A stretch of DNA of 64,000 bases from Pseudomonadota bacterium (GTDB lineage: Bacteria; Pseudomonadota; Gammaproteobacteria; Burkholderiales; Casimicrobiaceae): NCBI GenBank assembly GCA_018241765.1, contig JAFEDD010000002.1, forward strand, positions 159,778-223,777, read 5' to 3'. The notes beneath the pieces were generated by a model. That model made no database searches and was not told the origin of the DNA. It worked only from the letters and a program-made list of their open reading frames with translations. Positions 1 through 64,000 of the stretch are shown piece after piece; the stretch's first letter is position 1, and every line of letters begins with the position of its first letter. The position numbers and the translations under genes are program-made.

Positions 1-108
1 CTCGATTCGAACCAAAATCCATCGCACTTTTTTGTGCCAATCTACGCGAAACACTGCACTAGCGGCCGGCTCCGCCGTCGCTTGCGCCGCTCGCTGTTCT
101 CGCCCATG

Positions 109-130
109 AAAAAGCCCGCCGAAGCGGGCT
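109..130 (-). terminator. Rho-independent terminator of rplY
   Basis: Read on the minus strand, a perfect 7-bp stem (AGCCCGC / GCGGGCT) closes on a TTCG tetraloop and is followed by five T. It lies 33 bases past the rplY stop codon, so it ends the leftward transcript. Confidence 0.85.
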
Positions 131-163
131 GAGGCTTGCGGTGCGCGAACGCGCGACCCTGCC

Positions 164-844
164 CTATTTCTTTTTCGCGTCTTTGGCCGGAGCGGCGGGC
201 GCGGCAGCAGGAGCCTTTTGTTTGGAAGCGGTTACCTCGGCGGCAGCAACAGGCGCACCGGCCTCGGCCGCATCTTCGGCAACCACGGACGCCGTTGCGA
301 ACACGGCATCCTTGTTGCGGCCGTGGAACACCAGACTGACGCCTTCGGGCAGTTTGACGCCGCTCGCGTGGATCGATTCGCCGGCCTTCAGATCCTTCAG
401 ATCGACCTCGATGAAGCGCGGCAGATCCTTCGGCAGACACGACACCTCGACTTCATTGAGCACGTGGTTGACGATGGCGGCGGACAACTTGACGGCGGGC
501 GAAATTTCCTGATTGATGAAGTGAACCGGAACCTTCATGTTGAGCTTGCGCTTCGCGTCGACTCGCTGGAAATCGATATGCAGAATGAGCTGCTTGAAGG
601 GGTGGTACTGCACATCGCGCAGCAGCACCTGACTGGTCGCGCCACCCAGCGTCATGGCCAGGATCGAACTGTGGAAGTCCTCTTTCTTCAGCGCGTGCCA
701 GAGGGCGTTATGGTCGAGCTCGATCAATTCGGGCTTGGCTTCGCCACCGTAGACGATGCCGGGAACTTTGCCCGTGTTGCGAAGGCGGCGGCTCGCACTA
801 CTGCCTTCGATGGTCCGCGCGAACGCGGTGAATTCGGTTGCCAT
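164..844 (-). CDS. rplY: 50S ribosomal protein L25/general stress protein Ctc
   Basis: 226 residues. It is the long CTC-type L25, which binds 5S rRNA in the large ribosomal subunit. The N-terminal L25 domain is recognisable ([40 protein letters not shown]), followed by the TL5 beta domain ([22 protein letters not shown]). The tail from about residue 195 is rich in Ala and Lys, which is common in the Ctc form. The ATG at 844 fits the family start ([11 protein letters not shown]). The gene follows prs with a 93-base gap and has its own terminator at 109-130. The pth gene that often follows in related genomes is not visible before the window edge. Confidence 0.96.
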
Positions 845-937
845 GGTTGTGACTCCAGGTTGGGGTTCAGTTTGGCCGTGACCCCGCGACCAGGGTGACG
901 GTAAACGCGACGCCGCAGTTTGCAGCGCCGCAAAATG

Positions 938-1900
938 CTATTCGGTGAACAGAGAGGAGACGCTGTCCTCATTGCTGATGCGTTGCATCGTCTCGGCAAG
1001 CAATTGCGCGCACGAGATCTGGCGAATCTTGCCGCCGTCGCCGACCAAGGCTTCGGCCGCTTTCGAGAGCGGGATGGTGTCGGTGACGACGAGCGCATCG
1101 AGCGACGGCCCCGCGATGCGATTGAGCGCCTCGCCGGACAGCACTGCATGCGTGCAGTAGGCCACCACCTTGACGGCGCCGTTGTCCTTCAGCGCCTGCG
1201 CGGCCTTGCACAGCGTATTGGCAGTGTCGACGATGTCGTCCATGATCAGGCAGGTGCGCCCACGTACGTCGCCGATGATGTTCATCACCTCCGCGACGTT
1301 GGCTTTGGGCCGCCGCTTGTCGATGATCGCCAGATCGGTGTCGAGCCGCTTGGCGACGGCACGCGCGCGCACCACACCGCCAACGTCGGGCGAGACAACC
1401 ATCAGATTGCTGTACTTCTGCTTCCAGATGTCGGTGAGCAGAATGGGCGTGGCGTAGATGTTGTCGACCGGGATGTTGAAGAAACCCTGAATCTGGTCGG
1501 CGTGCAGGTCCATCGTCAGCACGCGGTCCACGCCAACGGCCGTCAGCATGTCGGCCACCACTTTGGCCGAGATGGCGACGCGTGCCGAGCGCGGGCGGCG
1601 ATCCTGGCGGGCATAGCCGAAGTACGGCATGGCCGCCGTGATGCGACCGGCCGAGGCGCGCTTCAGCGCATCGACCATGATCACCAGTTCCATCAGATTG
1701 TCGTTGGTCGGCACGCAGGTCGATTGCAGCACGAAGACGTCGCGGCCGCGCACGTTCTCGAGGATTTCGACATTGACCTCTCCGTCGGAGAAGCGGCTGA
1801 CCTGCGCCTTGCCCAGGCGCATGCCGAGGTGCTCGACCACCGCATCGGCAAGCCGGGTGTTGGCGTTGCCAGTGAAGACCATCATGTCGTTGAAGCTCAT
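938..1900 (-). CDS. prs: Ribose-phosphate pyrophosphokinase (PRPP synthase)
   Basis: 320 residues, the usual length for class I PRPP synthase. It transfers pyrophosphate from ATP to ribose 5-phosphate, giving PRPP for nucleotide, histidine and tryptophan synthesis in the cytosol. Visible signatures are [12 protein letters not shown] near residue 37, the catalytic flexible-loop region [16 protein letters not shown], the divalent-metal site [11 protein letters not shown] near residue 130 and the PRPP loop [13 protein letters not shown] near residue 216. It sits downstream of tRNA-Gln and upstream of rplY on the same strand, the standard betaproteobacterial order. A terminator follows the tRNA at 1968-2006, so prs probably has its own promoter in the roughly 67 bases left before its start. 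Confidence 0.97.
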
Positions 1901-1967
1901 GGCGGATCAGTCTTCGCGCTCGTCGTAGCAGGCGCTGCCGACGACGAGCGGAGCGTCGGCGCGGTGG

Positions 1968-2006
1968 AAAAAAAAGCGGTCTTGGAGTATGAGGCTCAAG
2001 ACCGCT
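1968..2006 (-). terminator. Rho-independent terminator after tRNA-Gln
   Basis: On the minus strand a 10-bp perfect stem (AGCGGTCTTG / CAAGACCGCT) encloses a 12-base loop and is followed by eight T. It begins 11 bases beyond the tRNA 3' end, so it terminates the ispE-tRNA transcript before prs. Confidence 0.85.
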
Positions 2007-2017
2007 CTCGGTGTAGG

Positions 2018-2094
2018 TGGCAGGGGAGGAAGGACTCGAACCCTCGCATGTCGGAATCAAAATCCGATGCCTTAACCGACTTGGCGACTCCCCT
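2018..2094 (-). tRNA. tRNA-Gln (anticodon TTG)
   Basis: The minus strand folds as a full cloverleaf of 77 bases with encoded CCA. The acceptor arm is AGGGGAG / CTCCCCT with discriminator G. The D-arm region is TCGCCAAGTCGGTTAAGGC, the anticodon loop is TTTTGAT (anticodon TTG) on a TCGGA / TCCGA stem, and the T-loop is GTTCGAGTC. It reads CAA (and CAG by wobble). It lies between ispE and prs, where related betaproteobacteria also carry tRNA-Gln. Confidence 0.96.
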
Positions 2095-2155
2095 ACGCGA
2101 TCCGGCGTCGGCTCGCCCCGATCACAGTGAGCGGGGCGATCCGTCGCAGGAAGCC

Positions 2156-3034
2156 CTAAATTGTAGCAGCGTCGCCGAAAGCGCGAAGCGGGTGCCGAGC
2201 GAGGCTTCGCACCGCCCATGCTTGCCAGCCGTCATGCCGCAACTGGTCGGCTATGCGCTCCGCTTCGCGTCGATGGTGAGCCCTTGCAAACACCGCAGCG
2301 CCGGAGCCTGTCATGCGTGGTGGATCGAGACCACCGCCGCATCCCGCCATGGCGGCGCGCACGGCGGCGATGGCGGGTTCGAGTCGCTCGGCGACCGGCT
2401 GCAGGTCATTGCGGCCATGGTCCATGGCCAATGCGCCCGAAGCCGTGCCGGGTGTCGATCGGCTCAGGGCAGGGTCTCGAAATACATCGGCCGTGGCGAC
2501 GCCGCTGCCGGGAAATGCCAGCACGAAGTGGGTGCTGGGCAACGTCACCGCCTGTAACGCTTCGCCGATGCCACGGACGAAGGAGGCTTCCCCGAACACG
2601 AAAAACGGCACGTCGGCCCCCACACGCAAGGCGAGCCGTTGCAGTCGCTCGCGCGGCCAATGCAGGCGCCACAGGCGGTTCAGACCGAGCAACGTGGTTG
2701 CGGCGTCGGAACTGCCGCCACCGAGCCCGCTGCCAACGGGGATGCGTTTGTGCAACCGGATTTCGACTCCGTTGCCCGTGCCGCTGGCTCGCTGAAGTTC
2801 GCGAGCGGCGCGGCAGCACAGCTCGGTCGTCGGGTCGAGGTCGGCAGGGGGATCGAGGAGGCGAATGAGGCCATCGTCGCGACGCGTGAGTTCGACGCGA
2901 TCGGCGAGGTCGATCGGCACGAACACGCTTTCGAGTTCGTGATAACCGTCCGCGCGCCGTCCCGTGACGTGCAAAAAAAGATTCAGCTTTGCCGGGGCCG
3001 GTAGCGACATCGTTGAAGCGTCGGCGAACGTCAT
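2156..3034 (-). CDS. ispE: 4-diphosphocytidyl-2-C-methyl-D-erythritol kinase
   Basis: 292 residues from the chosen start. It is a GHMP kinase that phosphorylates CDP-ME at the 2-hydroxyl in the MEP isoprenoid pathway. Motifs seen are LPAPAKLNLFLHVTGRRADG at the N-terminus, the glycine-rich ATP loop PVGSGLGGGSSDAATTL near residue 100 and MTGSGAAVFA near residue 255. An upstream in-frame ATG at 3061 exists. I chose the ATG at 3034 because it overlaps the lolB stop as ATGA and has GGAG six bases upstream. A later Met (MSLPAPAK) is also possible. The overlap indicates translational coupling to lolB. Confidence 0.95.
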   Translation of the reverse strand: MTFADASTMSLPAPAKLNLFLHVTGRRADGYHELESVFVPIDLADRVELTRRDDGLIRLLDPPADLDPTTELCCRAARELQRASGTGNGVEIRLHKRIPVGSGLGGGSSDAATTLLGLNRLWRLHWPRERLQRLALRVGADVPFFVFGEASFVRGIGEALQAVTLPSTHFVLAFPGSGVATADVFRDPALSRSTPGTASGALAMDHGRNDLQPVAERLEPAIAAVRAAMAGCGGGLDPPRMTGSGAAVFARAHHRREAERIADQLRHDGWQAWAVRSLARHPLRAFGDAATI

Positions 3035-3654
3035 GGAGCGCTCCAGTCGTCGATGAGCCAACGGATCTCGACCGTCGCCGAGGCAACGAGGCTCCAGCGC
3101 ATGCGCTGTGGCACCCCGTCGCTCACACGGCGCTCACCGATGTCGACCAACCACCCCGATTGCACGAAGCGCCGCGGCCAACCGTTGCCATCAAACTCGA
3201 TGTCGCGTGCTTCGTCGCCCGATGCCGGCAGCCCCTGCAACCATGCGGAGAGCACGGCATCGGGCAGCGGCAGCGCGAAGAGGTCGCGCAGCAAATCGCT
3301 GACCGTTGCCGCGTGCCGCTGCGCACCCTGGGCGTCAGTCAGCGTGACGCCGGTCGCATTCGCGATCACTTCGGCGACGGCGCTGCCGAACGGCGTGAAC
3401 AGGCTCAGCGTGCGCTGCTCGCGGGTCTCGGCGTAGCGAAACTGACCGCTGGCGCGTTCGCGCTCGTTCTCGCCCTGAGCGCTGAAGCGCCCCCCCATCG
3501 TGAACGCAGCGCGCGGCGAGTGGCGTGCGGCGCTGGTGGCGACCGAGGGGGCGGAATTCCCGTCACGCGACGACGGTGTGGCGCATCCGCTCAGCGTGCC
3601 GATTGCCACGAACAGCCACGCCACGCGCGATGGCGAAACGGAGCGTGGAAACAC
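3031..3654 (-). CDS. lolB: Outer-membrane lipoprotein LolB
   Basis: 207 residues. LolB is the outer-membrane receptor that accepts lipoproteins from LolA. The N-terminus is a lipoprotein signal peptide with lipobox LSGC (Cys24). The mature part contains the LolB-type stretches FTMGGRFSAQGE and FTPFGSAVAEVIANATGVTL and ends in RWLIDDWSAP. The start is GTG at 3654, immediately after the TAG stop of the upstream TPR gene with no spacer, and the stop overlaps ispE by ATGA. The three genes are therefore one tightly packed operon. The assignment rests on motif resemblance plus the typical lolB-ispE neighbourhood. Confidence 0.9.
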   Translation of the reverse strand: MFPRSVSPSRVAWLFVAIGTLSGCATPSSRDGNSAPSVATSAARHSPRAAFTMGGRFSAQGENERERASGQFRYAETREQRTLSLFTPFGSAVAEVIANATGVTLTDAQGAQRHAATVSDLLRDLFALPLPDAVLSAWLQGLPASGDEARDIEFDGNGWPRRFVQSGWLVDIGERRVSDGVPQRMRWSLVASATVEIRWLIDDWSAP

Positions 3655-5391
3655 CTACGGCGACTCCAACCGCGTCATCGTTTTCTTCAGGATGTCGCTG
3701 TCGGGCTGCGCCTTCAGTTGCGTCTGCCAGATGCTTCGCGCCTCATCCTTGCGCTCCAGTTTCCAGAGCACCTCGCCGAGATGCGCCGCGATTTCGCCAT
3801 CCTGGAATTTGTCAAAGGCGCGGCGCAAGTAGCCTTCGGCGTCACCGAGCCGCCCTTGTCGATAGGCGATCCAGCCCATGCTGTCCAGAATGGCGGGGTC
3901 GTCGGGCGAAAGCGAATGCGCCTTCTCGATCAGCGTGCGCGCCTCATCCAGTCGCTGGTTTCGATCGGCGAGGCTGTAGCCGAGCGCGTTGTAGGCGTGG
4001 GCGCGATCGGGTTGCAATTCGATGACTCGGCGCAGACGCAGTTCGGCCTCGTCCATGCGATTGACGCGCTCGGCGAGCATCGCGCTCTCGTACAGCAGGT
4101 CGGCGTTATCGCGGTCCTGCGCGAGCGCCGTGTCGAGCGCGGCAAATGCCTTGTTGTCGTCGCCGGACTCGCGCCAGATCAGACTCTCGGTTTGCGCAAG
4201 CGTCGCGCGCTCCGCGTTGCTGCCTGGCTTCAGGCCGTGCAGCAGGGACATGGCTTGAAGCAGCCGCTTGTCCTGGGCCAGCGCATAGGCGGTGCGCAGT
4301 TGCGATTCCCAGAAACGCTCGCCGGGCGTCACGGCGCCGTAGCGTTCGGCTGCGACGGCCCAGCGCTTCTCGTTCTCGGCGATACGGCCGAGGTAGTAGC
4401 GCACCGCGCTGGGGTCACCGCGCTCGGACGCGAGAGCGGCGCTGAATTCACGTTCGGCCGTCGTCCAGTCCTTTGCCTGGAATGCCGCGAGCGCGGCGGC
4501 GAGGTTCATCTCGTCGGCGTCGTCCTTGCCTTCATTGCCGAGCGCCAGGAAGCGCGCGCGGGCATCGTCGTATCGCTCGAGATCAAACGCGGTGCGCGCC
4601 GCGAGCACGCGAAGCTCCCGACTTTCGGGCGCTGCCGCGCTCGCCGTGGTGAGCACGGCCAGAGCCTGGGCGCGATCGGCTGCCGCATGCTCCTTGCCGT
4701 TGGCCGCGCGCGCGAGCAACAAACGAGACTGCACGGCGACCGCCTGCGGCCAGTTCGGGCGCAGCGCAAGTGCGCGTTCGATGGCAAGCATGGCCTCGCT
4801 GACCCGGGCATTGCTGGTTCCGGTGCTTGCGACCGCGAGCGCATAGAACGATTCGGGGAGTTTTGGCAGGCGCTCGCTGAACACGGCGGCGAGGCGCACC
4901 GCGACGTCGCGGTCGCCATACTGCGCAAGCTGCCGCGCGGCGTCGAGAACGGCATCCGGGCGCTGCGCCTCCGGCAATGCGGTGATGCCCACGACGTACT
5001 CGCGTGCCGAAGGTTCGTCCTTCGCGGCGAGCGCGAGCGCGAGCGCGATCTGCAGCGGCCGCGTTGCGTCGGGCGCCATGCGCATCCAGCGCCGCGCGAT
5101 CTGGCGTGCGTCGTCGAGGCGGCGCGCCCGAACCAGAAGTTCCACGGCGCGTTCGGCAACCCCGGTATCGCTGCCGCGTTTGGCGATCTCGAAGTAGGTG
5201 TCCGCCGCCGCCGCGAGATCGCCCTGCCGCAGCGCGAACTCGGCAGCGAGCACGCCGGTCACGGCGGAGCGTTCGCTCAGCGCGGGTGCGCTTGGAGCGA
5301 GGTCGCGCTGCGCGTAGGCGGGCAGCGCAAGCGGGGCGGCGAGTGCGGCCAGCACCAGCGATACGCCAGTGGCGAGTGGGCGTCGTTTCAT
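3655..5391 (-). CDS. Secreted tetratricopeptide-repeat protein
   Basis: About 578 residues from the ATG at 5391 (MKRRPLATGVSLVL). An in-frame ATG at 5403 would add four residues. The N-terminus is a Sec signal peptide ending near ALPAYAQ. The remainder is alpha-helical TPR material with repeated A-x-Y-F, A-L-x-P and AYNALGYSLAD-type units, for example PDDPAILDSMGWIAYRQGRL near residue 500. It is the first gene of the TPR-lolB-ispE operon and diverges from mutM. TPR proteins in this position in betaproteobacteria are generally presumed periplasmic scaffolds, perhaps for envelope assembly. No catalytic motif is visible and the precise role is unknown. Confidence 0.85.
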   Translation of the reverse strand: MKRRPLATGVSLVLAALAAPLALPAYAQRDLAPSAPALSERSAVTGVLAAEFALRQGDLAAAADTYFEIAKRGSDTGVAERAVELLVRARRLDDARQIARRWMRMAPDATRPLQIALALALAAKDEPSAREYVVGITALPEAQRPDAVLDAARQLAQYGDRDVAVRLAAVFSERLPKLPESFYALAVASTGTSNARVSEAMLAIERALALRPNWPQAVAVQSRLLLARAANGKEHAAADRAQALAVLTTASAAAPESRELRVLAARTAFDLERYDDARARFLALGNEGKDDADEMNLAAALAAFQAKDWTTAEREFSAALASERGDPSAVRYYLGRIAENEKRWAVAAERYGAVTPGERFWESQLRTAYALAQDKRLLQAMSLLHGLKPGSNAERATLAQTESLIWRESGDDNKAFAALDTALAQDRDNADLLYESAMLAERVNRMDEAELRLRRVIELQPDRAHAYNALGYSLADRNQRLDEARTLIEKAHSLSPDDPAILDSMGWIAYRQGRLGDAEGYLRRAFDKFQDGEIAAHLGEVLWKLERKDEARSIWQTQLKAQPDSDILKKTMTRLESP

Positions 5392-5444
5392 GGCGTCGAG
5401 CATACACCGCGCGCCGCGGCGAGCCGCGCCCCTACACTGTCGGC

Positions 5445-6281
5445 ATGCCGGAGCTCCCTGAGGTAGAAGTCGTTCGTCGAGGTCTTGCTGCGACGCTGGT
5501 CGGCCGACGCGTCGATGCGGTCGTCGTGCGTGAGCGCCGACTGCGCTGGCCGCTTGCGGCCGATTTCGCGACGCGCCTCGAAGGGCTGCGGATCAAGGCC
5601 GTCGAGCGACGCAGCAAGTATCTGTTGCTGCGCATGGACGGTGAGGGGGGGCTGACGCTGCTCGTGCATCTGGGCATGACCGGCAGCCTCGTCGTGCATC
5701 CCTCGCCTGCACCCGCGCAGCGCAAACACGATCACGTCGATCTGCTGCTCGACGGCGAAGACGGCTCGCGCGTGCTGCGCTACCACGATCCGCGACGTTT
5801 CGGTTCGATGCATCTCTTCTCCGGAGAGGATCATCGGCAGCCGCTGCTGAGCGCGCTCGGGCCCGAGCCGCTCACCGACGTCCTGACCGGAGACTGGCTG
5901 TTCGAGCGGACACGACGGCGAACGGGGTCGGTCAAGCAGGCGCTGATGGACAACGCCCTGGTGGTCGGCATTGGCAACATCTACGCCAACGAGGCGCTGT
6001 TTCGCGCGGGCATTCATCCCGATCGCGCGGCCAACCGCATCTCGCGCGTTCGCTACGGGCGTCTCGTGAAGGAAGTCAGGGCCGTGTTGACCGAGGCGAT
6101 CGCCGCCGGCGGTTCGACGCTGCGCGATTTCGTCGACGCCCGCGGCCACGTCGGCTATTTTCAGCTCGACTACTTCGTCTACGGACGCGCCGGCGAGGCA
6201 TGCCGGCGATGTGGTGGCGTGCTCAAACTCACGCGCCACGGCGGGCGCGCGACGGTGTATTGCTCGCATTGCCAGCGATAG
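5445..6281 (+). CDS. mutM: Formamidopyrimidine-DNA glycosylase (Fpg/MutM)
   Basis: 278 residues. It is a bifunctional DNA glycosylase/AP lyase that removes 8-oxoguanine and FaPy. The start is fixed by MPELPEVEVVRRGL: Pro2 is the Schiff-base nucleophile and Glu3 the general acid. Further signs are LLLRMDGEGGLTLLVHLGMTGSL, YHDPRRFGS near residue 120, VVGIGNIYANEALFRAGIHP near residue 182 and the C-terminal zinc finger CRRCG...CSHCQR. The open frame continues upstream of 5445, but those codons precede the invariant Met-Pro-Glu start and overlap the divergent TPR gene. Confidence 0.97.
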   Translation: MPELPEVEVVRRGLAATLVGRRVDAVVVRERRLRWPLAADFATRLEGLRIKAVERRSKYLLLRMDGEGGLTLLVHLGMTGSLVVHPSPAPAQRKHDHVDLLLDGEDGSRVLRYHDPRRFGSMHLFSGEDHRQPLLSALGPEPLTDVLTGDWLFERTRRRTGSVKQALMDNALVVGIGNIYANEALFRAGIHPDRAANRISRVRYGRLVKEVRAVLTEAIAAGGSTLRDFVDARGHVGYFQLDYFVYGRAGEACRRCGGVLKLTRHGGRATVYCSHCQR

Positions 6282-6452
6282 ACCGACCGCAGGCGACGGG
6301 CTCGACGTCGTTCTCGTGCGCTGGTTCGTCGCAGGACGTCGTGGACGGCAACGAAGCGCGGCCGAGCCCGCGCCTGCATGCGGTGTTGCAGGTGACGGCC
6401 TGACGTCGCTTCGGTGCGCGCAGGAGCGCAGTCGCGCCCGCCTGCGGTGGCG

Positions 6453-8348
6453 TCAGCGCGATGCGAGGGCCTCCCACTGCTCCATGGCGGCGAGGATGAG
6501 GCCGTCGAGTTCGCCGACGCGTTTGGCGGCTTCGGTGCCGCGCCTGGGGTCGCTTTGAAAGATGGTGCCGTCGGCGAGCAGGGCGTTCAAGTCACGCTGT
6601 TCGGCTTCCAGCGCCTCGATGCGGCCGGGTAGTGCGTCGAGTTCGCGTTGTTCCTTGTACGTGAGCTTGATCCGTGTCTTGGTGGGTTCCGTGCTGGCGT
6701 TGCCTGCGGCAGCGGCGGGCGCCGCGCGCGCAGCGACTGGCGACGGCTGCGGCGCGAGGAGGCTTGCCATCACGCGCGCCTGCGCCTGCCAGTCGGTGAT
6801 GCCGCCCTCGAATTCACGCCACAGGCCGCCGCCTTCGGCGACCAGGCAACTGGTGACGACGTTGTCGAGAAAGCGTCGATCGTGGCTGACGATGAACACG
6901 GTGCCTTCGTAGTTGGCGAGCTTGTCCTCGAGCAGCTCCAGCGTGTCGATGTCGAGGTCGTTGGTCGGCTCGTCGAGCACCAGCACATTGGCCTCCTTGG
7001 CGAAGTGGCGGGCGAGCAGCAGGCGGTTGCGTTCGCCACCCGAGAGCATCTTCACCGGCGCGTTGGCGCGCTCCGGCGGGAACAGGAAGTCCTGCAGATA
7101 GGTCATCACGTGGGTGCGCTTGCCGCCTACCTCGATCCAGTCGCTGCCCGGCGAGATGAATTCGCCGAGCGTGGCGTTCTCGTCGAGCGCGTCGCGCATC
7201 TGGTCGAAATACGCGATTTGCAGGTTCATGCCGGTGCGGATCCTGCCGCTGTCGGGCGCCAGCTCGCCGAGGATCAGCTTCAGCAGCGTCGTCTTGCCGA
7301 TGCCGTTGGGCCCCACCAGCCCCACCTTGTCGCCGCGCAGGATGGTGATGCTGAGGTTCTTCACGATCACCTTGTCGCCAAAGCCTTTGCTGACGTCGGT
7401 CAGCTCGGCGATCACTTTGCCCGATGGTGCGCCGCTGGTGATCTCCAGCTTGACGCGGCCAAGGGTTTCGCGGCGCGCTGCGCGGGTCAGGCGTAGCGCC
7501 TCCAGCCGGCGCACGCGTCCCTCGTTGCGGGTGCGCCGCGCCTCGACACCCTTGCGGATCCACACTTCTTCCTGCGCCAGCAGCTTGTCGAATTTGGCGT
7601 TGACCGTGGCCTCGAACTCGAGCTGCGCAGCCTTCTGCGCCTCATACGCCGCATAGTTGCCGGGGAAGGTGGTGAGCGTGCCGCGATCGAGTTCGATGAT
7701 GCGCGTGACCACGTTGTCGAGAAACGCCCGATCGTGGCTGATGATGACCGCGCTGCCCTTGAAGCCGCGCAGCAGATCTTCGAGCCAGGCGATGCCGGCA
7801 AGGTCGAGATGGTTGGTCGGCTCGTCGAGCAGCAGCAGCTCCGGCCGCGCGACCAGCGCCCGGGCAATCGCGACACGCTTGCGGACGCCGCCGGAGAGGG
7901 TCGCCACGCGCGCGGCCGGGTCGAGCCCGAGCGCGGTGACGGTGGCCTCGACGTCGGCCTCCCAGGTCCAGCCGCCGATCACATCGAGCTCATGATGCAG
8001 ATCGGCGGCCGTCCGCGCGTCGCCGCCGGTCGCCGTCAGCGCTTCGAACCGGGCGCGCAGCTCGCGCACGGGCGCGAGCCCTTCGGCGACGGCCGCGAAC
8101 ACGTCGGCCTGCGCCGCGAAGACGGGCTCCTGCGGCACCATGGCAACCCGAACGCCGCTCTGGACGGTGCGGCTGCCGTCGTCGAGTGGCTGCGCGCCCG
8201 CGAGCACCTTCAAGAGCGACGTCTTGCCGCTGCCGTTACGTCCGATCAACCCGATGCGTTCGCGCGTCTCGATGGCGAGATCGGCGCCGTCGAGCAGGGG
8301 AGCGAGCCCGAAGGCGAGGTGTGCGTCTTGCAGCGTGAGAAGAGCCAT
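6453..8348 (-). CDS. uup: ABC-F family ATPase Uup
   Basis: 631 residues from the ATG at 8348 (MALLTLQDAHLAFG). The frame is open 69 bases further upstream, but that stretch runs towards the palindromic repeat and lacks family similarity. Two ABC domains lie in tandem. Domain one has GRNGSGKTSLLK, LSGGVRKRVAIARALV and LLLLDEPTNHLD. Domain two has GPNGIGKTTLLK, LSGGERNRLLLARHF and VLVLDEPTNDLD. There are no membrane segments. A C-terminal coiled coil (from about residue 555: KTRIKLTYKEQRELDALPGR) is the Uup-type C-terminal domain, reported to bind DNA or ribosomes. It is convergent with mutM and divergent from fadD. Confidence 0.93.
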   Translation of the reverse strand: MALLTLQDAHLAFGLAPLLDGADLAIETRERIGLIGRNGSGKTSLLKVLAGAQPLDDGSRTVQSGVRVAMVPQEPVFAAQADVFAAVAEGLAPVRELRARFEALTATGGDARTAADLHHELDVIGGWTWEADVEATVTALGLDPAARVATLSGGVRKRVAIARALVARPELLLLDEPTNHLDLAGIAWLEDLLRGFKGSAVIISHDRAFLDNVVTRIIELDRGTLTTFPGNYAAYEAQKAAQLEFEATVNAKFDKLLAQEEVWIRKGVEARRTRNEGRVRRLEALRLTRAARRETLGRVKLEITSGAPSGKVIAELTDVSKGFGDKVIVKNLSITILRGDKVGLVGPNGIGKTTLLKLILGELAPDSGRIRTGMNLQIAYFDQMRDALDENATLGEFISPGSDWIEVGGKRTHVMTYLQDFLFPPERANAPVKMLSGGERNRLLLARHFAKEANVLVLDEPTNDLDIDTLELLEDKLANYEGTVFIVSHDRRFLDNVVTSCLVAEGGGLWREFEGGITDWQAQARVMASLLAPQPSPVAARAAPAAAAGNASTEPTKTRIKLTYKEQRELDALPGRIEALEAEQRDLNALLADGTIFQSDPRRGTEAAKRVGELDGLILAAMEQWEALASR

Positions 8349-8373
8349 CCCCGAAGTGTAGGATAGGGAAATC

Positions 8374-8492
8374 AGCTTTTTGCACAAATGGCGTCCATAA
8401 CAGGCTTGCGGCCACAAATCGCATAAAGTCGACTATCGCGATAATGTCGCTGCAAGCCCGTTTTGGATGCGCATTTTCGCAAAAAGTTGTTG
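8374..8492. repeat. ~120 bp palindromic repeat element, copy 1
   Basis: The two ends are near-identical inverted arms. The left arm starts AGCTTTTTGCACAAATGGCG and ends CAGGCTTGC; the right arm, reverse-complemented, reads AACTTTTTGCGAAAATGCGC then ACGGGCTTGC. The centre contains AAGTCGAC. The same element recurs at 40630-40755, and relics occur at 42211-42300 and 42959-43048. It lies between the divergent uup and fadD genes. Confidence 0.8.
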
Positions 8493-8643
8493 GACATTCG
8501 GGTTGACGTCGCGAGGTGGTTGAAACGCCTTGGGCTGGCGCTCTGGGCGGGCGCAGCCGCTGCTATCATGCCCCGAGCACCGCACCGTTGCGCTGCGTGT
8601 GACGCTCAGGCAGCGCGTGCATCCCACAACAAGGAGGAACCTC

Positions 8644-10341
8644 GTGGATAGACCCTGGCTGAACAATTACCCGGCCGGCGTGCCCGCCACCATCAAGTAC
8701 GACCAGTACAGCTCGATCGTGCAATTGCTGGAGGAAAGCTTCCAGAAGTATGCCCATCGCGCGGCGTTCAACAGCATGGGCAAAAACGTCACCTACGGCG
8801 AGGTGGACGAGATCTCGCGCGCGCTCGGCGCCTATCTGCAAAGCCTCGGCCTGCAGGCGGGAGACCGCGTGGCCTGCATGATGCCCAACGTGCTGCAATA
8901 CCCGATCGCCGTCGCCGCGATTTTGCGCGCGGGCTTCGTGCTGGTGAACGTGAATCCGCTCTACACGGCGCGCGAGCTCGAGCACCAGCTGAAAGACTCT
9001 GGCGCCAAGGCCATCGTGATCCTCGAGAATTTCGCCACCACGCTGCAGCAGGTGCTCGACAAGACGCCGGTGAAGCACGTGATCCTCGCCACGATGGGCG
9101 ACCTGCTCGGTTTCGTCAAGGGCGCGCTGGTCAACTACGTCGTGCGCAAGAAGAAAAAGCTCGTCCCCGCTTATTCGCTGCCCACCGCCGTCAGGTTCAA
9201 CGATGCCGTGGCTCGTGGCAAGCCGCTGGCGCTGTCGCCCTCCAAGGCGCGGTTCGAGGATCCGGCCGTGCTGCAATACACCGGCGGCACCACCGGCGTG
9301 TCGAAGGGCGCCACGCTGCTCCATCGCAACATCGTCGCCAACGTGCTGCAATCCGAGGCGTGGATGCAGCCCGCATTGCACAACCCGAAGAAGCCCAAAC
9401 CGCCCGAGCAACTCACCACCGTCTGCGCGCTGCCGCTCTATCACATCTTCGCTTTCACGGTGTGCTTCCTGCTTGCGGTGCGCACCGGTGGTCTGGTGCT
9501 CTTGGTGGTCAACCCGCGCGACATTCCCGGCACCATCAAGGGCCTCAAAGGGTTCAAGATCCACATGTTCCCGGCCGTCAACACTCTCTACAACGCGCTC
9601 CTGAACGACCCCTCGTTCAAGGACCTCGACGTGAGCGACATGCGCGTGGCCAACGGCGGCGGCATGGCCGTGCAAAAGGCGGTGGCCGACAAATGGCTTG
9701 CCGCCACCGGCTGCCCGATCGTCGAGGGCTACGGCCTCTCCGAGACTTCGCCTTCCGCCACCTGCAATCCGACCGACACCGACGCCTACTCCGGCACCAT
9801 CGGCCTGCCACTGCCCTCCACCGACATCGCCATCCGCGACGACGATGACCACGACGTCAGACAAGGCGAACCCGGCGAGATCTGCATCCGCGGGCCGCAG
9901 GTCATGGCCGGCTACTGGCAGCGCCCCGACGAGACGGCCAAGGTGTTCACGGCGGACGGCTTTTTCAAGAGCGGCGACATCGGCGTGATGGACGAGCGCG
10001 GTTACGTGAAGATCGTCGACCGCAAGAAGGACATGGTGCTCGTCTCCGGCTTCAACGTCTACCCGAACGAGGTGGAGGACGTCGTGGCCAGTTGCCCCGG
10101 CGTGCTCGAGTGTGCCGTCATCGGCGTGCCCGACGAGAAATCGGGCGAAGCGGTCAAGGTCTTCATCGTCAAGAAAGACCCGAACCTCACCGAGCAGCAG
10201 GTGCGCGATTACTGCGAAGCGAACCTTGCCGGCTACAAAAAACCGAAGTACGTCGCTTTCCGCAACGATCTGCCGAAGACACCCGTCGGCAAGATTCTTC
10301 GCCGCGAACTGCGCGATCTCGATCGCAAGGCAGCGGCCTGA
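8644..10341 (+). CDS. fadD: Long-chain-fatty-acid--CoA ligase
   Basis: 565 residues. It activates fatty acids with ATP and CoA through an acyl-adenylate. The start is GTG at 8644 because a strong AAGGAGG lies six bases upstream and the protein then begins VDRPWLNNYPAGVPATIKYD, as FadD proteins do. Adenylate-forming motifs are YTGGTTGVSKGATLLHRN near residue 212, GYGLSETSP near residue 362, the hinge GDIGVMDERGYVKIVDRKKD near residue 445 and the catalytic Lys region KTPVGKILRRELR at the C-terminus. It stands alone on its strand and is convergent with the Lrp-type regulator. Substrate chain length cannot be read from sequence. Confidence 0.95.
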   Translation: MDRPWLNNYPAGVPATIKYDQYSSIVQLLEESFQKYAHRAAFNSMGKNVTYGEVDEISRALGAYLQSLGLQAGDRVACMMPNVLQYPIAVAAILRAGFVLVNVNPLYTARELEHQLKDSGAKAIVILENFATTLQQVLDKTPVKHVILATMGDLLGFVKGALVNYVVRKKKKLVPAYSLPTAVRFNDAVARGKPLALSPSKARFEDPAVLQYTGGTTGVSKGATLLHRNIVANVLQSEAWMQPALHNPKKPKPPEQLTTVCALPLYHIFAFTVCFLLAVRTGGLVLLVVNPRDIPGTIKGLKGFKIHMFPAVNTLYNALLNDPSFKDLDVSDMRVANGGGMAVQKAVADKWLAATGCPIVEGYGLSETSPSATCNPTDTDAYSGTIGLPLPSTDIAIRDDDDHDVRQGEPGEICIRGPQVMAGYWQRPDETAKVFTADGFFKSGDIGVMDERGYVKIVDRKKDMVLVSGFNVYPNEVEDVVASCPGVLECAVIGVPDEKSGEAVKVFIVKKDPNLTEQQVRDYCEANLAGYKKPKYVAFRNDLPKTPVGKILRRELRDLDRKAAA

Positions 10342-10365
10342 TCGCCACGCCGCCGTGGCGTGCCG

Positions 10366-10839
10366 TCAGAGCGGCAGCGCCACGGTGCGCTTGACTTCCT
10401 TCAGCGAAAAGCTGGTCGAGATTTCGCGCACGCCAGGCAGGCTGCGAATGCTCGTGCGCACGAATTCGGCGAATGACTCGAGATCGGGAGCGAGCACCTC
10501 GAGCTGATAGTCGTAGCGCCCCGAAAGGTTGTGGCACGAGAGCACCTGCGGCAACGCCACGACCTCGCGCTCGAACGCCGTGGTGACGGCTGCCGTGTGG
10601 TTGTGCATGCTCAGCTGCACGAAGCCCAATACGCCCAGGCCGACACGGCGGCGGTCGAGGTGTGCGTGATAGCCGCTGATGACGCCCTGCTCCTCGAGCT
10701 GCCGCACGCGACGCCAGCACGGTGAGGGCGACAGCGACACGCGCTCGGCCAACTCACCCACGGTCGCACGGCCATCCTGCTGCAACGCGGTCAGCAGCGC
10801 GCGGTCGACGTGATCGAGTGGCGCAGCGCCAGTAGACAT
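10366..10839 (-). CDS. mdeR: Lrp/AsnC-family regulator, probable MdeR
   Basis: 157 residues from the ATG at 10839 (MSTGAAPLDHVDRALL). The frame extends to 10881, but that start would cover part of the inverted repeat. An N-terminal winged HTH (LLTALQQDGRATVGELAERV then LSPSPCWRRVRQLEEQGVI) is followed by the RAM effector domain (SCHNLSGRYDYQLEVLAPDL, SLPGVREISTSFSLKEVK). It diverges from methionine gamma-lyase with 134 bases between, the same layout as mdeR in Pseudomonas putida, where an Lrp-type protein activates mdeAB. The function as methionine-responsive activator is inferred from that synteny. Confidence 0.9.
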   Translation of the reverse strand: MSTGAAPLDHVDRALLTALQQDGRATVGELAERVSLSPSPCWRRVRQLEEQGVISGYHAHLDRRRVGLGVLGFVQLSMHNHTAAVTTAFEREVVALPQVLSCHNLSGRYDYQLEVLAPDLESFAEFVRTSIRSLPGVREISTSFSLKEVKRTVALPL

Positions 10840-10865
10840 GATTTTTCTCGAAGCTGGGATAGCGC

Positions 10866-10918
10866 GGAAATTATTGCCCAATTCGATGGGATTTGTTGCG
10901 TAAATGGCGAAATTTTCC
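10866..10918. promoter_or_regulatory. Candidate Lrp-type operator between mdeR and mdeA
   Basis: Two 13-base arms, GGAAATTATTGCC (10866-10878) and GGCGAAATTTTCC (10906-10918), are inverted repeats matching at 10 of 13 positions, in an AT-rich patch within GC-rich surroundings. Spacing between arm centres is about 40 bases, roughly four helical turns, which suits a multimeric Lrp-family protein. The site lies 56 bases upstream of the mdeA start and 27 bases upstream of the regulator start. Function is inferred. Confidence 0.5.
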
Positions 10919-10973
10919 CCGTACTGTCGGCAAACAATATCCGCTCGGAAGCATCACCCAGGAGGAACGGAAC

Positions 10974-12197
10974 ATGGACCACGCCAACAAGCACGGTGGC
11001 GGCTTCGCCACGCGCGCCATTCATTTCGGTTACGACCCTGCCGCCAATCAGGGCGCGTTGGTCCCGCCGATCTACACCTCGGCGACCTACGCCTTTCCGG
11101 ATACCGGCTACGGCGGGCGTTGCTTCACGGGCGACGAGCAGGGCTACATCTACACGCGACTCAGCAACCCGACGCTTAGCCTGCTCGAAGGCCGCCTCGC
11201 GAGCCTCGAACAGGGCGCGGCGGCCATCGTGTTTGGCTCAGGCATGGGCGCCATCACGGCAACGCTGTGGTCGATGCTGGCCCCCGGTGACGAAGTGCTC
11301 GCCGATCTCACGCTCTACGGCTGCACCTTCTCGTTCATGCATCACGGCCTGGCGCAGTTCGGCGTCGTGATTCGCCATGTCGACATGTCGAAACCGGAGA
11401 ACGTCGCCGCCGCGATCAGCGCCAAGACGCGCGTCGTCTATCTGGAGACGCCGGCCAATCCGAACATGCGGCTCTCCGACATTGCCGCCATCGCGACCAT
11501 TGCGCACCAGCACGGCGCCCGTGTCGTCGTCGACAACACCTATTGCTCGCCCTACCTGCAGCAGCCGCTGACGCTTGGTGCCGACGTCAGTGTGCACTCG
11601 ATGACCAAATACCTGAGCGGACACGGCGACGTGATGGCGGGTTCGGCCATCTTCGCCGACCCCGAACTCGCGCAGCGGGTGCGCGTGTATGGCCTGAAAG
11701 ACATGACCGGTGCCGTGATGTCGCCGCAGGACGCGTTCCTCGTGCTGCGCGGTCTGAAAACGCTGGCGCTGCGCATGGATCGCCACTGCCAGAACGCACA
11801 GCAGGTCGCCGAGCGCATTGCCGCGCACCCGGCCACGGCCGTCGTCCACTATCCGGGGCTCGCGAGTTTTCCGCAGCGCGAACTGGCGCGTCGGCAGATG
11901 CGGCAGATGGGCGGCATGATCGCGCTCGAACTGCGCGGCGGGCTCGAAGCCGGCATTCGCTTCATGGATGCACTGAAACTCGTCACCCGTGCCGTGAGTC
12001 TCGGCGACGCGGAAACGCTCGCGCAGCATCCGGCCAGCATGACCCACTCCACCTACACACCCGAAGAGCGTGCCGCGCACGGCATCTCCGAAGGGCTCGT
12101 GCGCATCTCGGTCGGCCTCGAAGACATCGACGATCTGCTCGCCGACATCGGTCAGGCGCTGGATTGCGCGCTCGACGCCACGCGTCGTGCGGCCTGA
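10974..12197 (+). CDS. mdeA: Methionine gamma-lyase
   Basis: 407 residues. It is a PLP enzyme that cleaves L-methionine to methanethiol, ammonia and 2-oxobutyrate. The ATG at 10974 has AGGAGG nine bases upstream. Cys/Met-metabolism family marks are YIYTRLSNPTLSLLEGRLA near residue 58, LETPANPNM near residue 155 and the PLP lysine in SVHSMTKYLSGHGD near residue 208. The loop LYGCTFSFMHHGLAQFGV carries the cysteine typical of true gamma-lyases (Cys116 in P. putida), which separates it from cystathionine gamma-synthase or beta-lyase. The C-terminus SLGDAETLAQHPASMTHSTY is also family-typical. It is followed by a dedicated 2-oxoacid dehydrogenase gene that can use the 2-oxobutyrate. Confidence 0.93.
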   Translation: MDHANKHGGGFATRAIHFGYDPAANQGALVPPIYTSATYAFPDTGYGGRCFTGDEQGYIYTRLSNPTLSLLEGRLASLEQGAAAIVFGSGMGAITATLWSMLAPGDEVLADLTLYGCTFSFMHHGLAQFGVVIRHVDMSKPENVAAAISAKTRVVYLETPANPNMRLSDIAAIATIAHQHGARVVVDNTYCSPYLQQPLTLGADVSVHSMTKYLSGHGDVMAGSAIFADPELAQRVRVYGLKDMTGAVMSPQDAFLVLRGLKTLALRMDRHCQNAQQVAERIAAHPATAVVHYPGLASFPQRELARRQMRQMGGMIALELRGGLEAGIRFMDALKLVTRAVSLGDAETLAQHPASMTHSTYTPEERAAHGISEGLVRISVGLEDIDDLLADIGQALDCALDATRRAA

Positions 12198-12215
12198 CTC
12201 ACGTCGTGACGAACG

Positions 12216-12249
12216 GGCGTGCGCGGCGCCGTAACGAAGCTCGCACGCC
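12216..12249 (+). other. Stem-loop between mdeA and mdeB
   Basis: A perfect 8-bp stem (GGCGTGCG / CGCACGCC) encloses an 18-base loop, 19 bases past the mdeA stop. There is only TTTT some bases later, so it is not a convincing terminator. It could stabilise the mdeA message or partly attenuate mdeB. Confidence 0.35.
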
Positions 12250-12324
12250 GTGGCCTTTTCGATGGTCGGACGCGGGGCTGACCGTGATCGGTGCCGTAGT
12301 GCCATGCTGTAGCGGAGAGGGAAC

Positions 12325-14949
<2,625 letters not shown>

Positions 14950-14952
14950 CGC

Positions 14953-15336
14953 TCAGAACACGAGCGTCGTCCACTGCGCGTCGAGCGCGCGCGCCATGAA
15001 CTGCACGGCGCCGCCAAAGCGTGAACATTCGGGGATCAGCGGCGAGTCCGCCATGCCTTGAGCGACCAGCGCATCGCGACAGGCAAAAAACACGGCACCA
15101 TGTCCGATCGCCTCGCGCATCGAATCCAGAATCGTCTTCGGGTGCGTCGACGCACGCAACGAATCGGCCACGCCCGGTTTCAGCAACTGCACGCTGGCTG
15201 CGGTGAAGTAGATTTCGACGGGCGCCTCCATGGCCGCCGCCGCAGCGGCACAGAAGAATGGCGTTGCCAGTCGATGCGGCGCGCTGGGGTCGGCGCTCCA
15301 GAGCAGGATGGCGATACCGCGTGACGGCATGTTCAT
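14953..15336 (-). CDS. DsrE/TusD-family small protein
   Basis: 127 residues. The fold signature is DsrE-like: a Rossmann-type N-terminus (GIAILLWSADPSAPHRLATP), a central APVEIYFTAASVQLLKPG strand-helix and VFFACRDALVAQGM with Cys86. Further cysteines are Cys29 and Cys104. DsrE-family proteins carry persulfide sulfur (TusD, DsrE), and a DsrE-like domain also occurs in the selenium-associated YedF. It follows the lipoyl-carrier gene by six bases and ends three bases from the convergent mdeB stop. It is the last gene of the selenocysteine operon, so sulfur or selenium delivery is a reasonable guess but not shown. Confidence 0.7.
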   Translation of the reverse strand: MNMPSRGIAILLWSADPSAPHRLATPFFCAAAAAAMEAPVEIYFTAASVQLLKPGVADSLRASTHPKTILDSMREAIGHGAVFFACRDALVAQGMADSPLIPECSRFGGAVQFMARALDAQWTTLVF

Positions 15337-15342
15337 GGCGAC

Positions 15343-15783
15343 TCAGCGGATCGGCCGTTCTGCGGTTGCGGCATAGGCGGCGATCGCGTCGTGTGCAGCG
15401 GATGCGGCGACGAGTTGCGTCATGTCCTGCGCTCGCTCGGACGCGCGCCATCGCACGCGGGCGAGCCAGCCGCGTCCGTAGGGGTCCTCGGTGATCAGAT
15501 CGGGCCGCTGCTGTACCTCTTCGTTGCACTCGAGGAGTTCGCCGCTGACGGCCGACTTGATGGACACGATGGCCTTTGCGACCTCCACGACCCCGATGCC
15601 GCGCCCTTGGGCGAGGGTGGCTCCGGCCGGCTTCAGGCGGCACATGTAGAGCTCCCCCGCGAGATGCAGGCCGAGGGCCGTGATCCCCACCACGGCCTCG
15701 TCGGGCGCGACGGGCCGCGCCCACACCTGATGTTCGATCAACAGCAGCAGATCGTCGGGGAAGTCGAAACCGTTGGCAATCAT
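15343..15783 (-). CDS. GcvH-like lipoyl carrier protein
   Basis: 146 residues from the ATG at 15783. It aligns with glycine-cleavage H protein: GLHLAGELYMCRLKPAGATL, then the lipoylation site VEVAKAIVSIKSAVSGE, where Lys70 falls at the position of the lipoyl-lysine (11 residues before the conserved Gly of SGE), then EDPYGRGWLARVR. The start lies only eight bases from the 3' end of tRNA-Sec and has no clear Shine-Dalgarno. No gcvT or gcvP is near. Free-standing GcvH-like proteins next to DsrE proteins occur in lipoate-dependent sulfur oxidation systems (LbpA), but the hdr-like genes of that pathway are absent here. Substrate unknown. Confidence 0.75.
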   Translation of the reverse strand: MIANGFDFPDDLLLLIEHQVWARPVAPDEAVVGITALGLHLAGELYMCRLKPAGATLAQGRGIGVVEVAKAIVSIKSAVSGELLECNEEVQQRPDLITEDPYGRGWLARVRWRASERAQDMTQLVAASAAHDAIAAYAATAERPIR

Positions 15784-15791
15784 CGGGTGCG

Positions 15792-15887
15792 TGGCGGAAG
15801 GGAATGGGAGTCGAACCCACCCGGCAGCGCATGGCGCCGCCCACCGGGTTTGAAGCCCGGCCGATCCACCAGGATCGTTTCCCTTCC
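15792..15887 (-). tRNA. selC: tRNA-Sec (anticodon TCA)
   Basis: The minus strand gives a 96-base tRNA with encoded CCA. It has the 8-bp acceptor stem GGAAGGGA / TCCCTTCC, an anticodon loop CTTCAAA (anticodon TCA, reading UGA) on GCCGGG / CCCGGT, a long variable arm (GGCGGCGCCATGCGCTGCC) and the T-loop GGTTCGACTCC. These are hallmarks of bacterial selenocysteine tRNA. It stands directly downstream of selB and serves the UGA codon in the formate dehydrogenase gene. Confidence 0.96.
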
Positions 15888-16028
15888 AGTTCGGATGTTG
15901 GCGAAATGCTGAACAAAACCTGCGTGAACGGCGTATCGACGGCGTCCGGTGGGTCGCCTTTCGTCGAAAAGCCTGCCAACCCATCGGGCGCCATGGCGCG
16001 ACGTCACGAGACTTGTCCAGCGCCTCTG

Positions 16029-17963
16029 CTACGGTGACAAGAATAGCGAACATTCGGCGCGCACGCGATGGCTATCGCCGACGCGCCGACAAAGTCCAAC
16101 GCGATCGAGGTATTCGAGGATCTGAATGGCGCGTTTGCGGCCCAGGTGCGTTGCGTCGCGTAGCTGCGCGGCGGTGATGTTGCCGTCGCGCCGAGCCGCC
16201 TCTTCGCGAACGATGGCGGCCAGTCGATGCATCGTGGCGACAGGATAGACCAGGTCGCGCACGACCTGATGAACATCACCGCTTTGCGACAGCCGCGCCA
16301 CACTCGCGCGCAGAAGGGATTCATTGATCGCGCAATCGGTCGCGAGGTCGCGAATCCAGCTACCCTGGAAGCCCGCTTCCAGAAGCGGCACGGCGAGTTG
16401 CTGCGCGATGCGCGTGTCGGCTTCTGACAGGTGCACGGCGTGCGCTGGCGAGTGTACGAACGGCCCGCGCTGCGCGAGCGATCCGGCAGTGATGGCGCGT
16501 CCGATCATGGCCTCGAACAGGGGCAGCGGCAGCCGCGGCGCCGCCATGCGCCGCAAACGCCCACGATCAACGCCGATTTCATCCGGGTGCGTTTCATGGT
16601 AGCGCGCCACCGCGCCGAGAATCGCGTCGTCGATGACGGTGGCGGCTTCGGCTCCGAGTGCATGGCCACCGTCGCCTTCGGCGACAATCAACGCAGCGCG
16701 ATCCAGATGCGGTTGCCAATGGCGATGACGTGCTTCAGCCCGGCGGAAGCCCGACATCGCCACGCCGTTCGGGCTGACGGCCAGCAGCGCTCGAAAGCGC
16801 GCATCGATATCGGCGGCCTGCAGCGCCTTCAACTCGGCGAGGCGCTGAGCTGTCTTTCGATACCGGGTGGGTGCGGTGGGGTCGATGACGATGCCTCCCG
16901 CCACCGTTCGACTCGCGGCGGCGTCCCGCAGTACGACGCGATCGCCGCGCCACAATGCCAAAGGCTGTCGCAGCAGAATCTGAACGAGCCCCGCACCGCC
17001 GGGGGTGATGCGGTCGGCGCTGGGGCTGTCGAGCACCGCGATGCTTCCGGTCGTCGCGGCCGTCCCGGCGTGCACATGCACCATCGCACCGGAGCGTAGC
17101 GCCGAAGGTTCTTCGGGCCACACCGTGATCGCCGCGTCGACTCGTTGCGTCTGCCACACACCGTCGTCAGCAAGCAGCCACATGCCTCGCTCGAACTTGC
17201 CGCGATCGGCGCCGGCCAGAGCGATGGCGCACCGCTGCCCGGCATGGGCTTGCGTCACGGCGCGGTTCTGGGCGTGCAGACTGCGCACGCGGTACGCCCC
17301 GCCGGCGCTGCCGCCGGTGACGGTCAACGTGTCGCCGATGCGTACCGTGCCGCTGTGAGCGAGGCCGGTGACGACCGTTCCCACACCATCGAGCGTGAAC
17401 GCACGGTCGATCGCCAAGCGAAAGACGCGATCATCGGCCACAGCGGTCGGCAACGAGCGAGCCTGGTCGAAGAGCCAATCGCGCAGCGCACCGATACCGC
17501 GGCCGTCCGTGGCCGACGTGACCCAAACCGTCGCGCCGGCGAGGGCGGTGTGGGCAACCAGCGCCCTGGCCTCAGCTTGCGCTGCGGCGAGTCGCGTCGC
17601 CTCGACGCGATCCGCCTTGGTCAGCACGATGGCACCGCGATCGAGCCCGAGTAGCGATAGCACAGCCAGATGCTCGCGTGTCTGCGGCATCGGCCCATCG
17701 TCGGCGGCGATCACGAGGAGCGCAAAGTCGATGCCACTGGCCCCTGCAACCATGGTGTGCACCAATCGCTCGTGACCCGGCACGTCGACGAAGCCGATAC
17801 GCCGCTCGCCGCCGCCAACCTCGGTGTCCAGATAGGCATAGCCAAGTTCGATGCTGATGCCGCGCGTCTTTTCTTCCGGCAGCCGGTCGGTGTCGACCCC
17901 GGTCAGCGCGCGCACCAGCGTGGTCTTGCCGTGATCGATGTGGCCTGCCGTTCCGATGATCAT
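16029..17963 (-). CDS. selB: Selenocysteine-specific translation elongation factor SelB
   Basis: 644 residues. SelB is an EF-Tu-like GTPase that brings Sec-tRNA to UGA codons marked by a SECIS hairpin. The GTPase domain has G1 GTAGHIDHGKTTLVRALTG, G3 DVPGHERLVHTMVAGASGID and G4 LTKADRVEA. Beta-barrel domains follow (FTLDGVGTVVTGLAHSG). The C-terminal winged-helix domains that bind the SECIS RNA run from about residue 400 to the end (QILEYLDRVGLCRRVGDSHR). It starts 25 bases after selA and is followed by selC. Confidence 0.96.
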   Translation of the reverse strand: MIIGTAGHIDHGKTTLVRALTGVDTDRLPEEKTRGISIELGYAYLDTEVGGGERRIGFVDVPGHERLVHTMVAGASGIDFALLVIAADDGPMPQTREHLAVLSLLGLDRGAIVLTKADRVEATRLAAAQAEARALVAHTALAGATVWVTSATDGRGIGALRDWLFDQARSLPTAVADDRVFRLAIDRAFTLDGVGTVVTGLAHSGTVRIGDTLTVTGGSAGGAYRVRSLHAQNRAVTQAHAGQRCAIALAGADRGKFERGMWLLADDGVWQTQRVDAAITVWPEEPSALRSGAMVHVHAGTAATTGSIAVLDSPSADRITPGGAGLVQILLRQPLALWRGDRVVLRDAAASRTVAGGIVIDPTAPTRYRKTAQRLAELKALQAADIDARFRALLAVSPNGVAMSGFRRAEARHRHWQPHLDRAALIVAEGDGGHALGAEAATVIDDAILGAVARYHETHPDEIGVDRGRLRRMAAPRLPLPLFEAMIGRAITAGSLAQRGPFVHSPAHAVHLSEADTRIAQQLAVPLLEAGFQGSWIRDLATDCAINESLLRASVARLSQSGDVHQVVRDLVYPVATMHRLAAIVREEAARRDGNITAAQLRDATHLGRKRAIQILEYLDRVGLCRRVGDSHRVRAECSLFLSP

Positions 17964-17988
17964 GGCGAGCGCGAACCTTCAGCGTGTG

Positions 17989-19455
17989 TCAGTTTGCCAG
18001 CGCCTGTTGCAGGAGCGGCAACTGGGCGATCATTGCCTGTTCGTCTTCCGCTTCCAGGCAGCGTAGATCAAGCCACAGCGCATCGTCGCCGATACGCCCG
18101 ATCACCGGGCGAGGAAGCGCGCGCAGAGCGGCATGCAGATGATCGAGCGCAGAGCCTACCCCCTTTCGTGAAGTCACTGTCGGCGAGATGCGCAGCGCGA
18201 ACGAGGGAAGGCGATCGACCGGCAACGAACCGGAGCCAATCTGGCTCAGTGTCGCCTCGGTGGTCACGCGAAAGCGTGGCGCGAGTGCAGCGGAAACGCG
18301 TGGCATCAGCGCTTTCGCTTGCGCTTCGATCGCGGCTGTGGGGCGCGTCAGATGACGCAGGGTGGGCAGCGCGTGGCCAAGTTGCTCCGGTTCGAGATAG
18401 AGGCGCAGCGTGGCCTCCAACGCGGCCAGTGGCAACTTGCTCACGCGCAGCGCGCGCTTCAGCGGCGTCTTCCGAATGCGCCCGATGAACTCGCGGCGTC
18501 CGACGATCAGACCCGCCTGGGGGCCGCCCAGCAATTTGTCGCCAGAAAAGCTCACCACGTCGCAACCTGCACGCAGCATTTCCTGCGGCATCGGTTCGTG
18601 CGGCAGGCCGTAGGCGGCGAGATCGACCAATGCGCCGCTGCCCAAGTCGCTGGCAAGAGGCAGACCGTGCCGGTGTGCGAGCGCGGCGAGCGTGGCTTCG
18701 TCGACCGTCGCCGTGAAACCCTGCACGCTGTAGTTGCTTGTGTGCACCTTCATCAGGAGCGCCGTCTGTGCGCCGATGGCGCGCTCATAATCGTGCGGAT
18801 GGGTGCGATTGGTGGTGCCGACTTCACGCAGTGTCGCACCGGCGCTGGCCATGACATCGGGCATGCGGAACGCGCCGCCGATCTCAACCAATTCGCCGCG
18901 CGAGACGATGACCTCGCGGTCACGGGCGAGCGCGGCGATGGTGAGCAACACGGCCGCAGCGTTGTTGTTGACCACGGTCGCTGCCTCGGCGCCGGTGAGG
19001 GTACACAGCAATTCTTCGACCAACGAGTCGCGGTCGCCGCGACCGCCATCCGCAAGATCATATTCAAGATTGTTCGGCGCCGCCATGGTCGTGAGCAAAT
19101 GACCGAGCGCCTCGCTCGCAAGTACCGAGCGGCCCAAATTGGTATGAATGACGGTGCCGGTCAGATTGATGAGTGGCTTCATCCGAGGCGCGAGGCGCTT
19201 GGCAACGCGAGCTTCGATGCACGCCCCGATCGTGGGATCAGCCAATGCCGCACGATCGAGTGAGCCGCTGCGCAACTCGCCGCGCCATTGCTCCAACTGC
19301 TCGCGCGTCTGCGTCGTGACCAAGGAGCGACCGTGGCGCTCGATCAGGGCGGCGACGGCAGGAAGACGCAGGACGCGATCGACCGATGGCAGGTGTTCGG
19401 GGCGTGCAGCGGCATCGCCCGCGGGGGTGGCGACGTCGGCTGCGTCCCGATTCAT
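17989..19455 (-). CDS. selA: L-seryl-tRNA(Sec) selenium transferase
   Basis: 488 residues. This PLP enzyme converts Ser-tRNA(Sec) to Sec-tRNA(Sec) using selenophosphate. Visible signs are the N-terminal LPSVDRVLRLPAVAALIERH, INLTGTVIHTNLGRSVLASE near residue 95, EVGTTNRTHPHDYERAIG near residue 210 and the PLP lysine in VVSFSGDKLLGGPQAGLIVG near residue 300. Its start overlaps the fdhE stop by ATGA, so translation is coupled. Selenophosphate synthase (selD) is required in the pathway but is not in this window. Confidence 0.96.
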   Translation of the reverse strand: MNRDAADVATPAGDAAARPEHLPSVDRVLRLPAVAALIERHGRSLVTTQTREQLEQWRGELRSGSLDRAALADPTIGACIEARVAKRLAPRMKPLINLTGTVIHTNLGRSVLASEALGHLLTTMAAPNNLEYDLADGGRGDRDSLVEELLCTLTGAEAATVVNNNAAAVLLTIAALARDREVIVSRGELVEIGGAFRMPDVMASAGATLREVGTTNRTHPHDYERAIGAQTALLMKVHTSNYSVQGFTATVDEATLAALAHRHGLPLASDLGSGALVDLAAYGLPHEPMPQEMLRAGCDVVSFSGDKLLGGPQAGLIVGRREFIGRIRKTPLKRALRVSKLPLAALEATLRLYLEPEQLGHALPTLRHLTRPTAAIEAQAKALMPRVSAALAPRFRVTTEATLSQIGSGSLPVDRLPSFALRISPTVTSRKGVGSALDHLHAALRALPRPVIGRIGDDALWLDLRCLEAEDEQAMIAQLPLLQQALAN

Positions 19456-20465
19456 GCGTTGGCGACCTCGTCAGCGCTCGCCGGCTCGTCCGCGTAGAGC
19501 AATTTCAGATTGCGCCCGTGCCGGATGCGTCCACTCTCGAGCACGAGCAGATCGAGGGTGATGCTCGCCAGATCGTCCGCACCCGCTTCGAGCATCGCGT
19601 CGCGATCCGTATGCAGAATTTTCAGGTAGTGGTTGCATCGATCGCATGTCTCGGCCTGAATGGGGGCTCGTGCTGCGCGCTCGGCGTCCGCATCGGTGTC
19701 GGCGTTCGTGATGGCGTCGAGACTTTGGTAGGACACACCCTCGGTGAGGCCGCAGCAGGTGCAGGTGGCACGCGGACGATGCCACTCACCGTTGCACAGT
19801 GAACAATGAAGGTATCGGTGACCACCCGAGGTGCCAACCGACCGGGTGATGCTCGTCGTCGGCCTGGAGCCACAGGCCGGGCATCGCGAGAGATCGGCAG
19901 CGGCGGTGGCGCGTAGCGCACCTTCATCTTCGACCGTGGCACGCCACGCGGTCAGTGCGTGTGTCCAGCAAACCTCGAGTGCCGCTGCAACGAACGGCGC
20001 TGCTGCCAGATCGCGTGTGCCGAGCCGTTCGCCGAGCAGATCGTCGGCGCGGCGCTCCAGTTCATCGTCGCTTTCATGGCGAAGACTCATCAGCACGCTG
20101 CGCGTGGCTTCCTGGGTGGAAGCGGACATTGCATCGGCGATGTGCCGTAACGCATCGCGCCACCAGGAAGCACGCGGTAGCGTCACGGCAGCGAGCGGCG
20201 GCGCGGCCGCATCGACGCCATCCAAGGTCTTCGGGATCGTGATCGCGGGTGCTTCGTCGAGCAGTTTTTGCTGAAGTCGCGCCAAATCGGCCATCAGCGT
20301 CAGGTATTCCCCCATCGGGTGGCCGTTGCTTAACTGGGTCAGGCGCATTTGCCGCTCCGCAAATACCGTCGACGGCTCCGGCCACCGAAAGAACGGGGCG
20401 TCGGCCAGCCCTCCCCGGGCAATCTCTTCTGCCGACTTGATCGGAATGGTGGGTCGGTTACTCAT
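19452..20465 (-). CDS. fdhE: Formate dehydrogenase accessory protein FdhE
   Basis: 337 residues from the ATG at 20465 (MSNRPTIPIKSAEEIARGG), chosen because GGAGGAAGTC directly precedes it. The open frame runs 75 bases further but has no ribosome site. FdhE is a rubredoxin-like protein needed for maturation of respiratory formate dehydrogenases. Four Cys-x2-Cys pairs are visible: CPACG, CSLCNGEWH, CTCCG and CDRCNHYLK. It lies downstream of the fdh structural genes but past a terminator, and overlaps selA, so it heads the sel operon. Confidence 0.93.
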   Translation of the reverse strand: MSNRPTIPIKSAEEIARGGLADAPFFRWPEPSTVFAERQMRLTQLSNGHPMGEYLTLMADLARLQQKLLDEAPAITIPKTLDGVDAAAPPLAAVTLPRASWWRDALRHIADAMSASTQEATRSVLMSLRHESDDELERRADDLLGERLGTRDLAAAPFVAAALEVCWTHALTAWRATVEDEGALRATAAADLSRCPACGSRPTTSITRSVGTSGGHRYLHCSLCNGEWHRPRATCTCCGLTEGVSYQSLDAITNADTDADAERAARAPIQAETCDRCNHYLKILHTDRDAMLEAGADDLASITLDLLVLESGRIRHGRNLKLLYADEPASADEVANA

Positions 20466-20538
20466 GACTTCCTCCGGGCGATCGGGTCGCCGTGCGCGAG
20501 CGGATGATCCCTGCGCAGCCAACGACAAGGTTTGCCGC

Positions 20539-20569
20539 AAAAAAAAACGCGGGAGAGAGCCTCCCGCGT
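20539..20569 (-). terminator. Rho-independent terminator of the fdh structural operon
   Basis: On the minus strand a perfect 9-bp stem (ACGCGGGAG / CTCCCGCGT) with a 5-base loop is followed by a run of nine T. It lies between the fdnI stop and the fdhE start, separating the structural operon from fdhE-selA-selB-selC. Confidence 0.88.
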
Positions 20570-20620
20570 CGAGTGTAGTCGCAGACGGCGATCACCGTCT
20601 GCCATGCCGAGGCGATGCAA

Positions 20621-21238
20621 TCAGCGCTTCATGGCGTCGTCGTACCAGATCCGATGATTGCTACGGGCCCACTCCTCAGTGACCGTGCCACGTGTCATGG
20701 CCCGCAGCGTGCCCTTGACCCAGATCGCCGCGTAGATGTGCACGATGACCGAGAGCACCAACACGAAGGCAGCGATCGCGTGCAGCAGAACGGCAACCCG
20801 GATGACGGCGATTGGGACGTAGGGCGCGAACCACGGTCGCCAGAACAGGAAGCCCGTGATCAAAAGCACGATCAGGCTGCAGGCGAACAGCCAGAACACG
20901 AGTTTCTGTCCGTAGTTGTATTTGCCCACCGCCGGCATGGCGCTCTTGTTGCCTTTCAACAACTGGCCCATTTGCTTTTTCCATTCCTTGTCGGCCGCCG
21001 TGAAACGGTTTGCAGCGACGAAACGAAGGAACAGTCCAAGGAACGACAGCACCATCAGCACGCCGAGGAACGGATGCAGAATGCGCGCCCACGAACCGCC
21101 TCCCGTCACCGTGCTCAAAAAGAACAACGACGGGTGAAACAGCGCGAACCCGGAACAGCCGGCGAGCACGAAGAGCAGCACGACGAACCAGTGGTTCATG
21201 CGCTCGCGGTCGTTGTAGCGTTGCAGCAACTTGCTCAT
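20621..21238 (-). CDS. fdnI: Formate dehydrogenase gamma subunit, cytochrome b556
   Basis: 205 residues. It is the membrane cytochrome b subunit that passes electrons from the iron-sulfur subunit to quinone. Four hydrophobic segments are visible (NHWFVVLLFVLAGCSGFALF near residue 17, LHPFLGVLMVLSFLGLFLRF, LVFWLFACSLIVLLITGFLF, VAVLLHAIAAFVLVLSVIVH), with the histidines expected for two haems (His near residues 16, 53, 149 and 162). The ATG at 21238 overlaps the last base of the beta-subunit stop and has GGAGG seven bases upstream. A GTG one codon earlier is also in frame. Confidence 0.93.
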   Translation of the reverse strand: MSKLLQRYNDRERMNHWFVVLLFVLAGCSGFALFHPSLFFLSTVTGGGSWARILHPFLGVLMVLSFLGLFLRFVAANRFTAADKEWKKQMGQLLKGNKSAMPAVGKYNYGQKLVFWLFACSLIVLLITGFLFWRPWFAPYVPIAVIRVAVLLHAIAAFVLVLSVIVHIYAAIWVKGTLRAMTRGTVTEEWARSNHRIWYDDAMKR

Positions 21239-22125
21239 CACGAACCCTCCTTCTCGCGTTTTCCGTCCTCAGGTTGCTCCTCGATCGGACCGACCTTCAT
21301 GTAGTGGAAGAACCCCACCACGGCAGCGCCGATCATGCCGGCGACCGCGAGTGGTTTGGCCACGCCTTTCCACAGCGAAACCGCCGGACTGATCGAAGGA
21401 TTGCGCGGCAGCTTTTCCAGCTCCGGTTGATCGGCGTGCTTGAGCACATACATGACGTGCGTGCCGCCGACACCAGCCGGGTTGTAGAGCCCTGCGTTCT
21501 GAAAACCGCGCTCTTTCAGTTCGCCGGCGCGCTTGTCGCCGTAGGTCACCATGTCTTCCTTGGTGCCGAAGTTGATCGCTCCGGTGGGGCAGGCTTTCAC
21601 GCATGCGGGCTCGAGCCCGACGCCAACGCGATCGGAGCAAAGCGTGCACTTGTAGGCCTTGTTGTCCTTCGGGCTGATGCGCGGCACGTCGAACGGGCAT
21701 CCGGTGATGCAGTAACCGCAACCGATGCAGTTTTCGCTGATGAAATCGACGATCCCGTTGGCGTACTTGACGATCGCGCCCGGTGAGGGGCACGCCTTCA
21801 GACAGCCGGGGTCCTCGCAGTGCATGCAGCCGTCCTTGCGAATCAGCCATTCGAGGTTGCCGGCCTTCGGCTCGACCTCGAAGAACTTCATCACCGTCCA
21901 GCTGTTCGGCGTGAGGTCCGCCGGGTTGTCGTAGACGCCGACGTTGCTGCCGATTTCGTCGCGCAGATCGTTCCACTCCATGCACGCAACCTGGCAGGCC
22001 TTGCAGCCAATGCACTTGGATTCGTCGATGAGCTTTGCGACCGGCGCGACTGCCGAGCGTACCTGTGGCGTCGGTGTGGTGGTGGCGGAGCGCGCCACCA
22101 CGTCCTGGGTTTGCAGACTGGCCAT
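21238..22125 (-). CDS. fdxH: Formate dehydrogenase iron-sulfur (beta) subunit
   Basis: 295 residues. It carries electrons from the molybdopterin subunit to cytochrome b. Four ferredoxin-type [4Fe-4S] cysteine sets are visible: [15 protein letters not shown] near residue 38, [14 protein letters not shown] near residue 100, [17 protein letters not shown] near residue 135 and [20 protein letters not shown] near residue 160. One transmembrane helix lies near the C-terminus ([17 protein letters not shown]), as in FdnH/FdoH. A GAGGAGG ribosome site precedes the ATG, 14 bases after the alpha-subunit stop. Confidence 0.96.
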
Positions 22126-22139
22126 GGCTCGCTACCTCC

Positions 22140-25100
22140 TCAGGCTTTCTCGATGTTGACGAGGAACGCCTTGAACTCCGGCGTCTGCGAGTTGGCATCG
22201 CCGACGAAAGGCGTCAACGTGTTGGCGATGTAGCCGATCTTCGTCTGTCCCTTGAAGCCCCAGTGGAACGGGATACCCACCAGATGCACCTTCTGCCCGT
22301 TGACGTCCCACGGCTTGATGCGCTTGGTGACGACCGCCTTCGCCACGATGTGCCCGCGGTTGCTGCTCACCTTGACGCTGTCCCCATGTTTCACGCCCTT
22401 TTCCTTCGCCAGCTCTTCGCTGATTTCCACGAACGCCTCGGGTTGCACGATCGCATTGAGACGAGCGTGCTTGGTCCAAGTATGGAAGTGCTCGGTCAGG
22501 CGATAGGTCGTTGCGGAATAGGGGAATTGCTCCTTCTTGCCGAACGCCTCCATGTCGCCCTTGAACACCCGTGCGGCAGGGTTGCTGATCGCCTTCGGGT
22601 TGTTCGGGTGCAGTGGGTTGACGCCGATGGGTGTCTCGAACGGCTCATAGTGCTCGGGGAAGGGGCCTTCCGCCATGCCGATCGCGTGCAGGCGCGCAAC
22701 ACCCTCGGGGTTCATGATGAATGAGCCGACGTTCTCTTCGGGTGCCGCGTTCGGTCGCATGTCGGGTACGTCCGCGCCAGTCCATGCTTTGCCGTTCCAG
22801 AACTCGTATTTCTTGTTCGGCGCCCAGGGTTTGCCATCCTTGTCGGCACTTGCACGGTTGTACAGGATGCGACGGTTGGCCGGCCACGAGAACCCGTAGT
22901 TCTGATAGACGCCCCAGCCGGTCGGGTCGCTGAGGTCGCGGCGAGCCGTCATGTTGCCCGCCTCTGTCCAGCATCCGGAATACAGCCAGTTGCCGCAGGC
23001 CGTGGAGCCGTCGTCGCGCAACATCGCGAATCCCGGCAACTGCTGCCCGGCCTTGACGAGCACGGTGGGCGCAGCTTTCGGGTCCTTCGGATCGGGCGGT
23101 GCGTAGACATCGCCAATGGCGCGACCGTTGATTTCGCGCAGCAACTCGGCCGAACTCGGCTCGTTCGCTTGCACGTAGTCCCAGGCGAGGCCCGCGATCG
23201 GGTCAGGGAATGCGCCGCCGTCTTTCGCGTACATCGCGCGAAGTTTGACGAAGAGGCGCGCCATGATTTCCGAGTCGACCTTGCCCTCTCCGGGGGCGTC
23301 GATCGCCTTTTGCTTCCAGATGGCAACCCGACTCGAGTTGGTGAAGCTGCCCTCTTCCTCGGCGAAGCACGCGGCCGGAAGCCGGAACACCTCGGTCTGG
23401 ATGCTCTCCGGCTTCGCATCGTTGTACGGGCCGTAGTTCTGCCAGAACTCGCTGGTTTCCGTCTCGAGCGGATCGATGATGACCAGATATTTCAGTTTGC
23501 CCAGCGCGGCCGAGAGTTTGTTCTTGTTGGCCACGGTTGCCAGCGGGTTGAAGCCCTGCGACAGCATGCCCGTCATCTTGCCCTGATGCATCAGTTCAAA
23601 GATGTGCATGATGTCGAAACCGCCTTCGAGCTTCGGCACCCAGTCGTAGCAGAAATGGTTCTCCGCCGTGGCCGCCTTGCCGTAGTAGCTCTTCATCAGG
23701 CTCACGTAGAAGCGCGAGAAATTGCTCCAGTAGTTGAACTGATTCGGGCGCAGTGGCTTCGGTGTGCGCTTGGCGATGTATTTTTCGTATGTGTCGTCGG
23801 CGTCGGTTGGCGCACCGAGGTATCCCGAAAGCACCTCGGCGTAGGCGTTCATGTCGGTGACGCCCTGCACGTTCGAGTGTCCGCGCAACGCATTGACGCC
23901 GCCGCCTGGCCGTCCCATGTTGCCCAGCAACAGCTGGATCATCGCCATGGTGCGGATGTTCTGGCTGCCAACGGTGTGCTGGGTCCAGCCGAGCGCATAG
24001 AGGATCGTGCTCGTCTTGTCCGGAGCCGACATTTCGCCGAGCATCTGGCAGATCTGCAGGAACTTGTCCTTCGGCGTGCCGCAGATGTTGCTGACCATTT
24101 CCGGCGTGTAGCGGCTGTAGTGTTTCTTCAGCTGCTGGTACACGCACAGCGGGTCCTGCATCGTGTCGTCGACCTTCACGTAGCCACTGTCGTCGAGTTG
24201 GTAGCCCCAGCTCGATTTGTCGTACTTGCGCTTGGCTTCGTCGTATCCGCTGAAGAAGCCGTTTTCAAACTTGAAGTCCGGTTTCGTCAGGAATGTCGCA
24301 TCGGTGTTGAATTTGACGTAATCGTGGTGGATCTTGTCATTGCTCAACAGCCAGTTGATGACGCCGCCCAGAAAGGCGATGTCGGTGCCGTTGCGTATCG
24401 GCGCATAGACGTCGGCCACCGCCGATGTGCGGTTGAACCTCGGGTCGACCGAAATCAGCTTGGCCTTGCGCTTTTGCATGGCCTCGATCACCCATTTGAA
24501 TCCGACCGGGTGCGCTTCGGCGGCATTGCCGCCCATCACCATGATCAGATCGGCGTTCTTGATGTCCGTCCACGAGTTGGTCATCGCTCCGCGACCGAAT
24601 GTGGGACCCAAACTGGTCACCGTCGGCGCGTGTCAGACGCGAGCTTGTGTATCGATTCCGATCATGCCAAGGCCGCGCGCGACCTTGACTGAGAGATAAC
24701 TGGATTCGTTCGAAGAGGAACTGCAGATCAGGAAACTCGTCGTTGGCCAGCGGTTCACGGTGACACCGGCGGCGTTTTTGGTGACGAAGTTCGCATCGCG
24801 GTCCGCTTTCATATGCTTGGCGATGCGATCAAGCGCCTCGTCCCAGCTGATGCGCTTCCACTCCTTGCTGCCCGGCTCCCGAACGGCGGGATACTTGATT
24901 CGCGCAGGGGAATTGATCATGTCCAGAACGCCGGCGCCTTTCGGACACAGCGAACCGCGGCTCACGGGATTGTCGGGGTCGCCCTCGACGTGCACGATGG
25001 CCGGTTTGACATTTTTTGCGCGATCACCCAGCGTATAGACCAACATGCCACAACTGACAGAGCAGTAGGGGCAGGTGCTGCGCGTTTCCGTGGTTCGGGC

Positions 25101-25220
25101 CAGTTTGTAGTTTCGCGTCTCGGCATGGGCTGCCGTCGGCGAGAAACCGAGTGCCACGAAGCTGGATCCCACCAGCCCGGCACCCGAGGCCCGAAGGAAT
25201 TCCCTTCGGTTCATTTGCAC
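22140..25220 (-). CDS. fdnG: Formate dehydrogenase-N type alpha subunit, selenoprotein (UGA=Sec196)
   Basis: 1026 residues when the in-frame TGA at 24635-24633 is read as selenocysteine. The catalytic molybdopterin subunit oxidises formate to CO2 at the periplasmic face. The N-terminus is a twin-arginine signal (RREFL at 5-9). An Fe4S4 site uses Cys50, Cys53, Cys57 and Cys92. The residues around the stop read GIDTQARV-U-HAPTV and then FGRGAMTN, as in E. coli FdnG, and the Sec number equals the E. coli one (196). A SECIS hairpin follows the codon directly, and selA, selB and tRNA-Sec lie downstream. The start is GTG at 25220 behind AAGGAGG; an ATG two codons later is possible. Automated callers will split this gene in two. 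Confidence 0.97.
24601..24635 (-). promoter_or_regulatory. Bacterial SECIS element with the Sec UGA codon
   Basis: Counting the U of UGA as 1 on the minus strand, the hairpin pairs G15-G16 with C32-C33 and G18-C21 with G28-C31, and leaves U17 bulged. The loop is A22 G23 U24 U25 U26 G27. The bulged U17 and the loop G23-U24 are exactly the positions recognised by SelB in E. coli fdhF. This directs Sec insertion at residue 196 of the alpha subunit. Confidence 0.9.
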
Positions 25221-25294
25221 GATCGTCTCCTCCTTCTACCGCATGCACCGACTGCGACGGGAATTCGTGCGCAGCCTATCGTGCCCGCGAGGCT

Positions 25295-25323
25295 ATTGTG
25301 CGTCAGTGAACACCAGAAGGCAA
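25295..25323 (-). promoter_or_regulatory. Candidate sigma70-type promoter for the fdh operon
   Basis: On the minus strand TTGCCT and CACAAT are separated by 17 bases, about 75 bases upstream of the fdnG start. No sigma54 -24/-12 pair was seen. Called by eye in the 124-base gap behind trmL. Confidence 0.35.
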
Positions 25324-25344
25324 TGAATCGTGCAAAAAGTGGAA

Positions 25345-25833
25345 CTACGGCCGGATCGGCTGTGCCGCTCCGGCGAACCCGAGCTGGCGCCATGCCTCAT
25401 ACACCGTGATCGCCACCGCGTTGGACAGGTTCAAGCTGCGGTTGTTGGGCCGCATCGGCAGCTGCAGTCGTTGCGTTGCAGCAAAATCGGCGAGCACCGC
25501 CGCCGGCAGCCCCTTCGTTTCGCATCCGAACACGAAGGCATCACCGGCGATCAAGGGTTCGTCGTAGAGCGTGCGCGTGCCACCGGTCTCCACCGCGAAG
25601 AAGCGGTTCACGCCCTCACCGCTGAGCGTTGCACGGCACTGTGGCCAGTCCTCATGTACCCGCATGCTTGCGTATTCGTGGTAGTCGAGGCCCGCCCGGC
25701 GCATCCGGGCGTCGTCGAGCGGAAAGCCCAACGGGCGCACGAGATGGAGTTGCGCGCCGCTATTGGCGCACAGACGGATGACGTTGCCGGTATTGGGCGG
25801 AATTTCCGGCGAAACGAGAATCACATGGATCAT
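25345..25833 (-). CDS. trmL: tRNA (cytidine(34)-2'-O)-methyltransferase TrmL
   Basis: 162 residues, a minimal SPOUT methyltransferase that 2'-O-methylates the wobble base of tRNA-Leu. Family motifs are [20 protein letters not shown] at the N-terminus, [20 protein letters not shown] near residue 34, FGCETKGLP near residue 102 and the knot region [20 protein letters not shown] near residue 128. Its start overlaps the comF stop by four bases. It is transcribed towards the fdh operon and separated from it by 124 bases with its own candidate promoter. Confidence 0.94.
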
Positions 25834-26600
25834 GCGACGGCGCGCCCGAACTTTGCGACGCGGTCACGTCGCCTGGGGGGATCGACGCGGGCAAGCGTCA
25901 GCGCGTCGACACGCCGTGCGCCGGCCGCCAGCACGGCGCGCGCTGCCTCGTTGAGCGTGGCTCCGGTGGTCAACACGTCATCGACCAGCACCACCGCGAC
26001 ACCATCGAGCGGGCGTGTTGCGGCGAAGGCACCGCGCACATTGCGCCGCCGCTCGGTCCAGTTCAATTGTTGCTGCACGCCGGTTTCCCGAAGGCGGATC
26101 AGGGCATCGTCCGCGACGCGGAGGTCGTGGCAGCGAGCCACTTCGTGCGCGATCAATGCGGCCTGGTTATAGCCGCGCGCTTGCTGACGCGAGGGCGCCA
26201 GCGGCACCGGAATCAGCAGCGCGTCGTCCGCCAATGGCCACGAAGCGCCAGCATCGAAGAGGTGTTCCGCGCACCAGCGATAGAGCGAAAATGTATGACG
26301 ATATTTTCCCGCGAGAACGACGGAATCGAAGGGATGGGCATAGTGCCAGCGCGTGATCAGCGTATCCCACACCGGCGGGCGCTTGAGGCAGCGACCACAG
26401 AGCTGCCCATGGGTGGACGGGAGGCGGCAGCGAGGGCAGGTGCTGGCATCGATGACGGGCAGTGCGTTGGCGCAGTCGGAGCAGACTACGTCTGCGTTGT
26501 GCTCGCCGCAAAAGAAGCAAATCTGCGGTAGCGTGCGGCTGCGTGTTCGCCGCCAGAGCTGCCTCAAGGTGCCGCCCTCGTCATGGCGTCCTAAAATCAT
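25830..26600 (-). CDS. comF: ComF-family phosphoribosyltransferase-like protein
   Basis: 256 residues from the ATG at 26600 ([10 protein letters not shown]). The frame is open to 26768, but those codons lack family features and cover the space in front of bioC. An N-terminal zinc region has [20 protein letters not shown] and CGRC, followed by a double-zinc ComFC-type segment and a PRPP loop [17 protein letters not shown] near residue 205. ComF homologues assist DNA uptake; GntX-like ones have other uses. Other competence genes are not adjacent. bioC diverges, and comF next to bioC is frequent in proteobacteria. Confidence 0.88.
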
Positions 26601-26770
26601 CCCTGTCCCAATCGTCTTCGTGTCGCCCGACGTCTCGAGTGTTCGAGGTGCGCGATCCACCACCGCCGTCGTGCCGTTGCAGCAAATTGTCCCATGTCGA
26701 TGCCACGCTCGCTTGATCTCGTCGCGCCGTCCGTGCGTGCAATGAGCACGCGTGGTGCGCCGACGCATTC

Positions 26771-27715
26771 ATGACGGCTCCGCCCACTCTCGACCGCTCG
26801 CAGCAGCGGCGCCGCAGCGAGCGTGCGGCGACAACCTATGCCGCCGCCGCCGTCGCGCAGCAGGAGATCGGGCGGCGACTGCTCGAGCGCTTCGACTTCA
26901 TGCGCTTGACGCCGAAGATCATCGTGGACGTCGGCTGTGGCCCCGGCACACACTGCGATGCGTTGGCGGCACGGTATCCGGAAAGCATGGTCGTCGCGCT
27001 CGATCATTCCGCGGCGATGATTCGCCAGGCCGTCGCCCGCCGAGATGGCGCGTCCGGCAAGGGCTGGCTGCGCCGACTCATCGGTCGCGACGACCGATCA
27101 CCGTCCGCCGGGCCGTTTGGCGTCGTGGCTGACATGCATCATTTGCCGGTCGCCCGCGAACGCTGCGACGTCCTGTGGAGCAACTTCGCCTTGCAGTATT
27201 CCGATGATCTGCCGTCGCTGTTCGCGGAATGGAACCGCACGCTCTCCATCGGTGGTGTGCTGATGTTTGCGTTGCCCGGCCCCGATACGTTGCGCGAGTT
27301 GCGCCGGGCCATCGACCTCGCTGGCGATGATGCGACGCGCCGCGTGCGGCAGTTCATCGACCTGCATGACATCGGCGACATGCTGATCGACGCCGGTTTC
27401 GCCGATCCGGTCATGGACATGGAAGTGCTCACGCTCGAGTACGCGAGTGCCGACGCCCTTTGGCGCGATCTCAAGGCGACGGGGGCGACGAATGTTCTCA
27501 GCACCCGTGCGCGTGGTTTGACGACACCGAGGAGGCTGCGCGCCTTTGCCGCTGCGCTTGATGCGGGGCGTGCGGCGGGTGCGCCGATTCGCGTGACGAT
27601 CGAGGTCATCTACGGCCATGCGTGGAAACTGCAGCGCCCGAAGACGCGGGAAGGTTTCAGCGTGGTTCGGTTGGAGGACATTCGGCGCGGTCCGCGCCGC
27701 GCGCCACCCTCCTGA
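26771..27715 (+). CDS. bioC: Malonyl-[acyl-carrier protein] O-methyltransferase BioC
   Basis: 314 residues. It is a SAM-dependent class I methyltransferase that masks malonyl-ACP so fatty-acid synthesis can build the pimelate chain of biotin. Motif I is IIVDVGCGPGTHCDALAARY near residue 50, followed by VVALDHSAAMIRQA and WSNFALQYSDDLPSLFAEW. The C-terminal IRVTIEVIYGHAWKLQRP is typical of BioC. An insert near residues 95-112 (RRDGASGKGWLRRLIGRDD) is longer than in E. coli BioC. No other bio gene is present nearby. It converges on pbpC with 14 bases between the stops. Confidence 0.9.
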   Translation: MTAPPTLDRSQQRRRSERAATTYAAAAVAQQEIGRRLLERFDFMRLTPKIIVDVGCGPGTHCDALAARYPESMVVALDHSAAMIRQAVARRDGASGKGWLRRLIGRDDRSPSAGPFGVVADMHHLPVARERCDVLWSNFALQYSDDLPSLFAEWNRTLSIGGVLMFALPGPDTLRELRRAIDLAGDDATRRVRQFIDLHDIGDMLIDAGFADPVMDMEVLTLEYASADALWRDLKATGATNVLSTRARGLTTPRRLRAFAAALDAGRAAGAPIRVTIEVIYGHAWKLQRPKTREGFSVVRLEDIRRGPRRAPPS

Positions 27716-27729
27716 GAGCCTGACAGCGC

Positions 27730-29919
27730 TCAGCGGTTTGCGTTGCCGCGCACGACGAGGTTGACGCGATCGTGCTCGTGGCCGGCCGCGTCGAGCAGAC
27801 GTACGATGAACGTTCCTGGCTGCGGATGCCATCGCTGCGCGCCGTTGCCACAGCCGAGTGACTCTTCGTTCACCTGCCAGCACGACGCCACCGCGTCGTC
27901 GCCACTCGTCAGCGGAACGAATTGGTGCGCCATGGCGATGTCCGGATCGAGCGCGATGATGGCCCCGTCCGTCGGCGATGTAATGCGTGCGCCAACCTCG
28001 GGTGTGTCACGAGCCGCGACGGCGTCGCCCATGGGTTCGGTGCCGCGCAGAAACCATTCGCCTCGGCGCGGCTCGAGCCCGCCGTCGCCGTTGCGCAATG
28101 AAATCATGCGCCGTACCAGCGTGGCTGGCGGCAGTGGGGCCGGTCCCGCACCCCAGCGGGCGGCCGCAGCTTCCATGACATCGGCCCAGATCGGGCCGGC
28201 GCCGCTGATGCCGCTGACGCCATGCATGGAAGCGCCGCTCGCGTTGCCGACCCAGACCCCGACGGTGACCCGGGCATTGAAGCCGATCGCCCAGTTGTCA
28301 CGCATGTCCTTGCTGGTGCCCGTCTTCACGGCTGACCAATGGGAAAGCGCCAACGGGTTGTCGAATCCGAACGTGACGTAGCGCGCGCCGCGGTCGGCGA
28401 GCATGTCGGCGACGATCCAGGCACTGCCCGGCGAGAGGATTCGCGTGGATGCAACCTTCTGCGCTGCGGATCGCAGCGGCGTGAAGCGCAGCGCCGACAC
28501 GACGCCGCCTTGGGCGAACGCGCGGTAAGCATTCGTGAGGTCGAGCAAGGTGACGTCGGCGCTGCCCAGTGCCAGTGAAAAGCCGTAGTGATCAGGGTCT
28601 TCGTGCAACGTGCCCAGATCGGCGCGCTTCAGCAGTGCATGGGTGGCGTCGACTCCAACCAGCGTCAGTGCGCGGATGGCCGGGACGTTCAACGACGAGG
28701 CCAGCGCGGTGCGAACGCTGACCGGCCCGACGTACTCGTGCGCATAATTTTGCGGCGTGTACGCGCCGCCGCCGACGTCGACCGAGAATGGCGAATCGTC
28801 GAGCAAGGTTGCCGCCGTGAACAGCCGCCGGTCGATGCCGAGCCCGTAGATGAATGGCTTCAGGGTCGAGCCTGCCTGCCGCGGTGCGCGCGCGGCATCC
28901 ACTTCGCCGGCTTCCGACAGGCGACCCGATGAGCCGACATAGGCGAGCACTTCACCGGTCGCGTTGTCGAGAACGACGACGGCGGCATCGTGCGCATTGC
29001 GTCTGCTCAGTTGCGGCAGATGTCGTGCGATGGCTTCGCGCGCGGCGATTTGGATATCGCGTACGAGGCTGCTGCGACCCGCGCCGACAGGGACATATTT
29101 TCCGAGGTGCGGTGCGATGGATTCGCGATCGTCGCGCAGGCGGCCGATGCTGCCGAACCGGTCGAGCAGAAACGCAAGCGCCCCGCATTCGTTGCCCGGC
29201 GTGGCGTCAGGGCGTCCACTCATGCGAATCAGCAATTCGCAGGCGCGGCGCTCGATCACGGCGCGTGGCGCCTGCGGCGCTCGGATCAAGGCGGCGAGCA
29301 GCGCGGACTCGTTGCGATCGAGCCCGTGGGGCGCCTTGCTGAAGAGCCCCTCGGAAGCCGCCGCGATGCCTTTCAATTCGCCACGGTAAAAAATCCCGTT
29401 CAGGTAGGTTTCGAGTATCTGCGCCTTGGTCCACCGGGCTTCCAGGGCCCAGCCTGCCTGTGCCTGCGCGAGCTTCTGATCGAGACTGCGGCCGCCGCTT
29501 TGCCGTGCGAGCGACGGGTCGAGCAACGCGGCAACCTGCATCGTGATGCTGCTGCCGCCACGCACGATGGCGCCAGCGCGCAGATTGGTGATCAACGCCG
29601 CGCCGGCTGCGCGAAGGTCGACCCCACCGTGCTCGAAGAACCGCTGATCCTCGGAGGCGAGCACGGCATCGATCAATGCGGGGGAGATGGCATCGAGCTC
29701 GACCCAGGCACCCTGCCGCACCTTGTCGTCGATGCGGATGCGCTGCAACACCTCACCGTCGCGATCGAGCAGAAGCCGCTCGCTCGGTCGATGCGCGGCG
29801 CGCACCTGCTCGAAAGTCGGCACCGCGGCGCTCGCCATCGACGCCATGGCGATGCAGGCGAGGGCCGCGAAGAGGCACCGCACAGACGAACGATGCGATG
29901 TTTCGTTGCTTGCGGTCAC
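27730..29919 (-). CDS. pbpC: Penicillin-binding protein 1C
   Basis: 729 residues. It is a bifunctional peptidoglycan synthase anchored in the inner membrane. After an N-terminal membrane segment (LFAALACIAMASMASAAVP) comes the GT51 domain with EDQRFFEHGGVDLRAAGAAL and GGSSITMQVAALL, then the transpeptidase domain with GSTLKPFIYG (serine nucleophile), the SLN motif in ALASSLNVPAIRAL and VKTGTSKDMRD. The last 85 or so residues form the PBP1C-specific C-terminal domain (ITSPTDGAIIALDPDI). The start is GTG, overlapping the last base of the alpha-2-macroglobulin stop, the pairing also seen in E. coli (yfhM-pbpC). Confidence 0.95.
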   Translation of the reverse strand: MTASNETSHRSSVRCLFAALACIAMASMASAAVPTFEQVRAAHRPSERLLLDRDGEVLQRIRIDDKVRQGAWVELDAISPALIDAVLASEDQRFFEHGGVDLRAAGAALITNLRAGAIVRGGSSITMQVAALLDPSLARQSGGRSLDQKLAQAQAGWALEARWTKAQILETYLNGIFYRGELKGIAAASEGLFSKAPHGLDRNESALLAALIRAPQAPRAVIERRACELLIRMSGRPDATPGNECGALAFLLDRFGSIGRLRDDRESIAPHLGKYVPVGAGRSSLVRDIQIAAREAIARHLPQLSRRNAHDAAVVVLDNATGEVLAYVGSSGRLSEAGEVDAARAPRQAGSTLKPFIYGLGIDRRLFTAATLLDDSPFSVDVGGGAYTPQNYAHEYVGPVSVRTALASSLNVPAIRALTLVGVDATHALLKRADLGTLHEDPDHYGFSLALGSADVTLLDLTNAYRAFAQGGVVSALRFTPLRSAAQKVASTRILSPGSAWIVADMLADRGARYVTFGFDNPLALSHWSAVKTGTSKDMRDNWAIGFNARVTVGVWVGNASGASMHGVSGISGAGPIWADVMEAAAARWGAGPAPLPPATLVRRMISLRNGDGGLEPRRGEWFLRGTEPMGDAVAARDTPEVGARITSPTDGAIIALDPDIAMAHQFVPLTSGDDAVASCWQVNEESLGCGNGAQRWHPQPGTFIVRLLDAAGHEHDRVNLVVRGNANR

Positions 29920-32900
29920 TACGGGTCGATCTCGAAGGTTACGTTGCCGAGATCGCCATTGACTTCGGGCGCATAGAGCGCTTCGGCGTGCGTCGCCGGT
30001 AGCGCGAAGCGCCCCGGCGTCGTCAGCCGCAAGTCATAAGAGACGCTGTGCGAGCCCTTGCTGGCCCACTCGAACGAGGTGCGCACGCTCGTGAATGTGC
30101 GTTCGACATAGCGGTAGCCCTGCCAGGTGCGCGGCGGTTCGCTGATGTTGGCGAGTTTGGAGAGCCCGCCGAGCACGGTGCTTCCGGCCGGCACCGGGTC
30201 GTCGATGGCCAACCAGCCCACGCCGGTCTTGTTGTCGGCCGTGACGGTGACCTGGATGACGTCGCCCACGCTGTAGCGGCCGGGGCGCTTCTGCTGGACG
30301 GGCCGGAACGTCTTCGACAGGCCGATGCCGTTGTCGATGCGCCCGGTCAGCGGCACCGGCGCGCGCACCTGAGCGCGCGCCCAAGGCATGCCGCTACCGA
30401 GATGTTCGAGCGTCAACTCGCCGCCGTCGACGGGCCAGGCGAAGCGCAGCTCGCCTTCCGTGATGGTGTTGTCCCACACCAGTTCCTTCGTCTCGCCGCG
30501 GAACGTCACGCGCGTTCGCCCGTCGGCGCTGGCGAGTCGCGCGTACTTTTCCAGCGCGAAGGCCGCCCACAGATTGGCCTGCGTGCCGTAGAAATAGCCG
30601 CCGCGATGCATGCGGTTGTTCAGGCCGCGCAGAAGAGGCAGACGGTATTCGGCGAGTTCCTTCGTCTCGAGGCTCAGGCGGAACATGCGAGCCATCGTGT
30701 AGTCGTCGCTGCGCATGAAATACCAGCGGTTGTCGCTGCGCGCGATCGTGGCGACGCCGTTGTTGACGCGGATGTTGTCGCGCAATTCCGCCATCGCGGC
30801 ACGACGCAGTGCGGCGCGGTCGGCGATGTCGGCGCTGCGGTTCAGGATGTCGAGCCAGTCGGCGAGCGAAGCGGCAGTGAGTTTCACCGGGTCGACACGG
30901 ATCGTATCGAGCAGTCGCTTCGAGACTCGCCCGTAGCGCGAGAGCGCCTCCAGCGCGATCAGCTTTTCCGACAGCAGGTATTGACCGTCGGACGGCAGCC
31001 AGGAGCGGCTGGTCTTGATGTCGCCGGCGACGTAGCGCTCGAGTCCGCTCAGCATGCGTTCGCGCGCCGCATCCGGCAACTCCCAGGCCGCTTCGTTGGC
31101 TCCGGCCAGCACGAACGCGGTCAGTGCCGGATAACCTTCGTCGGTCGCGCCCGGGTAGTAGTGCGCGAGGCCCGCCGGGGACAGGTAGTTGCCCAGGGAG
31201 TTTGCGATGATCTCCCACGACGCGGGATCCTTCGTCCCCATCGCCTTCGTCATGCGCTGTTCGAGGCAGGCGAACGGGTAGCGAGCAAAGTAGGCGCGAA
31301 TGCCGCTGGTGTCGGTACCGTAGGTTCGGGCCAGCGACACGAGCAGTTCACCGCGATCGACGTTGGCATCCGGTTTGAGTCTGAGGGAACTCTTCCCCTT
31401 GATTTCGGCATTGGCCTCGGCGAGCGTGCGGATCGGCAAGGGGGTCTGCAACGTCTGCGTTACCCGCAGCGCGTCGCCACGCGCCTTGCCCTTTTCGTTG
31501 GCGGCGAAATTCCACGTCACGCTGCTGCCTTCGCCGGGGGCGATGACGTCCCACTGGAGGATGGCGCTCTGTCCGGCGCTGATGCGTTGCTCGCGCTTGG
31601 CGAGCGCTTTGCCCCCCATCTCGCCGCTCGCTTCGGCCGTGATTTCGCGCTGCGTGCTGTTGCGCAGCGTCACGGCTGCCCGATACTGGTCGCCGTGACG
31701 AACGACCGCCGGCAGACCCGAAAAGAGTTGCAGATCGCGTGTGCTGCGAATGCTCGTCTCGCCGGTGCCGAAGCGCTCTCCGTAGGCATCGGCCACGGCA
31801 ACGATACGAAACCGGGTCAGTGAGTCGTTGAGCGGTATCTCGACACTGGCTTCCCCGTTGCCGTCGGTCTGCACCGTACCCTGCCACAGAAGCAGCGTGT
31901 CGAAGAGCTCGCGGGTGCCCGCGCCGCGTCCGCCTGAACCGCCCGGCGGCAAGGCCTTGCGGCCGTAGTGGCGCTTGCCGATGACCTGCATCTGCGCCGT
32001 CGCGGTGGTGATGTTGTGATCGCGGCGCCGCATCATGGCGTCGAGCAGCTTCCAGGTGTTGTTGCCCTGCAGTTCGAGCAGCGCCTCGTCGATGGCGAAC
32101 ACGGCGAGCTCCGCGTTGTCGCCCGGCTTGCCGTTGTTGCTGCGGCTAACCTTGACTCGTACCTGAGCCTTGTCGCGGGTCTGGTATTCGCTCTTGTCCG
32201 ACGTGACCTGCACGTCCAGTCCGTAGCGCTTCCAGGCAACGTCGATATTGGTCAGTCCCAACTTGAATGCGGGCTTGCCGAGATCGACCAGCGCCGTGGG
32301 TGCCGGGCTGCCGAGGCGCCCGCGCACGAGCAGCGCCGAGACGTAGACGTTGGGGGCCCACTCTTCCTTGAGCGGCACTTCGATGATGGCATTCTTGCCC
32401 GCGAGGCGCGTCACGAAGCTCGACAGTACGCCACCATCGCGTTCGACGGTGACGAGCACGGTCGCCTCGCGGAATGGCATGCGAACCTGAAAGCGCGCCT
32501 TCTCGTTGGGCTCATAGCGCTTCTTCTCGGGCAACAGATCGATGCGATCGGAACTCTCGGATCGCCACATCCAGTCGTCACCGTTGGCAGCCCAGACGGA
32601 AGCGCTCGCGCTTGCGTGGCGTCCGCGGGCATCGGCGACGTCGGCAGTCAGTTCGACCTCCCCGGAGGCCGTCACGCTCGATGTGCAGGTGAAGCGACCG
32701 TTGCGATCGGTCGTCCCCTCGCAGAGGACGCCGAGGTCACGGCGCTCGTCGTTCGTCTCGTAGCTGTAGAAGCCGCCGATATTGCGTTTGCGGTAGGCGT
32801 TCCAGACGCGGTTGACGCCGCGAACCGCGAACTTGACGCCGGCGACCGGTTTGCCGGTGATGTCGGTGCTGACCAGGTGGTAGACGAGCTTGTCGCGTGC

Positions 32901-35165
32901 CATCGCCCAGTCATCCGTCCGGATACCGATCAGCGTGGCCGCCGGCCACAGAACGCTACGTGCCTGGGCCGTGTAGATCTCGCCGTTCGGGTCGCGATAT
33001 TCCAGGTCGGCGATCAGCGTGTGCGGACGCTTGATCGGTGACGTCACCAAAGGGACGCGGACGCCGCCGCCGTCCGACAACGTGACGGTCTGATCCTCGC
33101 CACCGGGCTGCCCCTTCGTCGAGGCACGCTTGCGCCCGTTGTCCGGTGTTTCATCTTCGGTCGGGGTGAAGCTGTACTCGGAGAGGCCATCGAAGCCGGG
33201 CCATGAGCGGGGATCGATGCGCGATCGCACGGTCACCACGTCACCGCTGGCCGGGCCGCCTGAAAGGAAGGATAGCCGCGCGTCAAAGGCGACCGTATCG
33301 CCCCCGATGGCATTGGCCTCGGGAATGCTCACTTCGGCCTTGTAGACGGGCAGCCGGAAGTCGGCGACGGTGAATCGTGCCGTCGTGCGCCCGTTGATTT
33401 CGATGCGGTACTGGCCGCGACGGGCGTTGTTTGGCAGGCGCAGCGTCGTCAGTGCATTGCCGCGCGCGCTCCATTCGAGCTTCAACGAACTGCGCTCGTT
33501 GTTGCCTTCGTTGATGATGGAGAGCGTCTTGGCGAGCTTCGAGACATCGGGCGCCGCCGTGCCGAAGCGGCGCTGGTCACGGGCGTAATGCTTCATGTAG
33601 ACCGTCTCGCCGGGCCGCAGCAGATTGCGCGGCAGCACCGTGTGCACCAGTTGCCGCCCTTCGCCTGCGTCGTCGAACTCATAGTCCCACGGCAGGTTGA
33701 ACCGCCATGACTCGATGCCGCGCGTCCAGTCGGTGCGGGTGAAGGCGATGTCGTCCCCGCTTTCGGCGAACACGAAATTCGGGCAGGCGTCGCGGTTTTT
33801 CGTTGACTTCGGCGTCAGCCGCGCCAAGCCGTCCCGATCGGTCCGTCCGCTGGCGATTTCGGCGCCCTTGCAATCGCGAATCCGCACCGTCGCGTCGGCC
33901 ACGACGCCGGCATCATTGAGGCGGGTGACCCACACCAGCGTTCCTGCCGATCCGACCTTCACATGGACGCCCAGATTGGTCACCAGCGCCACCGCACGGA
34001 CGTACATCGGCGCCTTCTTGCCAAGCAGCGATGCGCCGAGCGCGCTCGATTCGGCTTCGACCACATGCAGACCCGGCTCGGCGAGCGGCAGTCCGACCAC
34101 TTCGAATTCCTTGGCGCCGCCGGGGCTTGGCAGCGGCAGCGTCTTCGCTTGCGCGACGCCCCGCAGCAGCGAGCGGCCGCGCGCGTCCGCATCGCCCTTG
34201 GGCCGTTCGCCGAAGCCCGAATAGTCGGATTCTTCATCGTCCATCGAGCGATCGGCCTGCTGCATGCCCAGCGTCCGCGAATACCAGCGGATCATGTCCG
34301 CTTCGTTGGTCACGTGAAGCTTGCGGATCAACGCGGCCGTCCCGCTGCCGCTGGCGGCGGGCTCCAGGTTGCGAATGGTGAACGGCAACACCGGATCGGC
34401 GAGTCGTTCGATGATGCCGAAGCCGCGCGAGAATTTGACGAGCGGCGGGAAGGCGCTGGTGCGAATGGTGATCGCACGTTTCGAGGTCAACGGCGTGTTG
34501 GTACCTTCTTCCTTCAAATTCGGCGGAACGACGAGCGTGAAGCGGGTCTCCGGCGGCAACCGGCCGAAGTTCGCGCTGTCGGCATCGGTCTCATCGGCGC
34601 GGGGTGCGTAGAGTTTGCCGGCATCGTCGCGCAGGCGAAAGCGCTGCACGTCCTTGCGGTCGAGCGCACGGCGGATGTAGAGCTGCACCGGCGCCGCCGG
34701 GTTGCATCCCGACTTCGCGTTTTCGCGCGGGCAGCGCAACTCGAGCCAATCGTCATCGCGCACCTTGTAGCGCAGTGTCTCGACGGCCTGGCGCGTGGCC
34801 GCGCTGGCCGCATCCCAGCGGATCTGCACCGCCGCGCCCGTCGGCAATGTCTGGTTGCACCGGAAGGCGATCCAGTTTTCGGCATTGTCGATGCCTGAGG
34901 CTTTCAGCGCCTCGGCCTTCCTCGCGCCACCGATCACGCGAACCTCGACCGCCGAGCGCACCCCTTCGACGTCGCAAAACACGTGAGCGATGAAGGTCTT
35001 GGCGTCGACCGGCCCCTTGGCGCGGAAGAGAAAGACTTGCTGTTCGTCGATGTCGACGGCGCCGGTTGCCGGGATGCTCTCGGCGAGCGGTGGCAAGGCG
35101 GCGAGGGCCATGCCCGGCAGGACGGCAACGGCGGCGAGGAAAAGGGAGCGTAGGGCGTGGAGCAT
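29919..35165 (-). CDS. Bacterial alpha-2-macroglobulin family protein
   Basis: 1748 residues from the ATG at 35165 (MLHALRSLFL). The frame is open 360 bases upstream, but that part overlaps recG and is not family-like. The signal peptide ends near MALAALPP. No lipobox cysteine is seen, so unlike E. coli YfhM it may be soluble in the periplasm or held another way. Macroglobulin domains follow, and the thioester motif CLEQ lies near residue 1300 in a helical toroid domain. Such proteins trap attacking proteases while the partner PBP1C repairs the wall. The start site and the lack of a lipobox are the uncertain points. Confidence 0.92.
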   Translation of the reverse strand: MLHALRSLFLAAVAVLPGMALAALPPLAESIPATGAVDIDEQQVFLFRAKGPVDAKTFIAHVFCDVEGVRSAVEVRVIGGARKAEALKASGIDNAENWIAFRCNQTLPTGAAVQIRWDAASAATRQAVETLRYKVRDDDWLELRCPRENAKSGCNPAAPVQLYIRRALDRKDVQRFRLRDDAGKLYAPRADETDADSANFGRLPPETRFTLVVPPNLKEEGTNTPLTSKRAITIRTSAFPPLVKFSRGFGIIERLADPVLPFTIRNLEPAASGSGTAALIRKLHVTNEADMIRWYSRTLGMQQADRSMDDEESDYSGFGERPKGDADARGRSLLRGVAQAKTLPLPSPGGAKEFEVVGLPLAEPGLHVVEAESSALGASLLGKKAPMYVRAVALVTNLGVHVKVGSAGTLVWVTRLNDAGVVADATVRIRDCKGAEIASGRTDRDGLARLTPKSTKNRDACPNFVFAESGDDIAFTRTDWTRGIESWRFNLPWDYEFDDAGEGRQLVHTVLPRNLLRPGETVYMKHYARDQRRFGTAAPDVSKLAKTLSIINEGNNERSSLKLEWSARGNALTTLRLPNNARRGQYRIEINGRTTARFTVADFRLPVYKAEVSIPEANAIGGDTVAFDARLSFLSGGPASGDVVTVRSRIDPRSWPGFDGLSEYSFTPTEDETPDNGRKRASTKGQPGGEDQTVTLSDGGGVRVPLVTSPIKRPHTLIADLEYRDPNGEIYTAQARSVLWPAATLIGIRTDDWAMARDKLVYHLVSTDITGKPVAGVKFAVRGVNRVWNAYRKRNIGGFYSYETNDERRDLGVLCEGTTDRNGRFTCTSSVTASGEVELTADVADARGRHASASASVWAANGDDWMWRSESSDRIDLLPEKKRYEPNEKARFQVRMPFREATVLVTVERDGGVLSSFVTRLAGKNAIIEVPLKEEWAPNVYVSALLVRGRLGSPAPTALVDLGKPAFKLGLTNIDVAWKRYGLDVQVTSDKSEYQTRDKAQVRVKVSRSNNGKPGDNAELAVFAIDEALLELQGNNTWKLLDAMMRRRDHNITTATAQMQVIGKRHYGRKALPPGGSGGRGAGTRELFDTLLLWQGTVQTDGNGEASVEIPLNDSLTRFRIVAVADAYGERFGTGETSIRSTRDLQLFSGLPAVVRHGDQYRAAVTLRNSTQREITAEASGEMGGKALAKREQRISAGQSAILQWDVIAPGEGSSVTWNFAANEKGKARGDALRVTQTLQTPLPIRTLAEANAEIKGKSSLRLKPDANVDRGELLVSLARTYGTDTSGIRAYFARYPFACLEQRMTKAMGTKDPASWEIIANSLGNYLSPAGLAHYYPGATDEGYPALTAFVLAGANEAAWELPDAARERMLSGLERYVAGDIKTSRSWLPSDGQYLLSEKLIALEALSRYGRVSKRLLDTIRVDPVKLTAASLADWLDILNRSADIADRAALRRAAMAELRDNIRVNNGVATIARSDNRWYFMRSDDYTMARMFRLSLETKELAEYRLPLLRGLNNRMHRGGYFYGTQANLWAAFALEKYARLASADGRTRVTFRGETKELVWDNTITEGELRFAWPVDGGELTLEHLGSGMPWARAQVRAPVPLTGRIDNGIGLSKTFRPVQQKRPGRYSVGDVIQVTVTADNKTGVGWLAIDDPVPAGSTVLGGLSKLANISEPPRTWQGYRYVERTFTSVRTSFEWASKGSHSVSYDLRLTTPGRFALPATHAEALYAPEVNGDLGNVTFEIDP

Positions 35166-35283
35166 GGATTCGGCGGAGGATGCAGTGAGAGGGAAGAGAT
35201 GGGTGGGCGAAAGCTCGATCGCGCTCCGAGATGCTTTTCTACCCTGAAGCGCGCGCCACGGCAATGGCGGCAACGCCGTCGGC

Positions 35284-37437
35284 GTGACTGACGCGTTGCT
35301 CGCTACACTCGGTCGCGTGAGTGCGAAGGACGACACCGAACAGACGTATTTGCCCCCCGCATTGCGACCTCGGCTCGCGCGGCTCGGCATTGCACATCTG
35401 CGAGACCTGTTGCTGCACCTGCCCCTCAGGTATGAAGACCAGACCCAGCGGCGCACGATCGCGGATCTGGCGGCGGGTGACGCGGTGATCGTCGAGGGCA
35501 TCGTCGAGCACGCCGAAGTGGTCAACCGGCCGCGACGACAACTCGTCGTGCTGCTGCGCGAGGCCGGCCCCGAAACGGCGCAGCCTTGGCAGGCCCGTCT
35601 GACGCTGCGCTACTTCAATTTCTACCCGGCGCTGGTCCAGCGGCTGCGGGTGGGGGCGAACGTCCGTGTTTTCGGCGAGGTGCGCGAGGGTCGGTTCGGT
35701 CTGGAAATGATCCACCCGGTGTTCAAACCGCAGGCCGGCACTGAGCACACGGAGGCGGAGACGGCCACACCGGAACTGACGCCGATCTATCCGAGCACGG
35801 CCGGTGTGCCGCAGGCGGCGCTGCGCACGCTGATCGGCAAGGCGCTGCGGGTCGAGTCATGGCGGCGGGAATACCTGCCGCCATCATTCGTCGCGGCCCT
35901 CGGTTTGCCCTCCTGGGGTGAAGTCATGACGACGCTGCATACGCCGTCGCGCGACATCCCCGCTGCCATGCTCGATGCAGGCACGCATCCGGCATGGCGA
36001 CGGGTCAAGTTCGATGAACTGCTGGCGCAGCAGCTTGCGCTGCGTGATACCAGGGTGCTCCTCGCGCGGGAGCAGGCGCCCGCCGTGTCGGGCGCCGGGG
36101 ACTTGGGACGGCGACTGCGCGAGCGCCTGCCGTTCCGGCTGACGGTGGCGCAGGAGCGATCGCTTGCCGAAGTGCTGGCCGATCTCGGTCGCACGCAGCC
36201 GATGACGCGCCTCCTGCAGGGGGACGTCGGCAGCGGCAAGACGGTGGTCGCCGCGCTGGCGGCGTTGATGGCGGTCGAGTCGGGGTGGCAGGTTGCCTTC
36301 ATGGCACCGACCGAGCTTTTGGCGGAACAGCACTTCAACAAGCTCCGCCACTGGCTCGACGCGCTGTCGGTCAGTCTGGTCTGGCTCTCGGGCAGTCTCG
36401 CCGCCGCTGAATTGAAGGCGGCACAGAAGGCCTGTCAGTCGGGGGCGGCGCAGATTGCCGTGGGCACCCATGCGCTGTTCCAGAAGAAGGTGCGCTTCGC
36501 GCGGCTCGGTCTGGTCGTCGTGGATGAGCAGCATCGCTTTGGTGTCGAGCAGCGGCTCGCGTTGCGCAGTCGCGGTCAGGCCGATTGCGAGCGTGTCTTG
36601 GCGCCGCACCAACTGATGATGAGCGCGACGCCGATTCCGCGTTCGCTTGCCATGAGCTACTACGCCGATCTCGACGTGTCGGTCATCGATGAACTGCCGG
36701 GCGGACGGCAACCGATCACAACCAAGCTCGTCCGCGAACAGAGGCGCACGGAAGTCATCGGTCGCATTCATGATGCCGTGCGCGACGGGGCCCAGGCCTA
36801 CTGGGTGTGCCCGCTGATCGACGAGAGCGAAAAGCTCGCCGCGCAGGACATCGAGCTGCAGAACGCCACGGCGCTGTATGAGGAGTTGACCGCGGCGATG
36901 CCCGATGTGCGCGTCGCGCTGCTGCACGGGCGCATGAAGACCGATGAGAAGGCCGCGATCATGGCGGACTTCGTGGCCAATCGCATTCAGGTATTGGTGG
37001 CCACCACGGTGATCGAGGTCGGCGTCGATGTGCCAAACGCAAGCTGGATGGTCATCGAACACGCCGAGCGTTTCGGCCTCGCGCAACTGCATCAACTACG
37101 CGGCAGGGTTGGGCGCGGCAGCGTCGCATCCACGTGCATCCTGCTGTTCGGTGATCGTTTGTCTGACACGGCCCGGCAACGACTGAAAGTGATCTACGAG
37201 ACGACCGACGGCTTCACCATCGCGCGCGAGGATCTGCGCATCCGTGGCCCCGGCGAGTTGCTCGGCCCAAGACAGTCGGGGCTGCCCTCGCTGCGCTACG
37301 CCAACATCGAGAACGATCTCGATCTGCTCGAGGCTGCCCGCGATGCCTGCGCGCAACTGGAGCGGGATTCGACGTTCGACAAGGCCGCGTTTCTCGGGCG
37401 ATGGTTGCAGCATCGGGCGGAGTATGCGCGGGCGTAG
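35284..37437 (+). CDS. recG: ATP-dependent DNA helicase RecG
   Basis: 717 residues. RecG reverses stalled replication forks and acts on branched DNA. An N-terminal wedge/OB domain (YFNFYPALVQRLRVGANVRV) precedes the SF2 motor: Walker A LLQGDVGSGKTVVAALAALM near residue 315, LVVVDEQHRFGVEQR near residue 410, MSATPIPRSLAMSYYADLDV and QLHQLRGRVGRGS near residue 603. The start is GTG at 35284; upstream lies the divergent macroglobulin gene. Confidence 0.96.
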   Translation: MTDALLATLGRVSAKDDTEQTYLPPALRPRLARLGIAHLRDLLLHLPLRYEDQTQRRTIADLAAGDAVIVEGIVEHAEVVNRPRRQLVVLLREAGPETAQPWQARLTLRYFNFYPALVQRLRVGANVRVFGEVREGRFGLEMIHPVFKPQAGTEHTEAETATPELTPIYPSTAGVPQAALRTLIGKALRVESWRREYLPPSFVAALGLPSWGEVMTTLHTPSRDIPAAMLDAGTHPAWRRVKFDELLAQQLALRDTRVLLAREQAPAVSGAGDLGRRLRERLPFRLTVAQERSLAEVLADLGRTQPMTRLLQGDVGSGKTVVAALAALMAVESGWQVAFMAPTELLAEQHFNKLRHWLDALSVSLVWLSGSLAAAELKAAQKACQSGAAQIAVGTHALFQKKVRFARLGLVVVDEQHRFGVEQRLALRSRGQADCERVLAPHQLMMSATPIPRSLAMSYYADLDVSVIDELPGGRQPITTKLVREQRRTEVIGRIHDAVRDGAQAYWVCPLIDESEKLAAQDIELQNATALYEELTAAMPDVRVALLHGRMKTDEKAAIMADFVANRIQVLVATTVIEVGVDVPNASWMVIEHAERFGLAQLHQLRGRVGRGSVASTCILLFGDRLSDTARQRLKVIYETTDGFTIAREDLRIRGPGELLGPRQSGLPSLRYANIENDLDLLEAARDACAQLERDSTFDKAAFLGRWLQHRAEYARA

Positions 37438-37505
37438 CCATCTCCTTCCCGTGTGAAGAACTCGATTGTTGCGACCGCGTCTCCACGCATAGCGCGCGGA
37501 ATAGG

Positions 37506-37664
37506 CTCGCCGCTTGCGTTGCAACACTACGCGTTCAAGCAACCCTCCGCGTTCCACTTGGTTTTCGGGGTTCGCTGTTTTGACGAATGGGGCAACTGCT
37601 CGCACATAAAATTTCTGACGGACTCCCTCGATTCCACTTCGTTGCATCGAGGCTACGCTTGCTG
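37506..37664. repeat. Partial copy of the 42 kb repeat, ending in a REP palindrome
   Basis: From CTCGCCGCTTGCGTTGC to the REP palindrome, this 159-base stretch matches 42604-42764 with many substitutions. The REP part (37626-37664) is CCTCGAT-13 bases-ATCGAGG followed by CTACGCTTGCTG. It fills most of the 235-base gap between recG and the SH3 gene. Confidence 0.75.
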
Positions 37665-37672
37665 TTGATTTC

Positions 37673-38362
37673 GTGATTCGATACGGCCGGTCGGTGAGAA
37701 TTTCTTTTCTAGCCATTCCATTTGCGTGCGTCATTACCCCTTGTAATGCCACCGCCCGGCAGCCGGATGAGCAGCGGCAGACGTGCTCAATCGCCGCCTA
37801 CGTCACGGAAACCGACCCTCGCGGGTTGAACGTTCGCGCCGCACCGAGCGCAGGGAGCCGAGTGCTCGGAAAGATTGCGCCGCGACACGTCGAGGCGGCC
37901 GACCCGACCTTGGTGGCGCTGCCCGAGGTGCGCGTCACTGCGGGCGAGCGAGGGTGGTTTCTCGTCGAAGGCGCGCACGACAACCCCGCGCTGATGGGAG
38001 GTGAGCATCGTGTGCGCGCCATGTACTCGGGGCGTGGGTGGGTCAGCGGCAGCCGGCTCACGGTAAAGTCGCAGGCCGAGGCGGCGCGGCTTGGTCCCGC
38101 CAAGAATGCTGAGGTGGCGTTCGTTGGCGGAACGGCATTCGGGTTCGACAGTCTTGGTGACAACGCGCCTTCACTCGTTGCCTGTCGCGGAACTTGGGCC
38201 CAGGTGCAATACTCGTTGAGCGGTCTGGATGCTGAGGCTCTGCGTTCGATTCGACTCAATCCGAAGGCGCGAGTCGGTGCGCCATCGGGACATGTTCGGG
38301 GTTGGCTGAACCGGCTATGTGATGTCCAGGAGACCTCGTGCGACGGCCTGTCGGATGAGTGA
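37673..38362 (+). CDS. Secreted SH3-domain protein, function unknown
   Basis: 229 residues. An N-terminal signal-like segment (ISFLAIPFACVITPCNATA) is followed by a bacterial SH3 domain opening with VTETDPRGLNVRAAPSAGSR (the typical LNVRxxPS core). A second half, from about residue 140 (PAKNAEVAFVGGTAFGFDSL), contains four cysteines in all with the N-terminal region (ACRGT, LCDV, SCDG). The start is GTG at 37673; GTG seven codons later is equally plausible. It is a monocistronic insertion between recG and prfA. The SH3 domain suggests cell-wall or periplasmic ligand binding; no enzyme domain is visible. Confidence 0.7.
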   Translation: MIRYGRSVRISFLAIPFACVITPCNATARQPDEQRQTCSIAAYVTETDPRGLNVRAAPSAGSRVLGKIAPRHVEAADPTLVALPEVRVTAGERGWFLVEGAHDNPALMGGEHRVRAMYSGRGWVSGSRLTVKSQAEAARLGPAKNAEVAFVGGTAFGFDSLGDNAPSLVACRGTWAQVQYSLSGLDAEALRSIRLNPKARVGAPSGHVRGWLNRLCDVQETSCDGLSDE

Positions 38363-38677
38363 CGGGCAATCGAGCGTGCATCGCGGCAGCGCGCGGTTTC
38401 GCGCGGTGGGCGCGATGCGTTGGGACCGGCGGGCGATGGCTTGTGGGGTCGAACACCGAACGCTCCTTGTTTCAGCACGGCCTAAAATCGCACCAACGCG
38501 CATTCCGGTACGTTGCGCCGACCGGGGCGCGACCAGTCCGCAACGCGGCCGCCCAACCCGGAGCGCACGCCGTCGCTGACGTCGCTTGGGATTGCTGTGC
38601 GTCCCGGTTTCCTGTTGAAGCTCCGTTGCGCGCGGCTTTCCCGTTTCTGCCCGGCATTTCGCCGATGAACTTGCGTC
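38363..38677. other. Gene-free leader before prfA
   Basis: 315 bases between the SH3 gene and prfA. I see no supported gene, tRNA or terminator. It presumably contains the prfA promoter. Confidence 0.6.
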
Positions 38678-39763
38678 ATGAAAGACACCTTCCGCGTCAA
38701 ACTCGAACAGCTCGACCGCCGTCTGGTGGAGGTGGAGAGTCTGCTTTCCGACCCGGCGGTGGTCAACGACATGAACCGGTTCCGCGCGCTGTCGCGCGAG
38801 CGCAGTGAGCTCGAGCCGGTGGCCGCGCTGTTCAAGGAGTTCACTGCGCGCGAGGGCGATCTCGCCGCCGCGCAGGAGATGCTCGCCGACCCCGAGATGA
38901 AGGAGATGGCGCAAGAGGAAGTGGCGATGGCGGGCGCCGACATCGAGCGACTCGACCGGGAGCTGACCCTCGCGCTGTTGCCGAAGGATCCGAACGACGA
39001 GCGCAACATCTTTCTCGAGATCCGCGCCGGTACCGGCGGCGACGAATCCGCGCTGTTTGCGGGCGATCTCATGCGCATGTACACGCGCTTTGCCGAACGG
39101 CAGCGCTGGCAGGTGGAGATCGTGTCGGCCAACGAGAGCGAGCTGGGTGGCTTTCGCGAGGTGATCGCGCGCATCGTCGGTCACGGCGCGTATTCGCGCA
39201 TGAAGTTCGAATCCGGCACCCATCGCGTGCAGCGCGTGCCCGAGACCGAGGCGCAGGGCCGCATCCACACCAGCGCCTGCACGGTGGCGATCCTGCCCGA
39301 GGCCGATCCGGTGAAAGACATCACGATCAACCCGTCGGACTTGCGCATCGACACCTTCCGCGCCTCCGGCGCCGGCGGCCAGCACATCAACAAGACGGAT
39401 TCCGCCGTGCGCATCGTGCACATCCCGACCGGCGTCGTGGTGGAATGTCAGGATGGCCGCTCGCAGCACCAGAACAAGGCGCGTGCGATGGAAGTGCTCG
39501 CCTCGCGGCTGCTCGAGCGCGAACGCGAAGCCGCGCACGCGAAAGAGGCCGGGTTGCGCAAATCGCTGGTCGGCTCGGGCGACCGCAGCGAGCGCATCCG
39601 CACCTACAACTTCCCGCAGGGCCGGATGACCGACCACCGCATCAACCTCACGCTCTACAAGCTCGACATGATCATGGACGGCGATCTCGCCGACGTCGTC
39701 GACGCGCTACGCTCGGAGTATCAGGCCGAGCAGATGGCCAACATGGAAGGCGCGGCCGCCTGA
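38678..39763 (+). CDS. prfA: Peptide chain release factor 1
   Basis: 361 residues, standard for RF1. It recognises UAA and UAG and triggers peptide release. The codon-reading loop is [20 protein letters not shown] (the P-x-T tripeptide is PET), and the catalytic GGQ lies in [18 protein letters not shown] near residue 233. [16 protein letters not shown] and the C-terminal [15 protein letters not shown] are also typical. Its glutamine methylase prmC lies downstream, with pyrF placed between them. Confidence 0.97.
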
Positions 39764-39783
39764 GGCCGCAAAGGACGATACCC

Positions 39784-40593
39784 ATGACGTTTCAGCAAAA
39801 ACTCGACGCCGCGTGGAAAAAATCCCGCTCGCTCGTCTGCGTCGGACTCGACCCGGAGAAGAAGCGCCTGCCCGAGCGACTCTTCAATCGGCCCGACGCC
39901 ATCTTCGCGTTCAACCGCGCGATCATCGACGCCACGCACGACATCGTCTGCGCCTACAAACCACAGTTCGCGCACTACGCGGCGGTGGCGGCGGAAGACC
40001 AACTCGCCGCCACCATCGACTACATCCATGACCGTTACCCCGGCATTCCGGTCATTCTCGACGCCAAGCGCGGCGACGTCGGCAGCACCGCCGAGTTCTA
40101 CGCCATCGAAGCGTTCGAGCGCTATCGGGCCGACGCGGTGACGGTGAACCCGTATCTCGGCGGCGATTCCATCGCGCCCTTCACCCGGTACGCCGATCGC
40201 GGCACCATCCTGCTCTGCCGCACCTCGAACGCCGGTGGCGCCGACTTGCAGGAACAGGCGCTCGACGGCGAGCCGCTCTACCTGCGCGTCGCCAAGCTCG
40301 CGGCCACGCAATGGAACGGGAACAGGAACATCGGTCTCGTCGTCGGCGCGACCGTGCCGCAGGTGATCGCCGACGTGCGCCGCGCCGTGGGCGACATGCC
40401 GCTTCTGGTGCCCGGCGTCGGCGCGCAGGGCGGCGACATGAAGGCCACCGTCGCCGTGGGCCGCGACAGCAGGGGCGCCGGCCTCGTCATCAACGCCTCG
40501 CGCTCGGTCCTCTACGCCTCGAGCGGGGCGGACTTCGCCGAGGCGGCGCGCGCCGTGGTGGAGCAGATGCTGGAAGACGGCGCGGTGCTCTGA
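39784..40593 (+). CDS. pyrF: Orotidine 5'-phosphate decarboxylase (long, subfamily 2)
   Basis: 269 residues from the ATG at 39784 (MTFQQKLDAAWKKS). It decarboxylates OMP to UMP, the last step of pyrimidine synthesis. Visible signs are LVCVGLDPEKKRLPE, the catalytic DAKRGDVGSTAEFYA near residue 88, VTVNPYLGGDSIAPF and VPGVGAQGGDMKA with INASRSVLYAS near the end. The length fits the actinobacterial/betaproteobacterial type rather than the 245-residue E. coli type. It lies 20 bases after prfA. Confidence 0.94.
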   Translation: MTFQQKLDAAWKKSRSLVCVGLDPEKKRLPERLFNRPDAIFAFNRAIIDATHDIVCAYKPQFAHYAAVAAEDQLAATIDYIHDRYPGIPVILDAKRGDVGSTAEFYAIEAFERYRADAVTVNPYLGGDSIAPFTRYADRGTILLCRTSNAGGADLQEQALDGEPLYLRVAKLAATQWNGNRNIGLVVGATVPQVIADVRRAVGDMPLLVPGVGAQGGDMKATVAVGRDSRGAGLVINASRSVLYASSGADFAEAARAVVEQMLEDGAVL

Positions 40594-40629
40594 CGAGCGC
40601 CGCCCGCCGTGTCGTTCCGGGTTGAATGG

Positions 40630-40755
40630 GCAACAACTTGGTCACGAAAAGCGCATCCATGACAGGCTTGGAGCGGAGATTGGCGGAAAGTCGACTTTTC
40701 ACGGTTTCCGGCTACAAGCCCGTCATGGATGCGGCTTTGAAGAAAAAGTTGTTGG
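40630..40755. repeat. ~125 bp palindromic repeat element, copy 2
   Basis: The left arm begins CAACAACTTGGTCACGAAAA and continues GCGCATCCATGACAGGCTTG. The right arm is its inverted counterpart (CAAGCCCGTCATGGATGCGG ... AAAAAGTTGTTG). The centre holds AAAGTCGACTTTTC. Same family as 8374-8492. It lies directly in front of prmC, ending 13 bases before its ATG, so it may affect prmC expression. Confidence 0.85.
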
Positions 40756-40768
40756 CTTCTTTACACGC

Positions 40769-41608
40769 ATGTTGACGGTACGTCAGGCACTCGATGAGGC
40801 TCGCCTGTCGCGTCTGGAGACGCGGTTGCTGCTCGCCCACGCACTCGGGCACGCCCGCCCGGCGCACGCGCATGCGTGGCTGCTCGCGCATGACACTGAC
40901 GCGTTGACCGACGCCGTGGCGCGCGACTTCGGCGCGCTCGTCGAACGGCGTCTGGCCGGCGAACCCATCGCCTACCTGATCGGCCACCGCGAGTTCTACG
41001 GTCGCGACTACCGCTGCACGCCCGCCGCGTTGATTCCACGCCCCGAAACCGAGCTGCTCGTCGATCGGGCGCTCGCCCATCTGCCCGCCGATTTCTCGGG
41101 CCACATCCTCGACGTCGGCACCGGCACCGGCTGCATCGCCATCACGCTGGCGCTGGAGCGGCCACGCGCGCACGTCACCGCGCTCGATGTGTCCGCCGAC
41201 GCACTCGCGCTGGCCCGCGCCAACGCCGCCGCGCTCGGTGCCACGAACGTGCGCTGCCTTGAGAGCCACTGGTTCGCCGCGCTCGATGCCAGCGAGCGCT
41301 TCGACCTCATCGTCAGCAACCCGCCCTACATCGTGCCGGGCGACGCGCATCTCGCGCAGGGCGATCTGCGCTTCGAACCCGCCATCGCCCTCACCGATGC
41401 CGTGGACGGCCTGGAAAGCTACCGTCAACTCGCTGTCGGCGCGCACCGGCATCTCGCACCGGGCGGCCGGCTGATCGTTGAGCATGGCTACGATCAGGGC
41501 GAAAGCGTCCCCACGCTGCTGCGCGCCGCAGCATTCACCGACGTCGCGATGCACCGCGATCTCGCGACTTTGCCGCGGGTGACGACGGCGCGATTGGGAT
41601 TTCTGTAG
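40769..41608 (+). CDS. prmC: Release factor glutamine N5-methyltransferase
   Basis: 279 residues from the ATG at 40769 (MLTVRQALDEARLSRLE). It methylates the GGQ glutamine of RF1 and RF2. The N-terminal helical domain is followed by LIGHREFYGRDYRCTPAALI, SAM motif I HILDVGTGTGCIAITLALE near residue 112 and the catalytic NPPY in LIVSNPPYIVPGD near residue 183. The frame is open upstream to 40622, but that segment is the palindromic repeat. No strong ribosome site precedes the ATG. Confidence 0.94.
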   Translation: MLTVRQALDEARLSRLETRLLLAHALGHARPAHAHAWLLAHDTDALTDAVARDFGALVERRLAGEPIAYLIGHREFYGRDYRCTPAALIPRPETELLVDRALAHLPADFSGHILDVGTGTGCIAITLALERPRAHVTALDVSADALALARANAAALGATNVRCLESHWFAALDASERFDLIVSNPPYIVPGDAHLAQGDLRFEPAIALTDAVDGLESYRQLAVGAHRHLAPGGRLIVEHGYDQGESVPTLLRAAAFTDVAMHRDLATLPRVTTARLGFL

Positions 41609-41701
41609 CGACCACTTCGGCGTGTGCCGACACGCCGTGGCTGTCAAGGCACCCGCAGCGCACCCAGAATCAAGGGGCTACCAGAAAGGCATGCGTCCAT
41701 C

Positions 41702-41874
41702 ATGGCTGTCCCATGCGGCATCGTCGGGCTCCCGAACGTCGGCAAATCCACGCTGTACAACGCGCTGACCAAGGCGGACATTGCGGCCGAGCGCTATCCT
41801 TACTGCACCATCGAGCCCAACAGTGACATCGTTGAGGTGCCCGATCAGCACCTGAATCAGCTCACCGACACCAT
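41702..41874 (+). pseudogene. Truncated duplicate of the ychF 5' end
   Basis: The first 57 or so codons ([20 protein letters not shown] ... [14 protein letters not shown]) repeat the intact ychF at 43224 with scattered changes, then break off into repeat DNA. The duplicated block also includes about 40 upstream bases (from 41661, including GAAAGGCATGCGTCCATC). It contains the GTPase P-loop but nothing else, so it is a remnant. Only the 3'-complete copy downstream can work. Confidence 0.88.
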
Positions 41875-41894
41875 TGCGGATGGGATGCATCGCC

Positions 41895-41932
41895 CCTCGA
41901 TTCCACTTCGTTGCATCGAGGCTACGGTTGCT
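41895..41932. repeat. REP palindrome (GTAG type)
   Basis: CCTCGAT-13 bases-ATCGAGG followed by CTACGGTTGCT. It begins right after the break point of the ychF fragment. Confidence 0.75.
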
Positions 41933-41977
41933 TGACGAATGGGGCCACTTCTCGTACACAAAGCTTCTGACAGGCTC

Positions 41978-42016
41978 CCTCGATTCCACTTCGTTGCATC
42001 GAGGCTGCGCTTGCTG
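41978..42016. repeat. REP palindrome (GTAG type)
   Basis: CCTCGAT-13 bases-ATCGAGG followed by CTGCGCTTGCTG, inside direct repeat A. Confidence 0.75.
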
Positions 42017-42210
42017 CCCGCGGCGATCTCGGTCCGGGTGGCGGGATCGTGTTCGCCATGGGGGAATTGGTCGTTTCGTTGATTGGCGCGGCTCGCAGGG
42101 CAACTTTCACGTCCCGACGCCATTTGCGCGTTGTTCGCATGCTTGCGATGCCCGTTGAGGCGCGCGTAACGCATTGATTGACATACACGATTTCGTTTGT
42201 GGGGTCTGCG

Positions 42211-42300
42211 AATCGCTTTTTCGTGATTTCAAGTCGACTTTAGCCGTATTTCGCGCTTCAAGCCCATTGTGGATGCGCCTTCTAGCATCAAGCTGTATCG
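42211..42300. repeat. Relic of the ~120 bp palindromic element
   Basis: Shares TTCAAGTCGACTTTAGCCG and TTCAAGCCCATTGTGGATGC with the right half of the intact elements. The left arm is lost. Confidence 0.6.
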
Positions 42301-42440
42301 TGTGCGGAACCCGCCTCGCGGACGAATAGCCGGGGCGCGTTGCAGCGAGGCTACGCTTGCTGTGTCGGCGGTTCGCTCAACTCAGCGACGCTCGCGTTGC
42401 AAGCACTCTGAGCCGTGATGGCCGCGAAGCCCTGTCGCGC

Positions 42441-42479
42441 CAGCAACCGTAGCCTCGATGCAACGAAGTGGAATCGAGG
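42441..42479. repeat. REP palindrome, inverted orientation
   Basis: CAGCAACC then GTAG head (42449-42452), then CCTCGAT-13 bases-ATCGAGG. Opposite orientation to the flanking copies. Confidence 0.78.
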
Positions 42480-42725
42480 GACGCTGCAGCACGCCCATGA
42501 CCGTGTCGGCGGTTCACTCGATAGCCGCAGGCGGTTGGTCATCATAGAGAAGTCGGAGCCGTTTTGCGGCAGCGATTGGCACAAGGGGATGGTTGTCGGG
42601 TGTCTCGCCGCTTGCGTTGCTATGCCACCCCTTCGTGGAACCCTCCGAGTTCCATCTGGCTTTCTGGGGTTTGCCGTCTCGACGAATGGGATCACTTCTC
42701 GCGCACAAAATTTCTGACGGACCCC

Positions 42726-42764
42726 CCTCGATTCCACTACGTTCCATCGAGGCTACGGTTGCTG
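42726..42764. repeat. REP palindrome (GTAG type)
   Basis: CCTCGAT-13 bases-ATCGAGG followed by CTACGGTTGCTG, inside direct repeat B. Confidence 0.75.
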
Positions 42765-42958
42765 CTCGCGGCAGTCTCGGCACGGTTGGCGGGGTCGGGT
42801 TCACTGTCGGCAAATTGGTGATCTTGTTGACTGGTGCGGCTTGCAGGGCAGCTTTCACGTACCGGCGCCATTTGCGCGTCGTTCACATGCCGGCATGCCT
42901 ATCAAGGTTCGCGCAACCTATTGATTAGCAATAACAATTTCCTTTGTGCGGTCTGCGG

Positions 42959-43048
42959 AACGCATTTTCGTGATTTCAAGTCGACTTTGGCCGCATTTTG
43001 CGCCTGAAGCCCGTTATGGATGCGCCTTCCAGCGTCAAGCTGTATCGT
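42959..43048. repeat. Relic of the ~120 bp palindromic element
   Basis: Shares TTCAAGTCGACTTTGGCCG and GAAGCCCGTTATGGATGCGC with the intact elements at 8.4 and 40.7 kb. Equivalent in position to 42211-42300 in the other direct repeat. Confidence 0.6.
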
Positions 43049-43091
43049 GTGCGGAAAACTGCTCCACGGACGAGTAACCATGAGCGCGTTG

Positions 43092-43142
43092 CAGCAACCG
43101 TAGCCTCGATGCAACGAAGTGGAATCGAGGCTACGGTTGCTG
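43092..43142. repeat. Perfect 19-bp-stem REP hairpin
   Basis: Bases 43092-43110 (CAGCAACCGTAGCCTCGAT) and 43124-43142 are exact inverted copies around a 13-base loop, with the GTAG head at 43100-43103. It lies 81 bases upstream of the ychF start. Confidence 0.88.
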
Positions 43143-43223
43143 CGACCGAGCCCTGCCTGCTGAGCCGAGCCTTCGCTACGCGCACCTAAAATCAAAGGTT
43201 TACCTGAAAGGCATGCGTCCATC

Positions 43224-44321
43224 ATGGCTGTCCAATGCGGCATCGTCGGGCTCCCGAACGTCGGCAAATCCACGCTGTTCAACGCGCTGACCAAGGCGGG
43301 CATCGCGGCCGAGAACTATCCGTTTTGCACCATCGAGCCCAACAGCGGCATCGTTGAGGTGCCGGATCAGCGGCTCAATCAGCTCGCCGACATCGTGAAG
43401 CCGCAAAAGGTGGTGCCGGCCACGGTGGAGTTCGTCGACATCGCCGGACTGGTGAAAGGCGCGTCGAAGGGCGAGGGCCTGGGCAACCAGTTTCTCGCCA
43501 ACATCCGCACCTGCGATGCGACGGCTCACGTCGTGCGCTGCTTCGAGGACGACAACGTGGTGCACGTGGCGGGCAAGGTCTCGCCGGTCGATGACATCGA
43601 GGTGATCAACACCGAGCTCGCGCTGGCGGATTTGGCCACCGTCGAGAAGGCGATCCAGAAATACAGCAAGCTCGCGAAGGCCGGGGGCGACAAGGAAGCG
43701 CAGCGCATGATGGGTGTGCTGGAGAAGTGCCAGAAGGTGCTCGATCAAGGCAAGGCCGTGCGCTCGATCGATTTCTACCCCGAGGAGAGGGTGGTGCTCA
43801 AGCAACTCACGCTGATCACCGCGAAGCCTACGATGTACGTTGCCAACGTGGCCGATGCGAACGACCTCGCGCACAACCCACACTATCAGGCCGTCGTTGC
43901 CCATGCCGCGACGGAAAAGGCGCCGGTGGTGGCTGTCTGCGCCAACATGGAAGCCGAAATCGGCGACATGGACGACGCCGACAAGATGGAATTCCTGAAG
44001 GACTTGGGCCTCGAAGAGCCGGGCCTGAACCGTGTGATCCGCGCCGGTTACGACCTGCTTGGGCTGCAAACCTACTTCACGGCGGGCGTGAAGGAAGTGC
44101 GTGCGTGGACGATTCACAAGGGCGACACGGCGCCGCAGGCCGCGGGCGTGATCCACACCGATTTCGAGAAGGGTTTCATCCGCGCCCAGACCATCAGCTT
44201 CGCCGACTTCATCCAGTACAAGGGCGAGCAGGGCGCGAAGGAAGCGGGCAAGATGCGCGCCGAGGGCAAGGAATACGTGGTGCAGGACGGCGACGTATTG
44301 AACTTCCTGTTCAACGTGTGA
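43224..44321 (+). CDS. ychF: Redox-regulated ATPase YchF
   Basis: 365 residues, full length. It is an Obg-family P-loop NTPase that prefers ATP and binds ribosomes. Motifs are [20 protein letters not shown] at the N-terminus, [20 protein letters not shown] near residue 70, a coiled-coil insert around residues 130-165 and the C-terminal TGS domain ([20 protein letters not shown]). In related genomes ychF usually follows rplY-pth. Here it stands alone behind a repeat nest that includes a broken copy of its own 5' end, so the locus has been rearranged. Confidence 0.97.
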
Positions 44322-44381
44322 TTCAAACAAGCCATTTCAGGCGATTGCACATGCTTGCAGGCGCATCGCTGAAATCGACGC

Positions 44382-44407
44382 AAAGCCCCGTGGATACGGG
44401 GCTTTTT
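44382..44407 (+). terminator. Rho-independent terminator of ychF
   Basis: AAAGCCCCG / CGGGGCTTT stem (9 bp) with a TGGATA loop and five T, about 60 bases past the ychF stop. The motif GTGGATACGGG in its loop and right arm recurs about 60 bases further on, in front of the integrase. Confidence 0.85.
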
Positions 44408-44539
44408 CATTTCATCTCATTGCATGAAACGACACCTGATGGCGCTGCGCAAGTGGATACGGGCGTGTATATGGATCTTGAACTAGGTCGATGAAGGTGT
44501 ATACGATAAAGCCCTGAGGACGAACAGGAGAGCTTCACG

Positions 44540-45727
44540 ATGCTGACAGACGCCCAGTGCCGAGCCGCCAAGCCTAGAGAGGGCATCTACCGCCTCAATG
44601 ACTACAAGGGGCTGTACCTAGAAATCAAACCCAACGGCATCAAGGCTTGGCGCTATCGCTTCAAGCTCAATGACAAGGCCTCATGGTTCGCACTTGGCGA
44701 CTACCCCAGCGTGACGCTCGGCGAGGCCAGAGAGAAGTGCGAGGCAGCACGGAAGCTGGTCAGGGAGGGCATCAATCCCGTCCAGAATCGCCAGATCGAA
44801 CGCATCAAGCGCGAGCAAGACTCAGCGAACACATTCGAGGCCATCGCCAAAGAGTGGCTGGCCCTGAAGGACTGGGAGGAAGTGACCAAGAAGCGCCGGC
44901 TCGACATGCTGGAGCGCGTGGTCTTCCCGTCGATTGGCAAGCTGCCGGTACGTCAGATCACTCCGGCCCATGTCCTCGACATTCTCAACAAGACGGTCAA
45001 GCGGGGTGCCCCCACCGTAGCGGCTGAAGCCAAGCGCACCATGTCTGGCGTGTTCGAACATGCAGTCGCGACTCTACGGGCGGACACCGACCCCGTTTGG
45101 CCGGTTCGCAAAGCGCTGCCGCCCAACAAGACGCAACACAAGCGCGCCCTCAGCGCGGAGGAAGTCGGCGAGCTGCTGAACGATTTTGACGGACATGGTG
45201 GCAACTTCCAGACCATCAAGGCCTTTCAGCTGATGTGGCTGACTCTCAGCCGCCCGAATGAATCCGTCCAAGCAGAATGGGCCGAGTTCGACTTGGACAA
45301 GGCGCTCTGGACCATTCCGGCACGTCGCATGAAGGCGCGGCGAGAGCACGTCGTTCCACTACCGACTCAGGCGGTCGACCTTCTCAAGGCTATGCATCCA
45401 ATCACGGGTCACACAAAATTCGTTTTCCCGAACCGCGATGATCGCCAGCGCCCAATGGCCGACGCAGCCCTGCGGCAGGCGCTCAAGAAGCTCGGCTGGG
45501 CAACCAAGTACAGCCCGCATGGCACGCGCACCACGGGCAGCACCCGGCTCAATGAACTGGGCTATCGGCCTGACGCCATTGAGGCCCAGCTGGCACATGC
45601 GGAGCCAAATAGTGTTCGGCGGACATACAACCATGCCACCTACCTGGACGAGCGGCGAGTCATGATGCAAGACTGGGCTAACAAACTGAACGAGTGGAAG
45701 ACCTACGTACGGAAGGATGCCAACTAG
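44540..45727 (+). CDS. Tyrosine-type site-specific integrase (DUF4102/P4 family)
   Basis: 395 residues. The N-terminal DUF4102 arm-binding domain (LTDAQCRAAKPREGIYRLND ... ALGDYPSVTLGEARE) is followed by a SAM-like domain and a catalytic domain. Catalytic residues are visible as Arg in LSRPNESVQAEW, His-x-x-Arg in SPHGTRTTGSTRL, His in QLAHAEPN and Tyr in RTYNHATYLDERR. A GGAG lies nine bases before the ATG. It marks the left edge of the island. No tRNA is adjacent, so the target may be the ychF 3' region rather than a tRNA. Confidence 0.93.
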   Translation: MLTDAQCRAAKPREGIYRLNDYKGLYLEIKPNGIKAWRYRFKLNDKASWFALGDYPSVTLGEAREKCEAARKLVREGINPVQNRQIERIKREQDSANTFEAIAKEWLALKDWEEVTKKRRLDMLERVVFPSIGKLPVRQITPAHVLDILNKTVKRGAPTVAAEAKRTMSGVFEHAVATLRADTDPVWPVRKALPPNKTQHKRALSAEEVGELLNDFDGHGGNFQTIKAFQLMWLTLSRPNESVQAEWAEFDLDKALWTIPARRMKARREHVVPLPTQAVDLLKAMHPITGHTKFVFPNRDDRQRPMADAALRQALKKLGWATKYSPHGTRTTGSTRLNELGYRPDAIEAQLAHAEPNSVRRTYNHATYLDERRVMMQDWANKLNEWKTYVRKDAN

Positions 45728-45730
45728 CGC

Positions 45731-46471
45731 TCAACGCTGCTTCATGACCGCCAGGAGACGATGAGAATTTTCGCTCAGCAGAGTTGCCGCTTCCTGGGTG
45801 GAGACACCCCATGCTTGTCCAAGGTGCCGGGAGGTGACGTCAGCGCTCCAGGGCGGAACTGGCTTGTCGTCGACCCGTGCAAATGGGCCGTCACTTTCGG
45901 GAACAACAAATTGCCGCGGTAGCTTCGCCGCCAAAGCCCGGCCACTACTCGATGCAAATGCGGCTGGCCCGATGCTGAACCAGCAGCCTCGCTCTTCCGC
46001 AGCTCGCAGCTCCTTTACCGTCCCTGTGAACCAGTGCATTACTGCGGTCCCAAATCCGGCATGTCGATCCAAAATAGCCAATACGTCATTCACAGCTTGG
46101 CGTGAATGAATGCTGAGCACACGACCGCCCAGTGCCGAGCTACGTTCAATGATGGCCTCAAATAGGCCGCGCTGAACATCGTAGCTCTTGCTATACCGAG
46201 ACGAGCCATCAAGGCCGACTTCGCCAATGGCTGCGACATCGCCCATTTGCGTCAACAGAAGGTCAAGCTCGCCAGCACGCTCGTGCGCAATCTCTGGATG
46301 AAGTCCTGGGGTGACAAGTACATTCGCTGCGCCTGTGAGTACACGCGCAGTCGCAACAAAGGCCTTTGGGCTGGTAGTCACCAGCCATGTGAATTCATTC
46401 TTCTGTGCAGCTTCCTTGAACACCTCGCGAGCGTTCGGATAGAGGTCAAGGTGGCAGTGGAAATCCATCAC
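45731..46471 (-). CDS. qatD: Qat anti-phage system TatD-like hydrolase QatD
   Basis: 246 residues. It is a TatD-family metal hydrolase with every metal ligand in place: HCHLD near residue 5, IGEVGLDGS, SIHSRQA, VMHWFTG and PESDGPF near residue 193. It is the last gene of a four-gene operon, overlapping qatC by four bases, and converges on the integrase with three bases between stops. The genuine housekeeping TatD would not sit behind a QueC-like gene and a KAP ATPase, so the QatD assignment rests on context plus family. Confidence 0.9.
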   Translation of the reverse strand: MMDFHCHLDLYPNAREVFKEAAQKNEFTWLVTTSPKAFVATARVLTGAANVLVTPGLHPEIAHERAGELDLLLTQMGDVAAIGEVGLDGSSRYSKSYDVQRGLFEAIIERSSALGGRVLSIHSRQAVNDVLAILDRHAGFGTAVMHWFTGTVKELRAAEERGCWFSIGPAAFASSSGRALAAKLPRQFVVPESDGPFARVDDKPVPPWSADVTSRHLGQAWGVSTQEAATLLSENSHRLLAVMKQR

Positions 46472-47730
46472 AGTACGCCATCCCTCTGTAGCAAGACTTC
46501 AAGCTCATTCAGCCCATTAGCAAGTACGCTCCTGTATGCCAACCTAACAGCGGGCTCGGCAAATGCCAGAGAGGCCCCCAAGAACCGGTCCAAGCCCTTC
46601 TGCCGGGCCGTGAGTACGGCAAGGGCTGCAGCCATCGCGTCATCAGGTCCACTAGCCTTGTTCGCATCGGCCAACGAGCGGTGTACGTAGTCGGTTGTAT
46701 CGCGAGCAGGGTCCCAGGCGATAAATGCGGCTTTGCGAATCATGCAAGGAACACACCGGCCGCAGTGCCTTCGGTTGTAGGTGCGAAAACGGCCGCAACT
46801 CGTGGAGTCCGCCGCCAACTGCTGAAGCAGAGGCTGGTTGAGACACTCGTTGAGCATCTGGCCCTTGGTTTTGAACTGATAGGGAAGTTCAAGCCGAACA
46901 GGCACATCCAATCCGTCCAGCACACTCTGCAACATTGCGATGAACTGCGGGTGCGTGGTCCGGGTGCTCAAACTAGAGACGCGTCCTGGCACCAAAGGCG
47001 GATTGATGCAAATGAATCCATTTTCTGGAACAAACACCTGGACAGGATCACTGGCAACCCGCGAGGCAGCCAGCACCGCGAACGCGTAAAAGGCCAGAGA
47101 CCGAGCGCGCGTTGAAGTCTCACGTTGGCCGCTAAAGCTGATGCCATGACTCCACTGCCAGTGAGACCCCACACCGCCAAGCTGCGCTGCGTAATTCCTC
47201 TGACGCTGAGAGTCCTCATGTGCCAGCTGCGACACAAACATCGGGCGGCGACCTTGTGCAACAAGGTCTATCCCCCCGATGAGGCTATCGAGGCCGCCTG
47301 ATAGCAGGGATACGCAGTCGTGCGCAGTCGCAACGGGCCTGCCATCCGGTGGCGCTGCACCGCCAGCTACGAAATGGAGCTTCCAGTAGTCGCCAGTGAG
47401 AACCTTGAGAAGTGCTTCAAGTTGTTCTTGGAAAGGCAGCCAGCGCAGTGGCTCATGCAGGCCGACAGTGAGCTCAATCACGCGCGTCCAGCCATCCGCA
47501 CTCGTGCTTCGAAGACAGGCCAAGTCGGCGGCGCAAACTGCTAGGCAGAACTGAACGAAGTCCCAGACCTGAGCGCTCGGTGCGAACCCGCGCCGCTTCA
47601 ACGAACCTCGCCATCCTTTCGCGATGGTGCCAACTCCGGGGCGTCGGGCGCTCTTGAAGTAGGTAAATGCGAGTTCCCCGGCATCGAGACGCGCAGGCAA
47701 GAAGTCAGGTGTTGTACATAGAACTTTCAT
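46468..47730 (-). CDS. qatC: Qat anti-phage system QueC-like protein QatC
   Basis: 420 residues. The C-terminal two thirds resemble QueC (7-cyano-7-deazaguanine synthase). They have the PP-loop SLLSGGLDSLIGGIDLV near residue 140, and near residue 320 the zinc site CGRFRTYNRRHCGRCVPC. The N-terminal 120 residues are an extra domain absent from housekeeping QueC. No other queuosine genes are near. In Qat systems (Gao et al. 2020) this is the third component. It overlaps qatB and qatD by four bases each. Confidence 0.92.
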   Translation of the reverse strand: MKVLCTTPDFLPARLDAGELAFTYFKSARRPGVGTIAKGWRGSLKRRGFAPSAQVWDFVQFCLAVCAADLACLRSTSADGWTRVIELTVGLHEPLRWLPFQEQLEALLKVLTGDYWKLHFVAGGAAPPDGRPVATAHDCVSLLSGGLDSLIGGIDLVAQGRRPMFVSQLAHEDSQRQRNYAAQLGGVGSHWQWSHGISFSGQRETSTRARSLAFYAFAVLAASRVASDPVQVFVPENGFICINPPLVPGRVSSLSTRTTHPQFIAMLQSVLDGLDVPVRLELPYQFKTKGQMLNECLNQPLLQQLAADSTSCGRFRTYNRRHCGRCVPCMIRKAAFIAWDPARDTTDYVHRSLADANKASGPDDAMAAALAVLTARQKGLDRFLGASLAFAEPAVRLAYRSVLANGLNELEVLLQRDGVL

Positions 47731-48590
47731 TCGACAAATACCTCAAGGGTTGAGGCCAAGACTTCACTGGCAAGTCGTTGATGGTCAATCCCGCGTGGTC
47801 CTTGTCGGTCAAGAACCACCTTGACTTGCGCGTTGACATATTCCTTGATGTCGTTCCGATACAGCTGGATTTGCCGCGCGTCGAACTTAAGCTTCTCGTA
47901 TGTTTGACCCAGTTGCAGGTCAACGCGATTACATAGGTCGTTGGCGACGATGTAGCCGATGAGGTCCCCGATTTGTGCATCTGTTAGGTTGAAGATGTCG
48001 ACTTCAGGGGCTACCTCGTACAGCTGACCAAGCGCTTCTGCCGCAGCGTTCCGAATGGACTCTTCGTCGACACTTCCTGTGTTCGGAAGAACTTCTTTGA
48101 CCACCTCCAGGACGAGGTCGTTTGCTGAAAGGTTCTGGGCACGAACCCGCTGCACCCAGTCGACAACTCGTGGGTCTGTGGCATCCCGTGCGGACGCAAG
48201 AAATTGCCCCAGTTGGCCGGCCCCCTGAGCCGTCGCTCGCATGGTGGCCGCTGCTCGTCGCGGGCCGCCCATTCCCTTGCTGACCATGCTCTTGGTCGCA
48301 GTGCGCAGAGCTTCGCGCCCCCCGCCACCAAGGAATGCCGACATGCCAGAACGGGCTGGAGCAAAGCGGCGGTCAGGCGCTAGCGCAGGCCCGGTCACAT
48401 CACCTTCTTCACCGCTAGCCGCGTCGCCCTGCCCGTCAGCGTTGGCGTCGTTGGCATCAGCCGGAGAAGGACCTTCGCCATCACCAGGCGCAGGGCTTTC
48501 TCCGCCATTGCCGCCTTCGGGCGGCGACAGCCACTCAGGATCAAAGGGGGAGCGCGAGCCACCACCTTTGCTTGATGTTGACGTTCCCAT
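47727..48590 (-). CDS. qatB: Qat anti-phage system protein QatB
   Basis: 287 residues. The N-terminal 65 residues are low-complexity, Gly/Ser/Asp rich and probably disordered, beginning MGTSTSSKGGG with Gly at position 2. The remainder is helical (GREALRTATKSMVSKGMGGP then RRAAATMRATAQGAGQLGQF ... VDWVQRVRAQNLSANDLVLE). No enzyme motif is seen. The start shares one base with the qatA stop. The identity follows from the gene order and the characteristic N-terminus. Confidence 0.88.
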   Translation of the reverse strand: MGTSTSSKGGGSRSPFDPEWLSPPEGGNGGESPAPGDGEGPSPADANDANADGQGDAASGEEGDVTGPALAPDRRFAPARSGMSAFLGGGGREALRTATKSMVSKGMGGPRRAAATMRATAQGAGQLGQFLASARDATDPRVVDWVQRVRAQNLSANDLVLEVVKEVLPNTGSVDEESIRNAAAEALGQLYEVAPEVDIFNLTDAQIGDLIGYIVANDLCNRVDLQLGQTYEKLKFDARQIQLYRNDIKEYVNAQVKVVLDRQGPRGIDHQRLASEVLASTLEVFVE

Positions 48591-50431
48591 CAGCGCGCTC
48601 CTTTCCTGGCTTGTTCAATGGCTTGCTTGACCGGTCTGGAAGCATCACCGGAGGCATGCCACTGATCGAGCACAGGACGAGCCCACGTCTGCTCATACAG
48701 GAGAGGGACGAGCCCTGGGCCGACCTCCTTGATGGGCGCCTGGGCCAGCAAAGCGGCGGCCTTTGCACCAAGGTCAGGAAAGATCTTGGAGATTTCCAGT
48801 AATGACACAACGTCTTCGGTTTGTCGCCAGTTTCGCTTTGGTGACTTCAGTTGCCACACCTTGGCCATTACAGCGTCAGCCTGACTCACTCCAGCTGCTC
48901 GAATTGCCTGTGTCAGCGGCTCATTTGCGCTGGTCGCAACCATCAGCGCATCCCGCAAGGCACGGCCTTCGGTCGTCAAGCTGTCGTCACCGAAGTCCCG
49001 CATCGCGGAGTCCCTGCTCAGGTGGAGCAATGGGCGCAAGTCCATTTCGCCAAGTGCAGGCTCTAGTCCAAGCCATTCCTTATGGAAAAACTCATCCTTG
49101 AATGGCTCTGGTAAGGCCACACCTTCTCGGGCCGCGTGCTCAGCCACTCGAATCATATCGACACGTCCTTCCGTCGCGGAAGTGACTCGGCCTGCAAGCG
49201 CGTTTGCCAAGGCTTCGTCGCAGCGCTCCAAGAGGTGCCATTTGGCCAAGGCCTTGAGGTCCAATTCAATCCCCTGAGGCTTGGCTAGGGCTGACCGGAG
49301 AAAGACCGTGTTGAGGAACCGCTTCATCAGGCGCGGATTGGCGTTTACCTTGCTCGAACTCGTGAGCAGCGGTGCCAACCCCTCAGCCAATTCCATCAGC
49401 TCGACCAAGTGAGCGTTCTGAGGATTGATGAGGCCCTTCAAAAATTCCAGCGTCACCGCATCACCGCGCCAACTGGTCTTGAGGCGTTCAGAGACGGCCT
49501 GAACCGCGCGAGTGAACTGACCATCAACGAACTGACCGTCAGCAACGGCCCGTTCCAGCAGTAACAACGCCAGGTAGGCCTTTGCCTCATTCACACCTAG
49601 CCTTGGCACATGCAGCGGGACCTGGATAAGCTTGTCGAAATAGTTCGTCGCAACCTCATCACTGATGCCCGTCCCCGCAAAGTGCACTCGCACAGCGCCT
49701 CGGATGAACTCGTTGTCGGCCGCAACAACAAACGCGCTGCGCTTCAGGAACAGCAGCAAGCGAATGGATTCAAGTGTCGAAATGGCCGTCTGCGGGAGAC
49801 AGCGATCAAGGTCGTCCACGAACACAACAAGGGTAATCTTCAGCTCTTCCAGAAGCTCCTCAAGCGCATCTCGAAACGCCTGAATTTCGCCTGGCAGAGA
49901 GACCGGCTCGGCAGGCTTCAGTAGGCCCCAATCCTCATCCTTCTCGGCCTTGTCGTCAGCGGCCTCTCCCTGTTCGTCGCCAAAGCCAAACTTTGCGAGC
50001 GTGCGTCCAATCAAGCCAATAGGAATGCCTGTGGCGATCGTTGCGGCCGCCTCGCCACCGAGTTGAACGATTCGCAGCAGATTGATGCGTTGAAGAAGCC
50101 TTTTGGCTTTCTTCAACAGCCCCTCGTTGGAGGAAGCTCGGCGCAACACTTCATCACCGACCATTTGAAGAAGAGCACTACGTGCGCCTTCGAAGTCCTG
50201 ATACAGCCAAGGATTGAAGGTGACCACCACGTACGTATTCTTGTCGGGGTCTGCGTCGACGTTCAGCCGTGACGCGACCATGCGTACCAATGAGGATTTC
50301 CCAACGCCCCAGCCGCCGGATACGCCAATGGAAATGGGCTGGCCGTTGGCCTGCTGCAGTAGCTTTGCGCAGGCATCCGCAACGACGCCGAAATTCAAGT
50401 AGTCCGTGGTTGTTTCATTGTCATGCCACAT
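48590..50431 (-). CDS. qatA: Qat anti-phage system KAP-family ATPase QatA
   Basis: 613 residues. It is a KAP P-loop NTPase: Walker A GVSGGWGVGKSSLVRMVASR at residues 36-55, FNPWLYQDFEGARSALLQMV near residue 72 (KAP hallmark W) and Walker B LVVFVDDLDRCLPQTAISTL near residue 203. A hydrophobic patch IATGIPIGLIGR lies inside the N-terminal half, where KAP proteins often carry membrane segments. It is first in the operon. The gap to hsdR upstream is only 26 bases on the same strand, so co-transcription with the restriction system is possible. Confidence 0.92.
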   Translation of the reverse strand: MWHDNETTTDYLNFGVVADACAKLLQQANGQPISIGVSGGWGVGKSSLVRMVASRLNVDADPDKNTYVVVTFNPWLYQDFEGARSALLQMVGDEVLRRASSNEGLLKKAKRLLQRINLLRIVQLGGEAAATIATGIPIGLIGRTLAKFGFGDEQGEAADDKAEKDEDWGLLKPAEPVSLPGEIQAFRDALEELLEELKITLVVFVDDLDRCLPQTAISTLESIRLLLFLKRSAFVVAADNEFIRGAVRVHFAGTGISDEVATNYFDKLIQVPLHVPRLGVNEAKAYLALLLLERAVADGQFVDGQFTRAVQAVSERLKTSWRGDAVTLEFLKGLINPQNAHLVELMELAEGLAPLLTSSSKVNANPRLMKRFLNTVFLRSALAKPQGIELDLKALAKWHLLERCDEALANALAGRVTSATEGRVDMIRVAEHAAREGVALPEPFKDEFFHKEWLGLEPALGEMDLRPLLHLSRDSAMRDFGDDSLTTEGRALRDALMVATSANEPLTQAIRAAGVSQADAVMAKVWQLKSPKRNWRQTEDVVSLLEISKIFPDLGAKAAALLAQAPIKEVGPGLVPLLYEQTWARPVLDQWHASGDASRPVKQAIEQARKGAR

Positions 50432-50457
50432 GTTCCCCCCCCCTGATAATCGAGTGC

Positions 50458-53400
50458 TTATAGTTGCCCGCCTACACCCTTGAACTTCTCAACAAAGGCT
50501 GCAATCTTCTGGAAGACAGTCTGCTTCTTGGTCAGAAATTGCGGGTTCAATGGGCTCATCTTGGGCAGAACCGCGTTGAGCTCCGTGCCGTTCTCGCTGG
50601 CGAACTCACGCTTGAGTGAAGTGGTGATGTATCGCTTGGCGGCCTCAGCGTTGAGGCTCTCGGTGGTGATCAACTCCTGCGCTTCGCGCTGCTGCTCCGC
50701 TTGAGCAAACTTGAAGAACGCATCGATCACGCTGGCCTTGTCACCGATCTGGTCCAAATCGGTCTGGTTGATGAAGTCCACCACCAGACTTTCTTTCGCG
50801 CGGTTGCCCAGGCTGGCACGAATCACACGCCGCACTTCATCCACCAGTTCAGACTTGCTCTTGGTCTTCTTGTTGTGCTCGAAGATCAGTTCGAGGATGT
50901 AGTCCAGGTTGATTTCCTGAGACTTCAATAGGTCCACCTCAAAAACCACGTCATCCCAGTCAATGGTGGACTTCTCTTTCTCCGCCCCCGCCTTCTCTCG
51001 GCGTAGCCAGTCGCGCACGTCGTTGTAGGTCGAGCGATAGTCCTGAACCTTCCGCTCGGGTGGGAGCGTGATGGCTTGCAGTGCGGTCAGATCTTCATCA
51101 CTCAGGTAGTGCCTGGCCTTGAACGCCTCAACTGCGGCAGGGTCGGCCAGATCGACGCTTTGCAACTCTTTCAAGCTGGCAAATTCGTCATAGTTCTGCA
51201 GCACGTTCTCGACGCGTAGGTACTCGCCGAACAGTTTGGCGAAGGCCTTCTTATCCGACTCCTTCTCAATGGCAGCAGGGTTGGGGAAACGTGCTTCCAG
51301 TTCCTGCACCACATCCTTGAAGCCTCGACGCGCCTCACCGGTGGCCGCATCGGTGAAGCCTTCCATGTACTCCTTGTAGCTCTTCTCCAGCACCACGTTC
51401 TTGGTGTTCTTGTCACCGAACAGGGTAATGGCGTCGATGGTCGCCTGCTCCATGTCGCGGAAGGTGACGATGTTGCCGAAGGTCTTGGTGGCGTCAAAGA
51501 TGCGGTTGGTACGCGAGTAGGCCTGCATCAGTCCGTGGAAGCGCAGGTTCTTGTCGACAAACAGCGTGTTGAGCGTGGGGGCATCAAAGCCGGTCAGGAA
51601 CATGCCCACCACGATGAGCAGATCGATTTCCTTTGCTTTGACCTGCTTGGCCAGATCTCGGTAGTAGTTCTGAAAGCCGTTGCTGTCCACGCTGAAGTTG
51701 GTCTTGAACAGCGCGTTGTAGTCAGCGATGGCCGCGCTCAGGAACTCCTTGGCGCTGCTGTTCATGGCCGAGACATCAAAGCTCTCGTCCTGAATGTCGC
51801 CAATCGCGTCCTGCTCCTCGTTTGCTGCGAACGAGAAGATGGTCGCCACTTTCAGCGGCTTGTCGCTGTTCTTCTGCAACTCGCGGAAGCACTCGTAGTA
51901 CAGCTTGGCGGCATCCACACTGCTGACCGCAAACATGGCGTTGAAGCCCTTGTTGCCCGCGTGCAGGCGGTGGGTCTTTTGCCGGTAGTTGTTCAGGATG
52001 TACTGGGTGATCTCGCAGATGCGATCAGGGTGCAGCAGGGCCTGCTTGTTCTCGGCTGCACTCAGCTTCTTCTCGTCCTGCTCGGTCTCGATGGCCTTGA
52101 ACTGAGGACGAACGTCGTTGTAGTCCACCTTGAACTTCAACACCTTCTCGTCACGAATGGCATCGGTGATCACGTATGAGTGCAGCTCACGGCCAAACAC
52201 GCTCGCCGTGGTCTCGGCACCCAAAGCGTTCTCCGGGAAGATTGGCGTGCCGGTGAAGCCGAACTGGCAGAACTTCTTGAACTTCTTCTTCAGGTTCTTC
52301 TGGGCTTCACCAAACTGGCTGCGGTGGCACTCATCGAAGATGAAGACCACCTGCTTGCCGTAGATGGGCAAGTCGGCCTCGCTCTTCATCAGGTTGTTGA
52401 GCTTCTGGATGGTCGTGACGACGATCTTGTTGTCGTCCTTCTCCAGATTGCGCTTCAGCCCCGCCGTGCTATCCGAACCATTGACGCTGTCCGGCGAAAA
52501 GCGCTGGTACTCCTTCATGGTCTGGTAGTCCAGATCCTTGCGGTCCACCACGAAGAACACCTTATCGATGAAGTCCAGCTCGGTGGCCAGGCGCGCGGCC
52601 TTGAAACTGGTCAGGGTCTTGCCGCTGCCGGTGGTATGCCAGATGAAGCCGCCACTTTCCGTCTTGCTCCAGTTCTTGGCTTGGTGGCTGCTCCTGATCT
52701 TCCACAAAATGCGTTCCGTGGCAGCGATCTGGTAAGGGCGCATCACCAGCAGCGTGTTGCTGACGTCGAACACCGAGTAATGCAGCAGCACGTTGAGCAA
52801 CGTGTGTTTCTGGAAGAAGGTGGCCGTGAAGTCCTTCAGGTCCTTGATCAGCGTGTTGTCCGCCTTCGCCCAGTTCATGGTGAAGTCGAAGCTATTCTTG
52901 TTGCGCTGGGTGGTGTTGGCGAAGTAGCGGCTATCGGTGCCGTTCGAGATCACGAACAGCTGCAGGAACTTGAACAGGGACTGCTCGCTGTTGAAGCTCT
53001 CCTTGCTGTAGCGGTGCACCTGGTTGAAGGCTTCGCGGATCGCCACTCCGCGCTTCTTCAGCTCCACCTGCACCAATGGCAAGCCATTGACCAAGATCGT
53101 CACGTCATAGCGGTTGGCGTGCGTGCCAGTCTGCTCGAACTGCTTGATCACCTGCACCTTGTTGCGGGTGACGTTCTTCTTGTCCAGCAGATAGATGTTC
53201 TGGATGCGCCCGTCGTCGAAGACGAAGTCGTGGATGTAGTCGTCGTGAACCTTGCGAGTCTTCTCGACGATGCCATCACTGGGCTTGTCCAGCCAAGATT
53301 CGACGAATCGCATCCATTCGCCATCGGTGAACTGCACGGCGTTGAGTGCCTGCAGCTGCACACGCACGTTGTCCAGCAGATCGACAGGGGTCTTGATGGC

Positions 53401-53556
53401 CGAGGCAAACTCGTAGCCCTGATTGACCAGATCCTGGATCAGCTCACGTTCCAGATCACTTTCGCTCTGGTAGCTCTCGGCGACTTTCCATTCACGGGCG
53501 TACTTGTCCAGAACGATGAAATTGTTCGATTCGGCAATGGTCTTGTAATCGCTCAT
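50458..53556 (-). CDS. hsdR: Type I restriction enzyme (type IC) R subunit HsdR
   Basis: 1032 residues, the size of EcoR124I HsdR. The PD-(D/E)xK nuclease residues fall at Asp151, Glu165 and Lys167 ([20 protein letters not shown]) and the Walker A lysine at Lys313 ([17 protein letters not shown]), the same numbers I recall for EcoR124I. The DEAD-type box is [12 protein letters not shown] near residue 408. It translocates and cuts unmodified DNA together with HsdM and HsdS. It is separated from hsdS by prrC and starts three bases after the prrC stop. Confidence 0.97.
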
Positions 53557-53559
53557 TCG

Positions 53560-54672
53560 TCAGGCGCCTTGTTGTTGCCAAAAGCCATGGCTGTTCTTCA
53601 GGTGGTCTAGCAACAGTTGGACCGTGACGCGCTCCTGCGGCGTGGGCTCCGCAACCGCCTCATTGGATAGCGTGCTATGGCTGGTGAAATTAATAATTCG
53701 GCTGTAGTAAAGCTGCTTGTCATCAGGTAAAAGCTCAGACCACTTGGGGTAGCCCAGAAAGCTGGCCGTCTTCTCGTACAGATTGCGCAGCAGGGTGAAG
53801 TGATATCGCTCAACTTTACTGTCGGCAATCGCCTGTTCGATGGTCTGCACAAGGTGCAAATGATAGGAAAAACTCTTATTGGAGTCGCCGGACTTCTCAG
53901 TCAGCGAGAAGCTACCATCGTCAAAGCGCTCCAGCATATAGCATGCCTTGTTGCTGAACTCATTGAACAGTACGTTGTAAAACAGTGGGCTATGCGTGGT
54001 GATGATGAACTTCAGGTCGGATTGGCTAGACTTGATCAGCGCAGCGAGGTTCACCGCCAGCTCGATCAGGTGGTTTTCATCCAGCGAGCTTACCGGGTCA
54101 TCAACAAAGACATGGGTCAGCTTGTTGAAGACATCGGTGGACCGGTCGGCGACCTCCGGGATATTCAACTCGGCAATCACCTGCTCCAACAGGGCGTTGA
54201 ACACACTCCAGATGAAGTTGCTTTCCTCGCCCTTGGAAATCTTGATATGCGGCTCAGATTGCTGATTGCCACGCTCGAACGAGAAGCTGACCGACGAGAA
54301 GTCTGCGCTGAAATGCGGCGTCAGTTTGTCGCTGGTGTAACGCTGAAAGGTGGTGATGATGCTTTGGTCTTGCCCTTGCTCTTCCAGCACCCACTTGGTG
54401 AAGGCGTTGGGCTGGATCTCCAGCTTCGGTTCAGCATCCTGCCCTAGGTCGTTGTCCCAGTAAAACAAGTCTTCGGTGAAAGCGCTGTAATAAATAATCT
54501 TCTTGTCGGCCAACTCCGATGATGCATCGTCACCTGCCTGCTTTGGGTCAATCTCTTGCTTGAACGCCCGCGACAGGCGTGTTTTGCCCGTGCCATTGAA
54601 GGCATAAATCAGCTGCACCTTTTTGTCGGTGCCGTTTAGCTGTTGGGCGATTTCCGCGAGCGTCTTCCTCAT
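53560..54672 (-). CDS. prrC: Anticodon nuclease PrrC
   Basis: 370 residues. The N-terminal ABC-like ATPase domain has YAFNGTGKTRLSRAFK (P-loop, 23-38), a signature SKGEESNFIW near 146, VFVDDPVSSLDENHLIELAV near 188 and ITTHSP. The C-terminal nuclease domain carries Arg296, Glu300 (LLRNLYEKTASF) and His332 (NFTSHSTLS). The spacing is identical to Arg320-Glu324-His356 of E. coli PrrC, so the catalytic triad is intact. PrrC cleaves tRNA-Lys at the anticodon when phage proteins such as T4 Stp inhibit the linked restriction enzyme. It is nested between hsdS and hsdR as in the prrABCD locus. It is about 26 residues shorter than E. coli PrrC, mostly at the N-terminus. Confidence 0.94.
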   Translation of the reverse strand: MRKTLAEIAQQLNGTDKKVQLIYAFNGTGKTRLSRAFKQEIDPKQAGDDASSELADKKIIYYSAFTEDLFYWDNDLGQDAEPKLEIQPNAFTKWVLEEQGQDQSIITTFQRYTSDKLTPHFSADFSSVSFSFERGNQQSEPHIKISKGEESNFIWSVFNALLEQVIAELNIPEVADRSTDVFNKLTHVFVDDPVSSLDENHLIELAVNLAALIKSSQSDLKFIITTHSPLFYNVLFNEFSNKACYMLERFDDGSFSLTEKSGDSNKSFSYHLHLVQTIEQAIADSKVERYHFTLLRNLYEKTASFLGYPKWSELLPDDKQLYYSRIINFTSHSTLSNEAVAEPTPQERVTVQLLLDHLKNSHGFWQQQGA

Positions 54673-54673
54673 G

Positions 54674-55852
54674 TTATGCCTCTACCTCCTCAGGCTTGGG
54701 GAAGCTCAACAGCAAATCGCGGTAGTAGGCGTATTGCTTTTGGCGTAGCGCGATTTCGCGCGGCAAGCCTTCGGTGAGGGAGGCTGTCAGCGCGTCGAAT
54801 TTGTCGAGAATGGTGACGATGCGGGCCTGCTCAGCAAGCGATTTTTCAGGATCACCAGGGCATGGTAGTGGGATCTTTATGTCCTTCAGCATTGGCTTGG
54901 TAAGTTGAGGTATACCTGCTTCAGGAACCTTGTAATCACTTTCGATAGTCTTCATGAAGTAGTAGGCGTACTTCAGGTTGATTTCTGTTCTAGGCGTTAA
55001 GACCAAAAGTCGCACGATTGGAAAGAATGGCACATCCTGGTAGCTCGTCCATCCAATGGTGCCGCGTGCCGAAATGGTCAAACTAGGCTTTTCGATCTTG
55101 GCCTTGTTGGTCCAGCCGTATAGCGATTTTTCGCCAATTCCGTTCGAAAGAATCGGAACACTGAACTCTTCTGTTTGCTCATCGGATAGAGCGTCTTTTG
55201 GAGCATCTCCGCCCGCGAAGATGTCGAAGATATCCTCTAGCGATTTCCACTCCACATCCCCATCTTCAAAACTCAACAACTGGTCGCGATAGTAGTTGTA
55301 TTGTTTTTTTCGTGCGGCCAGCTCGGCGGTCAGCTCGGCGGTCAGCTCGGTGAAGGCGTCCAGAATGCGCACGATTTCGGTTTGGATTTCAAGCGACTTT
55401 TTGGGGTCGTCTGGGCAGGGGATGGGGATCAGTAAATCCTTCAAGTTGCTTGCATTCAATGCAGGAATGCCGTCATATGTGCAAAGCGCTTGGATTTCAG
55501 GCTGCAATTCGAGCAGCAGGTGATAAAGGAACCGAATGCTGACCAGCTGCGGATTTTTGATCGTAACCGAATAGTTCAAATTTCCTCGGAAATATTTCCC
55601 TGGTTGCCATGTTACTGAACCAACTCCTGCACCTCGTGACGTAATACCAATTGGGTCGTTGTCAGTGTTCCATTCATCAATAAACCCGAGTGGCTCTCGT
55701 CCACTATTAATAACGGGGTACTCACCCGGATTTGCGGAGATCATTTTTTTATTGACTGCTTGGCCAGTCTTGATTGACGTGATTTCCCCCAACGTCCTCC
55801 ACTCCACCGCCACCTCATCCAATAGCTTGTCCAAGAAGTTCACGCTACTCAT
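54674..55852 (-). CDS. hsdS: Type I restriction-modification specificity subunit HsdS (type IC)
   Basis: 392 residues from the ATG at 55852 ([18 protein letters not shown]), which overlaps the hsdM stop as ATGA. The alternative ATG at 55870 has a GGAG five bases upstream and would add six residues, so the start is not certain. Two target-recognition domains, each opening with a W-(R/K)-x-L segment ([15 protein letters not shown] and [15 protein letters not shown]), alternate with conserved helices ([31 protein letters not shown]). Between the two halves lies a tandem TAEL repeat that sets the spacing between half-sites in the EcoR124 family. The DNA target cannot be read from sequence. Confidence 0.95.
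55321..55350 (-). repeat. 12-bp tandem repeat in hsdS encoding TAEL-TAEL
   Basis: GCTCGGCGGTCA occurs twice in perfect tandem (55321-55332, 55333-55344) plus a third half unit, encoding [11 protein letters not shown] in the central spacer near residue 170. In EcoR124I and EcoR124II two versus three TAEL units change the recognition spacer from N6 to N7, so slippage here could switch specificity. Confidence 0.85.
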
Positions 55853-57408
55853 ACCTCCTGCTCCTCGCATTCAATCTCCGCGACGATGGCATCAATGTCC
55901 TTCCGAAGCTGGTCGATCCTAGCCACAGTGGATTTCAGTTCCGCATTGAGCTGAGCGATGTCCACCACTTCGCGGTTGTCTTTGGCTTCGATATAGCTGC
56001 TGACCGACAGGTTGTAATCGTTGGCCGCAATCTTTTCCAGCGGGACGGATTGCGCGAAGTGGGCGATATCGGCCTTGCTGTCGAACACAGCCATGATTTG
56101 ATCGATATGCGAATCCAGCAGGACGTTGTTATTGGTTTCTTTCTTGAATAGCACGCTGGCGTCGATGAACTGAGTAGTCGTGTTTTTCTTGTTTTTCGCC
56201 AGCACCAGAATGTTCACCGCAATGGTTGTGCCGTAAAACAGGTTGGGCGCGAGCGAGATCACGGTTTCGACGTAGTTGTTATCCACCAGATACTGGCGGA
56301 TTTTCTGCTCGGCGCCGCCCCGGTAGAAAATGCCAGGGAAACAGACAATCGCAGCGCGGCCTTTGCTGGAGAGGTAGTTGAGCGCGTGCAATACAAAGGC
56401 AAAGTCGGCCTTGGACTTGGGCGCGAGTACGCCGGCCGGGGCGAAGCGCTCGTCGTTGATCAGCGTGGGGTCGTCGCTGCCGATCCACTTCACCGAGTAC
56501 GGTGGGTTGGAGACGATGGCATCAAATGGCCGGTCGTCAGCGAAATGCGGCTCTTCCAACGTGTTGCCCAACTGGATGTTGAACTTGTCGTAGTTCACGT
56601 TGTGCAAGAACATGTTCATCCGCGCCAAGTTGTACGTGGTGTGGTTGATTTCTTGCCCGAAGAAACCGTCTTCGATCAAGTGCTGATCGAAGTGCTTTTT
56701 GGCTTGCAGCAGCAGCGAGCCAGAGCCGCAGGCGGGGTCATAAATCTTGTTGACGCTGGTTTGCTTGTGCATCGCAAGCTGTGCGATCAGCTTGGACACA
56801 TGCTGCGGCGTGAAAAACTCGCCGCCCGACTTGCCCGCGTTCGCGGCGTAGTTGGAGATCAGGAACTCATAGGCATCGCCGAACAGGTCGATGCGACTGG
56901 TGTCGAAACCGCCGAAGTCCAGCTCCGCCACGCGTTTGAGCACTTTGGACAGTCGATCGTTCTTGTCTTTGACGGTGTTGCCAAGGCGGTTGCTGGTGGT
57001 GTCGAAGTCAGCAAACAGGCCTTTGATGTCGCGCTCGGAGGGGTAACCGTTGGCGGAAGCTTCGATGGCGGCAAAGACGTTGGCCAGATCGGTATTCAGG
57101 CTTTCGTTGGTGTTGGCGTTGGCCGCGACATTAACAAACAACTGGCTGGGGTAGATGAAGTAGCCTTTGGTCTTGATGGCGTCGTCTTTGGCGGCAGCGA
57201 TGTTCGGATCACTGTCTGCCATGGCGGCGTAATTGACAGAGGGGTCGCCGCCGGTGATGTAGTCGATGAAGTTCTCGCTGATGAAGCGATAGAACAGGGT
57301 GCCCAGCACGTATTGCTTGAAGTCCCAGCCATCGACGGCACCGCGGACGTCATTGGCGATATCCCAGATCTTGCGCTGTAGGGCAGCGCGTTGTTCGTTG
57401 CTTGTCAT
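55849..57408 (-). CDS. hsdM: Type I restriction-modification methyltransferase HsdM
   Basis: 519 residues, N6-adenine methyltransferase. An N-terminal helical HsdM domain ([37 protein letters not shown]) precedes SAM motif I ([19 protein letters not shown] near residue 218) and motif IV NPPY ([18 protein letters not shown] near residue 297). The C-terminal coiled tail ([20 protein letters not shown]) contacts HsdS. It is the first large gene of the hsdM-hsdS-prrC-hsdR run and corresponds to prrA in E. coli. Confidence 0.96.
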
Positions 57409-57442
57409 CTTAAAAGTCCAGTTTTGATTCGTTGGGTCCGGC

Positions 57443-57628
57443 TCAGGCTCGATGCTTGAACTGGAGGAAATGGGTTGTTACGGCAAGAGGGCCGCGTTCT
57501 ATCTCCCTGCTTTTGTCGCCTTGGGTCGATAGAAAACCTTGCTTCTTCAGGCGGTTGCCGACGTATCGCCCAGCTTCTATCACCCATCTATCGACGATAG
57601 AGCACAGGTTGTCCGATAGGCTGTTCAT
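57443..57628 (-). CDS. Small hypothetical protein in the RM operon
   Basis: 61 residues ([20 protein letters not shown] ... [10 protein letters not shown]). Not recognised. Support is positional: its ATG overlaps the stop of the AlbA_2 gene as ATGA, and it fills the otherwise empty gap before hsdM, ending 34 bases from it. It is mildly basic with no hydrophobic segment. It could be a regulator or an inhibitor of the RM/PrrC module, or a non-functional ORF. Confidence 0.45.
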
Positions 57629-59262
57629 GCCACTGCCCAGTACCGCCGCCAGCGGTTGTTGCCCTCAAAGCGGACGTCCCCGCGCTCGATCAGCTCTTCC
57701 AGCGCGCGCTTGACTTGCTTGGGATGGATTTCGCCGCCGACGCGCTGGTGGATGTCGCTGATGGCTGATCTGGGGTAGCGCTGCAGGTCTTCCAAGACCA
57801 GCGCGGCCAGGCGGTGTGGCTCAATGCGTTTGAGGGTGGTCTCGCCGGTGAACTGGAGGCTGCGCAGCAAGCTGGGGTCAACAAAGTAACGTGTTGCCTG
57901 GGTACGCCCGGCGCTTTGCACCAACTGCCAATCCAGCAGGCGTTTGAGCCAGGGTTGCAGTGCTTCAACCGATGGCAGCTCAAGCGACGTTGCCAGCTCG
58001 CGTGCCGTCAGCGCATCATGTTGCGCCAACAGGCCCAATGCGATCCTCTCGCGCTGCGTGAGCTGATAGGTTTGATCTGCCTTCGCAATGAAGTCGATGA
58101 CCTCGGGCTTAAGGATGCGGCGGCGCACTGTCACCTGCACACGGTCGTGGGTCTCGATCAACTCGGGAGCCGGGCGGCCCTGTGAGAGCAGCACCTCGAA
58201 GATCTTGTCGAAGCCGCTGCCTTCCCGCTCCATCAGTTTCAAGTCATGGAACAGGCGTGCCAGGTGTTCGTTACGGCGTACCGTAGTGTGGAGCACGTTC
58301 TGCGGCGAGACGCCCAGCGGTAGCGGTCCAGGGTTGACCACTTCCAGCCGGTCTGGATGCAGGTTCAAAAAGATGTCACCGCGCTGGGTGTAGGGGCGAT
58401 GTACCAATGCGTTGACCAATAACTCGCGCACCACGATTTCATCGAAAGCGGGCACGTTCTGACGGTACAGGCCATCGGGCAGCTCGTAGCGCTCGCGGAA
58501 GTCTGGCACCTCCTGCCAGACCGCTTCGATCAACTCCATCGGGCTTTGCGTGTGGTCGTCCCAAACCAGCTTGTTGACCTTCTGCCCGTGCTCGTCGTAC
58601 TTGATGAACTGGATGACCGGAGCGGTGGTCAGTTGCGCGCGATGATGCTGGCGACCGAGACTGAGCACGCCCAGATTGGTGAGGTTCGGTCCTTGTGCGA
58701 GCTGATAGTGATCGAGCAACTCGTCGTCAGACTTCTCCTTCACAGAAGGCTTGACGCGATCCGATGCACGCAAGGCTGCAAGCAGCTTGTCGCGTTTGGC
58801 GACATCGATCTCAGCACGTGAAACTTGCAAGGTGATTTGCGTTTCCCACGGTAATGCGGAACGCTCACTGGCGAGGCGCATCACGTCATCACCCGTCACG
58901 GGCTTGCTTTGATCGGCCACGCGCAGGAAATAGCGGCCGTCCGTGGTAGACGCAACAGCCATGGCGCGCGGAATTCGCAATTCGATGTATTGGCCGCCAT
59001 TCGGGGAGATGGTGACATCCGGCAGCACCGTCACGTTAACGGTGCGCTCCGCCAGCTTGCGACGTAGTGTGTCTGGCAGGTCTGGAGGGACACGCTGATC
59101 GGCGGGAGGCTCGCTCTGGCCATCCTCGATCCCCAGCAGCAGGCGGCCACCGGTTGCATTGGCAAAGGCAATGCAGTCCTTAGCGATTTCGTTCCAGTCC
59201 GCCGTCTTGCCGGTTACGGCACGCAAGGACTTCTGGTCAAGGAGTTGTCCTTCCAAGCTCAC
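57625..59262 (-). CDS. AlbA_2 (Schlafen-type) DNA-binding protein with RecG-like ATPase-C domain
   Basis: 545 residues. The N-terminal AlbA_2 domain shows KDCIAFANATGGRLLLGIED near residue 29. The middle region resembles the conserved C-terminal half of putative RecG-type transcriptional regulators (VVRELLVNALVHRPYTQRGD, LEVVNPGPLP, GSGFDKIFE). The last 120 residues look like winged helices (LTQRERIALGLLAQHDALTA, IHPKQVKRALEELIERGDVR). The start is GTG at 59262 behind AAGGTG. It lies between an HTH gene and hsdM on the same strand. AlbA_2 proteins are frequent neighbours of type I RM systems. Whether it regulates the operon or acts in defence is unknown. Confidence 0.82.
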   Translation of the reverse strand: MSLEGQLLDQKSLRAVTGKTADWNEIAKDCIAFANATGGRLLLGIEDGQSEPPADQRVPPDLPDTLRRKLAERTVNVTVLPDVTISPNGGQYIELRIPRAMAVASTTDGRYFLRVADQSKPVTGDDVMRLASERSALPWETQITLQVSRAEIDVAKRDKLLAALRASDRVKPSVKEKSDDELLDHYQLAQGPNLTNLGVLSLGRQHHRAQLTTAPVIQFIKYDEHGQKVNKLVWDDHTQSPMELIEAVWQEVPDFRERYELPDGLYRQNVPAFDEIVVRELLVNALVHRPYTQRGDIFLNLHPDRLEVVNPGPLPLGVSPQNVLHTTVRRNEHLARLFHDLKLMEREGSGFDKIFEVLLSQGRPAPELIETHDRVQVTVRRRILKPEVIDFIAKADQTYQLTQRERIALGLLAQHDALTARELATSLELPSVEALQPWLKRLLDWQLVQSAGRTQATRYFVDPSLLRSLQFTGETTLKRIEPHRLAALVLEDLQRYPRSAISDIHQRVGGEIHPKQVKRALEELIERGDVRFEGNNRWRRYWAVA

Positions 59263-59284
59263 ACGTCACCTTCCCCTGCTGGAT

Positions 59285-59491
59285 TCATTTTTGTTCGCTC
59301 CCATCGCCCGATTCTTCATCGGCACCTCCCGCTCGGACCCACTCATCCACTTCGGTTAGCTGAAACTTCCACAGCCGTCCGACACGATGTGCGGGAAGCC
59401 CCTTGCGTTCCCTCCAGCGATAAACGGTGTCCTTGGCAACACCCAGGTGCTGGGCAACGTCTTCGGCAGTAACCCAAGGTTCAATGCTCAT
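59285..59491 (-). CDS. Excisionase/MerR-type helix-turn-helix protein
   Basis: 68 residues. A single winged HTH of the helix_turn_helix_17 (excisionase) type: WVTAEDVAQHLGVAKDTVYR, RKGLPAHRVGRLWKFQLTEV then DEWVRAGG. It precedes the AlbA_2 and hsd genes by 22 bases. Such small HTH proteins regulate RM operons or help integrase-mediated excision. The first role is favoured by position, since alpA and the integrase lie elsewhere. Confidence 0.85.
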   Translation of the reverse strand: MSIEPWVTAEDVAQHLGVAKDTVYRWRERKGLPAHRVGRLWKFQLTEVDEWVRAGGADEESGDGSEQK

Positions 59492-59620
59492 GTCGATGGC
59501 GCTCTGCCTGCATTAGTGAAAGTCGTTGAGGATCGTTTTAAGTCTACCAGCAGAGCGCTCACAAAGCACCCTTTCGCTATTGAGTCACGCTGCAGAGAAG
59601 TTGGCGTAGGGACACTCGAT

Positions 59621-60466
59621 TCAGGTGGCGGGTGGCTCACTCGACCCGTACTTTGCCTCCAGCGCCAGGACCCGTGCTTCCCTTGCCTCCAGTTCATCCA
59701 TCACAGCTCTCGCTTCTAGCATCGTCTTCTGTGCAAAGGCGCGAAGCTGGCGATCACGTTCGCTAGTCCCACGCGTGATCTCACGCGCCCGCTGAAGCAA
59801 CGCGGCCTGCGCCGGCAGCCCGAACTTCACCCGCGTCCACTGCGCTCGACTCATACGCTGACGGCCTGGCCCCAAGCGAGCGAGTCCAGACGGCCCGGCA
59901 ACGTGCTCCCAGAATCGGTCCTGAAATGCGCGCATCGCCGTGTTGTAGGCAAGGCGCTGTTCCCTGGGTGTTTGAGCGCCCTTTGCCGCACGAAAGCCGG
60001 GGTGCAAGTCCTTGACGTTGCCACCGTCAGGATTGACGACATAGAAGTGGAGGTGCGGGTGCGCCTCGTCGGTGTGCTCGACAACGGACCGAAGGCGATC
60101 ACCGAATTCCATTTGCAGCCATTCCAAGGCGCTTTGCTTCCAGTAGCTGTACTCAATGCCGCCACGTGGATACGACGCTACGCCAGCCAGCAGGACGGAC
60201 GCATCCTTTCGCAAACGGCGACCTGCTGCATCACGACTGCGCGCATGGATGGCGCCAACTTCGGCTTCCAACTCTGTCAGGCTGGAGCCAAGCAGCAGGA
60301 TAGGTGGCCTCGGCCTCGGCACATGCAAGCAGGCTTGCGGCTCGCGGCTGGCCTCCGCAATCACGTCGCGCACAGCCCATTTTCGATCTGCTCCCCGCGA
60401 GGTTTTCTTAGGTGGGTGCAGCGAGTAGACCGATATGTGAACAAACTGGATGCCGCCTGTGATCAT
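59621..60466 (-). CDS. MobV-type relaxase (plasmid recombination enzyme family)
   Basis: 281 residues. The metal-binding motif HTDEAHPHLHFYVVNPDGG near residue 138 is the H-x-D-E-x2-P-H-x-H signature of MobV (Pre/Mob) relaxases. It is preceded by YSYWKQSALEWLQMEFGDRL and followed by a helical, coiled-coil tail (ARAVMDELEAREARVLALEA). It would nick oriT so that the island can be carried by a helper conjugation system. The N-terminal part is less typical (SVYSLHPPKKTSRGADRKWA). No mating-pair genes are present, so the element is mobilizable at most. Confidence 0.8.
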   Translation of the reverse strand: MITGGIQFVHISVYSLHPPKKTSRGADRKWAVRDVIAEASREPQACLHVPRPRPPILLLGSSLTELEAEVGAIHARSRDAAGRRLRKDASVLLAGVASYPRGGIEYSYWKQSALEWLQMEFGDRLRSVVEHTDEAHPHLHFYVVNPDGGNVKDLHPGFRAAKGAQTPREQRLAYNTAMRAFQDRFWEHVAGPSGLARLGPGRQRMSRAQWTRVKFGLPAQAALLQRAREITRGTSERDRQLRAFAQKTMLEARAVMDELEAREARVLALEAKYGSSEPPAT

Positions 60467-60524
60467 GGGGCACCGTCGCTGGAAACATAGTGACCGACTA
60501 TATTTATCGCCGCTGTCGCAGCAA

Positions 60525-60697
60525 TAAATGTCGGCCAGGGGAAAATCCCCTGGACCCCGCCGCCCAATGTGCGAACAGTGTGTTCAAACTGTGCGAACCA
60601 ATGGGCGAAACTGTGTGAGCAACTGGCCGACTTGATGCCAACCATTGTGCAAACAATGTGGCCACAATGTGGGGGCACTGTGGCGCATATTGTGTAA
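60525..60697. other. Candidate oriT region next to the relaxase
   Basis: Non-coding stretch directly upstream of the relaxase gene. It contains a perfect hairpin (CCAGGGGA / TCCCCTGG around AAA, about 60536-60554) next to GACCCCGCCGCCC. Beyond it is a run of related ACTGTGCGAAC / AACTGTGTGAGC / CATTGTGCAAACAATG motifs, the last a perfect 6-bp inverted repeat with a 4-base loop. Hairpin plus repeats beside a relaxase gene is what an oriT looks like. The nick site is not identified. Confidence 0.5.
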
Positions 60698-61096
60698 TCA
60701 GTGTGTGAGTTGCCCACGGCTTCTCCGCTGATTACCGAAAAGTTGGATGAGCAGACCATCGTTCGCCAGGCTCCTCAACAACTCCGGGGCAACCAAATGA
60801 ACTGGGGTTGATGAGACCTGCAGCAGCCTGTCGATGACGGCATCGAATGGAAGCCGGGCCACATACTCGCGCAGCACGAAGCCGCTGTCCGTGTATTCGA
60901 TCAACGTGGTCTGATCGAGCGCAATGAGACAAAGCCGCATGCATCGGCCGTTACCGAGAGCTGGTTGCGGTATGCATTCAATATTGACCCTGCCCGTCGC
61001 CACGGTGCAGGTTTGCATCCATCCCCAGCCAGCCCATTTGTCATCCGTCACGACATCTTGCCAAGCGAATCGGCTTTCAAAGTTTTTGTTGTTCAT
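60698..61096 (-). CDS. Hypothetical protein of the mobilization region
   Basis: 132 residues, not recognised. It starts with an ATG overlapping the stop of the replication-type gene (ATGA), so it is probably translated with it. It is soluble, with RLCLIALDQTTLIEYTDSGF in the middle and LLRSLANDGLLIQLFG near the end. It may be an accessory to replication or transfer. Confidence 0.65.
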   Translation of the reverse strand: MNNKNFESRFAWQDVVTDDKWAGWGWMQTCTVATGRVNIECIPQPALGNGRCMRLCLIALDQTTLIEYTDSGFVLREYVARLPFDAVIDRLLQVSSTPVHLVAPELLRSLANDGLLIQLFGNQRRSRGQLTH

Positions 61097-62001
61097 GCAG
61101 TGCCTCGTGGTATTACCGGTTTCTGCGCCTTCTTTGCGAGTTCATTGCGCATCTGCTGGAGCCTTTCTCTGACTTGAGCCCTGTCCACCGATGGCCGATC
61201 CGTCTCGATTGTTCGAGCTGGCTCAGCTGCGGCCTCCACGGCACGTTGCCGCCTGATGATTTGCCGAAGGTCCCGTCGCAGCTCTGACCCAGCCGACAAG
61301 CTGAACTTGCCCTCGCGAGCCCTGCGTAACAAGGAGGCCAGGAATTGGGGGATAGTCTTCCGGATGCTGTTTTGGCGCTTGCATTCGAGGACTTCTGTCA
61401 AAACATCCAGGGCTACAGCTGTGGGGAGACCCGCGCATTGATCCCGCGTCTTTTGGGGTTCGAGTGATAGCTTTTGACACAACCACAACCAGCACTCTTC
61501 ATCCCCCTCGTCCATGATCAAGGTCGGCGACTCGTCAGTGTCAGGAGGCGTGTCCTCTGGCCCGGTAGTTGTTTTTGATGAATCCAATGTTTCTACAAAT
61601 ACAGTGTTTGTAGCCCCTTGATCGCCTTGAACTGGCTGATCCAGAACTGGCTCTTCCACACGTGGGTTTTCAAGGTGTGGAGCCCAGTCCACAATCGGCT
61701 CATCACTGACAATCCATTTCGAATGGATGAAGCGCCCGGATGCAGAGCGCTCACGGACGATTCGTATGTAATTCAGCCGCTCAAGCTGTTGGATCGCGCT
61801 GCGCATTGCCGTTTCCCCCTCCTTGCGCGCTTTGCAAAGAAATTCGATGCTGATACGAAACCCTGGGGGGAGTGACAGCAGATGAACTATCACCCCAAGA
61901 GATTTCGAGCTAAGTTCGTCATTGCGAATCAAAGCATTCGGGATTTGAGTGAAATTCCCCATGTGCCGACGCCGAACGATCAGCAATTGAGAGGCGTTCA
62001 T
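61093..62001 (-). CDS. Helix-turn-helix replication-initiator-like protein
   Basis: 302 residues from the ATG at 62001, which has GGAG six bases upstream (a GTG four codons earlier is in frame). The N-terminal 100 residues form a winged-helix domain like that of plasmid/phage replication proteins: FTQIPNALIRNDELSSKSLG, VHLLSLPPGFRISIEFLCKA, IQQLERLNYIRIVRERSASG. After an acidic linker, the C-terminal half is helical (TIPQFLASLLRRAREG). Genes of this kind sit between alpA and mob in integrative mobilizable elements. Whether it initiates replication of the excised circle is inferred. Confidence 0.7.
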   Translation of the reverse strand: MNASQLLIVRRRHMGNFTQIPNALIRNDELSSKSLGVIVHLLSLPPGFRISIEFLCKARKEGETAMRSAIQQLERLNYIRIVRERSASGRFIHSKWIVSDEPIVDWAPHLENPRVEEPVLDQPVQGDQGATNTVFVETLDSSKTTTGPEDTPPDTDESPTLIMDEGDEECWLWLCQKLSLEPQKTRDQCAGLPTAVALDVLTEVLECKRQNSIRKTIPQFLASLLRRAREGKFSLSAGSELRRDLRQIIRRQRAVEAAAEPARTIETDRPSVDRAQVRERLQQMRNELAKKAQKPVIPRGTA

Positions 62002-62025
62002 GGGCGTCTCCACTGACCTTCATGA

Positions 62026-62238
62026 TCAGCGACCCACCCGTGCGGTAGCGGCTTGCAGGGCGATCCAAGCCTCGACCTCCTCTGCCAAAAAACCAATGGC
62101 CGCGTTGCGAGAGCCAGAGTTACCCAATCGAATTGGGCGCGGAAAGGTTGGGTCTGTTCTCGTTCTGCGCCAGATGGTGACGCGGTTCATGCCCAGTTGG
62201 GTTTCTAGATCGGAATATCGAAGGATGCGTGCAGTCAT
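62026..62238 (-). CDS. AlpA-family transcriptional regulator
   Basis: 70 residues. Typical AlpA/P4-type HTH: ILRYSDLETQLGMNRVTIWR, then FPRPIRLG and the C-terminal IGFLAEEVEAWIA. AlpA proteins activate integrase or excision in P4-like elements. It is 24 bases upstream of the replication-type gene and forms one operon with it and the mobilization genes. Confidence 0.9.
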   Translation of the reverse strand: MTARILRYSDLETQLGMNRVTIWRRTRTDPTFPRPIRLGNSGSRNAAIGFLAEEVEAWIALQAATARVGR

Positions 62239-62693
62239 GGGTCGCTCTCGTTGTTACATGCAATGAGCGAATTCTTGATCCACGCAGGCGGGAATGTCGA
62301 CAAGGTCAATTTGCCGCCAATTAGCAGCAAATGGATGCCAATAACAAGAATTTGTATACCGTGTCAGAAACTTGAGACGCGATATTTCTAACAGCGACGC
62401 CGCCTTGAATGCTGAAGTTCAGCAGACCCAACGAATGACTGCACTTCTTCTGAGCGAAGAACTGAAGTGGCACGGCGATAGAAGGGAAGAGCGAAGATCG
62501 GATTGCCAATCAACCCCATCGGAAATTAGATGCCAGACTCGCGAAACTCACTCAAACATCAGAAAAATGCATTGTCATTTTTCGAGCTTAAAAAGTTCCT
62601 TGTTTGACAATGGGTTATGCCACCCGAACGAATAGAGGGGCGCAAAGTCGGATCTGATGAAAAAATTCTTCGCCTGTTGTAAATATGCGACAG
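62239..62693. other. Gene-free region upstream of alpA
   Basis: 455 bases without a gene I can support. It is AT-richer than the chromosome. An ATTTGC / GCAAAT inverted repeat (62309-62332) about 70 bases from the alpA start could be an operator. The right end of the island may lie here or beyond the window; no direct repeat of the 44.4 kb edge was found by eye. Confidence 0.5.
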
Positions 62694-63422
62694 TTAGTCT
62701 CGCCGTGCCGCGACTTTCCCGTTTTCAATCCATGCCGCAATGGTTGTCGGATCAACTCCAAGACGAATTGCAGAGCGAAGTGCCTGCTCTAATTTTTGCC
62801 ATCCACCTCTTGCGCTGCTGTTTGTTGCAACGGTCGTTGCATCGGTATTGCTCAGTCGAAACAGCAAGCCATCCAGTAACTCGTCATCCCCAATTTCACA
62901 TGCTGCTTGCTCCGCCAAGGTCAACAAGGCGTCACGCGTTGCAGGCAGTTGATCTATGGGAAGAGAGGAAAGCGGTTCTGGCAGTGTGATCACCCGACGC
63001 GGTTGGATTAGATCGACCAAGTCACTTGCAGCAGCAATGCCTGGTGTCAACTCGACACGAACGAGCGTTTCGCCGATCTGCAAAAACCGTGTCTTGGTGA
63101 GGCCCGGCTGGCAATCCTGATACAGGACGGCTGCTTCGGCTCTGACGAGAGCCTCCAGCACCTGCTTTAGGTCATCCAAAGCGCCAAAGTCACGCCACCT
63201 GTGAAGCATGTCTGCACGTAGCTGTTGCCCTTCGATGCCCAGGTGGTAGAGCAATGCAGCCACCCTCGGAGCCGAGATGACTTGCTCCTTACCCCGTAGC
63301 CAGACGGAAAGATTTGCTGAACGAATACCAGTGGCCGCACCTACCGAGTTCAGCGTATCGCCGCGCAGGTGCATGAGTGCGGCTGCTACAGCACGCAGTT
63401 GTTCGGCCTGAAGTGTCGACAT
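62694..63422 (-). CDS. HTH-like DNA-binding regulator, unclassified
   Basis: 242 residues from the ATG at 63422 (MSTLQAEQLRAVAAALMHLR), which has GGAGG six bases upstream. The frame is open to 63710, but that covers the divergent gene. Residues 15-60 look like an XRE-type HTH (LRGDTLNSVGAATGIRSANL, SVWLRGKEQVISAPRVAALL). The rest is helical with no known motif; a second HTH-like tail is possible at the C-terminus (GVDPTTIAAWIENGKVA). It diverges from an unknown gene across an AT-rich operator region, so it probably controls itself and that gene. Confidence 0.72.
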   Translation of the reverse strand: MSTLQAEQLRAVAAALMHLRGDTLNSVGAATGIRSANLSVWLRGKEQVISAPRVAALLYHLGIEGQQLRADMLHRWRDFGALDDLKQVLEALVRAEAAVLYQDCQPGLTKTRFLQIGETLVRVELTPGIAAASDLVDLIQPRRVITLPEPLSSLPIDQLPATRDALLTLAEQAACEIGDDELLDGLLFRLSNTDATTVATNSSARGGWQKLEQALRSAIRLGVDPTTIAAWIENGKVAARRD

Positions 63423-63452
63423 CCAGCACCTCCATTGTTCTAACAGTAAATC

Positions 63453-63514
63453 ACTATAACAAGTCAGCGTTTGCCCAGCCAAGGCTTGGCATGTTGCCTT
63501 TGTGTTGTTATAGT
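63453..63514. promoter_or_regulatory. Divergent operator with 10-bp inverted repeats
   Basis: ACTATAACAA (63453-63462) and TTGTTATAGT (63505-63514) are perfect inverted copies. Between them lies GCCAAG-G-CTTGGC (63478-63490), a second perfect dyad, and a further TATAGTTATAC follows. The AT-rich arms can also hold the -10 boxes of both divergent genes. Confidence 0.6.
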
Positions 63515-63539
63515 AAATTATAGTTATACGGAGGATGCC

Positions 63540-64000
63540 ATGCACAGCTTGCGACGAAAGTACCGTCCCATGCGCCACCGAGAGTATCAAGAGGCGGTCG
63601 AAGAGCTGAAGCGACTTCACCCTTGGCTGGAGAAACAGGTGTTTCAGCCCGCTCCAGGTCATCTCGCCGTGGTCGCCGAGTTGATCGATCAATGCGAGCG
63701 GTTGATGCATCGCAGTGACTATCAGCGTCGTCCGCTGTTCTGTGTCACTGCTACCCGGGAGAAGCTAGCTGTTCGAGTCGAGGTCTCCGATGCCAGCATC
63801 CAGCGCGAGCGCGCCTTGCTCGACGTGGTGGAACAGGCTCGGCACGCCGCCCAGCAGTGCTGCCCTGTGTGCGGCGCTCCGGTTTTCGGTGGCGATGCCA
63901 ATGCCCCCCAAGGCGCTCGGTGCGCCGCGCACGAGCAAGTGGTCGGACTGTTCGCAGAGGACATCAAGCGTTTCAAGAGAGCTGCGAAGGCCTTGGAGTT
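63540..64000 (+). CDS. Unknown protein, 3' end beyond the window
   Basis: At least 153 residues, open to the last base. The ATG at 63540 has GGAGG five bases upstream. It begins MHSLRRKYRPMRHREYQEAV, with a helical N-terminus. A cysteine cluster CCPVCGAPVFGG plus a later CAAHEQ near residues 117-142 may bind zinc. I do not recognise a family. Paired with the divergent regulator. Confidence 0.65.
   Translation, partial: MHSLRRKYRPMRHREYQEAVEELKRLHPWLEKQVFQPAPGHLAVVAELIDQCERLMHRSDYQRRPLFCVTATREKLAVRVEVSDASIQRERALLDVVEQARHAAQQCCPVCGAPVFGGDANAPQGARCAAHEQVVGLFAEDIKRFKRAAKALE

Follow-up and report, generated by a model that had tools for sequence, protein, structure and literature searches.

The window, by which we mean the whole 64,000-nt stretch analysed, carries on its minus strand a cassette (45731-59491) in which a Qat system, a prr-type restriction-modification (RM) system and the anticodon nuclease PrrC are stacked. 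These are known systems in a new arrangement, with Qat appended as a tail module to a prr-type operon. The stack itself is real, and we consider it probable that it represents a mobile modular cassette with a type IC-like RM chassis, an exchangeable cargo made up of PrrC and Qat, and Qat under RM control. Gene content, order, packing, the shared hsdR-qatA junction and the swapping of hsdS and internal cargo, with core and Qat alike, are read from the sequence; the recurrent junction hints at shared control and falls short of proving teamwork.

Organization of the island

The island adjoins a ychF-like gene (43224-44321, plus strand) and is bounded only by this gene and, at 68889 in window numbering, by a metK-like gene, both named by eye; an attachment-site search did not locate the right end and turned up no second copy of the ychF 3' end on that side. 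A tyrosine-type integrase-like ORF (44540..45727, plus strand), recognised by eye, matches an ORF in the same position in locus L017 (96% nt and 97% aa), and its 3' end faces that of qatD across 3 nt. According to the ORF calls and profile models, the cassette consists of a small HTH_17 (excisionase/MAD1-like) protein (59285..59491; Pfam HTH_17 59 bits; TIGR01764 53 against 28.8), a 545-aa AlbA_2/HATPase_c_4 protein with a GTG start (57625..59262; Pfam SLFN_AlbA_2 and HATPase_c_4), hsdM-hsdS-prrC-hsdR and then qatABCD, all on the minus strand. Also on this strand, at 59621..60466, the island carries an ORF whose sequence looks, by eye, relaxase/mobilisation-like. Membership of the MADS system, considered for the HTH match to MAD1, was rejected (MADS1 64.4 vs 80, MADS2 55.3 vs 720).

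The initial annotation had given the coordinates, strand and gene order correctly. Models and junction lengths confirm the presence and close packing of the three parts that it named: Qat, a prr-type (type IC-like) RM system and PrrC. Neighboring genes overlap at qatD/qatC (4 nt), qatC/qatB (4 nt), qatB/qatA (1 nt) and hsdS/hsdM (22 nt), and are separated at qatA/hsdR (26 nt), hsdR/prrC (3 nt), prrC/hsdS (1 nt) and AlbA_2/HTH (22 nt). Its statement that no gap exceeds 36 nt thus stands for these junctions and fails at AlbA_2/hsdM, where the gap is 216 nt once a small ORF is discounted.

The RM core and PrrC

The RM core, with putative methylation activity at a bipartite site, comprises the adenine methylase subunit HsdM (55849..57408; TIGR00497 654 bits vs a cut-off of 243), the specificity subunit HsdS (54674..55870; Pfam Methylase_S 165 bits in two stretches) and a type I restriction subunit, HsdR, of the EcoR124 class (50458..53556; EcoR124_C, PF12008, 246 bits; TIGR00348 680; PADLOC REase_I 1529), which we take to be type IC. 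ORFs and models alike link prrC (53560..54672; PADLOC PrrC 485 bits) to this type IC operon. Its product is 69% identical to the E. coli protein annotated as an anticodon nuclease in L088 and also 69% to that of L089. In the E. coli alignment, the N-terminal ABC-type ATPase motifs FNGTGKT, SKGEE and VDDPVSSLD are kept or nearly so. The catalytic triad Arg-X3-Glu-X31-His, as given in PMC2610378, is found at R296-E300-H332 in the window and with equal spacing at 320/324/356 in L088. By its sequence the protein is a true PrrC homologue, with putative tRNA-Lys cleavage activity.

The order hsdM-hsdS-prrC-hsdR is that of the E. coli prr locus (type IC EcoprrI with PrrC). Both E. coli prr-type loci (L088 and L089) have the same 1-nt hsdS/prrC gap, and L088 shares the R-E-H triad of PrrC and has an HsdR to which that of the window is 81% identical. 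In contrast, the two E. coli loci have no HTH or AlbA_2 gene annotated before them and no Qat annotated after them, and the window PrrC is without an N-terminal insert of 16 residues that follows residue 17.

Identity of the Qat genes

The Qat system (qatABCD) was reportedly described by Gao et al. in 2020. In the window, qatA (48590..50431) encodes a KAP-family P-loop ATPase (Pfam KAP_NTPase 175 bits; PADLOC QatA 380 bits); qatB (47727..48590; PADLOC QatB 96 bits), a protein starting MGTSTSS, with the N-terminal glycine motif; qatC (46468..47730), a QueC-like protein (PADLOC 308 bits; NCBIfam 297 vs a cut-off of 280); and qatD (45731..46471), a TatD-family nuclease with a GTG start (PADLOC QatD 224 bits; NCBIfam QatD 255 vs a cut-off of 230). 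The PADLOC models match all four Qat proteins, with their genes in the order qatA-B-C-D, as well as PrrC and REase_I. The NCBIfam cut-offs are exceeded by QatC and QatD; QatB is just short (96.4 vs 100) and QatA well short (402.8 vs 600). The records of the QatA relatives in Halomonas (L009) and P. aeruginosa (L010) also lack the QatA name. A sequence search at E<=0.01 yielded no solved structure for QatA or PrrC.

QatC keeps the SGGLDS loop, the STRTTHP motif and the C-terminal cysteine cluster when aligned with L009 and L010. Gao, Wassarman and Kranzusch 2026 (PMC13279940) report the sufficiency of QatB and QatC, the QatB MGTS motif and the QatC active site. The window shares with that system the four overlapping genes in order, the MGTS start of QatB, and the SGGxDS loop and conserved threonine motif of QatC, the latter matched as a motif and not residue by residue at T278/T280. 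Among the 54 loci with a qatB match, MGTS is present in 48 and VGTS at the expected start in four, and the motif is absent from the frame read in two. The difference from known Qat is that here it has no leader of its own, and qatA begins 26 nt past hsdR.

The hsdR-qatA junction and transcription

The 26-nt spacer (50432..50457) contains a nine-G run, and L015 and L016 have GGGAGGAG there. A consensus scan of 44300-60500, a kind of search that gives weak evidence, returned two promoter-like sites against a mean of 5.2 in shuffles, both on the plus strand, and 19 terminator-like sites against a shuffle mean of 16.2. No terminator-like site is on the minus strand within 46994-55688, and therefore none is at the hsdR-qatA junction, where no minus-strand promoter-like match occurs either. 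The terminator and separate promoters that would have spoken against the initial annotation were thus not seen at this site by the scan.

From this layout, hsdM-hsdS-prrC-hsdR-qatABCD are probably co-transcribed. The shared transcription that had been proposed for the whole row is the simplest reading from hsdM to qatD; from the HTH gene to qatD, however, there are probably two transcription units, HTH-AlbA_2 and hsdM-qatD, because the small ORF between them is probably a regulatory interval and not a gene.

The interval upstream of hsdM

The AlbA_2-hsdM interval (57409..57624, minus strand), a proposed operator/promoter region, holds six GATAG/CTATC sites, the highest density among the 6379 windows of 216 nt in the 64 kb and one that was matched by 0 of 2000 shuffles. 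Such a cluster before hsdM makes an own promoter probable, and hsdM onward is probably driven separately from within these 216 nt. The matching intervals contain six sites in L011, six in L012, five in L015 and four in L078; these copies are 84-87% identical overall to that of the window, so site conservation by itself is weak evidence. All four stand-alone AlbA_2 relatives lack the array and have one site directly after the gene instead. A scan of 57409-57624 gave no sigma-70-type promoter match. A structured RNA in the interval was considered and rejected, the fold being unremarkable (z -0.83).

The HTH_17 and AlbA_2 proteins are candidate regulators, and the latter may alternatively be accessory; AlbA_2 relatives at 72-79% identity occur without annotated RM neighbours. 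For EPEC, PMC12255303 describes a dedicated regulator, RptR, with repeated sites ahead of the island. The window differs in having GATAG/CTATC rather than TAGCTA, which was not found by eye in the 216 nt, and in its candidate regulators, HTH_17 and AlbA_2.

The 61-aa small ORF (57443-57628), which the initial annotation counted as a gene, lies nearly all inside this interval. Were it a real regulatory protein, an analogue of C-proteins, the whole HTH-qatD row would be a single operon, which we regard as very unlikely. All 61 codons can be read through in the window, L011, L012 and L015, and the window's frame has a 4-nt overlap with the AlbA_2 stop; against the Aeromonas copy the second codon position is the least changed (9/4/10 changes at positions 1/2/3, that is, 4 of 23), the sole hint of constraint. 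On the other hand, non-synonymous changes form the majority in all comparisons: 15 of the 22 codons that differ from Aeromonas (seven synonymous) and 20 of the 27 that differ from Thauera, where the changes (9/12/10) show no codon-position bias, and the frame terminates early in the Zoogloea copy (L078). With so little sign of protein-level selection, we judged the ORF unlikely to be a gene.

Core genes are kept and cargo is swapped

The HTH, AlbA_2, hsdM and hsdR genes show 82-98% nt identity to those of L011-L013, L015, L016, L078 and L081 where present; for hsdM and hsdR the figure against E. coli L088 is 72-74%. Across these relatives hsdS aligns only partially, as does prrC with the exception of L081. 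As internal cargo L011 has RhuM and a PDDEXK protein, L078 has RhuM (recognised by eye) and L013 has PrrC, and Aeromonas plasmids carry the RM core without Qat. A matching hsdR-qatA junction of 24-26 nt exists in L015, L016, L078 and L081. It is intact in Thauera and Stutzerimonas and is followed by a qatA stub in two further genomes; the adjacency is therefore shared with other genomes, and the other objection foreseen falls away. In L078, L080 and L081, Qat has shrunk to a stub, with a full-length hsdR frame retained upstream.

A second defence system within an RM operon is likewise described for the RM-embedded TgvAB of V. cholerae (PMC11411939), for DarTG2 with RptR in EPEC (PMC12255303) and for PrrC in Pseudomonas GI-Hotspot 7 (PMC12629846). 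Compared with these, the window has Qat added after hsdR.

Qat behind restriction-type operons

In 12 of the 66 scored loci, falling in about seven lineages, a type I, type III or BREX operon precedes qatA, its last gene ending <=120 nt upstream. The remaining 54 have no such tight RM or BREX neighbour, nor have any of 10 Qat loci on plasmids, which represent other branches of QatA, so this linkage is not required for Qat. Together with the Qat stubs beside full hsdR and the swaps of hsdS and internal cargo, the 54 unlinked loci weigh against a claim of cooperation. Two viral contigs with Qat loci have no RM-like ORF, by eye, within 3.6 kb upstream. A QatA match at E<=0.001 was found in seven of 60 relatives' genomes, complete in the window's own and partial in the other six. 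A class survey (QatA model, E<=1e-60) found five of 369 genomes, the window's included, and Shedu, tried as a control system, three of 369, both too few for a survey; a DNA search for E. coli Qat with the qatA of L083 matched 7% of the query in a single fragment.

The stacking may be coincidental: defence islands bring many systems close together, and Qat would have landed behind hsdR by recombination at a junction without selected effect. We give this somewhat less than an even chance; it can hold together with the layout half of the cassette reading, so that the two probabilities overlap. It accords with the Qat stubs and with the other defence genes that precede Qat in the same orientation, namely Shango SngC (L030) and NsnC (L074) at tight spacing and JetD (L027), a DRT nitrilase (L057), CapP (L028) and PDC-M01B (L053) at looser spacing. 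In the QatA tree, moreover, linkage is not clearly clustered (nine changes against a mean of 10.3 in shuffles, 76 of 500 of which reached so low a count). Against it, RM/BREX genes make up 12 of the 15 tight same-strand upstream neighbours, whereas none of the 11 at 150-500 nt is clearly of this kind, and among 58 loci none had a recognised RM/BREX operon close behind qatD; both comparisons were framed post hoc, on loci that are not independent.

Alternatively, Qat could act on the products or failures of restriction, with RM and Qat selected together, either because QatA binds cut ends or because phages with modified DNA escape RM. The repetition of the tandem with type I, type III and BREX operons and the reported binding of single- and double-stranded DNA by QatA (PMC13279940) agree with such coupling. 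We nevertheless think it unlikely: Qat cloned without an RM partner still protects (PMC13279940), most sampled Qat loci lie outside such tandems, and the RM core of the Aeromonas plasmids does without Qat. A broader proposal, also doubtful though somewhat less so, is that Qat serves one proteobacterial branch as a general 3' add-on, repeatedly captured behind hsdR, res and brxL and transcribed under their control, which would act, PrrC-like, when the modification-based barrier is engaged or failing, giving three tiers under one promoter.

A proposed modular cassette under one control region

In the mobile modular cassette that we favour, the type IC-like RM core would be the chassis and offer two cargo slots: an internal one between hsdS and hsdR, filled by PrrC, and a 3' one behind hsdR, filled by Qat. 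We infer that hsdM to qatABCD form one transcription unit beginning in the 216-nt interval, where the HTH or AlbA_2 product may bind the GATAG/CTATC array, and that Qat would thus be placed under the control of the RM system. HsdMSR would cleave unmodified incoming DNA. PrrC, described as controlled by the RM enzyme in PMC2610378, would be kept inactive by the RM complex and cut tRNA once a phage blocks restriction. QatB and QatC, aided by QatA and QatD, would add a separate layer against other phages. The layers would be complementary; we do not claim that Qat and the RM enzyme are physical partners.

A recurring junction between the end of an RM or BREX operon and the start of Qat bears on why defence systems cluster and offers a concrete, testable case of layering under one control region. 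It also points to where the regulation of Qat might be sought. Even if the packing is due to chance, the cassette would still illustrate clearly how a mobile RM chassis can carry cargo slots.

Organization of the Defence Locus

The minus strand at 45731–59491 carries, by ORF calling in the window, the genes HTH, AlbA_2, hsdM, hsdS, prrC, hsdR, qatA, qatB, qatC, and qatD, which confirms the gene order and the single strand given in the initial annotation. The names were assigned by Pfam, PADLOC, and NCBIfam model matches, which place HsdR in the EcoR124 class and HsdM in TIGR00497 and show that HsdS is present. The classification of the anticodon nuclease PrrC and of the Qat anti-phage system holds under PADLOC, whose models match PrrC and all four Qat proteins; QatC and QatD pass the NCBIfam cut-off, QatB falls just below it, and QatA well below. 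In the alignment, QatB begins with MGTS and QatC retains SGGLDS and the threonine motif, all reported as required for Qat defence in PMC13279940.

PrrC scores 485 bits in PADLOC and has no NCBIfam match. The hsdM-hsdS-prrC-hsdR order is common to the window and the E. coli prr-type loci L088 and L089, and the protein is 69% identical to that of L088. Residues R296, E300, and H332 align, with equal spacing, with the E. coli catalytic triad 320/324/356, as described in PMC2610378. As judged from this alignment, the protein is a PrrC homologue carrying the known catalytic residues.

The G+C content of the locus region is 51–60% per 2 kb, against 60–69% in most of the window leftward. ORFs that look mobilisation-like, replication-like, and regulatory (named by eye) lie at 59621–63710 and on to 68870 (locus L103). 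They point to an integrated mobilisable element lying between a ychF-like and a metK-like gene, for which no right attachment site could be located. A tRNA-SeC gene (anticodon tca) is located outside the island at 15792–15888.

The hsdR-qatA Junction and Exchangeable Cargo

A spacer of 26 nt separates hsdR from qatA, and a consensus scan, weak as such scans are, found no promoter- or terminator-like match on its minus strand. The ribosome-binding region of qatA (50432–50457) contains nine consecutive G, where the copies in L015 (Thauera) and L016 (Stutzerimonas) read GGGAGGAG; the run might reduce QatA translation or make it variable, or it might be an assembly error.

The adjacency is not unique to this genome: the same junction, with spacers of 24–25 nt, recurs in L015, L016, L078 (Zoogloea MAG), and L081 (proteobacterial MAG), with only 62 qatA codons matched in L078 and 22 in L081. 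A short qatA stub lies behind a full-length hsdR frame in L078, L080, and L081, and no other qat gene was matched within these loci; Qat appears to have been lost there and the RM system kept. In L017, Qat and the integrase are near-identical to those of the window, and the contig ends inside qatA. A ychF-like gene adjoins the integrase or the stub in L015, L017, and L078, and lies ~2.3 kb from the stub in L081.

Between the junction copies, hsdM, hsdR, and qat share 82–97% nucleotide identity, and hsdS and prrC align only partly, except for prrC of L081 (82%); L078 has no prrC. Furthermore, Aeromonas plasmids carry the RM core (HTH, AlbA_2, hsdM, and hsdR) at 86–94% nucleotide identity, without Qat and with other cargo. 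On these comparisons, the locus is best described as an RM chassis with exchangeable cargo.

RM and BREX Operons Upstream of qatA

A QatA profile scan of genome contigs yielded 68 loci, 66 of them with a scorable qatA start (all but L017 and L082); ORFs followed a simple longest-ORF rule, by which a gene cut off at the end of a short contig would go unseen. A tight upstream neighbour (same strand, at least 200 aa, ending at most 120 nt before qatA) was found in 15 of the 66 and identified by similarity, PADLOC, and Pfam. Type I hsdR precedes qatA in nine loci (L015, L016, L020, L021, L022, L045, L078, L080, and L081), type III res in L039, brxL in L058 and L067, SngC in L030, NsnC in L074, and gyrB in L036; thus, 12 of the 15 neighbours are the last gene of an RM or BREX operon. 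The HsdRs of L020, L021, and L080 are divergent, with 106–160 bits to their best PADLOC models and HSDR_N in Pfam.

Taken with HsdR similarity, a QatA tree (built by a quick method that flagged several long branches) points to about seven RM/BREX lineages: the window type, L020/L021, L022, L045, L080, L039, and L058/L067. The tree requires eight linked/unlinked changes, with gains and losses indistinguishable, Shango scored as linked, L017 and L025 left out, and L080 absent. Many shuffles cluster linkage on it just as strongly, with 76 of 500 giving as low a count.

The region downstream of qatD was scorable in 58 of the 68 loci, and in five of these (L022, L051, L056, L064, and L065) an ORF of 200 aa or more follows tightly on the same strand. 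Among the four scanned (all but L065), no RM or BREX operon was recognisable: L051 matches a retron-type PRTase, L056 and L064 gave no match, and L022, the least certain, is a 235-aa ORF with a short 35-bit PglW match. None of the 11 same-strand upstream genes 150–500 nt away was clearly RM or BREX; that of L018 encodes a helicase that weakly matches several systems, including BrxHI and DrmD. Ten opposite-strand or looser neighbours were scanned as well, and none is RM or BREX. For upstream versus downstream, one-sided Fisher tests gave 0.0003 when counted by locus and 0.010 when counted as seven lineages; for tight versus looser neighbours, the two-sided values were 5e-5 and 0.001, respectively. 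All these values are indications only since the tests were framed post hoc and the loci are related.

Ten plasmid-borne Qat loci from other branches of QatA, hand-picked from 60 listed of 111 records, include one tight upstream gene, for a DUF3883 protein (Sulfuricurvum). None of the ten shows an annotated RM gene just upstream in a gene table that is incomplete, which speaks against the RM-Qat tandem being general. Genes embedded within RM operons, including PrrC, are well known; searches and selected passages of the open-access PMC literature revealed no description of Qat behind RM or BREX operons.

Qat was also observed in other settings. In L030, one strand (3986–20694) carries Shango SngA, SngB, and SngC, then qatABCD, the gene for a protein of 874 aa that weakly matches DruK (PD-(D/E)XK), and that for a GajB-like helicase. 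Opposite-strand Tn7-like genes lie near Qat in L023 (TniQ of I-F type) and L070 (TnsB), and Qat may therefore be carried by Tn7-like transposons, whether CRISPR-associated or not.

The Interval between AlbA_2 and hsdM

The initial annotation also counted a small ORF as an operon member (61 aa, 57443–57628), a claim that we consider unlikely. Non-synonymous changes prevail, in 15 of 22 changed codons against the Aeromonas copy (codon positions 1/2/3 changed 9/4/10 times) and 20 of 27 against Thauera (9/12/10), and the Zoogloea frame stops early. By this substitution pattern and early frame end, the ORF is unlikely to be a gene, although the low second-position change against Aeromonas is a weak hint in its favour.

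The 216-nt interval in which this ORF lies (57409–57624) contains six GATAG/CTATC pentamers, a motif chosen after inspecting the alignment. Across the 64 kb, 6379 windows of this length average 0.23 sites, those with six occur only at the interval, and none of 2000 dinucleotide shuffles reached six. The corresponding intervals hold six sites in L011 and L012 (relatives of the RM core), five in L015, and four in L078. We read the interval as a putative promoter/operator region of hsdM; a promoter scan gave no sigma-70-type match within it. The nearest described parallel is E. coli RptR, which binds repeats ahead of a type I RM island (PMC12255303), but the sites differ, being TAGCTA for RptR and GATAG/CTATC here.

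Four plasmid relatives of the AlbA_2 protein (L107, L108, L109, and L110; rhizobial and Caballeronia plasmids) are 72–79% identical to it, that of L110 with an in-frame stop. Three of the records list no RM gene within 10 kb, and the fourth (L109) carries no annotation; hence, the protein also exists independently of RM systems. All four have one GATAG/CTATC site just after the AlbA_2 gene, L109 another at 175 nt, and the array is absent from all four.

Proposed Mode of Action

We infer that the hsdM-to-qatD block is most likely one transcription unit, with control exerted at 57409–57624. The products, which might also cooperate, would provide three complementary layers of defence: restriction, PrrC, which would be freed upon a block of restriction, and Qat.
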